IMG/VR virus record: IMGVR_UViG_3300022696_000030
Coordinates: 1 to 42,392 of that record
From: a virus
DNA length: 42,392 nucleotides
Strand: one strand, 5' to 3'
Part shown: in pieces, positions 1 through 42,392 of the stretch
Numbering within the stretch: the stretch's first letter is position 1
Layout of the letters: each line of letters begins with the position of its first letter
The notes under the pieces: generated by a model
What the model saw: the letters and a program-made list of their open reading frames with translations, nothing else
What the model was told of the DNA's origin: nothing
Database searches by the model: none
Position numbers and translations under genes: made by a program

Positions 1-217
1 ACAAGGTCTCACGCTGGAGGATGCGTATCCCATGCCCATACGGTACCTTTTTCATAGGCTTGTGAGGGTCTAGCCCATGCTGGCTCATCAGTTGATTCCA
101 CTTCCCCTTCCACTCCATGTAGCTAGAGAACGCTGGCGTGCCGGGCTCGAATGCAGGCAATTCAGGCGGTGGGCCAAGCACAAGCAGAGCTATCTCAAAG
201 AACTTCTCGTTTCGCAT
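1..217 (-). CDS. Hypothetical protein, partial (runs off left edge)
   Basis: The frame is open from an ATG at 217 to the window edge (72 codons, no stop), so the C-terminus is missing. The start is supported by a strong Shine-Dalgarno (GGAGGGAGCA) just before the ATG and by a 28-bp overlap with the upstream gene. The N-terminus (FFEIALLVLGPPPELP) and a later segment (EWKGKWNQLMSQHGLDP) resemble the same parts of its neighbour at 190-507, so the two look like tandem paralogs. I recognise no family. It is probably co-transcribed with the two genes to its right. Confidence 0.6.
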   Translation of the reverse strand, partial: MRNEKFFEIALLVLGPPPELPAFEPGTPAFSSYMEWKGKWNQLMSQHGLDPHKPMKKVPYGHGIRILQRETL

Positions 218-507
218 TGCTCCCTCCACCACTTGCGGTAGTTGCTCAGCAGGTTCGTCCACTCCACATCAGTATGGTGCCGCTTCCCATTCCTCACAGA
301 TGGCAGCATGCCGTACTCCATCGCCATCAACTTGAAGTTAACTTTCCACTCTATGGAGTCCTGCAACTCGCGTATCTCGTGCTTGAGATACAGAGCCTGC
401 TCAGCCACGGTCTCGGGCGCCTTCATGCCACCGTGCCCATGTGTATGCACAGGAGGCGGTGCCCCGAGCCGCAGCAATACGACCGAGAAGAACTCATCGC
501 CAGTCAC
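190..507 (-). CDS. Hypothetical protein, paralog of left-edge gene
   Basis: This is 105 aa if translation starts at GTG 507. That start is chosen because it overlaps the upstream stop as GTGA and has GGAGG five bases before it; a longer form from GTG 543 is open but would overlap by 40 bp. The N-terminus FFSVVLLRLGAPPPV and the segment EWKVNFKLMAMEYGMLP match the neighbouring gene at 1-217. A short His/Gly run (HTHGHGG) follows the N-terminal motif. There is no recognisable domain or membrane segment. It probably belongs to a small minus-strand operon headed by the gene at 504-1340. Confidence 0.6.
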   Translation of the reverse strand: MTGDEFFSVVLLRLGAPPPVHTHGHGGMKAPETVAEQALYLKHEIRELQDSIEWKVNFKLMAMEYGMLPSVRNGKRHHTDVEWTNLLSNYRKWWREQCETRSSLR

Positions 508-1340
508 TCCGCCCTCCGCACATTCGCTACGATCACTCGGCACCCTGCCGACTCACGGTCGAGCACGTCACTCATATCACGTGCACAGTCATGCGCGGTG
601 ACTATGGCTGAGTCCAGATTGTCCCCCGAAACCGTGTAGTCCACGGCGAAGCTGGCCCGGTACGTCCCCTGCCTGCTGACTACTCTGGCCACAGACGTTA
701 CGAACACGTGCGCCTCAATCATGGTGCTGAAGCGTTCGGCAAGCTCGCGGGCGAACTGGTGCGCGGTGTGATCGTCGCCAGTGTAGATCGTGTCATGGAA
801 GTGACCACGCACTTTCCATGTCTCGAGCAATGGCTCAGGGTGGAATCCCGGCGGCGCCCCGCAGATCGCGTCTGCCTTGCCAAGCCCCGGCTCAGGTGGG
901 ATGACCGTGGAGTTACAGTCACTGTAATCCTCCTTCGGGTAGTCACTGAGCAGCGGGCGAATGTCCAGCCGCTCGCGGCAGGCATCTGCCATCAGGCGGT
1001 GGGTCGCTTCGACTGAATCCTCCCTCGACTCGCGCTGCATTCCGAGCAGAGCTATGCCAAGGTCATCCATCTTTTCGCCGATGCGTTCCTCGGTGGTCTG
1101 CTGCCGGCGTGCCTTGGTCTCGGGGTAGACTGTCTCGTAACACACGTCACAGATGTAGGAGAAGTCAGCCTTCTCGTGCTGGCAGGCTCCCGTGACTCCG
1201 AGCTCACGTTCCTTCTGGACTAGAGAACGAATGATTGAAAGATGATGGTCGATGAGTGCGTCATGGGCAGCGATGATTTGCTGGTTGCGCGGGTCATCGT
1301 CGGGGTGTTGGGTCGGGTTGTCTGTGAACTTGATGGACAT
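504..1340 (-). CDS. Hypothetical protein with C-x-H-x8-CxxC knuckle
   Basis: About 278 aa. ATG 1340 is preferred over GTG 1349 because AGGTGA lies five bases upstream of it. A possible zinc-binding cluster is visible: Cys53, His55, Cys64, Cys67 (CDVC). It sits within a charged helical N-terminal half. The C-terminal ~100 residues look like alternating strand and helix with no known signature. It is the first gene of the leftmost minus-strand operon, and the iteron region at 1400-1682 lies directly upstream, so its transcription may be controlled by whatever binds there. One copy of the GTTACAG palindrome (912-928) lies inside it. Function unknown. Confidence 0.65.
   Translation of the reverse strand: MSIKFTDNPTQHPDDDPRNQQIIAAHDALIDHHLSIIRSLVQKERELGVTGACQHEKADFSYICDVCYETVYPETKARRQQTTEERIGEKMDDLGIALLGMQRESREDSVEATHRLMADACRERLDIRPLLSDYPKEDYSDCNSTVIPPEPGLGKADAICGAPPGFHPEPLLETWKVRGHFHDTIYTGDDHTAHQFARELAERFSTMIEAHVFVTSVARVVSRQGTYRASFAVDYTVSGDNLDSAIVTAHDCARDMSDVLDRESAGCRVIVANVRRAE
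912..928. repeat. Palindrome GTTACAG-N3-CTGTAAC, copy 1 (within gene)
   Basis: GTTACAG TCA CTGTAAT: the arms match over six bases, and the final base differs from the other three copies. It lies inside the coding region 504-1340. Its spacing and sequence match the copies at 1775, 2056 and 2555, which suggests a protein-binding site. Confidence 0.6.
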
Positions 1341-1375
1341 TTGAATCACCTGTTTCGTGGTAGTTTAACACACAT

Positions 1376-1404
1376 AGTATAGGCCAGTGAAGGTAAACGT
1401 AGAC
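1376..1404 (-). promoter_or_regulatory. Possible promoter for the 1-1340 operon
   Basis: On the minus strand a good -10 box TATACT lies at 1381-1376, 36 bases before the ATG at 1340. The position 17 bp upstream (1399-1404, GTCTAC) is a poor -35 and falls inside the inverted iteron pair at 1398-1427. A weak -35 overlapped by an inverted repeat would fit an activated or repressed promoter. This is inferred from sequence only. Confidence 0.4.
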
Positions 1405-1682
1405 ATTTGGCCTTGGAAATGTCTACGAGCCCGCGAGGAAAACCTTCGCAGAATCAAAGAGATATTGGAAATGTCTAAATGTCTACGGTTTGGGAGAACA
1501 TACGACTTATAAGTGCTTAAGTGATCGTAAGCACATAAACCAAAATTGCCTCTAGGATGTATGATTATTCTTATAGATATTTAGACATTTAGACATTTAC
1601 AACAAACTAACTGTGCCATCAATAACTTAGCCTCGGGGGAAATGTCTAAGTTTGGAAAACGCCCGTAGACATTTAGACATTT
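1400..1682. repeat. Iteron array: ten TAGACATTT / AAATGTCTA 9-mers
   Basis: Forward copies: 1400-1408, 1582-1590, 1590-1598, 1666-1674, 1674-1682, plus 1574-1582 with one mismatch. Reverse copies: 1417-1425, 1469-1477, 1477-1485, 1640-1648. Several are head-to-tail at an 8-bp period, sharing one base. The first two form a perfect 11-bp inverted repeat (1398-1408 and 1417-1427, 8-base loop). Nine exact copies of a 9-mer in 283 bp is far beyond chance. I noticed no such cluster elsewhere in the window. Confidence 0.9.
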
Positions 1683-1774
1683 GCCCTTGCCAGCCTTACG
1701 CCCCCCTATACGCGCTGTCGTTATCATCATTTTCTTGCTCCATCGCCCGAACACTTCCAATCATCTGGCTGAAA

Positions 1775-1791
1775 GTTACAGTCACTGTAAC
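1775..1791. repeat. Palindrome GTTACAG-N3-CTGTAAC, copy 2 (intergenic)
   Basis: GTTACAG TCA CTGTAAC, perfect 7-bp arms around a 3-base centre. It lies between the iteron array and the terminator of the gene at 1884-2498. It belongs to the four-copy family. Confidence 0.75.
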
Positions 1792-1847
1792 CCGTAGGCA
1801 CTTGGGCACACACATAGCAAAATCCCGGGCATGCTGCTCGCAGAGAC

Positions 1848-1875
1848 AAAAAAATGGGAGCCCCGAAGGGCTCCC
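1848..1875 (-). terminator. Rho-independent terminator of the 1884-2498 gene
   Basis: Read on the minus strand, an 8-bp perfect stem (GGGAGCCC / GGGCTCCC) closes a TTCG tetraloop and is followed by ATTTTTTT. It starts nine bases after the stop codon of the minus-strand gene at 1884-2498, so it separates that gene from the iteron region. Confidence 0.9.
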
Positions 1876-1883
1876 GATAGGTG

Positions 1884-2498
1884 TCAGTCAAACTTCTTCA
1901 GCATCGCAGCCACGTCGTCGTGGAAACCCTTCGGCATCCAATTGCTGCGGAGTTCGCTCAGTTTCTTGAGCATGTCTACCGCCGACTTGCGCTGTTCGGC
2001 CTTAGTCGCATTCTTTTTCTTGGTACCCGATGCGTCCGCTTCATCGACCATGGCAGTTACAGTGGCTGTAACTTCGTCGGCCTTCAGCGTGGGCTGAATG
2101 TCCTCGCCCCACTTGTTACCGTCCTTGCGTGCTTTGGACAGACGACGCGCCAGCACAACAATAGCATCGTGCTTTATCTCGTCGGTGTTGTGCGCAGACT
2201 TGAATGCGTCAGCCGCCGCGGGCAATTCGCGGTAAGCCCGCAAGACTTTCCGCAGTTCAGACTGGCGCGGTTTCGGGTTGCGACCGTTCGCGGCCCATCC
2301 CCTTGCAGCCGTGACCGACTCGACGATGCTTTCGGCCTGCTCTTTGTCGAAAGCCCGTCCGGCCATCTCCTCAATCCAGACCCGAATGGCCGCGAGCAAG
2401 AAAGAGCCCGTGTTGCCCACGGCACTGTATGCTTCGATCGCCGCGTTCCGGATGCGGCCCATGTCCGCAGACTTGTCAGCATTTGCTTTCTTCGCCAT
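1884..2498 (-). CDS. Hypothetical helical protein, 204 aa
   Basis: ATG 2498 is chosen because GGAGGAAG precedes it at the right distance; upstream in-frame starts (GTG 2522, ATG 2510) lack this. The product is rich in Ala, Lys and Glu and probably all-helical. It has a central hydrophobic helix pattern (AGNTGSFLLAAIRVWIEEM-like), a basic Lys-rich stretch (GTKKKNATKAEQRKS) and a helical C-terminus. I recognise no family; the charge pattern would suit a nucleic-acid-associated protein, but that is speculation. It is a single-gene transcript ending in a strong terminator, and one GTTACAG palindrome lies inside it (2056-2072). Confidence 0.65.
   Translation of the reverse strand: MAKKANADKSADMGRIRNAAIEAYSAVGNTGSFLLAAIRVWIEEMAGRAFDKEQAESIVESVTAARGWAANGRNPKPRQSELRKVLRAYRELPAAADAFKSAHNTDEIKHDAIVVLARRLSKARKDGNKWGEDIQPTLKADEVTATVTAMVDEADASGTKKKNATKAEQRKSAVDMLKKLSELRSNWMPKGFHDDVAAMLKKFD
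2056..2072. repeat. Palindrome GTTACAG-N3-CTGTAAC, copy 3 (within gene)
   Basis: GTTACAG TGG CTGTAAC with perfect 7-bp arms, inside the coding region 1884-2498. Only the three central bases differ from copies 2 and 4, so the arms are the conserved part. Confidence 0.7.
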
Positions 2499-2554
2499 GA
2501 CTTCCTCCATTGTGTGTGTCACTGGTCACCTATCGGATGTTAGGAACGAAAAAA

Positions 2555-2571
2555 GTTACAGCCGCTGTAAC
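2555..2571. repeat. Palindrome GTTACAG-N3-CTGTAAC, copy 4 (divergent intergenic region)
   Basis: GTTACAG CCG CTGTAAC, perfect 7-bp arms. It lies between the divergent genes at 2498 (minus) and 2712 (plus), 57 bp upstream of the minus start, where an operator would act. On the minus strand it is followed by six T, so it could also work as a small attenuator. The existence of the other copies favours a binding site. Confidence 0.75.
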
Positions 2572-2652
2572 TCAGGCACCCGGGGGTAGGGGGGTATCGG
2601 GCCAAGGGGGTGGGGCCTATGTCACATAGATTAGGGGGTTCACACATGAGAA

Positions 2653-2681
2653 TTGACTTTTTCAAAACCACCCACTATAGT
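2653..2681 (+). promoter_or_regulatory. Near-consensus sigma70 promoter
   Basis: TTGACT (2653-2658), 17-bp spacer, TATAGT (2676-2681): five of six matches in the -35 and a good -10 at ideal spacing. Transcription would start near 2688, only a few bases before the GGAGG at 2701-2705. It heads the run of overlapping plus-strand small genes and is probably recognised by host RNA polymerase. Confidence 0.8.
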
Positions 2682-2711
2682 CACATCAGCACCAAACCAC
2701 GGAGGCCCCAA

Positions 2712-2855
2712 GTGCCCAAACAACTCAAGCAAGACCAGAACGAATATGACCTCTACCGGAAGGCCATCACCAGCTTCTTCGCCACCCTTATCCTCGGCAT
2801 ATGCCTTGGCATGTTGTACGCCATAGTCTTGGGTGCCCTGTTCGGAGTATTCTGA
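2712..2855 (+). CDS. Small membrane protein, 47 aa
   Basis: Starts at GTG 2712 behind a perfect GGAGG. An in-frame ATG at 2646 also has a purine-rich site (AGGGGG), but it lies upstream of the predicted transcription start, so the shorter form is preferred. A charged N-terminal part (KQLKQDQNEYDLYRK) is followed by one transmembrane helix (SFFATLILGICLGMLYAIVL). It is the first gene after the promoter at 2653 and is coupled to the next gene through TGATG. No family recognised. Confidence 0.65.
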   Translation: MPKQLKQDQNEYDLYRKAITSFFATLILGICLGMLYAIVLGALFGVF

Positions 2856-2956
2856 TGAAACGGCAAAACATCGCCTACCTTGCGTACTGGCTCGGCGTCG
2901 TCGCCGGCGCTACCTTCGTCTACATCCTCTCGAGTGCGTACACATGCCCCGTATGA
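2855..2956 (+). CDS. Very small membrane peptide, 33 aa
   Basis: ATG 2855 overlaps the preceding stop by one base (TGATG) and has GGAG upstream. The product begins MKRQ and continues as one hydrophobic helix (AYWLGVVAGATFVYIL) before a short polar tail ending CPV. Its stop overlaps the next start as ATGA. Function unknown; the tight coupling on both sides is the main evidence that it is translated. Confidence 0.6.
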   Translation: MKRQNIAYLAYWLGVVAGATFVYILSSAYTCPV

Positions 2957-3051
2957 ACAAAAACACCCTCGTACCAATCTCCGTCGCTGTCTTCGTGATC
3001 GCGTGCGCGCTGTTCCTCCTCTGCCGCTTCTGGGGGTTCTACCTGACATGA
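2953..3051 (+). CDS. Very small membrane peptide, 32 aa
   Basis: ATG 2953 overlaps the previous stop (ATGA), and its own stop overlaps the next start at 3048 (ATGA). The product is a short MNKN start followed by one long hydrophobic helix (LVPISVAVFVIACALFLL) and an aromatic tail (RFWGFYLT). VIAC fits a loose lipobox, but the remainder after the Cys would be only 15 residues, so I do not call a lipoprotein. It is the third small membrane peptide in this mini-operon. Confidence 0.55.
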   Translation: MNKNTLVPISVAVFVIACALFLLCRFWGFYLT

Positions 3052-3527
3052 AAAACGAATCCGGTATCGACTACCGCATCTACTCTCAGGAAGTGAAGGC
3101 ATTCCTACTCCTCATGTGTGGGACACCGCCCGACCCGGAGGTAGAGATCGAGAACGTCGATGGTCGCGTACAGCTTGTCACGCAGAACCACGAGTTCACC
3201 GCTTACATCAACAAGGCACGGGGGCTCCTGAAGATGCGCATACCCCTGTCCCAGTACGAAGGTCAGAACCAACGCGCCAAAAAACGCATCCGCGACATCC
3301 GTGCCGTCACCAAGGCATTCAAGGCCGACTTGCTTCAGTCCTACTGGGAAGACAAGCTGGCGAAGGACAAAAACGCCCAAGCACTGGATGAGTCCACTCC
3401 AGCGCGGCCCCGCTACAACCCCCTCAAGCTCTCCATCAGCTACTGGTTTGAACGCGAGAGAGCGAAGGCAATACAGCGACGTAAGGAGATAATCGATGGG
3501 AACCGATCTACAGAGTCACGAGGTTGA
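3048..3527 (+). CDS. Hypothetical protein, 159 aa
   Basis: ATG 3048 is chosen because it overlaps the stop of the preceding peptide (ATGA); the frame is open further upstream but would then cover two coupled genes. The product is soluble and rich in Lys/Arg, with a mostly helical second half (QRAKKRIRDIRAVTKAFKAD; FERERAKAIQRRKEII). It has no membrane segment and no domain I recognise. A basic helical protein transcribed with small membrane peptides from an early-type promoter could act on host functions, but nothing in the sequence proves it. Confidence 0.65.
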   Translation: MKNESGIDYRIYSQEVKAFLLLMCGTPPDPEVEIENVDGRVQLVTQNHEFTAYINKARGLLKMRIPLSQYEGQNQRAKKRIRDIRAVTKAFKADLLQSYWEDKLAKDKNAQALDESTPARPRYNPLKLSISYWFERERAKAIQRRKEIIDGNRSTESRG

Positions 3528-3915
3528 GCTCGACCAAGACGCATCAATTGCGACTATGCTCGAAGATTACGCTACCATTGCACGTGACGAGTTGCCTGCG
3601 GGCCTTGGCCCCATCCTCGACAAGGCAATCGACCACATGCGGAGGGAGCAGATGAACAACGAAGTGGAGGCATACCCGGGCGAGCTGGCTGAATTGAGGA
3701 GCAGGGTGCGCGACTTCGAGGCCGCGGAGAAGAAACTCGGCAAGGCCGTTGTGATGTGCATGGAGTACTTCGATGCCGAGCAGCTTGGGGGGCGTATCAA
3801 GCACGACCCTGCCGAGGTGCTGGACCTCCTCGAGGATGGGTCGATAGGTTCATGGCTCGCAGGGCTTCAGAAGCGGAATTTGGTTCGGTTCCGGCGCTTC
3901 CCGGTGCGAAAATGA
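3496..3915 (+). CDS. Hypothetical acidic protein, 139 aa
   Basis: ATG 3496 has AAGGAGAT eight bases upstream and overlaps the previous gene by 32 bp. The product is acidic and helical with a coiled-coil-like central stretch (LAELRSRVRDFEAAEKKLG). The C-terminal ~15 residues become strongly basic (KRNLVRFRRFPVRK), unlike the rest. Exactly there a second frame (3848-4015) with good protein-like composition begins, so the real C-terminus may come from that frame (see the entry at 3848). No family recognised. Confidence 0.65.
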   Translation: MGTDLQSHEVELDQDASIATMLEDYATIARDELPAGLGPILDKAIDHMRREQMNNEVEAYPGELAELRSRVRDFEAAEKKLGKAVVMCMEYFDAEQLGGRIKHDPAEVLDLLEDGSIGSWLAGLQKRNLVRFRRFPVRK

Positions 3916-4015
3916 GTGCGTCCGTTGTGAGGCGGAGGTCCACAGCCCGAGGCTGAAAGACGCCCTCGTGGAGATGGTGGACAGACTGGTAGCGTATCAG
4001 GCGTTGATGGACTAG
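3848..4015 (+). other. Cys-rich reading frame without a normal start
   Basis: This frame is +1 relative to the gene at 3496-3915 and is open from a TAG at 3845 to a TAG at 4013. It encodes a convincing peptide with CENECVRCEAE (three closely spaced Cys) and an amphipathic helix (LKDALVEMVDRLVAYQALMD). No ATG, GTG or TTG precedes the Cys motif; only ATT 3878 is available. Either it is reached by a frameshift from the 139-aa gene, giving a zinc-binding C-terminus, or an ATT start is used, or one base is in error. Confidence 0.4.
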
Positions 4016-4037
4016 AATTCCCCCACAGGAGTGAGAA

Positions 4038-4217
4038 ATGGCCAGACCAACTATTGACGGCGAGCGGGTCCACGTGATCCTGACACGCCCCCAGATCAAG
4101 AAACTCAGGGCGTACTCGCGCAAAACGGGCCTGCCCATGAGCGAATTGATGCGTAGAGCTGCCGACATGTATATCGGCGGGATCGAGAAGCAAGCCCGTC
4201 GGGCGAAGGAGGAGTGA
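4038..4217 (+). CDS. Ribbon-helix-helix (CopG/Arc-type) DNA-binding protein, 59 aa
   Basis: AGGAG lies seven bases before ATG 4038. The 59-aa product has the RHH layout: a short strand (ERVHVILT, residues 9-16), helix A (RPQIKKLRAYSRKTG), the turn (LPMSE) and helix B (ELMRRAADMYIGGIEK), then a basic tail. RHH proteins bind DNA as dimers, often on short direct or inverted repeats. It overlaps the next gene as GTGATG. It is the only plausible sequence-specific regulator I see in the window, so it is a candidate binder of the TAGACATTT array or the GTTACAG palindromes; that link is inference. Confidence 0.8.
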   Translation: MARPTIDGERVHVILTRPQIKKLRAYSRKTGLPMSELMRRAADMYIGGIEKQARRAKEE

Positions 4218-4471
4218 TGAGCAACCGAGTGATTACCGAGCTGCCGACCGTCTGTGACGACATCGACGTGTCGGGCTCTGACTGGGAGTCCCCCGATGGG
4301 GACGCCTACGCCGTCTATGTAGGTACCGCCGGCGATGTGGTCGTTCGGCCCGCAGGGTCTGACAGCGATGTGACGTTCACCGTCGCGGCGAACGAGACCA
4401 TCCTGCCGTGTCTCGTCACGGCTGTGCGCACGGCCTCTACGACTGCATCGGGGATTAAGGTCCTGCGATGA
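4217..4471 (+). CDS. Spike-base-like protein, 84 aa
   Basis: ATG 4217 overlaps the preceding stop (TGATG). The C-terminal two thirds, AVYVGTAGDVVVRPAG then VTFTVAANETILPCLVTAVR and TASTTASGIKVL, follow the pattern of the small spike base proteins of gene transfer agents and phages (RCAP_Rcc01079-like: YVGtgGDv..., VTF..vp.g.iLPirV.rV...gTTA). These beta-rich proteins sit where spikes join the tail or capsid. The match is from memory of the family, not a search. The position directly before two spike genes supports it. Confidence 0.55.
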   Translation: MSNRVITELPTVCDDIDVSGSDWESPDGDAYAVYVGTAGDVVVRPAGSDSDVTFTVAANETILPCLVTAVRTASTTASGIKVLR

Positions 4472-5367
4472 GGCTCGGCCTTGGCATAGACCTCCCCGCA
4501 CGAGGCACTCCATTTCCGGGGTATGGACCCCCCGGTAGTGCCGGCGGTGGCGGCGGTGGCGCCGGGCTTGACATCTCCACGTTCACCGATCGTGGGATCA
4601 GTTGGGAGCCGGTTAGTGGGATCAACTCCCTTACATGGAAGGATGACGGCACGAGGCTTTATTTCAACGAGTCAGGGGAGGACCGTCGAGGACAGAGTGC
4701 GGTATTTGCTTCTGCATATACCCCGGCAGGGTTTGCACAAGTTTATGAGACCCAATTTGCTGAGACCTTTAACCGGGTTGATAAGCTGGACCCCACTGGC
4801 GTGCATTTCCTTTATTACGGCGGTCTTGACAAGCGGATAAGGCATTACACGTGCCTAACCGCGTGGGATCTTAGCTTAATTTCGGAGCAAGAAAATAACC
4901 TGTTGGGGGTACAGACTACTTTCACCCTGTCAAAGACGGTATTTAGTGGCGGGATGATGTATGGCGACAGCGGTAATCGACTTTACTACCTTGTCGCTAC
5001 CAATGGCATTTTGCACGAAATCGACTTGTCCGCCGACCCATATAACGTCCTCGAAGTCTCCGATGCCAATATCCTTGCTAGTGTAAACCTCCGTACAGAG
5101 GTCTTTGCTTTGGCTACTGGTAATTTCTATGGTATTGACATCTCGACTGACGGCACAAAATTACTTGGGTACGATTCTGGTAGTGATTACATCTACCAAG
5201 GCACCCTAGAGACCCCGTGGGATATTACGACTCTAGTGGATGATGAAATACGCCTAAATATCGGCCCCGCCGCTAGTGGGTTTGCCCTTAGCCAAGACTT
5301 AAAGCATATAGCCATGCGTGTAGGCACTGGAGTCCGTGTTTATAGCGCACCGGGATGGGACGCATGA
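4468..5367 (+). CDS. Beta-propeller spike/adsorption protein 1, 299 aa
   Basis: ATG 4468 overlaps the previous stop (ATGA-type). The N-terminal ~30 residues (GLGIDLPARGTPFPGYGPPG then a Gly run) form a short anchor and flexible linker. The rest is a series of propeller-like blades with recurring DGTKLL / DGTRLYF strands and TPWDITT / TAWDLSL turns. There is no signal peptide, so it is probably carried on the virion. The following gene has the same anchor (identical over 82 bp) and a different propeller. Codons here are more A/T-ending than in the capsid genes, suggesting separate acquisition. Receptor or glycan binding is inferred. Confidence 0.65.
   Translation: MRLGLGIDLPARGTPFPGYGPPGSAGGGGGGAGLDISTFTDRGISWEPVSGINSLTWKDDGTRLYFNESGEDRRGQSAVFASAYTPAGFAQVYETQFAETFNRVDKLDPTGVHFLYYGGLDKRIRHYTCLTAWDLSLISEQENNLLGVQTTFTLSKTVFSGGMMYGDSGNRLYYLVATNGILHEIDLSADPYNVLEVSDANILASVNLRTEVFALATGNFYGIDISTDGTKLLGYDSGSDYIYQGTLETPWDITTLVDDEIRLNIGPAASGFALSQDLKHIAMRVGTGVRVYSAPGWDA
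4480..4561 (+). repeat. 82-bp perfect direct repeat, copy 1 (spike anchor)
   Basis: Identical base for base to 5379-5460, at an 899-bp offset. It encodes LGIDLPARGTPFPGYGPPGS and the Gly-rich linker at the start of the two propeller spikes. The flanks differ immediately outside. Confidence 0.9.
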
Positions 5368-6269
5368 GCAGGATTGGACTTGGCATAGACCTCCCCGCAC
5401 GAGGCACTCCATTTCCGGGGTATGGACCCCCCGGTAGTGCCGGCGGTGGCGGCGGTGGCGGGGCTGCGTCATTCTCTCTCGAAACCGCAGCGTTCGTAGC
5501 ATCCTACCCCCTTGCTTCATTGATTAATGGGCAGGAGATCAATGTCTCGTCTGACGGGATGCATGTTTACGTTTTGGATGCCGTAACGGATGGTATAAGG
5601 CAGTACGACCTATCGACTGCTTTTGATTTTTCCACAATGTCGGCTAACGGGGCGACGGACTTCATTCCTACCGAAACTAACGCATACCACTTTCACATAA
5701 GTAGTGATGGCGTCTATGTTTACATAGGTGGGATCGCGGGCGATACAATCTTTCAGTACGAATTGACCACGCCATGGGACATAAATGGCGGGCATACTTT
5801 GGTTGGATCACTGGACTACGCAGCCCTTGCTGATGCAGAGCCGTCTGTCGGATTGGGGACCGGCAACATGGACATCAGTAATGATGGGAAGCACGTGATC
5901 TTCTCAGATAGCCCGGAAATAGTGTCTTACTACACACTCGGCACTGCATGGGACATAGGAACCGTCACAGATGCTACCTATGTTGGTGCGCTCAATACCA
6001 CTACAGTTATTGGGTTTAGCATCTCTCTGGAAGACATCAAGTACAATGAAGACGGCACCAAGGTGTTTGCACTTAGCAGCAGCAATGTTGTCTATGAACT
6101 AGACTTATCAACTCCCTATGACGTAACCACTGCCACATACAGCGGGTTTTCGCTAGACATGTCCAGCCAAGACGCCGACATCGACGCAATCGATGTTCTG
6201 GATGGCGGCAATGGTATTGTATCTACCGGCAGCAATGACGACGACCTGAACCTATACCAAGAGGCGTGA
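5364..6269 (+). CDS. Beta-propeller spike/adsorption protein 2, 301 aa
   Basis: ATG 5364 overlaps the previous stop (ATGA); an ATG nine bases upstream is less likely. Layout matches spike 1: short anchor, GGGGGGG linker, then propeller blades with the repeated signature of SSDG.(H/Y)VY, QYDLST and TPWDI (SSDGMHVYVLD, SSDGVYVYIGG, NEDGTKVFALS). These repeats resemble lactonase/YVTN-like propellers used by many phages and surface proteins. It differs from spike 1 over most of its length but shares the anchor exactly, so it is a paralog with an exchanged head. The role is probably host-surface recognition. Confidence 0.65.
   Translation: MSRIGLGIDLPARGTPFPGYGPPGSAGGGGGGGAASFSLETAAFVASYPLASLINGQEINVSSDGMHVYVLDAVTDGIRQYDLSTAFDFSTMSANGATDFIPTETNAYHFHISSDGVYVYIGGIAGDTIFQYELTTPWDINGGHTLVGSLDYAALADAEPSVGLGTGNMDISNDGKHVIFSDSPEIVSYYTLGTAWDIGTVTDATYVGALNTTTVIGFSISLEDIKYNEDGTKVFALSSSNVVYELDLSTPYDVTTATYSGFSLDMSSQDADIDAIDVLDGGNGIVSTGSNDDDLNLYQEA
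5379..5460 (+). repeat. 82-bp perfect direct repeat, copy 2 (spike anchor)
   Basis: Second copy of the repeat at 4480-4561. It could support homologous recombination that deletes one spike or swaps heads. Confidence 0.9.
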
Positions 6270-6270
6270 T

Positions 6271-6732
6271 ATGAAATTCAAAAAGGCCGCGACCTACATC
6301 GTCATCCTGTTCGTGCTGCTGTTCGCTGTGGCGCACTGCGTGGAGGCTGCTGACTTCTCTGCCGGCTCTGCAACTGACAGCTACACGGAGTACGATGGAG
6401 AAGCTGTGTTCTATTCTGACCGGCTGGCGCTGACGAACTGGCACGCAGGCTTCGGGTGGGTGAACGAACGGGAGTACGATGGACGATTTGTCGATCAGAA
6501 CGGAATGGCTTTCATCGAGCGACGAGTCGGGCTATCCCGATGTGAGCTTGGCCTTGGACTGGCTTATCTCCACCGTACCGACTACATCCAAGGATCGAAC
6601 TTCAATTATACTCTTTCCGCAGCCTGCCGAGTGCTGGGGCCTGTCTGGCTCGGCGCAAGGCATTTTTCTAATGCAGGGACAGCCGACCCTAATCGTGGCT
6701 ACGACTTCCTGCTCCTGACTTGGAGGTTCTGA
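6271..6732 (+). CDS. PagL-like lipid A deacylase (outer-membrane acyloxyacyl hydrolase), 153 aa
   Basis: PagL removes the 3-O acyl chain of lipid A from within the outer membrane. The product has a signal peptide (MKFKK, hydrophobic core to about residue 22, then VEAADFS) and a size typical of PagL. The rest is short beta strands of an 8-stranded barrel ending in aromatic WRF. The catalytic signature is clear: RHFSNAG with His131, Ser133 and Asn134. Asp145 sits 14 residues after the His, where the Pseudomonas enzyme has the Glu of its triad, a conservative change. AGAGG precedes ATG 6271. It follows the spike genes, so it may alter LPS receptors after infection. Enzyme activity is inferred. 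Confidence 0.75.
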   Translation: MKFKKAATYIVILFVLLFAVAHCVEAADFSAGSATDSYTEYDGEAVFYSDRLALTNWHAGFGWVNEREYDGRFVDQNGMAFIERRVGLSRCELGLGLAYLHRTDYIQGSNFNYTLSAACRVLGPVWLGARHFSNAGTADPNRGYDFLLLTWRF

Positions 6733-6968
6733 TGGGACCACTGACCCCCCTCGAATTCTGGTGCGCCGTGTATATCGGCGCCACTGCCATTCCGACGCTG
6801 GTCGGCCTACTCACGATCTTTCATTGGGTGAAGCCCAAGCCGGGTATTGACCAGTCGAACGTCATCAACCGCATTCGCCTGTGGTGGCTCGCCCTGACCC
6901 GCCCCGGCAAGTTCGCCGAGTTCTTCCCTTGGCTGCTCGAAGACGAGTGGGACAACATCAATGACTGA
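6732..6968 (+). CDS. Small membrane protein, 78 aa
   Basis: ATG 6732 overlaps the deacylase stop (TGATG) and has GGAGG five bases upstream. One transmembrane helix is visible near the N-terminus (WCAVYIGATAIPTLVGLLTI), followed by a soluble tail with RLWWLALTRPGKFAEFFPW. The coupling to the PagL-like gene suggests a shared role at the envelope, but I recognise no family. Confidence 0.6.
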   Translation: MGPLTPLEFWCAVYIGATAIPTLVGLLTIFHWVKPKPGIDQSNVINRIRLWWLALTRPGKFAEFFPWLLEDEWDNIND

Positions 6969-7203
6969 CCGGGTTGTTTACTCGGGGGTCGTCATGGTCC
7001 CCCAGAAGGTCCGTGTGACTGCGAAGAACAGGAAGGACGCCAGACTGTCGGTGGAAGACGCTTTCGCCAAGAAGACGATCACTATCGTCGAGAAGGATGG
7101 AGAGCAGACAGTGTACCCGGCGAAACTGCTCGAGCTCCGCGACACGGGCTTGCGCGAGAAACACGAAGAGCCTGAGCCATGGACCCCTCCCGAGATCGCA
7201 TAA
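6961..7203 (+). CDS. Hypothetical protein, 80 aa
   Basis: Overlaps the preceding gene by 8 bp. The N-terminal half looks like beta strands (RVVYSGVVMVPQKVRVTA) and then a helix (RKDARLSVEDAFAKK), with a strand TITIVEKDGEQTVYPAK and an acidic, Pro-rich end. It resembles small phage proteins of unknown function. It is the last gene before a 100-bp gap with a strong hairpin (7208-7226). Confidence 0.55.
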   Translation: MTDRVVYSGVVMVPQKVRVTAKNRKDARLSVEDAFAKKTITIVEKDGEQTVYPAKLLELRDTGLREKHEEPEPWTPPEIA

Positions 7204-7226
7204 AAAAGGCCCCTGCGAGAGGGGCC
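7202..7226 (-). terminator. Hairpin with U-tract on minus strand
   Basis: GGCCCCT / AGGGGCC arms (7208-7214 and 7220-7226) around a 5-base loop. On the minus strand this is followed by six T, a typical terminator layout, but no minus-strand gene lies to its right. On the plus strand it would be a 7-bp hairpin without a U-tract just after the stop at 7203, perhaps an attenuator or mRNA-end stabiliser between the envelope genes and the glycan genes. Confidence 0.5.
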
Positions 7227-7305
7227 AATGCGACCGAGGAAACGACGGTCTGAGGTGCAGGGGCAGTATAACTCCTGAGACATATTTCGCAACCGGGTTT
7301 ATAAC

Positions 7306-7884
7306 ATGATTGCTATTGGAGTCGGTCTTCCCAAGACGGGAACCTCCAGCCTCGCCAAGGCGCTTTCCAGTGCCGGCGTCAACGCCTTCCACCAGCGGTT
7401 CCGCAAAGACTACCCGCATGTCGGCGAGCTCATGTATCAGGCATGGAAGGAAGAGCTCCCCATCGATGAGTACACTGTCGGCATGGTGGAGGCTGTCACA
7501 CAACTGGACACGTTGCGCGATGGGAAGAGCATCTGGCCACAGCTCGATTACGAGTTTCTCTGCGCATGTGTGAAGCAGTTCCCCAACATCGTACCGATTC
7601 TGCACACACGTGACCCGAAAAAGACGCTGAACTCGATCAAGCGATGGAAGGACCTCCGTACACGCATTGAGAGGGCGCCCGGACTGCATGCCGGCTGCAC
7701 TGACTCGATGGTGATCGACTGGATTGAGAACCACTACAAGAACGTGAGCCGAATCTTCAGCCACAGCCCTCGATATGTCCGATTTGATGTAGAGGACGAC
7801 CCGATCGACATCAAGGACAAGCTCAGCAAGGCACTGGGGCGCAAGGTCACATGGTGGGGAGTGGAAAATGCGAATCCTCGATGA
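7306..7884 (+). CDS. P-loop sulfotransferase-like protein, 192 aa
   Basis: Sulfotransferases move sulfate from PAPS to a sugar or other acceptor. The N-terminus has the 5'-phosphosulfate loop GLPKTGTSSL (Lys10, Thr13, Ser14). The 3'-phosphate-binding motif follows at residues 102-110 (Arg102 to Ser110 in TRDPKKTLNS), with the R-x7-S spacing of the family. The C-terminal VTWWGVENANPR fits the usual substrate-loop end. The size is near minimal for the family. No good Shine-Dalgarno precedes ATG 7306, and a TATAAC touches the start codon, so initiation is unusual. It leads the transferase operon; the acceptor is probably a surface or virion glycan. Confidence 0.75.
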   Translation: MIAIGVGLPKTGTSSLAKALSSAGVNAFHQRFRKDYPHVGELMYQAWKEELPIDEYTVGMVEAVTQLDTLRDGKSIWPQLDYEFLCACVKQFPNIVPILHTRDPKKTLNSIKRWKDLRTRIERAPGLHAGCTDSMVIDWIENHYKNVSRIFSHSPRYVRFDVEDDPIDIKDKLSKALGRKVTWWGVENANPR

Positions 7885-9166
7885 GGAAGAGACCCTCGAC
7901 GCGGTTTTGCAGGGTGGGTCAATCACCCGCTTCGGCGATGGTGAGTTCAAGATCGCCCACGGTGCCAAGATCAAATCGCAGGAGGCTGATCCAGAGCTTG
8001 CGAAGCGCCTACGGTGGATTCTGCGGCGGGAAGGCCCGTGGATCACTGCAATCCCCCGGGTGATCCCTGATACGCCCAAAGGCGACTACTGGAAGGACTT
8101 CATGTCCCGCCCGTGGGTGAAGAGGTACCTCGGCAGCTACCAGTACGGCTCAGCCCTCATCACCCGCCCTGACTCCGCACCCCATATCATGCGACCCGAG
8201 TACTTCAAGAAGGTCACGCAGATATGGCAGGGACGTAGGGTCTGTCTCATTTGGGGCGGCTCTACCAAATCGCTCATGCCGTGGATGCTGCGAGACGCTG
8301 AGCATCTGGACATCATCACTGCCCCGGGGCGCCATGCGTGGGCTGACCATAAGCGCATCCTCGCCCAAGTCGAGGCACTACCGAAGAAGCCCGACGTGTG
8401 CATCCTCACACTGGGGCCGACAGCGACTGCACTGGTCCCCGACATCCACAATATGGGGATACAGGCGGTTGATCTTGGACACATTGGCATGTGGTTGAGG
8501 AGAGTCATGAAAGAGAGGAAAGGGTTCAATGCAAGGCACGGATACTTCTGGCCGCGTGGAGCTGAGGAATACGGGAAGCGCTACATCGACCGAGCGCCCG
8601 ACATGGACACAGCTATCTCCCTATGTCGTGATACGAGGTCGGCCATCCAAGCGGGGGGTCACGTTGGCGTGTGGCCCAAGTACCTCGCCGAGAGGTTCAG
8701 CCGGGTCTACACGTTCGAGCCCGAGATGCTGAATTTCCAAGCACTCAACATGAACTGCACCGAGCAGAACATTTATCGGCTTCAGGCTGCACTCGGCTTC
8801 GAGCGCACGCCCGTAAAGATCGTCGTCCACCCTGCCAATATCGGCGGGAACCATGTTAGCGGTGTGGGGCGAGTTCCTTGTCTGCGGATCGATGATCTGG
8901 CGCTGCGCGATGTGGACCTAATTGTGCTGGATGTGGAGGGATCGGAACTCGCCGCGATTTACGGCGCAGTAGATACGATTAAGCTCTGCAAGCCGGTGAT
9001 TCACATGGAGGCCCGTGGCCACATCGAGAAATACAACCGGGGCACTACCGAAGAACTACACTCTGTATTGAGGACGCTGGGATACGAAAAGCATGGCGAC
9101 ATCCACAAAGACGAAGTATGGACCAATCCCAACCCACCTGAAGACGCCGATCAAGAAGACGATTGA
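7868..9166 (+). CDS. GT-D-type glycosyltransferase / FkbM methyltransferase fusion, 432 aa
   Basis: Two domains. Residues ~10-240 carry the GT-D signature ITRFGDGEF (residues 19-27) and a Rossmann-like LIWGGST segment, as in the DUF1792/GT-D glycosyltransferases. Residues ~255-420 are an FkbM-type SAM-dependent methyltransferase: GGHVGVWPKYLAERF in motif I position, TFEPE (Phe283-Glu284-Pro285), IDDLAL and LDVEGSEL (Asp355, Glu357, Glu360). Such fusions could add a sugar and O-methylate it. The start overlaps the sulfotransferase gene by 17 bp. Motif I is less canonical than usual, so methyltransferase activity is likely but unproven. Confidence 0.75.
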   Translation: MRILDEEETLDAVLQGGSITRFGDGEFKIAHGAKIKSQEADPELAKRLRWILRREGPWITAIPRVIPDTPKGDYWKDFMSRPWVKRYLGSYQYGSALITRPDSAPHIMRPEYFKKVTQIWQGRRVCLIWGGSTKSLMPWMLRDAEHLDIITAPGRHAWADHKRILAQVEALPKKPDVCILTLGPTATALVPDIHNMGIQAVDLGHIGMWLRRVMKERKGFNARHGYFWPRGAEEYGKRYIDRAPDMDTAISLCRDTRSAIQAGGHVGVWPKYLAERFSRVYTFEPEMLNFQALNMNCTEQNIYRLQAALGFERTPVKIVVHPANIGGNHVSGVGRVPCLRIDDLALRDVDLIVLDVEGSELAAIYGAVDTIKLCKPVIHMEARGHIEKYNRGTTEELHSVLRTLGYEKHGDIHKDEVWTNPNPPEDADQEDD

Positions 9167-9278
9167 AGGGAACCAAGAGGCGCTGTCCTATATCCGTGGG
9201 GCGGCGCAGGTTTACCGAGGAACCAAGACTGGCGACATACTGATGAAGGTGATTCAGAAATGTACGACCTCAACCTGA
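9093..9278 (+). CDS. Possible small protein, 61 aa
   Basis: An open frame starts inside the end of the GT-D/FkbM gene and fills the 93-bp gap before the next gene, overlapping it by 19 bp. The second half (GNQEALSYIRGAAQVYRGTK, then TGDILMKVIQK) looks protein-like. The first half is the shifted reading of the fusion gene, and no clear ribosome site precedes ATG 9093. It may be a real small gene or a relic of a longer protein. Confidence 0.35.
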   Translation: MATSTKTKYGPIPTHLKTPIKKTIEGNQEALSYIRGAAQVYRGTKTGDILMKVIQKCTTST

Positions 9279-9979
9279 TCTACCCCTACTACAAAAACCC
9301 GATGATGCTGCTCGAGCAGTGTCGCCGATGGGTGCTGTGGCCGCAGGAGCTGAAGCGTAGAGTGCGGATCGTGATCGTTGACGACGGCACGCCCGATGAC
9401 CAGTGTGTGAACACGATCATGGAGCACCAAGAGCACCTACCCGACGTGAAGGTCTACAAGGTCCTGAAGAATATCCCATGGAACCAGAACGGTGCCCGGA
9501 ACCTTGCGATGGAAGCCGTCGATGGGTGGTGCCTGATTACCGACATGGATCATGTCCTGCTGTGGCCGATGGCGGGCCGGATCATCACCATGGATAAGAA
9601 CAAGGACTTTGTGTACCGCCCTGCACGGCGGCAAGTCCGTGATATGGGGGATCGGAACTACAAGCGCCACCCCAATTCGTGGATTATGACCGCGGATCGC
9701 TATTGGTACGCCGGCGGCATGGACGAGGACTTTTGCGGCTGGTACGGTAGCGACTCGACCTTCCGGAAGGCGATCGAGCTCAATGGCCCCATCAAGGAAA
9801 TCGAGGAGTACCTTGTCGTCTACGACGAAGAGGACATCGATGACGCCAACACGCGAGACCTCGGGCGCAAGCACACAGAGTACTACTCGGTGAATAACCC
9901 GAAGTTGCAGGCCAAGCGCCGGTCACCCGGCTACAAGGCCGAGAACCCAATCCGATTCCCATGGAGGAGAGTGCTGTGA
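9260..9979 (+). CDS. Family 2-like glycosyltransferase (GT-A fold), 239 aa
   Basis: Transfers a sugar from a nucleotide donor. Visible landmarks are an N-terminal strand and loop (LNLIYPYYKNP), VIVDDGTPDD (Asp41-Asp42 for the nucleotide), NGARNLAME, the metal-binding DMDH at residues 95-98 and the acceptor-side GGMDEDFCGWYGSDS. This order is typical of small GT2 or galactosyltransferase-like enzymes. AAGGTGA precedes ATG 9260. There are no membrane segments, so it acts in the cytoplasm. It sits between the GT-D/FkbM fusion and a degenerate FkbM-like gene in one operon. Confidence 0.75.
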   Translation: MYDLNLIYPYYKNPMMLLEQCRRWVLWPQELKRRVRIVIVDDGTPDDQCVNTIMEHQEHLPDVKVYKVLKNIPWNQNGARNLAMEAVDGWCLITDMDHVLLWPMAGRIITMDKNKDFVYRPARRQVRDMGDRNYKRHPNSWIMTADRYWYAGGMDEDFCGWYGSDSTFRKAIELNGPIKEIEEYLVVYDEEDIDDANTRDLGRKHTEYYSVNNPKLQAKRRSPGYKAENPIRFPWRRVL

Positions 9980-10437
9980 GTCTGTGGAGGATTTGCCCAC
10001 GGGCGAAAGAGCAGTCAGCCGTCATCACGCAAGCTGGAGGAGCGAGGTTCCCCAACTGGCTTGCGCTCTACTTTCGTCACGTAGTCGCTGCTGAATCCCG
10101 TCCGGATGAATGGGAGGACCTCGACCACAACAAAGCGACAGCAGACATTGAAACTCATCCAGCCCGTTTCGGTCGTAGTCAGGGCAAGGTCAGCGGAATC
10201 CCTACGCTACTCATCGATAACCTCCGCCTGCCTGATTGCGGGCTTATCGTTTTCAATGACGAGGAGATGGCACCCTTCGCTTTCTACGGGGCCATCGCCA
10301 CCCTGAACAACGCCAAGCCGGTTATTGCGTTGAACAAACACAGTTCGCTTCAGAGCGCAATTCACCGGTATGGATACCGGCGGCGCCAGCAGATTCAGGG
10401 GTTTATTTTTTACACATTGGAGGCGACTCATGCTTAG
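9976..10437 (+). CDS. Degenerate FkbM-like C-terminal half, 153 aa
   Basis: GTG 9976 overlaps the preceding stop (GTGA) with GGAGGAGA upstream; an in-frame ATG at 9961 is the alternative. The segment GIPTLLIDNLRLPDCGLIVF, then FYGAIATLNNAKPVIAL, aligns with the FkbM domain of the gene at 7868 (RVPCLRIDDLALRDVDLIVL, IYGAVDTIKLCKPVI). However, the acidic core LDVEGSE is replaced by FNDEEMA, and the SAM-binding N-terminal half is absent. It is either a decayed methyltransferase that kept an open frame or a regulatory/structural partner of the transferases. Confidence 0.55.
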   Translation: MSLWRICPRAKEQSAVITQAGGARFPNWLALYFRHVVAAESRPDEWEDLDHNKATADIETHPARFGRSQGKVSGIPTLLIDNLRLPDCGLIVFNDEEMAPFAFYGAIATLNNAKPVIALNKHSSLQSAIHRYGYRRRQQIQGFIFYTLEATHA

Positions 10438-11137
10438 GGTAGTCTGCTGGCTTTGGGAACCGAGACCCGGCTACCGGAGCAAGTTCAATGCAGGACATGT
10501 GGAAATCCTTTACAACATGGTTGAGCGGAATTACCGCAAACCCTTTGAGATGGTCTGCATCACTGATCGACCTAGCGATATTGACTCTCGCATTCGGAGT
10601 ATTCCTCTCTGGGATACGTTTGCTGACCTTGTTTCTCCTCATGGTGAACGTCAGCCTGCGTGCTATCGCCGGCTCCGTGCATTCTCGCCTGAAATGTCGG
10701 AAGTCATCGGACCAAGATTCGTCTCCATAGACCTCGATACAGTAATCGTCGGAGACATCACTGACATCTGGTCCCGGGACGAAGAGTTCATCATCTGGGG
10801 TAGCCAGCTTCGCAACACACCGTACAATGGCTCCATGTGGATGATGGACGCCGGCGCGAGGAAGCAGGTATATGAGCAGTTTCACCCTAAAATTAGCCCT
10901 TCGCTTGCCAAGCGTGCCGGGCACCAAGGCTCGGATCAGGCATGGTTCACGTATATACTCGGACCCAACGAGGCGATGTGGACGCCTGATGATGGAGTTC
11001 TTGCGTGGCGGACGGACCTGAAGCGCAGGAACTTCGAGCTCCCCGACCATGCCAAGATCGTCTTCTTCCAAGGCCATACGGACCCGTGGGACAAGGAGGC
11101 TCAGGTCCGTGAGTGGGTAAGAGAGAACTACAGATGA
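10430..11137 (+). CDS. GT8-like glycosyltransferase (GT-A fold), 235 aa
   Basis: ATG 10430 is preferred over ATG 10370: it follows GGAGGCGA and overlaps the previous stop by 8 bp. Key features are the N-terminal LRVVCWLWEP strand and VCITDRP, the metal-binding DLD at residues 101-103 (SIDLDTVIVGDI), the acceptor-side NGSMWMMDAG and QGSDQAWFTYIL, and a C-terminal HTDPWDKE. The pattern resembles GT8 and related phage or capsule transferases. It is the last gene of the glycan island; its stop overlaps the terminase start (ATGA), so it is transcribed into the packaging genes. Confidence 0.7.
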   Translation: MLRVVCWLWEPRPGYRSKFNAGHVEILYNMVERNYRKPFEMVCITDRPSDIDSRIRSIPLWDTFADLVSPHGERQPACYRRLRAFSPEMSEVIGPRFVSIDLDTVIVGDITDIWSRDEEFIIWGSQLRNTPYNGSMWMMDAGARKQVYEQFHPKISPSLAKRAGHQGSDQAWFTYILGPNEAMWTPDDGVLAWRTDLKRRNFELPDHAKIVFFQGHTDPWDKEAQVREWVRENYR

Positions 11138-12558
11138 AAAGTGGCGATGCGAACCCGAATGCGGTCAACTACGTAACACCCCCGACAGTGGGGGATTTTA
11201 TGTTGGATGAGAGCTTCGTCCGGCTCATCATGGGGCCTGTCGGTTCAGGTAAATCGGCTGGTTGCTTTATGGAGCTCTTGCGACGAGCAAAGATGCAGGA
11301 GCCGAACGCCCAAGGCATCCGCCAGACCCGCTTCGCCATAGTGCGTAACACGCTTCAGCAGCTCCGTCAGACCTGCCTCGCGGATATTCAGCAGTGGCTC
11401 CAGCCCATCACCCAGTACAAGACTACGGACGCCACCATACGTGTCAGGATGCCTCTCGAGGACGGCACCCGGGTGGAGTCAGACTGGATGCTGATCCCCC
11501 TCGACTCGAAAGAGGACCAGCAGCGCCTCCTGTCGCTCAACCTCACAGGTGCGTGGGTGTCAGAGTTCCGAGAGGTTAAACTGTCGCTGATCGATGCCAT
11601 CGCAGGCCGTCTTGGCCGTTTTCCAGCAAAGGCTGTTGCACCTGTGACGTGGTTCGGGATCGTGGCCGAGTCCAACCCGCCTGACGAGGATTCTGAATGG
11701 TGGATGAAGATGGAGGAAGACCTCCCCGATAGTTGGGCTCTCTTCAAGCAGCCCGGAGGACTAGACCCTGATGCAGAGAACATCGAGAACCTTCCACCGA
11801 ATTACTACGAGAACCTCGCGGCCACTAACAATTCTGATTGGGTCGATATTCACGTTCATGCCAAGTACGGAAAATCCCTCGGTGGTCAAGCTGTTTTCCG
11901 TGCCTCATTCAAACCCGATTTTCATCTCGACAAGCGGGCGAACTGGGAACCGATCGAAGGGCTCCCGATAATGATCGCTCAGGACTTTGGGCGGACACCT
12001 GCGGCCCTCATATCGCAGATGGACACCCGGGGCCGGCTGATCGTGTTTGACGAGGTGTGTGCAGTGGACTGCGGTATTGAGCAGTTTGCCAAGGAGTACC
12101 TGCGTCCGCTGATCTACCAGAAGTACTCTGGCCGGAACATCTTTATGGTGGGCGACCCGGCTGGCCGGTACAAAGGGCAGGTTGGGGAGGAGTCCCCGTT
12201 CGAGTGTCTGGAGCGGCTGGGCTTCCTCATTATGCCTGCCGCGACCAACGACCTTGACCCACGCCTGAGAGCGGTCGAGACCCTTCTGCTCCAGCAGCGT
12301 GACGGCAAGCCGGCGCTGGTGATCTGTCAGGACACGTGCCCAACCTTGTCACTGGCGATGAAGTCGAAGTACCGCTACAAGCGGAAGCAGAACGACGAGC
12401 TGGACGACAAGCCTGAGAAGAGCCACCCGTGGTCAGACGTGGCAGACTGCCTTCAGTACCTATGCCTGTCGGCGAACACCAACATGGTTGGGAAGGTCAT
12501 GCGGAAGATCAACCCGCCTGAGCGCCGGCAACCGCCGCCGGTGGCGAGCTGGACCTAA
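11134..12558 (+). CDS. terL: Terminase large subunit, 474 aa
   Basis: The DNA-packaging motor and headful/end nuclease. The ATPase domain has Walker A GPVGSGKS (Gly34-Ser41) and a Walker-B-like TGAWVSEFRE with the acidic residue Glu144. The RNase-H-like nuclease domain has IAQDFGRT (Asp284), MVGDPAG (Asp341) and WSDVADCLQY (Asp435/Asp438), which could provide its metal ligands. Length fits podoviral TerL. ATG 11134 overlaps the preceding stop (ATGA). Its stop overlaps that of a minus-strand gene by three bases. Confidence 0.95.
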   Translation: MKSGDANPNAVNYVTPPTVGDFMLDESFVRLIMGPVGSGKSAGCFMELLRRAKMQEPNAQGIRQTRFAIVRNTLQQLRQTCLADIQQWLQPITQYKTTDATIRVRMPLEDGTRVESDWMLIPLDSKEDQQRLLSLNLTGAWVSEFREVKLSLIDAIAGRLGRFPAKAVAPVTWFGIVAESNPPDEDSEWWMKMEEDLPDSWALFKQPGGLDPDAENIENLPPNYYENLAATNNSDWVDIHVHAKYGKSLGGQAVFRASFKPDFHLDKRANWEPIEGLPIMIAQDFGRTPAALISQMDTRGRLIVFDEVCAVDCGIEQFAKEYLRPLIYQKYSGRNIFMVGDPAGRYKGQVGEESPFECLERLGFLIMPAATNDLDPRLRAVETLLLQQRDGKPALVICQDTCPTLSLAMKSKYRYKRKQNDELDDKPEKSHPWSDVADCLQYLCLSANTNMVGKVMRKINPPERRQPPPVASWT

Positions 12559-13028
12559 GCCGTCTCGCCTTCGATCGCTTCAGGACGTGCCCGGACCTCA
12601 CCGTCCCGGGTGTTGATGCTGATGTTGACGGCGAAACCGCCCCCACCCGGGCCACCCTCTGCGCCATTCTTGTTCCGGCCTGCATTTGCAGCCATCTGCT
12701 TGATCGCGTCCAGCCGGGCGGCTGTGGCCATGTCTTTCGAGTGAGCGATCTCATCCAGCACCGGTAGGGCGTCTTCCAGCATAAGCTCGGATTTCAGGGT
12801 GATCCGGTGGCTGGCGTTCAGGTCCCCCGACAGCTTCTCGATGGACTGCTTCAACATCTTCTTGAAGAACGGGGACTTTTTCATCCGTTCCCACTGATCT
12901 TCTGTCAGGTTGTACTTACGCAGGATTTCGTCCTGAGTCGTCAGCCCCGCTGCCAGCTCCACACATATCGTGGGAGATAGCTGCATGAAATCTACGGAGT
13001 CATCGAGGGTGGCGATTTCGTTTTCCAT
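12555..13028 (-). CDS. Possible terminase small subunit on the opposite strand, 157 aa
   Basis: The N-terminal 60 residues look like a helix-turn-helix of the small-terminase kind (ELAAGLTTQDEILRKYNL, then TEDQWERMKKSPFFKKML). A helical middle (LPVLDEIAHSKDMATAARLD) follows, then a Gly-rich linker and a strand-rich tail (FAVNISINTRDG). Small terminases bind packaging sites and feed TerL. The gene lies between terL and the portal but on the other strand, converging on terL and diverging from the portal, which is unusual. The alternative is a DNA-binding regulator of late genes. Confidence 0.5.
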   Translation of the reverse strand: MENEIATLDDSVDFMQLSPTICVELAAGLTTQDEILRKYNLTEDQWERMKKSPFFKKMLKQSIEKLSGDLNASHRITLKSELMLEDALPVLDEIAHSKDMATAARLDAIKQMAANAGRNKNGAEGGPGGGGFAVNISINTRDGEVRARPEAIEGETA

Positions 13029-13086
13029 GGTCTATCATCTGTCAGAGAGTTGACACGACACACATCTTACAAGGAAAATCCGCTGC

Positions 13087-15171
13087 ATGGCTAGTGCACT
13101 TCCTATCCCCACCAACACCGGGACAATGCTCCGTGTGGTATCGAACCAGCAGATGGTCGATGCTGAGAAGTCTGCGGAGAAGTCTCGAGCTGAAGAAGAG
13201 CGTGACGACGCCCCTGAATCGCAACTAGCCGCCCACATTCGGGCACGCATGACAGACATGCGGAACTTCCGGAACGCAGAGGGCATCTCCGAGAGGCTTC
13301 TCAACGCTCTGAGGACGTACAAGGGAGAGTATTCCCCGGACCTCGTTGCACAGATCAAGCAGTTCGGCGGCTCCGAAGTCTACGCACGTGTCACCTCAAC
13401 GAAGTGCCGAGCCGCCACTGCCCTCCTCCGCGACGTATATCTCGGTGCCGAACGTCCATGGGATGTCGAGCCAACCCCGGACCCCACAGTCCCCGAGGAC
13501 ATCGAGCAGAACATCCAAGAGCTCGTCAAGATCGAGATCGCTACCATGCAGGAGAGCGGTCAGCCAGTCCACGAGGACAAGATTCAGGAGCGGGTGGAGC
13601 AGCTCCGCAAGCACGCGAAGCGAGCCTCCAAGAAGACCGCCAAGGAAGAGGCGGAGAAGACCGGCACGAAGCTCGACGACATCCTCACAGAGGGTGGGTT
13701 CTACGAAGCGTTCGCCGAGTTCCTCATCGACCTGCCGATCTTCCCATACGCTGTACTGAAAGGCCCCGTCGTCCGCCAGCATCGCCAGACCAAGTGGGTG
13801 AACGGCGAGGCGACACAGGATAAGCAGGCCAAGATGTTCTGGGAGCGTGTGTCACCGTTCGACCTGTACTGGTCGCCCGGCGCCGGCAAGGTCTCCCACG
13901 CAGACTTCGTAGAGCGCATTCGGCTGTCCCGCAACGAGCTGACCAAGCTCAAGGGCCTGCCCGGGTTCAGCGACGACGCCATCAACCAAGTCCTCGACCG
14001 GTTCTACAATAGCGGCTTCCACGAGTGGTGGGACACCATCGACACCGAGCGTGCCGAGCTGGAAGATCGTGAACGCTGGTCCCGCACGGCCACCACCCTG
14101 ATCGACTGCGCAGAGTTTACCGGCTACGTGTCCGGCAAGCTGCTGCGCGAGTGGGGCATGGACCCGAAACGGGTTCCGGACCCCTACGAGGAGTACTTCG
14201 TCACAGCGTGGATGATCGACCGCTTCGTCATCAAGGCCCAGATCAACCCCTCAATCAGCCAGCGGGCTCCGTACTACATCACCTCTTTCGAGAAGATTCC
14301 CGGTGGCCTGATGGGCTACGGCGTGGTGGACCTTCTCGAGGATGTCCAGCAGATTTGCAACGCCGCAGCTCGCTCGCTGGTAAATAACCTCTCCATCGCC
14401 TCCGGCCCGCAGGTAGTCATCAATGACGCCGTACTTGCCCCGGGCGAGAATGACAGCCTGTTCCCGTGGAAGCGGTGGCATGTGGACTATGACCCCGCTC
14501 TGGGCTCCGCAGCCCGACCCCCGATCGACTTCTACCAGCCGCAGTCCAACTCACAAGAGCTGCTGACGGTCTACGAGAAGTGGTCCCTCATGGGGGACGA
14601 GATCAGCGCCATCCCTCGCTACATGACTGGCAGCGAAAAGGTAGGCGGCGCAGGCCGTACCGCATCCGGACTGGCCATGTTGATGGGCAACGCCTCCAAG
14701 ACGCTCCAGAATGTGGCAGCGTCGATCGACCGCGATGTCGTAGGCCCGATCCTGCAAGAGCTGTTCAACATCATCATGCTGACCCAGCCCGGGATGTTCC
14801 GCGGCGACGAACTGATCGTCGTGAAGGGTGTCAACCATGCAGTGAAGCGGGAGCAGGACCGGATGCGTCAGCTCGAGTTCCTCCAGCTCACGGCGAACCC
14901 GATCGATATGCAGATTCTGGGTGTGCCCGGGCGGGCGAACGTACTCCGTTCCGTTGCCGAAAACCTCGGTCTCGAGCACGAGCGCACCATCCCAGAAGAC
15001 GAGGAGATTCAGGCGCAGATGCAGGCCGCTCAGCAGGCCGCACAAGCGCAAGCCGCCGGCCAAGCACCCGGCCCAGAAGAGGGTCGAGCAGGGCCGGAGG
15101 CGGTCAGAGAGGAAGTAGAAGGGGATTTCACTGGCCCAACGGGCCGACCCGGGATGAGAGCAGGAGGATGA
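13087..15171 (+). CDS. Portal protein (head-tail connector), 694 aa
   Basis: The ring at the capsid vertex through which DNA passes. Position right after the terminase, length near 700, an N-terminal region with helical SERLLNALRTYKGEYSP, conserved stem-type segments (FWERVSPFDLYWSPGAG, GVVDLLEDVQQICNAAARSL, GDEISAIPRYMTGSE) and a Gln/Ala-rich helical C-terminus (AQMQAAQQAAQAQAAGQ) all fit podoviral portals. AAGGA lies upstream of ATG 13087. The long acidic/basic insertion with a coiled-coil character (about residues 140-200) is specific to this lineage or an extra. Confidence 0.85.
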   Translation: MASALPIPTNTGTMLRVVSNQQMVDAEKSAEKSRAEEERDDAPESQLAAHIRARMTDMRNFRNAEGISERLLNALRTYKGEYSPDLVAQIKQFGGSEVYARVTSTKCRAATALLRDVYLGAERPWDVEPTPDPTVPEDIEQNIQELVKIEIATMQESGQPVHEDKIQERVEQLRKHAKRASKKTAKEEAEKTGTKLDDILTEGGFYEAFAEFLIDLPIFPYAVLKGPVVRQHRQTKWVNGEATQDKQAKMFWERVSPFDLYWSPGAGKVSHADFVERIRLSRNELTKLKGLPGFSDDAINQVLDRFYNSGFHEWWDTIDTERAELEDRERWSRTATTLIDCAEFTGYVSGKLLREWGMDPKRVPDPYEEYFVTAWMIDRFVIKAQINPSISQRAPYYITSFEKIPGGLMGYGVVDLLEDVQQICNAAARSLVNNLSIASGPQVVINDAVLAPGENDSLFPWKRWHVDYDPALGSAARPPIDFYQPQSNSQELLTVYEKWSLMGDEISAIPRYMTGSEKVGGAGRTASGLAMLMGNASKTLQNVAASIDRDVVGPILQELFNIIMLTQPGMFRGDELIVVKGVNHAVKREQDRMRQLEFLQLTANPIDMQILGVPGRANVLRSVAENLGLEHERTIPEDEEIQAQMQAAQQAAQAQAAGQAPGPEEGRAGPEAVREEVEGDFTGPTGRPGMRAGG

Positions 15172-15172
15172 C

Positions 15173-15592
15173 ATGAAGAGTATCTGGACGAAGATCACTG
15201 GCTTTTTCGCAGCCCTCATTCTGGCGCTGTTCGGCGGCTACACGTATGTCACTGCCGATGACGTGAACCTGTCGTGGACGAACGCCACTGAGTACACGGA
15301 TGGGAGTCCGATGGCCGAGTCGGAGATCGCCAGTACGACCCTGTTCTACAATTTCACCGAGCTCGGCGGCACCCCACCCGCTGACCCCGCTGACCCTGCC
15401 GTGTTTACCGAACTGGACTCCGTACCGCCGGCGCAGACTACATATCTGCATGCGAACCAATCCAACGGTATTCACTGCTACTACGCCACTCACACCACGA
15501 TCAACGGCATCCCATCGGACCCCAGCAACATCTCATGTAAGACGGTAGATGTTCGCAAGCCGGGCGCTCCGCAGGGCCTGACCGCCGATTAG
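15173..15592 (+). CDS. Membrane-anchored or secreted Fn3-like protein, 139 aa
   Basis: GGAGGATG precedes ATG 15173, two bases after the portal stop. The N-terminus is a short basic start and a hydrophobic segment (IWTKITGFFAALILALFGGY) that may be a signal peptide or anchor. About 110 residues of a fibronectin-III/Ig-like beta domain follow (DVNLSWTNATEY ... IHCYYATHTTINGIPSDPSN) with two Cys that could pair outside the cytoplasm. Similar small Ig-like proteins are found among phage structural genes. Export would also suit surface exclusion. Confidence 0.55.
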   Translation: MKSIWTKITGFFAALILALFGGYTYVTADDVNLSWTNATEYTDGSPMAESEIASTTLFYNFTELGGTPPADPADPAVFTELDSVPPAQTTYLHANQSNGIHCYYATHTTINGIPSDPSNISCKTVDVRKPGAPQGLTAD

Positions 15593-15601
15593 GAGGCAGA
15601 C

Positions 15602-15808
15602 ATGAGAAAGTCGCACAAGTACTGCAAGCACAACAAGGTTGTGAAGAGCTACGCCGACGGCGGCAAAGTCGAAGGCAAGAAGAGGGGCAAGAAGGAGAAG
15701 GCACCGAAGCCCGATCCGGACATGCTCGGCGACGGCGCTGCCGGGCGTGCCGCTGATGCCCTGAAGAACCGGCGCAAACAGCAGCTCAGGGACCTTGGCA
15801 TTGACTAA
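15602..15808 (+). CDS. Small Lys-rich basic protein, 68 aa
   Basis: AGGAGG lies upstream of ATG 15602. The product is strongly basic (KKRGKKEKAPK, HKYCKHNKVVK) and contains SYADGGKV. The ADGG-x-V motif recurs in the internal virion proteins at 27833 and 29017. A small basic protein between portal and scaffold could bind packaged DNA or sit inside the capsid. That is inferred from position and charge only. Confidence 0.6.
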   Translation: MRKSHKYCKHNKVVKSYADGGKVEGKKRGKKEKAPKPDPDMLGDGAAGRAADALKNRRKQQLRDLGID

Positions 15809-15861
15809 CACGTGATGCTAAGATGCATCCACACTCTGTGAACCCTGTCAGGAGAACCGAC

Positions 15862-16032
15862 ATGAAAGGCAAGCACTGGGGAAGTCTGACTTCCAGCCGC
15901 AAGAAGGAGTACGACCAGCGTAGCTCTGGCGAGAGCCACAAGAGCGGCGCCGGCCTCGGCGGCAAATTCAGCGGCGGCACGAAGGGCAACAAGGACCTGC
16001 CGACCAATCGCACGAAGGGCGTTGGAGGCTGA
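15862..16032 (+). CDS. Small basic Gly/Ser-rich protein, 56 aa
   Basis: AGGAGAA precedes ATG 15862. The product is short, basic and low in hydrophobic residues (KHWGSLTSSRKKEYDQRS, then GAGLGGKFSGGTKGNK), probably unstructured. One in a run of four very small genes between portal and scaffold. Similar tiny genes in podoviruses are usually of unknown function. Confidence 0.55.
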   Translation: MKGKHWGSLTSSRKKEYDQRSSGESHKSGAGLGGKFSGGTKGNKDLPTNRTKGVGG

Positions 16033-16033
16033 T

Positions 16034-16231
16034 ATGGCTGGCAAAGCCAAGAAGTGTGTTGACTCGAAGCGACTCTCGCATCTGAACGGCGTGTACGATG
16101 TGAGCTTCGGCAAGTCCACCGAGGAGGGGCGTGCAATGCGCAACTACAAGAAGGGTGGCCCGAAGCAAAGTACCGACCTGACAGATGACGAGAGGGCTCG
16201 TGCCGAAAGGTATGGGCTGATGCCGCTTTGA
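16034..16231 (+). CDS. Small basic protein, 65 aa
   Basis: GGAGG lies five bases before ATG 16034; the preceding stop is at 16032. The product is basic (MAGKAKKCVDSKRLSHLN) with a polar tail (LTDDERARAERYGLMPL). No domain recognised. Its stop overlaps the next start as TTGA. Confidence 0.5.
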   Translation: MAGKAKKCVDSKRLSHLNGVYDVSFGKSTEEGRAMRNYKKGGPKQSTDLTDDERARAERYGLMPL

Positions 16232-16467
16232 AGCCCAAGCTCGACGCACGCACCGCTCAATCATTCACCAACCTCAGAGCCAACGGGGACTTTAAGGTCG
16301 TCCTCAGTTGGCTCTATACCTATGCAGAAAGCGAAACCCTCTCCTGCACCCAGCAAGAGGGCAACGAACTCTTCCGAGCACAGGGGAGAGTAGCGGCCAT
16401 CAAGGAATTCTTTGAGGCTGTCGAACAATCCCCCCAACTCCTTGAGAAGCTCAAGGCCAACCTGTAA
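16228..16467 (+). CDS. Hypothetical helical protein, 79 aa
   Basis: The only usable start is TTG 16228, overlapping the preceding stop, so translation is probably coupled. The product is helical (DFKVVLSWLYTYAESE, GRVAAIKEFFEAVEQSP) and resembles the ~80-aa helical proteins found next to portal/scaffold genes in many phages. Molecular role unknown; perhaps a capsid accessory protein. Confidence 0.6.
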   Translation: MKPKLDARTAQSFTNLRANGDFKVVLSWLYTYAESETLSCTQQEGNELFRAQGRVAAIKEFFEAVEQSPQLLEKLKANL

Positions 16468-16488
16468 ATTCAACTACGGAGAATACAC

Positions 16489-17604
16489 ATGTCCGCTCTC
16501 CCCAAAGCAGTACGTGAACAAGTCGAACGAGCCGAGCAGATGGCGAAGGAGTTCAGCGCCTCTCAGTCGGGTGAGGCACCCGAGAACGACCCCCAACAGC
16601 AGGAAGGCCAGCAGCCGCCCGTAGAAGGAGGTGATCCAGCATCTGCTGCGGAGCACAGGACCGGAGAACAGGGTACTCAGGCCCCGGCGGAATCCCCCGC
16701 CGCACCGCAGACGCCCCAGCCCTCTGACGACAAGTGGGAGCAACGCTTCCGCGTACTGAAGGGGAAGTACGACGCCGAAGTCCCCCGCCTTCACGCAGCC
16801 GTGAGAGCGAAGGACGAGGAGCTAGGTCGGCTTCACCAGCGACTGAACAACATGGAAGCCCGAGTCGAGGCAATGAATGCTCGAGGCCAGCAGGGCGCCA
16901 TCGAAGAACACCCTGACATAGATGAGGAGGAGATCAAGCAGTTCGGCCCTGACCTCTACGACTTCATCCAGCGTGCCGCAAGGAAGGTCGCGGATGCCGA
17001 GATCAGCCGCCGAGAGCAGCAACTGACTGGCCAGCTCGACGAAGTGCGACAGAGTACTTCACAAATGCGAGAAAGTATGGCACAGTCCGAACGTGAGAAG
17101 CTCATCGACTACATGCATCGGGAGGTTCCGAACTGGCTTGAGCTGAACGAGAGCGAAAAGTTCGTCGCATGGCTTGACCAGTACGACCCCTACGCAGGTG
17201 AGGTTCGAGGAAAACTTCTCCGCGAAGCATTTGAGAAGAACGACGCTGTACGTGTAGCGAACTTCTTCAAAGGCTTTCTGAACGAAAACGCCGCTGTCAA
17301 TCAGCAGAACACCCCCTCGTCGGGGGAGCCTGCTCCGAAAGGCGAGCAGGGGGGTCAGCCCTCCAAGCAGCCGCAGGAACAACAGGCCAGCCTCGACGAT
17401 TACATGGCCCCCGGAACGCCTAAAACCGGGCCAGACGGCGCTCAGGAAGGAAGCGGTAAGCGGGTATGGTCCCGCGACGAGATTCGGAAATTCCAGAATC
17501 GCAAGAACGAGTTTGTGAGGAAGGGCAAGCCGATCCCAGACGAGATGAAGAAACTCGAACGGGATATGTTCAAAGCCCAATCGGAAGGCCGAATACGTGA
17601 TTGA
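16489..17604 (+). CDS. Capsid assembly scaffold protein, 371 aa
   Basis: Directly upstream of the coat gene, as scaffolds are. The composition fits: a disordered Pro/Gln/Glu-rich N-terminal 80 residues, a long coiled-coil (about 85-210: YDAEVPRLHAAVRAKDEELG, LHQRLNNMEARVEAMNAR), a folded helical region, another disordered linker and a basic helical C-terminus (WSRDEIRKFQNRKNEFVRKG, KPIPDEMKKLERDMFKAQ), the usual coat-binding end. No protease domain is seen, so the scaffold is probably expelled intact or cleaved by another protein. Confidence 0.8.
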   Translation: MSALPKAVREQVERAEQMAKEFSASQSGEAPENDPQQQEGQQPPVEGGDPASAAEHRTGEQGTQAPAESPAAPQTPQPSDDKWEQRFRVLKGKYDAEVPRLHAAVRAKDEELGRLHQRLNNMEARVEAMNARGQQGAIEEHPDIDEEEIKQFGPDLYDFIQRAARKVADAEISRREQQLTGQLDEVRQSTSQMRESMAQSEREKLIDYMHREVPNWLELNESEKFVAWLDQYDPYAGEVRGKLLREAFEKNDAVRVANFFKGFLNENAAVNQQNTPSSGEPAPKGEQGGQPSKQPQEQQASLDDYMAPGTPKTGPDGAQEGSGKRVWSRDEIRKFQNRKNEFVRKGKPIPDEMKKLERDMFKAQSEGRIRD

Positions 17605-17632
17605 CCGTTAATTTTTCAGGAGCGTAAGAGCC

Positions 17633-18619
17633 ATGAGTTATCCAGTCGCAACCGCCCCGTTTCGGGGCTCCAGTCCGGCCACCGCCTATTCGGGTACGTT
17701 CATCCCCGAAATCTGGTCGGGCAAACTGATCGAGAAGTTCTACGAGGCCACCGTCCTCGGGGCTATCGCCAACACGGACTACGAAGGTGAGATTCGCAAT
17801 CAGGGCGATCTCGTCAAGATTCGTACCCGTCCGACCATCAGCATCTCGAACTACGAGGCGGATCAGGACCTGTCGGTTCAGCGTCCGTCGTCCAGCAACG
17901 TCGAGCTGCTCATCGACAAGGGCAAGTACTTCAACCTTGCGCTGGACGATGTGATGGAAATCCAGTCGGACATCGACCAGATGTCTATCTGGGCCGAGGA
18001 CGCCGCCGAGCAGATGAAGATCGCTGTGGACACGGACGTGCTGGGTGCACTGTCCACGACCACGGACATCAACTCTGCGAACCGCGGCACCGCAGCCGGC
18101 GCTATCTCCGGCGACATCGACCTCGGTACGGACGGCGACCCGCTGTACGTCAACAGCACTGCCGAAGGCACGGGCTCGGGTGCAGACGCAGCCAACAGCC
18201 GCGCCATCGTCGATTTCATCGTCGATTGCGGTCAGGTGCTGGACGAGCAGAACATTCCGGAAACCGGACGGTGGATGATTATCCCTGCGTGGGTAGCCAG
18301 CCGCATCAAGCAGTCCGATCTGAAGGATGCCTCGCTCGCCGGTGACGGCACGTCCATTCTGCGTAATGGCCGTCTGGGCATGATCGATCGCTTCACGCTG
18401 TACCTCTCCAACCTGCTCCTGCCGGTTGCGGGCTACAGCTCGGCGTACCCGGTCCTGTTCGGTGTCAACGCAGCCTTCACCTTCGCTGCTCAGTTCACGA
18501 AGATGGAAACGATCCGCTCCGAGCGCTCGTTCTCCAACCTGCTCCGTGGACTTCAGGTTTACGGCTACAAGGTCGTGAACGGAGTGGCCATGGGTCGGGC
18601 GTTCCTCGCTAAGGGCTGA
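17633..18619 (+). CDS. Major capsid protein (HK97-fold), 328 aa
   Basis: The position after the scaffold, length and sequence (SGTFIPEIWSGKLIEKFYEA, VLGAIANTDYEGEI, GDLVKIRTRPTISISNYEA, AEQMKIAVDTDVLGAL) match coat proteins of podoviruses. It has an N-arm, a long-helix region and a mixed A-domain ending in LLRGLQVYGYKVVNGVAM. An AGGAG lies eleven bases before ATG 17633. A strong hairpin (18630-18659) follows, which would help keep coat mRNA abundant relative to the tail genes. Confidence 0.9.
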   Translation: MSYPVATAPFRGSSPATAYSGTFIPEIWSGKLIEKFYEATVLGAIANTDYEGEIRNQGDLVKIRTRPTISISNYEADQDLSVQRPSSSNVELLIDKGKYFNLALDDVMEIQSDIDQMSIWAEDAAEQMKIAVDTDVLGALSTTTDINSANRGTAAGAISGDIDLGTDGDPLYVNSTAEGTGSGADAANSRAIVDFIVDCGQVLDEQNIPETGRWMIIPAWVASRIKQSDLKDASLAGDGTSILRNGRLGMIDRFTLYLSNLLLPVAGYSSAYPVLFGVNAAFTFAAQFTKMETIRSERSFSNLLRGLQVYGYKVVNGVAMGRAFLAKG

Positions 18620-18629
18620 TAGCCTCAGA

Positions 18630-18659
18630 GCCCCCGGGGGTGTAAAAGCCCTCGGGGGT
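18630..18659 (+). terminator. Strong hairpin after coat gene (attenuator/partial terminator)
   Basis: Ten base pairs plus a terminal G-T wobble (CCCCCGGGGG 18631-18640 with CCCTCGGGGG 18649-18658, one internal G-T) closing an 8-base loop. It lies eleven bases after the coat stop. The following sequence TCCTTCAT has only a weak U-tract, so partial termination or 3' mRNA protection is more likely than full stop. Confidence 0.65.
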
Positions 18660-18678
18660 CCTTCATAGGAGGTGGCCC

Positions 18679-19053
18679 GTGTCTACGTACTCTGACCTGC
18701 TTACTGAAGTCCGTGAGATTGTTCAGGACACAGCCACGGATCGCTTCTCCGATGCCCTGCTCCGCCGCCATCTGAACCGCGGCATCAGGGACATGTCCCG
18801 CATCCGCCCAGATGCATTCTGGGACCTCTACGATGCGAACAGCCTGAAAGTGCCCGAGGTCATCGCCGCCGGCGAGACCCCCACTGGCACCCAAATTACC
18901 GAAGACAGCGAGTTCCAGTTCGAGCCTCAGTTCTGGACTCCGCTGGTGAGCTATGTCGTGGGTTCGGTCGAGATGATCGAAGACGAGTACACTCTGGAGG
19001 GCCGGGCTGAGCGCATGCTCGCCATCTTCCGGGGCACCTTGATAGGAGTGTGA
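18679..19053 (+). CDS. Neck/head-tail adaptor-like protein, 124 aa
   Basis: GTG 18679 follows AGGAGGTGG. The helical N-terminus (SDLLTEVREIVQDTATDRFS, DALLRRHLNRGIRDMSRIRP) resembles the adaptor proteins that stack below the portal; the rest is strand-helix with WTPLVSYVVGSVEM. The position after the coat gene and before a second neck-type protein supports it. Exact identity is not certain. Confidence 0.6.
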   Translation: MSTYSDLLTEVREIVQDTATDRFSDALLRRHLNRGIRDMSRIRPDAFWDLYDANSLKVPEVIAAGETPTGTQITEDSEFQFEPQFWTPLVSYVVGSVEMIEDEYTLEGRAERMLAIFRGTLIGV

Positions 19054-19054
19054 C

Positions 19055-19747
19055 ATGGCTGACTCGATCTTTCTTGAAGGCACAGACTGCGAGTGCGATG
19101 TTTCTCTGGACACGTGGCTGAAGGACACCCTACCATCCCTTCCGGGCATCCAGCGCGGCGTTGCCGCCCGCCAACTCGTCCTCGCCTGCCGTGAGTTCTT
19201 TGAGCGCACTCTGGCGTGGCAGGTCCGGATCGAGGACGTGAACGCACGTGCAGGGAACAAGCAGTACTGGCTATCTCCCTACGATGAGTTCTCCAACGTG
19301 ATTGGGGTGCTCGCTGTCGTGTGGAAGGCCGAAGGCGACGACAAGAAGGGCCGGGACCTGTACCCGCTACCTCGCAAGCCGGCCCGGAGTGGAGAGTCCA
19401 CGGACTACCCCCGAGCGTACTACGCTGCCTCGTCCATGCCTGACTCCTTCTACTTGTACCCGCAGCTCGAGCAGAGCGTGGACGATGCGCTGGACATCTA
19501 CGTGGCGCTGACCCCGAAACCCTCTGTCGAGCACCTGCCCCGGGTCGCCGCACTGAAGTACTACGATGCCATCCTTGAGGGGTTCTTGGCACGTGTGCTC
19601 ATGCACCCGACGCAGCCCTATTCTGATCCGACGACCGCCCAGCTCCATCGCAGGAACTTCCTCACATGGTGCGGGAGGTACATGGCGCAGGCGAAGCAGG
19701 GATACGTACAGGCCCAGAACTGGTCGTACCCGCAGGGCTGGGGGTGA
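19055..19747 (+). CDS. Neck/tail tubular-type structural protein, 230 aa
   Basis: ATG 19055 immediately follows the previous stop with AGGAG upstream. The layout is like the phage neck adaptor family: a helix (QRGVAARQLVLACREFFERT), strands (LAWQVRIEDVNARAGNKQYW, LSPYDEFSNVIGVLAVVWKA), a Pro-rich loop and a C-terminal helical pair (AALKYYDAILEGFLARVL, FLTWCGRYMAQAKQGY). Such proteins join portal and nozzle. Assignment is by pattern and position. Confidence 0.65.
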   Translation: MADSIFLEGTDCECDVSLDTWLKDTLPSLPGIQRGVAARQLVLACREFFERTLAWQVRIEDVNARAGNKQYWLSPYDEFSNVIGVLAVVWKAEGDDKKGRDLYPLPRKPARSGESTDYPRAYYAASSMPDSFYLYPQLEQSVDDALDIYVALTPKPSVEHLPRVAALKYYDAILEGFLARVLMHPTQPYSDPTTAQLHRRNFLTWCGRYMAQAKQGYVQAQNWSYPQGWG

Positions 19748-19750
19748 GCC

Positions 19751-20362
19751 ATGGCTGCTCGCCTTTACCCCACGTTTGCACAAGGACTCAGCAACGGCTC
19801 CATCGACTGGACTTCGCTGACTCCGAAGGCGCTGCTGCTATCGGCTGACTTTGCCTATGACCCGGCTAAGGCGTACCGAGATGAGCTCACTGAGGGGTTC
19901 ATCATCGAGACCAGTACCCCCGTCACCCCGACGCTCATCGATGGCGTGTATGGGGCTGATGGTCCCTTCTCGTGGCTTCAGTACTCTGACAACCGTCAGG
20001 TAGGGCAGATTGTCCTCTTCGATGACACAGGGGATGACGCCTATTCCCAGCTTATCGCACACTGGACTGCTGAGGATATTACAGGCGTGCCTTTTATACC
20101 CGCGGGGACGAACTACTACCTGTACCCCGTTACACCCCCCGGGGGGTTCTTCTCCATAGGAGGGTCAGCGATTGATGGCATGATCGGCTCCTACTCGCTC
20201 GCAGCGGAGTATGCTCTCGGCGAGGTGCTGGGTGGCGAGACGGTTTCCCTTCCCACTCTTATCGTTACTACTGCGCTCGATGTACGGGACCGTGTATGCA
20301 TCCCGGCGAGTGAGGTAGAATCATGCTGCACACCAACATTCAGGGGATCGGCATGCGCATAG
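19751..20362 (+). CDS. Virion structural protein, 203 aa, unknown
   Basis: Begins MAARLYPTFAQGLSNGSIDW. The product is mostly beta strands with short loops and contains no membrane segment. The sequence style (KALLLSADFAYDPAKAYRDE, SDNRQVGQIVLFDDTGDDAY) matches small phage structural proteins placed between neck and fibre genes. It overlaps the next gene by 10 bp. No named family recognised. Confidence 0.6.
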   Translation: MAARLYPTFAQGLSNGSIDWTSLTPKALLLSADFAYDPAKAYRDELTEGFIIETSTPVTPTLIDGVYGADGPFSWLQYSDNRQVGQIVLFDDTGDDAYSQLIAHWTAEDITGVPFIPAGTNYYLYPVTPPGGFFSIGGSAIDGMIGSYSLAAEYALGEVLGGETVSLPTLIVTTALDVRDRVCIPASEVESCCTPTFRGSACA

Positions 20363-20673
20363 GCGACTACACACTTCTTGGCCGCTACGTCCAGCAGCCC
20401 AGCGAAAACCGTCGCCGGCTGGTGAACGCAGCCAAATGGCTGGACACCGGTGAAACCATTACGTCTGTCACAGTGTCGATCGACAACACGACCAGTACGC
20501 CGTTTGTGGTGGACCAGATCATTATCGCCTCGGACGGCGACAAGTTTGCGTACTACGCCAGCGGCGGGGTGGATGGCGAAGAGTACACGGCTACATTCAC
20601 GATCACGACGAGCGCCGACCAAGTTCTCGAGGTCGAGATCGGATTCAACGTGAAGGAGATTCGACGTGGGTGA
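20353..20673 (+). CDS. Small virion/fibre domain protein, 106 aa
   Basis: Two starts are possible: ATG 20353 (with AGGGGAT upstream) or ATG 20323 (with GAGGT). I chose the shorter because related small phage proteins begin just before the LGRYVQQPSENRR segment. The product is a single beta domain (ETITSVTVSIDNTTSTPFVV, ATFTITTSADQVLEVEIGF). Such domains occur alone and at the start of phage fibres. It overlaps the next gene by 8 bp. Confidence 0.6.
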   Translation: MRIGDYTLLGRYVQQPSENRRRLVNAAKWLDTGETITSVTVSIDNTTSTPFVVDQIIIASDGDKFAYYASGGVDGEEYTATFTITTSADQVLEVEIGFNVKEIRRG

Positions 20674-21718
20674 CATAGTTTTTACGAACAACGCCAGTGC
20701 CCTTCTGGCCGGCTCCATCACCGCAGGTGACACTGCGCTGTCAGTGGAAGCAGGTAAGGGCGCTCTGTTCCCCAGCCCTACCGGTGATGAGTATTTCCAC
20801 GTCACGCTGGTCAACGCCAGCGGCGACTACGAGATCATTAAGGTCACGGCCCGGGCCACGGACACGTTCACCATCGAGAGGGCACAGGAGGGCACCACGG
20901 CGCAGAGCTGGACTCTGAACGTCACCCGCGTAGAGCTCCGCCTCACCGCTGCCGTCGTCAACGAGATGTTGCAAAAGAACGGCGACACGATGGCCGGCAA
21001 CATCGACATGGACTCCAACCAGCTCCAGAACGCTCGGGTTACTATCGACCCAGTGGTGGTTGGTGGCCAGACCGTAGGCACTGCGATCCGAGGCGCTGAG
21101 GATGACGCCTCGAACGAAATATCCGTACCCAGCGATGGCACACGTGCGACAGCATCCGGCTCGAAGATCATCACGCAAGCGGACAACCTGTTCACCCTCC
21201 TGCCGATCGGCACGATCCTGATGTGGTTCGGCACCCTCGCTTCCCTCCCTGCTGGCTGGCAGCTTTGCAATGGCTCAGGTGGAACACCGGACCTGCGGGG
21301 CAGTTTCCCACGAGGCGCCGGCGGATCGATCGCCCTCGGTGCTTCAGGTGGTGCAGCGTCCGCTTCTGGTAGTACAGGCTCGAGCGGCGCCCATACCCAT
21401 GGCGGCAGTACAGGGAGCCATGCGCTTACTGAGGCCGAACTTCCGCCCCATAGACATGGTTTGCTTGGCTCATCTGTGGGTGGCGTTGCAACGCCTTTGT
21501 CTGGTGGTGGTTCCGATGGTATTTCAGGCCACAGCGGCGTTGGCCCGTATGCCTACCAAGACACTGATTCCGGCGGCACTGAGCTGATGGAAGATGTCGG
21601 GAACGGCGACGGGCACAGCCACTCGATCAGCAGCGACGGCGCTCATACACATAGCCTCGGTTCGATTTCCACCATCCCGCCGTATGTCGGTGTCTACTTC
21701 ATTATGAAGGTGAGCTAA
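20666..21718 (+). CDS. Tail fibre with anchor module and collar domain, 350 aa
   Basis: GTG 20666 follows AAGGAG. Residues 1-85 are an anchor module (FTNNASALLAGSITAGDTAL, TFTIERAQEGTTAQSW) also found in the next two genes. Residues ~180-225 match the phage tail collar domain (PIGTILMWFGTLASLPAGW, then GTPDLRGSFPRGAGG). The C-terminal ~130 residues are Gly/Ser-rich with repeated HxH pairs (HTHGG, HRHG, GHSHS, HTHS), as in fibre tips that bind metal ions. It is likely a receptor-binding fibre. Confidence 0.8.
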   Translation: MGDIVFTNNASALLAGSITAGDTALSVEAGKGALFPSPTGDEYFHVTLVNASGDYEIIKVTARATDTFTIERAQEGTTAQSWTLNVTRVELRLTAAVVNEMLQKNGDTMAGNIDMDSNQLQNARVTIDPVVVGGQTVGTAIRGAEDDASNEISVPSDGTRATASGSKIITQADNLFTLLPIGTILMWFGTLASLPAGWQLCNGSGGTPDLRGSFPRGAGGSIALGASGGAASASGSTGSSGAHTHGGSTGSHALTEAELPPHRHGLLGSSVGGVATPLSGGGSDGISGHSGVGPYAYQDTDSGGTELMEDVGNGDGHSHSISSDGAHTHSLGSISTIPPYVGVYFIMKVS

Positions 21719-22029
21719 TGGCTACGAAATTCATCTTCGCCAACAACGTGAACGAGCAGCTCGCTGCGGATGTCTCCGCCGCTGCCACGGAGATCACGGT
21801 GACGAACGCACTGAACTTCCCTAACCCAGATGGGAGCTATGAGGAGGCGTTTGCTGTGCTCTTGAGGGGCGATAGTGGTAAAGAGATTGTTTACTGCACT
21901 GCACGTGTGGACAATGTTCTCACTGTTAGCCGTGGGCAGGAGGGCACTGTCGCTCTTCCGTTCTCCGCTGGCGACACTGTTGCCCTACCCCTGACGAAGG
22001 GAGTCCTTGAGTATTTGAGGGACTTGTAA
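21718..22029 (+). CDS. Stand-alone anchor module, 103 aa
   Basis: The start overlaps the previous stop (TAATG), and its stop overlaps the next start (TAATG). The entire product is the anchor module of its neighbours: KFIFANNVNEQLAADVSAAA, then VLTVSRGQEGTVALPFSAGD, ending LTKGVLEYLRDL. It has no distal domain. Because it ends cleanly with the same LEYLRD as the module in the next gene, it looks like an intact separate subunit, perhaps an adaptor or assembly partner, and not a random truncation. Confidence 0.7.
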   Translation: MATKFIFANNVNEQLAADVSAAATEITVTNALNFPNPDGSYEEAFAVLLRGDSGKEIVYCTARVDNVLTVSRGQEGTVALPFSAGDTVALPLTKGVLEYLRDL

Positions 22030-23336
22030 TGGCCCTAGAGCTTCGCCCATTCCAGTTTGCAAACTTCTCTCGCTCTGAACTCGCGGGGGACATCTCCGCC
22101 GCCGCCACTGAGCTTTCCGTGGATGAGGGGGACGGTGAGTTGTTTCCTGAGCTTGAGTATGACTACGAGCAGATATGCTCGCTGATCGTATTCTCCTCGG
22201 AAGGGTTCGAGGTGATGTACGCAACTGCGCGGGATGGTGATACGTTCACTGTTGAGCGTGGGAAAGAAGGCACGTCTGCACTCGCCTTTTCTGCGGGCGA
22301 CACCATCGTCCACTCGGTTACGAAGGGGTTCCTTGAATACTTGAGGGACTACGAGCCGCCTGTTCCACCGCCGTCTGTTTCACCGTTTGTACTTACTGTC
22401 GGCGACGAGAACCTAGATACATTCCCCGCACAAGTTGTTAGCGCAGTTTCCGACAACGACATAGATTCGTGGACGTTCTCCAAACTGACCGCAGGACTTC
22501 CCCCAGCACACACCGTGGCTTACGGCGACGACGTGTTTGTCTACACCGGCCCCTCGTTTGCTTTCCCCCCGGACCATAAGTTCTATGTATCTGATGATGA
22601 TGGCGCTACGTGGACCGACGTTGCTCATTCGCAGCCTGACTGGGATACGTACTCTCTGGATTACAGTGCGTCTCTGAACATGTTCGTCGGTGTGGGGCAG
22701 ATCGGGTACATCCATTACAGCACCGATGCCGGCGCTTCATGGACTACTGTGCAGCCGAACGGAACTGACCTGCGTGCTGTCGAGTGGACCGGTTCGCAGT
22801 GGGTCGCTGTTGGCGACACAGGGGAGATCATCTTCTCGTCCGATGGCATCAATTGGACTAATTCCCCAACTGTACCGGCTGCTGTCGGGGCGCAATGCCT
22901 TTCTGTGACTAGCGACCAAGACCGGGTGATATTCGGGGATTCTGATGGAGATGTGTATTACACCGATGACGATGGCGCCACATGGTCTTCTGCCATAGCA
23001 ACTGGACTAGGCCAAGTTCTCCGTCTATCTTCCAACCATGATGGCACCATACTAGCTGTTGGACCTCCGCCGGGATTTCAGCAGCCTTATCCGGTTGCCT
23101 ACAGTACTGACCGTGGGGCCTCGTGGACTGTCATTACCAGTGTCACTGGCGGCGTAGTTGGCGACATTATCTATGAGGAAGGGTACGGGTTCTGCACAGT
23201 TGGTAGTGCCGCCACTTCACCCTTTGAGCAAGTCGTCTACACAAGTCCAGATGGTATAACGTGGACGCTTAGGGGCACTGGACCCGCTGCATTCCAGAGT
23301 ACCGGCATCGCAGGCAAGAACGAGGTGTACGGCTGA
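22029..23336 (+). CDS. Tail spike: anchor module plus Asp-box beta-propeller, 435 aa
   Basis: Residues 1-105 repeat the anchor module (SRSELAGDISAAATELSVDE, TFTVERGKEGTSALAFSAGD, LEYLRDY), followed by a PPVPPPSV linker. Residues ~120-435 carry six Asp-box-like turns (S-x-D-x-G-x-x-W): SDDDGATW, STDAGASW, SSDGINW, TDDDGATW, STDRGASW, TSPDGITW. Asp-boxes mark sialidase-like/BNR propellers; no catalytic sialidase residues are obvious, so binding is more likely than hydrolysis. Codons are more A/T-ending than in the anchor. Confidence 0.75.
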   Translation: MALELRPFQFANFSRSELAGDISAAATELSVDEGDGELFPELEYDYEQICSLIVFSSEGFEVMYATARDGDTFTVERGKEGTSALAFSAGDTIVHSVTKGFLEYLRDYEPPVPPPSVSPFVLTVGDENLDTFPAQVVSAVSDNDIDSWTFSKLTAGLPPAHTVAYGDDVFVYTGPSFAFPPDHKFYVSDDDGATWTDVAHSQPDWDTYSLDYSASLNMFVGVGQIGYIHYSTDAGASWTTVQPNGTDLRAVEWTGSQWVAVGDTGEIIFSSDGINWTNSPTVPAAVGAQCLSVTSDQDRVIFGDSDGDVYYTDDDGATWSSAIATGLGQVLRLSSNHDGTILAVGPPPGFQQPYPVAYSTDRGASWTVITSVTGGVVGDIIYEEGYGFCTVGSAATSPFEQVVYTSPDGITWTLRGTGPAAFQSTGIAGKNEVYG

Positions 23337-25213
23337 TGGCTGGGATCAAACTTGAAGCATTCGAGGGACTGGAGCCTCGCACATCTGACCGCCTGAAACG
23401 CGGCATGCGGGCTACCATTGCCACTAACACGAAGCTCCTGAACGGGGAGATTCGCGGCTTTCGTGCGCCTCGAGAAGAAGCCAACTTCACTGGCGAGTAC
23501 TTCACTGTCCGTCGGGCATTCCGGGTGCCTGACCTTGACGGCACCTACGCAGACAACTGGTTGCTATTCGATAACCAGAACGTGGATGTCATCCGGAGCC
23601 CACTGAAGAACGACGCCTACGACAGGTACTACTTCGCAGGTGGTGGCGAGCGTCCGCAGATGACTACGTACCACCGGATCATCAACAACCTCGACCCGTA
23701 TTACCTCGGCGTTCCAACCCCTCCGGTAGCCCCGGGCGTGACTCCGCCGGCGGGCACAGAAGTGACGAGGGCTTACGTCTACACCTATGTGAGTGAGTTC
23801 GGAGAGGAAGGACCGCCGTCCGCGCCAACTCTCGCGCAAGGTGCCGAGAGCGGCACGTGGAGCCTGTCGAGCCTATCCACTACTGTCCCCGATTCGTCGA
23901 ACCGGAGCATTACCCGGAAGCGTATCTACCGGACTGTCCCTACGGAAAATAGTGCGCTATTCTTCTTTGTAGCAGAGATCGATATAGGGGATACGTCGTA
24001 CAACGACACAGATGATGACGAGACCGTTGCAGCGAACAATATCCTCGAGTCGGAGACATGGGTCGAACCTCCCTCCGACCTTGAAGGCATCGTCTCCATG
24101 CCCAATGGATACCTTGTTGGATGGGCGGGGCGACGACTGGTTTTCAGCGAACCCTACCGCCCCCATGCTTGGCCAGCGGAATACGAGCTCGCAACTGAAT
24201 TCCCTATCGTTGGGTGCGTTGTGTGGGGGACGACGCTCGTTATAGGAACGCAGTCGAACCCGTATTTCGGGTACGGCGTCAACCCGGCTTCCTTCACACT
24301 CGAGAAAGACGATGCGGTCGAGCCCTGCCTGTCGAAGCGGGGCATGGTGGCGACTGTCGCCGGCGCCTACTACCCCAGCCTGAACGGGCTCGTCCTCGCC
24401 AATGGTGGCGGGGCGCAGGTCATTACACAGGACATCCTCACACGTGAGGAGTGGGCAAACTACCAGCCGGAAAACCTCTTCGCGGCCCAGCTTGGCCTCC
24501 AGTACATCGCTTTCCGCGACCAGTCAAACGGCATTCTCTTCAACCCCACTGAGCAGCGTGCCAAGTTCGTCGAGCTACAGGGCTTCAGCAACATCAACGG
24601 CATCGAGACTGATGCCTACGATGGGCAGGTCCTGCTCCTCCGCGATGATTATGCGTTCAAGTGGGACCCGAACACATCCGAGCGCCTGCCGTGGCAGTGG
24701 CAGTCGAAGGTCTACCAGACGCCGAAGCCTCTGAACTTCGGGGCAGTGCGTATCCAGTTCGATGCCGACGACCTCGATGTTGAGGATGACGTACTGGCCT
24801 ACTACGGCGCCTACAACACGGAGCTGATTGCTGCGGACGTACCGCTGAACACGTTGAACGGGCGCACCCTTGGTGGAGTAAATATCGCTGGTACAGATGT
24901 GAACAGTGACTACCAAGGGGATGGAAATGTGCCCGGGTGGACTGAGCCGGAAATTCAAGCGTCCCTCGGCGGCGACCTTCTATATGACATCAGCCTTCAG
25001 AGCATCCAAGCATCTGTGGTGCGCTTCATTGCGTATGCATGGGATAAGACTACTGGCCGGCGCAGGGTCGTGTCGAAGAACGTCTACAACGAGGAGATGA
25101 TCCGCCTGCCGACCGGGTTCAAGTCAGACTTGTGGCAGTTCGAGATGCAAGGCAACACGACTGTCTACTCTGTCCAGATTGCTGAAACGCCCAAGGGGCT
25201 CGCTGACATCTAA
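23336..25213 (+). CDS. Tail nozzle/hub-like structural protein, 625 aa
   Basis: The longest tail gene. It overlaps the previous stop by one base (TGATG). Strand-rich throughout, with features typical of nozzle proteins of podoviruses: VDVIRSPLKNDAYDRYYFAG near residue 83, the Fn3-like TRAYVYTYVSEFGEEGPPSA (about 143-162), GYLVGWAGRRLVFSEPYRPH in the middle and a C-terminal beta domain. It probably closes the tail tube. The identification is by pattern; no enzymatic motif is seen. Confidence 0.65.
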   Translation: MAGIKLEAFEGLEPRTSDRLKRGMRATIATNTKLLNGEIRGFRAPREEANFTGEYFTVRRAFRVPDLDGTYADNWLLFDNQNVDVIRSPLKNDAYDRYYFAGGGERPQMTTYHRIINNLDPYYLGVPTPPVAPGVTPPAGTEVTRAYVYTYVSEFGEEGPPSAPTLAQGAESGTWSLSSLSTTVPDSSNRSITRKRIYRTVPTENSALFFFVAEIDIGDTSYNDTDDDETVAANNILESETWVEPPSDLEGIVSMPNGYLVGWAGRRLVFSEPYRPHAWPAEYELATEFPIVGCVVWGTTLVIGTQSNPYFGYGVNPASFTLEKDDAVEPCLSKRGMVATVAGAYYPSLNGLVLANGGGAQVITQDILTREEWANYQPENLFAAQLGLQYIAFRDQSNGILFNPTEQRAKFVELQGFSNINGIETDAYDGQVLLLRDDYAFKWDPNTSERLPWQWQSKVYQTPKPLNFGAVRIQFDADDLDVEDDVLAYYGAYNTELIAADVPLNTLNGRTLGGVNIAGTDVNSDYQGDGNVPGWTEPEIQASLGGDLLYDISLQSIQASVVRFIAYAWDKTTGRRRVVSKNVYNEEMIRLPTGFKSDLWQFEMQGNTTVYSVQIAETPKGLADI

Positions 25214-25803
25214 TGCCGAAGATCACACGCAATCCGAAACGGGCCACTCCGCAGATACCTATTCCCCGGAACCCCGACCGGCTGGATAAGTTCTACCGTG
25301 CGATACGGGAGACGCTGGATGTCCATGAGCGTCGTACAGGCGACATCCGCGATAGCTTCGTGCGGGTCGGTGAACTGGTAGACATCGGCTTGCTCACAGT
25401 GGTCGATAACCAGATCGTGCAGCCAGTCCGGTACGAACACTTCGAGGTGCAGTGGACGGACGATAATAAGTCGGCCCTCAATGCGTCGAACCTTGAGCCA
25501 CGGCACTTTGTTACCAACTTCGATGGGAAGTTGGTACGGGCCACGATATTGACTACTGGCGGCACCGGCTCCTGCCAAGTTGACATCTACAAGGGGACGT
25601 ATGCGACGTACCCACACTCATCGAGCAAGAGTATTACCGGTGGTAGTCCGCTCGTTATATCATCTGATGTGAAGCTACGGGATACGGAGTTGAGTGGGTG
25701 GGCTGTCGGCTGCGATCTTGGCGACATATATACCGTAGTAGTGGACTCCACATCTACGTTTGACCAGATCGAAGTCGAGCTACTATTCGAGCCATTGCTA
25801 TGA
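25213..25803 (+). CDS. Tail-associated structural protein, 196 aa
   Basis: The start overlaps the previous stop (TAATG), and the end overlaps the endolysin start. A basic Pro-rich N-terminus (NPKRATPQIPIPRNPDRLDK) precedes a helical segment and a beta domain (HFVTNFDGKLVRATILTTGG, VVVDSTSTFDQIEVELLFEP). It is probably part of the tail tip or a fibre attachment. No family recognised. Confidence 0.6.
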   Translation: MPKITRNPKRATPQIPIPRNPDRLDKFYRAIRETLDVHERRTGDIRDSFVRVGELVDIGLLTVVDNQIVQPVRYEHFEVQWTDDNKSALNASNLEPRHFVTNFDGKLVRATILTTGGTGSCQVDIYKGTYATYPHSSSKSITGGSPLVISSDVKLRDTELSGWAVGCDLGDIYTVVVDSTSTFDQIEVELLFEPLL

Positions 25804-26321
25804 AGCTGCATGAAATACTCGATGAAATCATTGAAGCGGAGGGCCGCACGTTCACCGATGATCCGGACGATCGTGGTGGCCCAACGAAGTTTGGAATTAC
25901 CCAGACGACGTTGGGTAATTGGCTTGGCCGCTCGGCTTCTATAGACGAAGTACGCAACCTCACTGAGGAGAGAGCACGTGAAATTTATGAGGAAATCTAC
26001 ATCCTCCACCCGAAGTTTGAGCAGATACCTGACGAACATCTTCGCGTGCTGGTCATCGACAGCGGCGTCAACCACGGGATACGGAGGGCTTCCCGGTGGC
26101 TCCAGTCGATTGTGGGCGCAACACCTGACGGATTTGTCGGACCCCGGACACTAGAGCGCCTGTCCTGCCACGATCCGTTCTACGTGTGGTGCAAATATCT
26201 TGCCCGCAGGATAAAGTTTTATGGGGCGATTGTGGCCGCTGACCGTAGCCAAGCGAAGTTCATCAACGGCTGGAATCGCAGGGTCGCATCGTTCTTGGAG
26301 GACCGGGTAAATGATTCTTGA
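25800..26321 (+). CDS. Endolysin, GH108 N-acetylmuramidase, 173 aa
   Basis: Cuts the glycan of peptidoglycan at the end of infection. The N-terminal GH108 motif is clear: IIEAEGRTFTDDPDDRGGPT (catalytic Glu14) followed by KFGITQTTLGNWLG. The C-terminal half matches the accessory PG-binding domain (VLVIDSGVNHGIRRASRWLQ, VGATPDGFVGPRTLERL). No signal peptide or anchor is seen, so release depends on the holins that follow. Its start overlaps the previous gene by 4 bp. Confidence 0.9.
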   Translation: MKLHEILDEIIEAEGRTFTDDPDDRGGPTKFGITQTTLGNWLGRSASIDEVRNLTEERAREIYEEIYILHPKFEQIPDEHLRVLVIDSGVNHGIRRASRWLQSIVGATPDGFVGPRTLERLSCHDPFYVWCKYLARRIKFYGAIVAADRSQAKFINGWNRRVASFLEDRVNDS

Positions 26322-26763
26322 GAAGCTCGCAGCATGGCTCACCGGTGGTGTTTCTGAGCAGGTGGGAGAATACTTCCGCGAGAAGCAAAAGCTCAAGCAG
26401 GACCTCAAGCTCGCCAAGCTGGAGGGCAAGATCGCCCGGCAGAAGGCCAAGGACCAAGCCAAGGCTGAGGCCGCAGCCCACGTCAATGCGTGGGAATTGG
26501 CGCAAATCGCCAACTCCGGGTACAAGGATGAGGTGGTACTGGGGGTGGTCCTCTTCCCATACGTAGGCGCTTTCATCCCCGGACTGCAAGGGTATATCTT
26601 GCAGGGCTTTGAGAATCTTGAGAAAATGCCTGTGTGGGCAGTGGGATTGACCGTACTGATCTTTCTAGCAGTGTTCGGCATCCGTCACACCAATGCGAAC
26701 CGGCTACAGGCGCCGGGTATCAGTGACGAAGATGTGAGGAAGAAAGATGACGCAACAGGTTAA
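26311..26763 (+). CDS. Holin (3TM GTA-holin-like), 150 aa
   Basis: Overlaps the endolysin by 11 bp. The N-terminal helical, charged region (YFREKQKLKQDLKLAKLEGK, AKDQAKAEAAAHVNAWELAQ) is followed by hydrophobic helices (EVVLGVVLFPYVGAFIPGL, MPVWAVGLTVLIFLAVFGI) and a short polar tail. This matches the 3TM holin family in arrangement, although only two helices are obvious. It is expected to open the inner membrane for the endolysin. Confidence 0.75.
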   Translation: MILEKLAAWLTGGVSEQVGEYFREKQKLKQDLKLAKLEGKIARQKAKDQAKAEAAAHVNAWELAQIANSGYKDEVVLGVVLFPYVGAFIPGLQGYILQGFENLEKMPVWAVGLTVLIFLAVFGIRHTNANRLQAPGISDEDVRKKDDATG

Positions 26764-26971
26764 GCCATGGTCGCAGTCAATGACCATCCGCGGTCTGCTC
26801 ATTATCGTTGTCGGTGCTGTACTTCAGTACGCCGGCGTGGAAGAGCACACCCAACTTGCCACCCCCCTTGCTGACGCATTCGGCTACCTGATTCAGGCGG
26901 TCGGCGTTGTTGTCGCAGCCAAAGGCAGACAGCGTGCCAGTGGACCCCTGAAGGGGGTTACGAAGTCGTGA
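26747..26971 (+). CDS. Second holin-like membrane protein, 74 aa
   Basis: ATG 26747 overlaps the holin end by 17 bp. The product has two hydrophobic helices (IRGLLIIVVGAVLQYAGV, LADAFGYLIQAVGVVVAA) and a basic C-terminus (KGRQRASGPLKGVTKS). It may be an antiholin, a second holin or a pinholin. The position between the holin and the coiled-coil membrane protein supports a lysis role. Confidence 0.6.
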   Translation: MTQQVKPWSQSMTIRGLLIIVVGAVLQYAGVEEHTQLATPLADAFGYLIQAVGVVVAAKGRQRASGPLKGVTKS

Positions 26972-27333
26972 TTAAATGGGTGGCGGACAACTTCATTCCC
27001 ATCCATGGCGAACGCCCTACACCTGTATGGTATGCATGGGCCGGCGGATCACTCGTCCTCATCTGGCTGTTCACTGCGTGGGCACTCGGCTTCTTGCCGA
27101 CTGATGCCTTCGGTGATGGCTTTGCTCGGGCGACACAGGTGAAGCAGATACACCTGACCCTGTTGGAGAACGAGCTCGTTGAGACACGTATCAGGCACTG
27201 CAACTCGGCCAAGCCGCAGCCACGCCAGTTCTTCTACGAGCAGCTCCAGAAAAAGCAGAGGATATACTATGAGCTTACCGGTCAACGGTACGAGCTACCC
27301 GCCTGTAAAGACCTCGGACAGGCGGAACCCTAG
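26968..27333 (+). CDS. Membrane protein, possible inner-membrane spanin, 121 aa
   Basis: GTG 26968 overlaps the previous stop (GTGA). One transmembrane helix (WAGGSLVLIWLFTAWALGF, about residues 25-43) is followed by a charged helical C-terminal part (IHLTLLENELVETRIRHC, FFYEQLQKKQRIYYELTG). i-spanins have this layout, but no lipoprotein partner is visible nearby, and the first 20 residues are longer than usual. A lysis regulator is an alternative. Confidence 0.45.
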   Translation: MIKWVADNFIPIHGERPTPVWYAWAGGSLVLIWLFTAWALGFLPTDAFGDGFARATQVKQIHLTLLENELVETRIRHCNSAKPQPRQFFYEQLQKKQRIYYELTGQRYELPACKDLGQAEP

Positions 27334-27829
27334 CTACCACGCCTTCCCCCCCATGGTGACGAACGGGTTCACCGTCGGCATAGAGAGACTGCCCAACATG
27401 GTGCGGGAGATTTCCCGCCTCCACGACAAGCATTGGGAGGAGACTGAGCGGCTCTATCTCGACGATCCCATCAAGCCGTCCTACGACAAGTACGCCGAAT
27501 TGGAGGCCCTCGGGCAGTTCGTTCACTTCACGGCTAGAAAAAACGGGCAAATGGTGGGATACTTGCAGTACTACCTCTTCCCTGATATGCATATGGGAAA
27601 GACACTGACGGCGAGAGAGGACGCCTTTTTTGTCGCCCCGGAGGAAAGAGGAAAGGGTCTGGCGCAGAAAATGCTGGACTATGCCGAAGACTCCCTTCGT
27701 AAGCTCGGCTGTAAATATGCGGCGATGACGACCAAAGCCCCCGCCGGGGGTCCCGACATCTCTGCATTTTTGGAGCGAAACAGGTATCGAGCGGTATCGA
27801 CCCTGTTCCTGAAGAAGCTGGAGGAGTGA
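27269..27829 (+). CDS. GNAT-family N-acetyltransferase, 186 aa
   Basis: ATG 27269 is preferred because GAGG lies seven bases upstream; the open frame extends further but only as the shifted reading of the previous gene. The acetyl-CoA-binding motif A is clear (FFVAPEERGKGLAQKMLD), followed by YAEDSLRKLGCKYAAMTTKA and the C-terminal FLERNRYRAVSTLFLKK, as in GNAT enzymes. The substrate is unknown. Phage GNATs often sit between lysis and internal virion genes. Confidence 0.85.
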   Translation: MSLPVNGTSYPPVKTSDRRNPSYHAFPPMVTNGFTVGIERLPNMVREISRLHDKHWEETERLYLDDPIKPSYDKYAELEALGQFVHFTARKNGQMVGYLQYYLFPDMHMGKTLTAREDAFFVAPEERGKGLAQKMLDYAEDSLRKLGCKYAAMTTKAPAGGPDISAFLERNRYRAVSTLFLKKLEE

Positions 27830-27832
27830 CGC

Positions 27833-29017
27833 ATGTGTTTCAGTGACCCGCCACCGCCGCCGCCGGACATGTCCGAGTACACTCGGGCAACCATGGGCTC
27901 TGCCGAGGAGTGGAGCCAACGTGCGCAAGAACAGATGGACTGGGCGCAGCAGGTCGGCCAGCAGAATCAGCAGACTCTCAGCCGTGTGCTGGACAGCACC
28001 CTTGGTGGGGCTGAACGGTTCAACCAGTGGGCGGAGCAGGATCGCCAGCGGTACGATGAGGTCTTCCAGCCACGTGAGGACAAGTACCTCCAGCAGGTAG
28101 ACGAGTATGGCTCGCAGGCCGGCATGGATCGGGAAGCCGGTCGCCGTGTCGCAGACGTTGCAGGGAAGTTCGACGCGGCCCGCCGCAACGCACTCCAGCG
28201 ACTGGAAGGCTACGGGGTCGATCCTTCGGTCGCCCGTAACAGTGCACTGGACATCGGGGTCCGCACCCAGCAGGCTGCGGCCCAAGCCGCCGGCGCCAAC
28301 AACGTCCGCCGTGAGCGGGAACTGACCTCACTTGCACTTCAGGAAGGCGCACTTCAGCGGGGGGACATCGCTGCGCAGCGTGCACTGCAACAGGGCGTGG
28401 CCGGTGGCCAGCTCGCAGGCATGGGGATGAGCGCAGCCAATCAGACCGCCTCTACCGAGAACCAGCTTCGTCAGGGCGCCATACCCATGGGGCAGCTCGA
28501 GCAGCAGGGCTACGGTCAGGCGGCTGACATCGTGAATCAGGGCTACCAGAACCAGCTAGACCAGTATGACGCCGAGTCTGAGCGCAACGCTGGCATGCTT
28601 CAGGGCATCGGCCAGCTCGGCGCACTCGCGGCTGCGCCCTTCACCGGCGGTGCCAGCCTGATGGCCCTCCCCGGTATTAGCGGTGGGGGTATCGCCAGCG
28701 GGTCAAACCCGATCGCCACCGGCGATATGGGTATCGGCTTCGGCTCAAACGACCCCCGGTACTACGCCGATGGCGGCGGCGTGGATCAGGAGTTCATCCC
28801 GGGCCACAACTCCCGGGCTCTTCCGTTCGATCAGGATGGCGACGTTGCCACAGGCATGGGGGATGGTTCCGGCGTGGACGACACGGTGCCGGCCTATCTG
28901 TCTGATGGCGAGTATGTCATCCCGGCGGATGTTGTACGCAAGAAGGGCGAGGAGTTCTTCGATAAGCTCGTCGAGAAATACCACACACCTGCTGCACAGC
29001 AGAGGGGGGCACAGTAA
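27833..29017 (+). CDS. Internal virion protein 1, 394 aa
   Basis: GGAGGAG precedes ATG 27833. Gln/Ala/Glu-rich and helical for the first ~270 residues (DWAQQVGQQNQQTLSRVLDS, RDALQ-type heptads), typical of ejected core proteins. A Gly/Ala hydrophobic stretch (LGALAAAPFTGGASLMALPG) follows, then YYADGGGVD, SRALPFDQDG, and the recurrent SDGEYVIPADVVRKKGEEFF near the end. That last motif is common at the C-terminus of phage internal proteins. It is probably packaged in the head and ejected with DNA. Confidence 0.7.
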   Translation: MCFSDPPPPPPDMSEYTRATMGSAEEWSQRAQEQMDWAQQVGQQNQQTLSRVLDSTLGGAERFNQWAEQDRQRYDEVFQPREDKYLQQVDEYGSQAGMDREAGRRVADVAGKFDAARRNALQRLEGYGVDPSVARNSALDIGVRTQQAAAQAAGANNVRRERELTSLALQEGALQRGDIAAQRALQQGVAGGQLAGMGMSAANQTASTENQLRQGAIPMGQLEQQGYGQAADIVNQGYQNQLDQYDAESERNAGMLQGIGQLGALAAAPFTGGASLMALPGISGGGIASGSNPIATGDMGIGFGSNDPRYYADGGGVDQEFIPGHNSRALPFDQDGDVATGMGDGSGVDDTVPAYLSDGEYVIPADVVRKKGEEFFDKLVEKYHTPAAQQRGAQ

Positions 29018-30825
29018 TGGGTACTCTTGGCGACCTGACAGGCGGCTACATCACCGGTAAGAACGCCACCGAGCAGTGGAAAGACAACAAGCAGAACCGG
29101 CGCATGAAGGAGCAGCTCATCGCAGAGGGCGAGCTGACCCTCGGCGGCAAGCGCCGTGTCGCTGACGCCACCCGCAAGAAGACCGGTGCCGAGCCTCGTG
29201 ACCCGTTTCAGGGCACGTTCGCAGACCCGTTCGCCGCCAAGATGACCGGCTGGATCAAGGGCCTGTTCGGTGGCACTGGTGGCGAGCAGCCTAAGCCCGC
29301 CGGCAACGCCCGGGCACTGGCACAGCAGCAGACGAAACGTCAGGCACTGCCCGTGACTCAGGGTCCGGGCATGGGTATGGCTAATGGTGGCCCAGTCACC
29401 TCACAGGTGGGGCAGGGGCAGCAGGTCAAGGGGGGCGGACGCTTCCCGGGCAACCAGCGCCTGTCCGGCATCCTGTTCATGGCCGACGGTGGCGATGTGG
29501 ACCGTCGCAACCTTGACTACGGCAATGATCCGGTAGAGTGGCAGGACATCACTGGCCACAGCTCAGGCGGGCCGGGCGGGTTCGACTCCGAAGAGTTCAA
29601 GAAGGAGATGGGCGCCGCCGGCAACTGGATCAAGGAAGCTGCGGGCACGATGGTCAGTGCGCTGGGTAAGGCGTTCGGTGCAGACGGCCCGATGCAAGAG
29701 ACCGGTGAGATGGCGAGGCAGGGGACGGCGGAGATCGCTGACAAGTTCAGAGCCGCCGGCGAGGCTGACATCAGCGAGTTTCCCGGTGCGCTGGGGGACC
29801 TCCTCTACTCCGGTGCCCGAACCACTGGCGCCACTGCCGCCGGCGCTGTTGCAGACGTTGGGCGGATGACAGGGCTCTCGGGCGGTGACGAGGAGCAACC
29901 CGCTCCTGCACAGACCCCGCCACCCCCGGGAGCCTTGGCTCCTCCCGATGCGGTTGCCCCGCAGACAGAGCCTGCCCCTGCTGCCCCGGGAACGGGCAGT
30001 GGCCGTCAGGCACTGCCAGTCGATGGCGGGCCGAACCAGCAGCCGGAAGGCCCGATTCAGGAGATCGGCCCCGAGCAGATGCCCAACATGGGTGTCGATG
30101 AATGGGCTGAGTACAGGCGTGAGGTAGTTACAGGGCTGGTCGAGCAGGGCATGAACCCCGAGGAGGCGTTCCGCACTGTGGATCAGACTGTCACAGGCAT
30201 GCAGCAGCGTGGGTTCCTCCGCCACCTGAAGGAAGCCCAGAGCCTTATGCAGGCCGGCGACCAAAAGGGCGCCATACGTGCCCTGTACGCGGGCTACCAG
30301 TACTTCCCGAATGGTAAGGACGTTCGCTTCGGCGTGCAGAATGGCAAGATCATCGGTCTCGGCTTCGATGAGAAGACCGGTGAGCGCACCAAGGGGGGGA
30401 TGGTCCTCGACCCCGAGAGTATCGATGTGATGATCCAGAACTTCGGCGAGCCGGGTGCGTTCAAGACGTGGACCATGGACTGGCGTGAGTTCGAGCAAGA
30501 GCTGCGCAAGTACTCCGAGATCGACAAGCCGCTGGCTGAGCAGCAGGGTAGGGCGCTTGCTACGAATGCGCAGGCCCGACTCGAGACTGCCCGTTCTGGC
30601 GGCGGTGCAGGCAGCTATGACGCTGCCGACATGGACCGCAACCGGAAGATGTTCGTGGCCGAGCTCGACAAGCTGAAGTTGCAGGGCGTCATCCCACAGG
30701 AGTACGACTCACTGGCCATCGCTGAAGCTGTCGGCGCAGCTCGGGCTCGGTACCCCTACCTGCCCCCGGGTGTAATCCTCAGACAGGTACTCGATCGGTA
30801 CGGGCAGACCCTAGCGGGGCAGTAA
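29017..30825 (+). CDS. Internal virion protein 2, 602 aa
   Basis: The start overlaps the previous stop (TAATG). A Gly/Gln-rich protein with a basic N-terminal region (KQNRRMKEQLIAEGELTLGG), MADGGDVDRR near residue 162, two copies of RQALPV (110 and 332), a long Pro/Ala-rich disordered middle (PAPAQTPPPPGALAPPDAVA) and a folded C-terminal half. This composition fits ejectosome proteins, placed between the first internal protein and the giant one. No enzyme motif seen. Confidence 0.65.
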   Translation: MGTLGDLTGGYITGKNATEQWKDNKQNRRMKEQLIAEGELTLGGKRRVADATRKKTGAEPRDPFQGTFADPFAAKMTGWIKGLFGGTGGEQPKPAGNARALAQQQTKRQALPVTQGPGMGMANGGPVTSQVGQGQQVKGGGRFPGNQRLSGILFMADGGDVDRRNLDYGNDPVEWQDITGHSSGGPGGFDSEEFKKEMGAAGNWIKEAAGTMVSALGKAFGADGPMQETGEMARQGTAEIADKFRAAGEADISEFPGALGDLLYSGARTTGATAAGAVADVGRMTGLSGGDEEQPAPAQTPPPPGALAPPDAVAPQTEPAPAAPGTGSGRQALPVDGGPNQQPEGPIQEIGPEQMPNMGVDEWAEYRREVVTGLVEQGMNPEEAFRTVDQTVTGMQQRGFLRHLKEAQSLMQAGDQKGAIRALYAGYQYFPNGKDVRFGVQNGKIIGLGFDEKTGERTKGGMVLDPESIDVMIQNFGEPGAFKTWTMDWREFEQELRKYSEIDKPLAEQQGRALATNAQARLETARSGGGAGSYDAADMDRNRKMFVAELDKLKLQGVIPQEYDSLAIAEAVGAARARYPYLPPGVILRQVLDRYGQTLAGQ

Positions 30826-30826
30826 T

Positions 30827-33800
30827 ATGGCTCGGAATCCATATCTCGAAGAATTCGAGGGGTATTTTGGGCCGACTGATCCATATGATCCGATCGACAC
30901 TTCCCCCTTCGCCACCGACGTTCCCAGTCGGTCGGCGCTGCCTGTCAATCAGGACGACCCCACCACTGAGGGGCTCGATGACCTGACGGCGATCATCGAC
31001 AGTGCGCTGGCGAATGCCCGCACTCCCGTACCCGAAGGGGAAGGCAAGTCCGCTCTCGACCTGCCCAAGGCTTTCGCTGCCGGTGCGCTGAACACCGTCG
31101 GCGACTTGGGCATCGGCGTTCTTGAGTATGGGGCACGCCAAGCGGGACTGACCGACGAGGCCGAGGTTCTCGCTGAAGGCCGGCGGGGGCTGGGCCGTGG
31201 CGCTGACTGGCTACTTGGCACCATGTCTGAGGAAGCTCAGCAGGGCATCGCCAAGCAGATACTGTCGCTCGACCCGAACAAGTCCATCTGGCGTGGAGGA
31301 GTCTGGGACACAATTACCAACCTCGGCCTGAAGGTAGCGCAGACCCTGCCGTCGAGCCTCGCCACCATGCTGCCTGCCGCACGTCTGTTCAAGGCCGGCA
31401 TGAAGCCCGGGGCCATCACTTACCTCGGTGCGTCCGAGGGTGGTATGTCCGTTGGTGGTATCGCTAGTGGTATCGCCGACGAGATCGAGAGCATGTCCTA
31501 CGAGGAGCTATACTCGGAGTCTGACCGATTCCGTCAGCTCATGGGGGAGCTCAACGATGAGGATCAGGCGAGGGCAGAACTTACTCGAGAGGCACAGGGC
31601 ATGGCACCGGCTGTTGGTGGTGCGCTGGTTGGCGCTATCGGTGCAACCGCCGGACGCTACCTCGAGCCAGTCATCACAGGTGTCAGAAGGAACGCAGCCG
31701 GCGAGATGGTGGAAGAAGGCGCAGGACTCGCGTCCCGATTCGGTCGCGGCTTCCTCGCAGAGGCCCCGCAGGAAGGCACCCAGTCACCTGCCGAGACCAT
31801 CGCCCAGAACTACGCGGCCCAAGCCTACGACGCCGACCGAGAGCTGACGGCTGGCGCAGCCGAGTCCGCAGCCGAGGGCACCCTCATCGGTGGCCTCATC
31901 GGTGGTGGCTTCACCTCTGTGTCCGGCAAACGTCCGACGCCGCCGGAGCCCCCGCCGCAGATGCAGGAGCCGCCGGAGGGGTTCACTGGACCACGGGCAC
32001 CTCGAGACACCGGTGAGCCTTTCGAAGACGTGTTCGGCCCCGGCGGCGTGCCCCAAGAGGAAGGCACTGCTACGTTCTTGCCGGCACTTCAGATGGCGGA
32101 CGAGCTCAATCAGGTCCGCGGTACCGACGCCGACATAGCTGCTGCCGCCCAGAACCTCTCCGATGTCAACACACAAGTAGCACAGTTGGAGCAAGAGTAC
32201 GCCACGGCCCAGCAGCAGCTTGCCCGGGCCGAGCAGGCACTCAATCGCCCAGCCAAGCAGGAGAGCACGACCGAGAAGCGCCGGGCCGCTGTCCGGAAGG
32301 CTATGACACGTGTGCGTCAGGTTGAGAATGAGCTGAAGCGCATGCGCGGCGAGCAGACCCGGGCCGAGCGTGCCTCGATCGACGCCGACACAGCCGCCGC
32401 AGCCGCCAACATACGTCAGGACAACATGATGGGGGACCTGTTCGAGGCTACCCCTGAGCCCGGCCCGCGCAGCGAAGACCCTGCTGAGGTGGCGATCCGT
32501 AACGAGCAGCTCCCTCTCACAGGTGGCATAGACACAGACCCCCGGTCGGGCCGAGACCTGTCCCCCAGCCGCGAGTTCACGAACAAGTGGACCGCCGGCT
32601 TCGTGCCGGAAGAGATGGCCGGACAGCAGGAGTTCCTTCCGTTCCCGGGACCCCGGCGCCGTGGGGTTGGCCGGACTACTGAACGTCTGGGAGGTACTCA
32701 GGTACCCACCCAGCAGCCTGCACTCCCGGGCGACGAGGAGCTCAACGCCGTCATCGACTCGGCCCTTCAGGGTGCATCGGTTGCCCCGGGAGAGGACGTG
32801 GCGCTGCTGGCCCGCCGCCGTGAAGGTACCCTGCCGCAGACCACCACCCCGGAGGAACGCTACCAAGCCGGGCAGGAGGACCTGTTCCGCGAGGATGTCC
32901 CTGTCGAGCAGGAGACCGAGACCCAGCGTCCGCCCGCCCGGGCCGTCACCGCTGCCGAGGTTGCAGCCGTTCGGGGCGAGCGCCCGTTCCTCCTCACCGT
33001 CACCGACGACGAGGGGAATCAGGTTGGGCAGGAGGTCTACGAGACAGCCGAAGAAGCCAACACGTGGCAGGAGTTCTACTACGAGAACTTCCCCGACTAC
33101 AACTACACCATCACCCGTCCCCGCCGGGAGGAGATCAAGACCGGCTCGGCACTTGAGGACGTGCGTACCATACAGGCTGTGCGAGACTCCGAGGCGGCTG
33201 ACCGCCGGCGTGGTCGCCCGAAGACGGCTGAGCGTGGCCCGACGGAGCAGGCCCGTACCCAGACAGAAACCCAGCGGGAGCTGACGTTCGAGGAGCGCAC
33301 GGACATCCCTCGGGGCCGGCGGGCACCGCGGACCACCGCACAGGCGGCTGCACGTCTGGTAGGCGAGCAGGTACGTCAGGCACGTGAGGCAGAGACTCGC
33401 CGGATCGGTGGCTTCTACAATCCGGATGATCTGGTCTGGGAGCCCCCCAAGGTACGTGAGGAGGATCAGGCCGCAGCCCAGAAGGCTACTGATCGTGCCG
33501 AGAAGCGGTACCGCGATGCATGGGGCGCCCTCGTAGACGCCGAGATCACGCTGGAGCTGAGCGGGGACTCCCAGCAGCGTGGGCAGGCCAACCTGATCCG
33601 CGATGCCGCACTGGAGGAGCTGGCCAAGGTGCGCCGCATGGCCCGGCCCAAGCGCAGGACTGAGCAGCTTCAAGCTGCTGCCAAGCTCGAGCCCCGGGTG
33701 AAAGAGGAGCTGTCCGACGCTGTGCGTAAGCGTGGGCGCCAGCGGACCCCCGAGGAGCAGGAGGTCGATGAATACGTCGCTACGCCAGAGGAGCGTAAGA

Positions 33801-36800
33801 CCGCCGAAGAGTCCGGCTTGCAGTTGGCCGAGGACGTGGAGGCCATGGACCGACTGGCCCGGGAGCTGGATGTCGAGTCTCGTGACACACTCCTCAACAT
33901 CACTGACGAGCGGCTGGATCAGCTCAACGATACCTCCAAGAAGAAGACTCCCGCCGGCGAAAAGGCGAAGGAGATCATCGATGACCTGTTCGAGTTGGCT
34001 ATCGAGTTCCAGTCCGGCCTCGCCAAGACTGTGAGAAACGCCATTGCGGATCAGGCACGGGGGCAGGCGAAGAGCCCGCAGGACCGCCTGAAAGAGCTCC
34101 GTGCCAAGGACCAGCGGGATGCCCTGACTGCCTCAGAGCTCCGAGAGATGCAGTCGCTGGAGGAAGAGCAGCGCTTGATGAAGGAGACCTTCGGCACAGA
34201 GAGCGCACAGGCGGAAGGCCCCACCACGCCGTCCGAGCTGACCGGTGAGTCGGCTACATGGGCGGACGTGAAAGAGGCGGTAGACGAAGGCATTGTGGAC
34301 CTCCCCGACTTCGACCCGCTGGCGTTCAGCGGACTCGAGGATGTGGGCCTCGGCAACATCGCACCGAAGACGCGGAAGCAGTTCCTCACCCCTGCCAATC
34401 GCTTGAAGTTCATCCGTCGCATGCGGGTCACTGCGCTGCGGCAGGAGGCCGGTGGTAAGCAGGGAGGTGGCCGACTCGTCGCCGACGCTACGCAGGGCGA
34501 GCCGGTACCGTACCGTACCGAGACATTCGAGGCGGAGAACAAGGCGGATGCATACGCCAAGGAGATGGCGCAGAAGTTCCCGACCGCACGGATCGACATC
34601 GAGCAGACGGACGCTGGCTTCACTGTCACCGTCGAGCTCCAGCCCCAGCCGCAGGCGAAGAGTCGCTACACCACGGTGGGCATGGTGGCCGAGGCACGTC
34701 CGCAGGACGAGTCCAAGTCCCAGCGCCTTGCACGTGAGAAAGCAGCCAAGGAGCAGCTCAAGCGTGTCAAGAAGTCTGTCACCGCTGCCACCTCCTACGT
34801 CAAGAAGGTGAACAAGGACCCCGAGTTCGTCCAAGAACTCGGTCGCCTGAAAGAAGATGGCACGGGGCTATCGAAACGCTCCGCTGACATCCTCGCCGGG
34901 CGTGCCTATTTCATGCAGATGATCCAATACGCCGAGGCTCTCGCCAGCTCTGAGAAGCTGACCAAGGAAGCCCGGCAGGACATGGAGCGCATCGCCAACT
35001 GGCTGGACAAGTACACCAACCTGCCCGCCGACAAGTTCGCCAACAAGATGGCGCAGATGTTCCGTGCGCAGGGCCGGGATGCACGCAACGCCCTCAAGGG
35101 TGTAGCAGGTAAGAAGACGCTGAGCGCCATCTCCAGCGAGGATGAGCGCCTGCGTACCATGGCGCAGACCAATGAGCGGATCGAGAAGGAAGCGGAGTAC
35201 ATCCGCCGGTTCGAGAACAAGTGGGTCAAGTCCAAGCTCTACCGTGACACGATTCGTCCGCTGATCCAGAAGTTCCACTATGACCCTCAGTACATGCCGT
35301 CCCCGCAGGAGCTGGAGGACGTGAAGCACGCCATGGACAAGTGGCTGACCTCTGACTACGAAGGGTTCTACAAGCCCATCAAGCCCCTGCTGGCTGACTA
35401 CGGGTTTGCCTTCGCCGAGAAGGACGGCTACTGGGTGCAGGACACCGGTGCCCCGCCTGCTACAGGTACGGCGGCAGAGCGTGCTGCTGCCCGTCAGGCA
35501 GTGGACCCCGAGAAGTTCTTCAAGGTCATCCCGAAGACCAAAGTCGAGGATGCCGGCTACCCGAAGGAGCAGCAGCAGTTGGTGCGCAAGGGCGAGGTGC
35601 TCCTTGCCCGTAAGCCGAACGGTGACGCTTACCACATCCGTGGGGAGAACATGCTCCAGCGTGAGTACACCAAGATGTTTGGTGACATGCCTGAGACAAA
35701 CAGCGTACTCCCCAGCACGATCAGGTCCATGGCCGACGTGCAGACGGAGCAGCGCCGACTCCAAGCTGCCAAGGAGGACCGGCCTCCCAACCGGAACGAG
35801 CTTGCTGCCCAGCGGAACCAAGGCGCTGCCATGCGACGTGCCCGCCTCGCCGGCATCATCGACAAGTTTAAGGCCACGGTAGCTCCCGCCAAGGTGACGA
35901 TCGACGGCATCGTGAAGGCAGAGAATGCGTTCGTCCGCCGTATGCAGGAGCTGGGCGCATGGACTCAGATCAACGACACCATGGCCACCATCCAGACCGG
36001 CTTCGGTAAGACCCGGAGCTACCGCCTCGTCGGCCCCCGCCTCCAGAGCCGGGAGCTGACCAAGGCTGAGGCCAAGGACCTGATCGCCAAACTGGAGCCG
36101 GCCAAGCTGACCAAGCGCCAGCAGGAGCAGGTGGACCGTATACGTGACGAGGTTGTTTCGGGCGAGCAGACGGTCGCCGAGAAGCTACAACAGGTGTACG
36201 ACCAAGAGGCTGCACCTCTGCTTGAGGCGCTGGACCTCGTGGACAACGCCGTCGATTACCGGGAGGCAGCATCCGCCGCGGCCAACCCGATGAACGATCG
36301 CACTGCGAATGTCCGGCTGAATGAAGTCCTCGGCCCGATGATCGAGAACCTGCCGAAGGACAGCCCGTGGCGCCCCATCGCTCAGCGTATGTTCGAGCTG
36401 GGTATGGATGACGTACTCATCTCCTACGACTGGGGTGGCAACCTTGGCACAGAGGCGGGCAAGTTCTTCTCGCGTGTCTACCCCATGCAGGGCGAGGACC
36501 GGTTCATCCTCATCAACCAGAAGACCATCGACCAGCTCCGCAAGGAGGGCAAGAATGCAGACGCCGTGTTCATCCATACGGTGCTGCACGAGGCTTCGCA
36601 CGCCGCCACGATCGGTGAGATGGAGAGCAACCCAGCGCTGAAAGACGCCATGACCCAGCTTCAGCAGACGGCTCGCAAGGAGTTTGAGGCACTGGGTATC
36701 GAGCTGCCGTATGGCTTCCGTGAAGAGGACAATGTGAATGAGTTCGTGGCCGAAGCGTTCACCAACATCGTCACCCAGCGTAAGCTGAAGCAGGTTCGTG

Positions 36801-39800
36801 TTCCCGAACTGGGAACAGGCCGGACCTTCTGGGACAGGTTTGTCAAGCTCGTCAAGCAGGTATTCAACTGGGGCGACTCGGTTCCGGACAACCTTCTCGA
36901 GGCTGTGCTGATGACTGGCGAGCAGCTATTCACTGGCGCCGCTCGGGGTCGCTGGGGCCTGATGACCGCCAACCTCGAAGTCACGGACAACTACGTGAAG
37001 CCGAAGGTCACTGAGATCGTCAGCCGGCTGGACCAGTCGAGCACCGTGTTCCGTAGTGTTCGTCGCCGTGCCTCCGAGCTTGCTGCCCGGGGCCTGCGGG
37101 CACCGCTGGGCGCCCTGACCATGGAGCAGCTTCGTGACACGTTTGGGGATCGCTTCCAGTCGGCAGGTGACAACCCGCTGAAGCGGTACATGGAGAACTT
37201 CTTCCAGCGTAACTCGTACAACTCTGAGCTGATGGAGGAAGGTGAGCGCCTCTCTCGTAAGTGGACGGAGCTGGAAGAGAAGGACGTGAAGAACGGCACG
37301 ACCGAGGCGCTGGACGTATCCTACGCTGCCACCTTCGCCACTCTGTATCAGGTGACTCCTGATGCGGACATCACCGCTGAGCAGAACCAGCACCTCAAGT
37401 CTGACAAAGCCAAGGAGCGGTACTACGAGGCACGCAGGCTCTACGACAAGCTGAGCCCCGAAGCCAAGGACATCTATAAGACGGTGCGTGAGTACTACCG
37501 CAAGACGGTACGGCTCGAGAGTGCACTCGTCACGAGCAACGCCCTGCGTGGCGTACTGACCAAGGCCACCGATGCCCCGCTGGATGCCGAGGCGTTCAAC
37601 CAGCAGTTCACGCCGGAGAAGATCGAGCAGATGACCGACGAGCAGCTCTCCGATGCCGTCTCCCCGTACCTGAAGGAGAAGGAGCTGCGGGAAATCCTGC
37701 GCATGCACAGCATACCGAGGCAGTACTCGGGTGACTACTTCCCGCTGATGCGTTACGGCGACTTCGTTGTGTTCGGTACCAAAGAGCTGGAGAGCAAGTC
37801 CTTCACCGACGGCGATCAGGCATGGAAGTACGCCGGCCAGCGTCGTGAGGAAGACCCCACGCTCGACGTGAGTGTCCGGAAGGACGGCAACAAGTGGGTG
37901 GTCAAGACGGTCCTCAAGGACTTCCGTACAGGTGAGAGCTTCACTGAGGCCGAGCGTGCCAAGCGGGAGATGCAGGACGACAACCCGGGCATGAAGGTCA
38001 GCGCCGTACAGCGCAAGGCCCAGTTCGATGCCGGCTCCACGATCGAGACCAACTCTGCGCTCCAGTCCATTCTCAACACGCTTGGGGAGAACAAGGCAGC
38101 ACAGCAGGCGATCAAGGAGTTCTACCTGAAGACGCTGAGCGACCAGTCGTTCCGCAAGCACGAGATCAAGCGTAAGCAGCGTCGTGGTGTGGACTTCAAC
38201 CTTCAGCATCGAAACTTCGCCAACTACGCCAAGTCCTCCTCGTACTACATCGCCCAGCTTCGCTACGGCTGGCGCATGGCCGACGCCCTCGGCGACATGA
38301 ACACGTTCATCACCAAGCAGGAAGAGGGTGAGGGTGAGCTCGGCAAGGTGGCACGGCTAGGGGATGTCCACCGTGAGCTGGTGAAGCGCGACAACATGCA
38401 GGTCCAGCCGCCAGAGCTGATGAACATAGTCCGCGGTGGCACGGAGCTGGGTCAGTTTATGATGCTGACCTCGCCGTCGTACTGGATGATTAACGCCACG
38501 CAGCCATGGCTCGTGACCTTGCCGTGGATGGCGGCTCGCTATGGGTGGAAAGCATCGGGCGCCTCGCTTACTCGAGCACAGAAGCTCATCAAGCCAGAGC
38601 TCCTCAACCGCGCTGTGAAGTCCAAAGCCGGGCTCTCCGCCTTCATGTCCAAGGTGCAGGCAGAGGAAGCGTTCAACGTGCTTGACGAGGTGCTCGCAGG
38701 CATCGACCAGCGTGACCCGCAGAACGCCAAGGAGTATCGGGTCATGCTTGAGGAGCTGCGCCGCCACAGCGTCATCGACCTGTCGTGGATCGCAGAGCTA
38801 CGTGACATGGCCGAGGCCCGGAAGAACAACTTCAAGCAGCGCACACTCGACGCCTCGCGGATCATGGCCCACCTTACTGAGGTGAACAACCGCATCCTCG
38901 TATCCATCGCTGCATATGACATGAAACGGCAGGAAGCGCTCGCTGCCGGCGCCGGCGTTGAGTCTGCCATCGATCAGGCCACCGAGTATGCGAAGCAGGC
39001 TGTGTCCACCACACAGTTCAACTACTCGTCGGCGAACAAGCCGCGGTGGTTCCAGCCGGACGGGCCGATGGGTCCGCTCTCTCCGCTGGTCTTCCAGTTC
39101 ATGCAGTGGCCGCAGCACATGTACTTTATGATGATCTCCAATTCAGCCAAGGCGCTGAATGGGGACCGCGAAGCCATGAAGGTCCTGATGAATGTGTCAG
39201 CGACCCACCTCGCCGTAGGTGGCGTACTGGGCTGGGCACTCCAGCCGATCAAGGTTGCCATCGGTCTCCTCCTTGCCGGGCTCGATCCCGAGGACGAGGA
39301 GTGGACCTTGGCCAACGCTCTGTCAGGTGAGACCTTCGACCGCATCACTGAGCGGGGTATGGCAGAGGCATTCGGAACAGATTTGGGCGGCGTGATTTCC
39401 CGGGGTATACCCTCGGCACTGGGTACTGACCTGTCAGACCGGATGTCGCTGGGCACCCTGTACTTCCTCGACTTCCGTAGCGGCAACCCCGAGTCCGTGC
39501 TCGGCAGTCTGCTGCTCGGCTTCGGTGGCCCGATGGTCAGCATCGGCACGAACTTCTACAAGGGTGTGCAGGACTTCGGTAAGGGCGACCCGCTCCGCGG
39601 CCTCGAGCGCATGATGCCGAAGATGGCCAAGGACCTCTTCAAGGCTGGGAGGTACATGAACGAGGGGCTCGTGAACAATGCGGGCGACACCATGATCCCA
39701 GCCAGTGAGTTCGGCCCCTACGAGCTGTTCCTCCAGTCGCTCGGGTTCAACCTCGACGAGGTGAGCCGGGCCTACCGCAAGCAGGGCGTCATGGAAGGGG

Positions 39801-40057
39801 CCAAGGGCTCGGTGGACAACAAGAAGCGAGAGCTGCTCAGGAAGTTCCGAGAGCTGCCGCCGAACAAGCGGGGGAGCTTCTGGCCCGAGATCATGGAGTT
39901 CAACCGCGAGAACCCGCAGGCATACATATCTTATGAGACCCTGCTCCGGAGCATGGAGGGACAGCGTGAACGTGAGTCCCAGTTCCGCCGGTACGGGGCG
40001 AGCATGAGCGATGAGGAAGCACTGGTCTATGGCGAAAAAGCAGACTACATCCCGTAA
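30827..40057 (+). CDS. Giant internal virion protein with zincin and LPD-type domains, 3076 aa
   Basis: At 9.2 kb it is the largest gene here. The N-terminus has RSALPV (about 35-40) and Gly/Ala-rich hydrophobic segments (120-340) that could cross membranes. Coiled coils (about 436-525) and long charged, disordered stretches follow. A zincin-type metallopeptidase domain (about 1840-2000) has HEASH (His1921, Glu1922, His1925) and NEFVAEAF (Glu1972, Glu1976) as the probable third ligand. The C-terminal ~600 residues are helical and resemble LPD38-type polyvalent-protein domains (SPSYWMINATQPWLVTLPWM near 2545). It is probably ejected into the cell. No T7-like RNA polymerase motifs were found. 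Confidence 0.75.
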   Translation: MARNPYLEEFEGYFGPTDPYDPIDTSPFATDVPSRSALPVNQDDPTTEGLDDLTAIIDSALANARTPVPEGEGKSALDLPKAFAAGALNTVGDLGIGVLEYGARQAGLTDEAEVLAEGRRGLGRGADWLLGTMSEEAQQGIAKQILSLDPNKSIWRGGVWDTITNLGLKVAQTLPSSLATMLPAARLFKAGMKPGAITYLGASEGGMSVGGIASGIADEIESMSYEELYSESDRFRQLMGELNDEDQARAELTREAQGMAPAVGGALVGAIGATAGRYLEPVITGVRRNAAGEMVEEGAGLASRFGRGFLAEAPQEGTQSPAETIAQNYAAQAYDADRELTAGAAESAAEGTLIGGLIGGGFTSVSGKRPTPPEPPPQMQEPPEGFTGPRAPRDTGEPFEDVFGPGGVPQEEGTATFLPALQMADELNQVRGTDADIAAAAQNLSDVNTQVAQLEQEYATAQQQLARAEQALNRPAKQESTTEKRRAAVRKAMTRVRQVENELKRMRGEQTRAERASIDADTAAAAANIRQDNMMGDLFEATPEPGPRSEDPAEVAIRNEQLPLTGGIDTDPRSGRDLSPSREFTNKWTAGFVPEEMAGQQEFLPFPGPRRRGVGRTTERLGGTQVPTQQPALPGDEELNAVIDSALQGASVAPGEDVALLARRREGTLPQTTTPEERYQAGQEDLFREDVPVEQETETQRPPARAVTAAEVAAVRGERPFLLTVTDDEGNQVGQEVYETAEEANTWQEFYYENFPDYNYTITRPRREEIKTGSALEDVRTIQAVRDSEAADRRRGRPKTAERGPTEQARTQTETQRELTFEERTDIPRGRRAPRTTAQAAARLVGEQVRQAREAETRRIGGFYNPDDLVWEPPKVREEDQAAAQKATDRAEKRYRDAWGALVDAEITLELSGDSQQRGQANLIRDAALEELAKVRRMARPKRRTEQLQAAAKLEPRVKEELSDAVRKRGRQRTPEEQEVDEYVATPEERKTAEESGLQLAEDVEAMDRLARELDVESRDTLLNITDERLDQLNDTSKKKTPAGEKAKEIIDDLFELAIEFQSGLAKTVRNAIADQARGQAKSPQDRLKELRAKDQRDALTASELREMQSLEEEQRLMKETFGTESAQAEGPTTPSELTGESATWADVKEAVDEGIVDLPDFDPLAFSGLEDVGLGNIAPKTRKQFLTPANRLKFIRRMRVTALRQEAGGKQGGGRLVADATQGEPVPYRTETFEAENKADAYAKEMAQKFPTARIDIEQTDAGFTVTVELQPQPQAKSRYTTVGMVAEARPQDESKSQRLAREKAAKEQLKRVKKSVTAATSYVKKVNKDPEFVQELGRLKEDGTGLSKRSADILAGRAYFMQMIQYAEALASSEKLTKEARQDMERIANWLDKYTNLPADKFANKMAQMFRAQGRDARNALKGVAGKKTLSAISSEDERLRTMAQTNERIEKEAEYIRRFENKWVKSKLYRDTIRPLIQKFHYDPQYMPSPQELEDVKHAMDKWLTSDYEGFYKPIKPLLADYGFAFAEKDGYWVQDTGAPPATGTAAERAAARQAVDPEKFFKVIPKTKVEDAGYPKEQQQLVRKGEVLLARKPNGDAYHIRGENMLQREYTKMFGDMPETNSVLPSTIRSMADVQTEQRRLQAAKEDRPPNRNELAAQRNQGAAMRRARLAGIIDKFKATVAPAKVTIDGIVKAENAFVRRMQELGAWTQINDTMATIQTGFGKTRSYRLVGPRLQSRELTKAEAKDLIAKLEPAKLTKRQQEQVDRIRDEVVSGEQTVAEKLQQVYDQEAAPLLEALDLVDNAVDYREAASAAANPMNDRTANVRLNEVLGPMIENLPKDSPWRPIAQRMFELGMDDVLISYDWGGNLGTEAGKFFSRVYPMQGEDRFILINQKTIDQLRKEGKNADAVFIHTVLHEASHAATIGEMESNPALKDAMTQLQQTARKEFEALGIELPYGFREEDNVNEFVAEAFTNIVTQRKLKQVRVPELGTGRTFWDRFVKLVKQVFNWGDSVPDNLLEAVLMTGEQLFTGAARGRWGLMTANLEVTDNYVKPKVTEIVSRLDQSSTVFRSVRRRASELAARGLRAPLGALTMEQLRDTFGDRFQSAGDNPLKRYMENFFQRNSYNSELMEEGERLSRKWTELEEKDVKNGTTEALDVSYAATFATLYQVTPDADITAEQNQHLKSDKAKERYYEARRLYDKLSPEAKDIYKTVREYYRKTVRLESALVTSNALRGVLTKATDAPLDAEAFNQQFTPEKIEQMTDEQLSDAVSPYLKEKELREILRMHSIPRQYSGDYFPLMRYGDFVVFGTKELESKSFTDGDQAWKYAGQRREEDPTLDVSVRKDGNKWVVKTVLKDFRTGESFTEAERAKREMQDDNPGMKVSAVQRKAQFDAGSTIETNSALQSILNTLGENKAAQQAIKEFYLKTLSDQSFRKHEIKRKQRRGVDFNLQHRNFANYAKSSSYYIAQLRYGWRMADALGDMNTFITKQEEGEGELGKVARLGDVHRELVKRDNMQVQPPELMNIVRGGTELGQFMMLTSPSYWMINATQPWLVTLPWMAARYGWKASGASLTRAQKLIKPELLNRAVKSKAGLSAFMSKVQAEEAFNVLDEVLAGIDQRDPQNAKEYRVMLEELRRHSVIDLSWIAELRDMAEARKNNFKQRTLDASRIMAHLTEVNNRILVSIAAYDMKRQEALAAGAGVESAIDQATEYAKQAVSTTQFNYSSANKPRWFQPDGPMGPLSPLVFQFMQWPQHMYFMMISNSAKALNGDREAMKVLMNVSATHLAVGGVLGWALQPIKVAIGLLLAGLDPEDEEWTLANALSGETFDRITERGMAEAFGTDLGGVISRGIPSALGTDLSDRMSLGTLYFLDFRSGNPESVLGSLLLGFGGPMVSIGTNFYKGVQDFGKGDPLRGLERMMPKMAKDLFKAGRYMNEGLVNNAGDTMIPASEFGPYELFLQSLGFNLDEVSRAYRKQGVMEGAKGSVDNKKRELLRKFRELPPNKRGSFWPEIMEFNRENPQAYISYETLLRSMEGQRERESQFRRYGASMSDEEALVYGEKADYIP

Positions 40058-41693
40058 GCACTCGTCTGGCTCCTACGACTGTGCCAAGTGTGGTGCGAAA
40101 GGGGTGATGAGGAAAGACAGCAGAACCCCTTCCGGCAAGCAGAGATGGGCGCACAGAATTTATGAGCGTGACAGTGGCCGAGGTGCCCGTGCCATCTACT
40201 GCTATACCACGGTGAACCCCGAGGCTCCTTACAGACGGAAGGAAGGGAGCAACCATCACAAGGTCCAGAAGGGCAAGACGGCCAAAGGCAGTACGCAGTT
40301 CAAGCGCAGGCTCTCAGGCATCGAGCGATTCGTCATCACCGCTGCCCAGAATGCCACCCCTACCCATAGCGGCTTTGTCACAGCTCTGAAGGCGTACTGC
40401 AAAGAGAACGATGCAGAGCTCGTAGTTATACCCATACGCTACAAGAACCCAACCTCCAAGTGGACCGCTTCGCAAGAGAACGCAGAAGAGTGGTACCCGG
40501 AGGTCCAGCCCTATCTTTACAACCAACGTAAGAAGCTCTGCGACAACCTGATTCTGCTTGGCGACATCAAGGTCCAGCCCACTGCCACCTACCCGCTCTC
40601 GGGCTTCGAGACCATTACGAAAGGAGAGTCTGGCATCCTTGGACATACGAAGGTGCAACTTCAGACTGTGGCAACACCGCAACACCACTTACCGAAGATT
40701 ATGACGACCACCGGTGCGTGCACCGTGCCCAACTATACCGACTCGAAAGCCGGCAAGAAGGGCGAGTTCCACCATGTCTTTGGTGCGTGTGTTGTAGAGG
40801 TGAAGGGGAAGGTCTTCCACCTCCGCCAGCTCATCGGATGCAACGACGGCTCGTTCATCGACCTTGGTAAAGAATACTTTCCTGACGGCACCGTTAGTAA
40901 AGCGGGACGTGCCAAGGCTTTAATTATGGGTGACACCCACGTGCGCTTCATCGACCCACAGGTCCACAGAGCGACGTTCGGCAAGAAGGGTATCGTGCCT
41001 ACCCTCGACCCGGAACACCTCGTCTGGCACGATCTGCTGGACGCCTACGCACGGAACCCGCACCACCGAGACAACCCCTTCATCGAGATAGCCAAGCGCA
41101 ACGCCAAGTATCACCTCATGGTAGAGGAAGTGCGGGAGACCATCGACTACCTACGCACCCAGTCGAAAGGCCGCAAGGCGTTCGTTGTGCCGTCTAACCA
41201 TGACGACATGTTCTTCCGGTGGATCAAGGACACTGATTGGCGGCGGGACCCAGACAACGCAGAGTTCTATCTCGAGACTGCGCTACATATGGTGAGAAGT
41301 ACCCGCATGGAAACCCATGGCAGTGCATGGGATGACCCATTCATCTACCACGTGTTGCAAAGTCTTGAGGATGACGACGATATTTCCTGCCTCGACCCGG
41401 ACCAGTCCTGTATGATTGCCGGTATCGAGTGCGGCTTCCATGGAGACAAGGGCCCGAACGGAGCCCGGGGCACGGTGAGGAACCTGTCCAAGGTCGGCTC
41501 GAAGCTCGTGTCAGGGCATGGTCACTCCCCTGCCATAGAACTGGGGCACTATCGCACAGGCACGAGCACGTTCTTGAAGCTCGAGTATACGTCTGGGCCC
41601 TCAAGCTGGCTGAACACTCACTGCGTGATCTACGCGAACGGCAAGAGGAGCCTCATCAACATCATCGACGGAGCGTGGCGGTTATGGAGGTAG
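40029..41693 (+). CDS. Metallophosphoesterase-like protein with N-terminal zinc finger, 554 aa
   Basis: Start uncertain between ATG 40029 and ATG 40011; the gene overlaps the giant gene. The N-terminus has YDCAKCGAKGVMRKDSRTPS then GKQRW, resembling the zinc-ribbon of IS1-type InsA (CxxC ... GxxR). The rest carries calcineurin-like metal-site motifs: GDTH (Asp302, His304), SNHDD (Asn390, His391), FHGD (His471) and SGHGHS (His497, His499). Together these suggest a phosphodiesterase or nuclease acting on DNA or RNA. The order is typical, but the linker between motifs is long. Confidence 0.6.
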   Translation: MAKKQTTSRKHSSGSYDCAKCGAKGVMRKDSRTPSGKQRWAHRIYERDSGRGARAIYCYTTVNPEAPYRRKEGSNHHKVQKGKTAKGSTQFKRRLSGIERFVITAAQNATPTHSGFVTALKAYCKENDAELVVIPIRYKNPTSKWTASQENAEEWYPEVQPYLYNQRKKLCDNLILLGDIKVQPTATYPLSGFETITKGESGILGHTKVQLQTVATPQHHLPKIMTTTGACTVPNYTDSKAGKKGEFHHVFGACVVEVKGKVFHLRQLIGCNDGSFIDLGKEYFPDGTVSKAGRAKALIMGDTHVRFIDPQVHRATFGKKGIVPTLDPEHLVWHDLLDAYARNPHHRDNPFIEIAKRNAKYHLMVEEVRETIDYLRTQSKGRKAFVVPSNHDDMFFRWIKDTDWRRDPDNAEFYLETALHMVRSTRMETHGSAWDDPFIYHVLQSLEDDDDISCLDPDQSCMIAGIECGFHGDKGPNGARGTVRNLSKVGSKLVSGHGHSPAIELGHYRTGTSTFLKLEYTSGPSSWLNTHCVIYANGKRSLINIIDGAWRLWR

Positions 41694-41917
41694 TAGAGGT
41701 TCGGTGGATCGACGCCGACATCGACACCGACGACTTCAAGGCAGATGACGCGGCCAATGCCGAGCCGGTGGACAGATGGACGGTGGGGTATTACGTCGGC
41801 GAGACGGACGAGGTACTCATTCTGGCTACTGACTACTACGTCCGCCCCGCCGAACACTTCGCAGCCCGGATGAGAATCCCATGGGGCTGCATCAAGGAGT
41901 ACTGGACCCACGACTAG
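41684..41917 (+). CDS. Small acidic hypothetical protein, 77 aa
   Basis: ATG 41684 overlaps the previous gene by 10 bp. The product is acidic and strand-rich (VVEVRWIDADIDTDDFK, DRWTVGYYVGETDEVLILAT, MRIPWGCIKEYW), a layout seen in many small phage proteins of unknown role. Its stop overlaps that of a minus-strand gene by three bases, so the two transcripts converge here. Confidence 0.6.
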   Translation: MEVVEVRWIDADIDTDDFKADDAANAEPVDRWTVGYYVGETDEVLILATDYYVRPAEHFAARMRIPWGCIKEYWTHD

Positions 41918-42030
41918 GCGGGTGCTTCTTCCTCCATGATCTTCCACTGGAGCTGCCAGTAGGTCTCCTCGTCCAGCAGTCCAGTGTCGTTGACGCGACC
42001 CACGGCCACGGACAGTGCTACTTCATCCAT
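41914..42030 (-). CDS. Very small protein, 38 aa
   Basis: ATG 42030 is chosen because AAGGAG lies seven bases upstream on the minus strand; a longer frame from GTG 42132 lacks such a site and overlaps a Cys-rich frame. The product (MDEVALSVAVGRVNDTGLLD, then EETYWQLQWKIMEEEAPA) looks like a small acidic helical peptide. Its stop converges on the plus-strand gene. Confidence 0.5.
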   Translation of the reverse strand: MDEVALSVAVGRVNDTGLLDEETYWQLQWKIMEEEAPA

Positions 42031-42040
42031 CACGGTCTCC

Positions 42041-42392
42041 TTACGTATACCGGATTTCCCGGCTTCCACATCGCCGGCAACAAGCGCCGGTCCTCGGGTC
42101 CGACGTAACGTCATAGCTGTCACAGTCGGCACAAACTAGATCGGGCGGTTCTTTGCGTCCCGTTTGTAGCTGCGGTTCTTCTTTCGGGACACGACTTCCA
42201 AATTCGACGGTGAATTGGTCCCCCCGTTTGACAAGGCCCTCTTGTGGTTCACTTCCTTGCCGTCCCCCTTCTTCACTCGGCCCGCCTTCTCCATGTCCCG
42301 GCGTGCCTTGTTCCGCGCCGCCCTCTGCTTCTTCGCCTTCGGGCTCGCGTGATACTTCTGATAGTACTCGTCGCTTTGCTCTCTCGTGCCCA
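42041..42392 (-). other. Zinc-ribbon reading frame, overlapping HNH gene, no normal start seen
   Basis: This frame is -1 relative to the HNH gene, open from the right edge to a TAA at 42041. The part beyond the HNH stop reads CADCDSYDVTSDPRTGACC then RRCGSREIRYT: five Cys in a C-x2-C ... C-x2-C zinc-ribbon pattern, unlikely by chance. No ATG, GTG or TTG is in frame within the window, so it may be joined to the HNH protein by a -1 frameshift, begin outside the window, or reflect a one-base error. Confidence 0.4.
42136..42392 (-). CDS. HNH endonuclease, partial (runs off right edge)
   Basis: The frame is open from the edge to a TAG at 42136. The last 85 residues have a Lys/Arg-rich helix (KAKKQRAARNKARRDMEKAG) followed by an HNH core: KKGDGKEVNHKRALSNGG, then TNSPSNLEVVSRKKNRSYKR. 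The His in EVNH, the GGTNS turn and the Asn-Leu match the family. The protein may be a free-standing nicking or packaging-linked HNH nuclease. The N-terminus lies outside the window. Confidence 0.7.
   Translation of the reverse strand, partial: GTREQSDEYYQKYHASPKAKKQRAARNKARRDMEKAGRVKKGDGKEVNHKRALSNGGTNSPSNLEVVSRKKNRSYKRDAKNRPI

Follow-up and report, generated by a model that had tools for sequence, protein, structure and literature searches.

A conserved glycosyltransferase cassette beside the terminase gene of a podovirus and its putative role in virion protein glycosylation

Between positions 7306 and 11137, on the plus strand, the window (the whole 42,392-nucleotide stretch of virus DNA that was analysed) carries genes for a probable sulfotransferase, a GT-D/FkbM fusion, a GT2 glycosyltransferase, a degenerate FkbM domain and a GT8-fold enzyme, with the terminase large subunit gene (terL) at the end (Table 1). 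Profile searches located all six genes proposed by an earlier sequence-only reading, a PagL-like gene included, on this strand and in the expected places, and the enzyme classes that it had named were supported by Pfam and PHROG profiles, alignments and a model of the GT8-like protein. Adjacent cassette genes overlap by 17, 4–19, 8 and 25 nt in order, terL included. The only exception is a gap of 93 nt between the GT-D/FkbM and GT2 genes, so that the genes do overlap from 7306 into terL as had been claimed, but not at this junction. About 100 nt separate the PagL-like gene and two small ORFs from the cassette, and two spike-like proteins are encoded just upstream, at 4468–6269. The gene directly after terL lies on the minus strand and, judging by its position, presumably encodes TerS. 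In a promoter scan, sites were no more frequent than in shuffled sequences.

Table 1. Positions of the cassette genes and their neighbours in the window.
Feature	Position	Strand	Basis
PagL-like lipid A 3-O-deacylase, predicted signal peptide	6271..6732	+	PF09411 profile
Small ORF, one hydrophobic stretch (hydropathy 1.88)	6732..6968	+	matches no family
Small ORF	6961..7203	+	no convincing family match
Probable PAPS-dependent sulfotransferase	7306..7884	+	PF17784, motifs, low-confidence model
Fusion of GT-D (residues ~19–208) and FkbM methyltransferase (~277–407)	7868..9166	+	Pfam, PDB, NCBIfam
GT2 glycosyltransferase	9260..9979	+	PF00535, family alignment, VDD/DxD kept
Degenerate FkbM domain	9976..10437 (longest ORF 9961–10437)	+	custom FkbM profile; ribosome-binding site kept
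GT8-fold glycosyltransferase, final gene of the cassette	10430..11137	+	phrog_1962, alignment, fold match
Terminase large subunit (terL), neighbour marking the location	11113..12558	+	phrog_2, E 2e-23
TerS-like protein (context)	12555..13028	-	relatives 45–51% identical in the same place; only phrog_36773 matched

Most catalytic motifs are present in the cassette enzymes. The product of the first gene is a probable PAPS-dependent sulfotransferase, as judged from its sequence: it matched Sulfotransfer_4 (PF17784, E 2e-8) above the Pfam cut-off and contains both the 5' phosphosulfate loop (PKTGT) and the 3' phosphate site (R...S), within GLPKTGT and TRxPxxTxxSxxRW motifs that are common to the window and two close contigs (L003 and L007). 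The top structural matches of its model, which is of low confidence (pLDDT 62), were also sulfotransferases. This gene was found only in these three sequences, and in all of them it overlaps the GT-D/FkbM gene (by 17 nt in the window). The fusion protein combines GT-D (PF08759, E 3e-29, above the Pfam cut-off) and Methyltransf_21 (E 9e-11) within one ORF, and was also matched by TIGR03728 and TIGR01444 of NCBIfam. Its GT-D domain is closest to Streptococcus parasanguinis GalT1 and the SP_1767 family, matches PDB entries 5v4a (E 4e-19) and 4pfx (E 3e-18) and carries the RFGDGE and LGPTA...GHIG blocks in an alignment to 5v4a/4phr, while the FkbM part has the SAM motif QAGGHxGxWP and the acidic block LDVEGSE. 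The fusion is ~55% identical to its counterparts in L003 and L007.

The GT2 protein fell slightly short of the curated cut-off for PF00535 (22.2 bits against 23.3, E 1e-4); the assignment is backed by a family alignment in which the VDD and DxD motifs are retained, with relatives 47–50% identical in seven loci. The following ORF matched an FkbM profile built in this work (E 5e-9). It had been described as an FkbM half-domain, but proved to span a complete FkbM-like domain that has an internal deletion and in which motifs have been lost, motif I being shortened to GGARFP and DVEGYE replaced by NDEEMA. The last gene starts at 10430, where GGAGG precedes the ATG, and not at 10370. Its product matched PHROG 1962 (E 1e-14) and the Pfam GT8 family only below the cut-off (E 0.1), and it retains the DxD motif (DLD) in the family alignment. 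The GT8 assignment was confirmed at the level of predicted structure: the AlphaFold model (pLDDT 84) matched LgtC, glycogenin and 3tzt in the PDB (E ~1e-7), and all the matches were of the GT8 type.

Almost all matches to the GT8 family were viral: 367 in IMG/VR against five in 85,000 genomes. The five bacterial loci (Bradyrhizobium, an Actinomycetales MAG, Alcaligenaceae, Rhizorhabdus and Luteimonas) are too distant for the host to be named from them, and a terL search of bacterial genomes for the host gave no match; the loci in Alcaligenaceae (strain CAII-56) and Bradyrhizobium (JYMT SZCCT0428) are prophage-like. Relatives of the GT8 enzyme, the commonest of the set, occur in hundreds of uncultured phage contigs, usually accompanied by GT2, GT-D or FkbM, but the exact combination seen in the window is rare. 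The check suggested earlier, a search for the same gene set in other phages, showed the gene order repeated in L003 and L007, with proteins 40–56% identical. Between these two contigs dN/dS was 0.03–0.05 for the sulfotransferase, GT-D/FkbM, GT2 and GT8 genes, which indicates that the enzymes are under purifying selection. This recurrence of order and protein sequences in independent contigs, together with the low dN/dS, argues that the cassette is not a chance assemblage.

In the podovirus group, the GT8 gene lies within 200 nt of terL in 23 of 27 loci, an adjacency that also holds for inverted terL genes. Cassette and terL are convergent in 11 of the 27, and co-transcription of the cassette with the packaging genes is therefore not general. 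Sister phages have no GT8 gene beside terL. GT8 loci lacking this terL, in unrelated siphovirus-like phages, had portal, protease and capsid families upstream and neck, adaptor, head-closure and major tail families downstream, according to PHROG tallies that are descriptive, have no formal null and may count one ORF twice through related PHROGs. In Tetraselmis viridis virus S20 and in two prophage-like loci (L097 and L095), the GT8 gene or cassette has capsid genes on one side and connector genes on the other. Further cassettes also encode NDP-sugar dehydratases, UDP-glucose dehydrogenase and extra methyltransferases, GT2 is fused to GT-D in two loci (L018 and L022), and some cassettes have tail fibre and collagen-like families nearby. 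The cassette is probably an accessory and variable element.

The PagL-like gene had been counted as part of a surface remodelling island. The gene itself is real by its profile (PF09411, E 2e-7, above cut-off), and its product, for which export to the outer membrane is predicted, has an HxSNA motif (HFSNA) aligned with bacterial PagL relatives and an Asp at +14, where the relatives compared vary. However, it lies outside the conserved cassette: no relatives were found in IMG/VR, among phages and plasmids, or in 26 other records. Membership in the cassette was rejected, as no other cassette phage searched carries the gene, which is probably a separate acquisition.

We consider, with a probability of roughly 0.6, that the cassette assembles a short oligosaccharide on a virion protein, in the cytosol. 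Using host nucleotide sugars, the GT-D, GT2 and GT8-fold enzymes would add one sugar after another; the FkbM part of the fusion protein would O-methylate a sugar, and the sulfotransferase would transfer sulfate from host PAPS. What we infer here comprises the virion-protein acceptor, the sequence of steps, the identity of the sugars and the placement of sulfate on the glycan. The suggestion of a methylated, sulfated glycan in the sequence-only reading is supported. It is a more tentative proposal, short of an even chance, that a sulfated, O-methylated oligosaccharide, synthesized by the cassette wholly in the cytosol, covers the capsid or tail of the phage. A virion target is favoured over remodelling of the LPS or capsule because the genes lie in head/packaging regions of unrelated phages, the encoded enzymes are soluble, and searches of 14 related records, several of them incomplete, found no GtrA, Wzx-type flippase or Wzy/WaaL polymerase/ligase. 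Most records are fragments, which makes such absences soft. Only 3 of 299 cassette enzymes exceeded the hydropathy cut-off for membrane segments. As counterpoints, no initiating peptide O-glycosyltransferase could be named, and an LPS route could rely on the flippase and ligase of the host. No obvious Ser/Thr-rich extension marked an acceptor when capsid proteins of cassette-positive and cassette-negative phages were compared, nor was a Ser/Thr-rich repeat present in the structural proteins scanned.

The virion thus fared better than the host surface, the other target that had been offered earlier. O-antigen-altering phage glycosyltransferases are well known and bacterial surface polysaccharides include sulfated and methylated sugars; these precedents and the adjoining PagL-like gene would suit a cassette that remodels host LPS or capsule for superinfection exclusion or to mask receptors, lipid A being trimmed by PagL in the same programme. 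We regard this as rather unlikely, given that PagL is missing from all the other cassette phages searched, that GtrA, flippase and ligase were not found in the 14 records and that the enzymes are soluble and encoded in head/packaging regions, which are usually expressed late. Serotype conversion of the Gtr type was rejected on the absence of GtrA, flippase and Wzy/WaaL. Within the virion reading, the acceptor might be a tail spike or fibre, such as the spike-like proteins just upstream, instead of the capsid, and the glycan would then tune adsorption. The tail fibre and collagen-like families near some cassettes agree with this, but several siphovirus-like loci and prophages do not, their cassette or GT8 gene being flanked by capsid and connector genes, and the only spike-like relative was found in a locus without GT8 (L013), so that we hold this sub-case to be improbable.

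Decoration of phage DNA bases deserves very little weight, although DNA-hypermodifying glycosyltransferases exist in phages (cited in PMC12619734). The enzyme families match protein and glycan glycosyltransferases, and no thymidylate synthase/hydroxymethylase gene (PF00303) was found in the 14 records (eight of 56–66 kb, several incomplete); DNA glycosylation was rejected for want of a base-hydroxymethylating gene in them. The sulfotransferase could also act independently of the glycosyltransferases on a tyrosine, a small molecule or a lipid, since its family accepts many acceptors and only three contigs carry the gene; the conserved overlap with GT-D/FkbM (17 nt in the window) speaks against this, and we consider it unlikely, less so than a host-surface target.

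Phage virion glycosylation is known mainly from mycobacteriophages. If virion protein glycosylation is correct, it would be common well beyond that group, given the related cassettes in hundreds of contigs from environmental phages, and the presence of a mobile GT8/GT2/GT-D/FkbM cassette among the head/packaging genes of unrelated phages would point to particles coated with tailored glycans in many environmental phages. Such a coat might influence the stability of the particles, their adsorption, their adhesion to surfaces and their loss to grazing; a host-surface target would instead mean a new surface modification. The cassette is also a source of soluble glycan-building enzymes.

The earlier statement that no described phage system resembles this one was too strong. 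The closest described phage case, the Corndog-type (cluster O) mycobacteriophages, has, between the portal and protease genes of the head operon, one O-methyltransferase together with two glycosyltransferases and one GlcNAc-transferase (PMC4351075); glycosyltransferase and methyltransferase genes in the head/structural region are a feature of the present cassettes too. Capsid and tail-tube glycans of mycobacteriophages such as Che8 are reported (PMC11256854, PMC12619734). In contrast, the window is from a podovirus, with the cassette near terL, a GT-D/FkbM fusion and a sulfotransferase, and no mycobacteriophage homologues of GT8, GT2 or GT-D/FkbM were among the tblastn matches. Neither the cassette combination including the sulfotransferase nor sulfated phage virion glycans were described in the literature searched. 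Gtr serotype-converting cassettes also use phage glycosyltransferases to change a glycan, but GtrA was not found in the 14 records (several incomplete) and the glycosyltransferases here are not membrane-bound. Tetraselmis viridis virus S20 and SI1 (siphovirus-like record) have homologous GT8, GT2, GT-D and FkbM among head genes, but with separate GT-D and methyltransferase genes, another packaging lineage and no sulfotransferase match.

Chlorovirus PBCV-1 likewise encodes cytosolic glycosyltransferases, one of them fused to a methyltransferase: A064R is a GT-GT-methyltransferase fusion that acts on the capsid glycan, which the methyltransferase caps (PMC7019647). The comparison is one of function; PBCV-1 is a eukaryotic virus with an N-linked glycan on a jelly-roll capsid protein. 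The GT-D domain (DUF1792) is homologous to that of the streptococcal dGT1/GalT1 system, which adds sugars sequentially to the adhesin Fap1 by O-glycosylation; in the window, by contrast, the fusion partner of GT-D is FkbM, and no serine-rich repeat acceptor was seen. dGT1, which glycosylates Fap1, has a second GT domain fused to GT-D (PMC5063993), and L018 and L022 show the same pairing in the other order.

The island of enzymes described in the sequence-only reading was confirmed by Pfam and PHROGs, which identified PagL, Sulfotransfer_4, GT-D and FkbM in one ORF, GT2 and a GT8-like protein. From position 7306 to 11137 the neighbouring genes overlap by 4 to 19 nt, the sole exception being a 93-nt gap before GT2, and the GT8 gene overlaps terL by 25 nt, so that the proposed overlapping run into terL holds apart from this gap. 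The GT8 gene, which starts at 10430 and is preceded by GGAGG, was weakly matched by Pfam (E 0.1); the AlphaFold model of its product (pLDDT 84) matched LgtC, glycogenin and other GT8 enzymes. The structure model of the sulfotransferase was of low confidence. ORF 9961-10437 could be aligned along the FkbM methyltransferase domain, but it has an internal deletion, and neither the SAM motif nor the DVEG block is preserved. Since a ribosome-binding site is retained for the GTG start at 9976, this degenerate FkbM is probably still translated. Its intact counterpart was the least constrained cassette gene when the relative loci L003 and L007 were compared (dN/dS of 0.20, versus 0.03-0.05 for the other cassette genes and 0.02 for terL).

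The PagL gene, counted in the island by the sequence-only reading, lies outside this run; together with two small ORFs it stands separately (from 6271), ~100 nt before the sulfotransferase. Its product carries the HxSNA motif as well as an export signal, yet searches of IMG/VR, 50,697 phage records, 72,556 plasmids and 26 related records yielded no relative. A strong GC hairpin (7208-7226) lies between the PagL group and the sulfotransferase, its T-run being on the minus strand; no minus-strand gene obviously ends at it.

The search with terL yielded 12 loci. L003 and L007 keep the gene order of the window from sulfotransferase to terL and were the only loci where sulfotransferase relatives were found. 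Because L004-L006 and L008-L010 carry variants of this order, and GT8 is missing from the vicinity of terL in L002 and L013, the cassette is accessory and variable. The GT8 profile matched 367 stretches in IMG/VR versus 5 in the genome collection, and 80 of the 367 were fetched. Of 88 GT8-bearing loci (some contigs being fetched twice), 76 have GT2; among the loci scanned, GT-D was found in 42 and FkbM in 48. GT2 and GT-D are fused in L018 and L022. Many SAM methyltransferase genes also lie in these islands, as do genes for NDP-sugar dehydratases, a UDP-glucose dehydrogenase and MptE-like (PF01973) proteins. Some related cassettes supply nucleotide-sugar enzymes of their own, either UDP-glucose dehydrogenase or a CapD-type dehydratase; these are listed below with the landmarks of the window, an IMG/VR virus record of 42,392 bases whose gene family matches indicate a podovirus-like phage.

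Positions of phage landmarks and of nucleotide-sugar enzymes in related loci
Feature	Record	Position	Basis
Terminase and portal	window	near 11-15 kb	
Capsid	window	17.6 kb	
Internal virion protein family	window	23 kb	
Endolysin	window	25.8 kb	
DNA transfer protein	window	40 kb	
Nucleotide-sugar enzyme	L010	2-1764	Pfam
Nucleotide-sugar enzyme	L018	4752-5756	Pfam
Nucleotide-sugar enzyme	L021	1148-1951	judged by sequence start
Nucleotide-sugar enzyme	L022	4597-5565	judged by sequence start

In the phage group of the window, 23 of 27 loci have GT8 within 200 nt of terL. The two genes are convergent, on opposite strands, in 11 of the 27; GT8 therefore keeps its position even in loci where it cannot be transcribed together with terL. 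Upstream of the island, ORFs of the remaining GT8 loci matched portal (up to 21/85), capsid and protease families; downstream, the matches were to neck, adaptor, head-closure and major tail families. These raw PHROG tallies are descriptive, as related PHROGs overlap and per-family counts cannot be summed. The same placement among structural genes was seen in Tetraselmis viridis virus S20, in an Alcaligenaceae locus (L097: terminase, portal, capsid, GT8, adaptor) and in a Bradyrhizobium locus (L095), where a head protease lies upstream. Although virus S20 (L014, NC_020840) is listed with an algal host, its head and tail genes are of siphovirus type, and it looks like a phage that came from the culture.

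For the GT-D domain, the nearest matches were S. parasanguinis GalT1 and NCBIfam SP_1767, enzymes of a type that O-glycosylates an adhesin step by step (PMC5063993, PMC5207161). Hydropathy of the predicted proteins indicated soluble cassette enzymes. Neither GtrA, a Wzx-type flippase or Wzy/WaaL nor thymidylate-synthase-type genes were found in 14 records, several of them incomplete; most contigs in the analysis are fragments. Together with the location, this evidence favours a predicted cytosolic pathway that would attach sugars to a virion protein, in which FkbM would supply a methyl group and the sulfotransferase a sulfate. Capsid proteins looked alike in phages with and without the cassette, and no acceptor was marked out.

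The statement that no described phage system is known with this combination was too strong. In mycobacteriophage Corndog, three glycosyltransferase-type genes and one for an O-methyltransferase lie between portal and protease, and the low recovery of capsid peptides was read by its authors as possible modification (PMC4351075). Capsid glycans of other mycobacteriophages are reported in PMC11256854 and PMC12619734, and chlorovirus A064R fuses two glycosyltransferases and a methyltransferase for a capsid glycan (PMC7019647). The likeness to Corndog lies in methyl- and glycosyltransferase genes in the head region, whereas no mycobacteriophage homologues were found among the tblastn matches for GT8, GT-D/FkbM and GT2. 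The kind of system is thus already known; what is new, as far as the literature found goes, is the combination of a sulfotransferase with such a cassette.

Elsewhere in the window, a single 3076-aa ORF spans 30827-40057 and probably encodes a giant virion protein that is internal or ejected. Two adjacent spike-like proteins (4468-5367 and 5355-6269) have near-identical starts (GLGIDLPARGTPFPGYGPPGSAGGGGGG) and different remainders, as if one anchor were common to two heads. A TerS-like gene (12555-13028, minus strand) lies between terL and portal, both on the plus strand, and its position is conserved. In Rhizobium phage RHph_TM3_14A terL is opposite in strand to portal, as in the 11 of 27 GT8-bearing relatives with terL on the minus strand; in the clade of the window, an inversion seems to have affected terL only.
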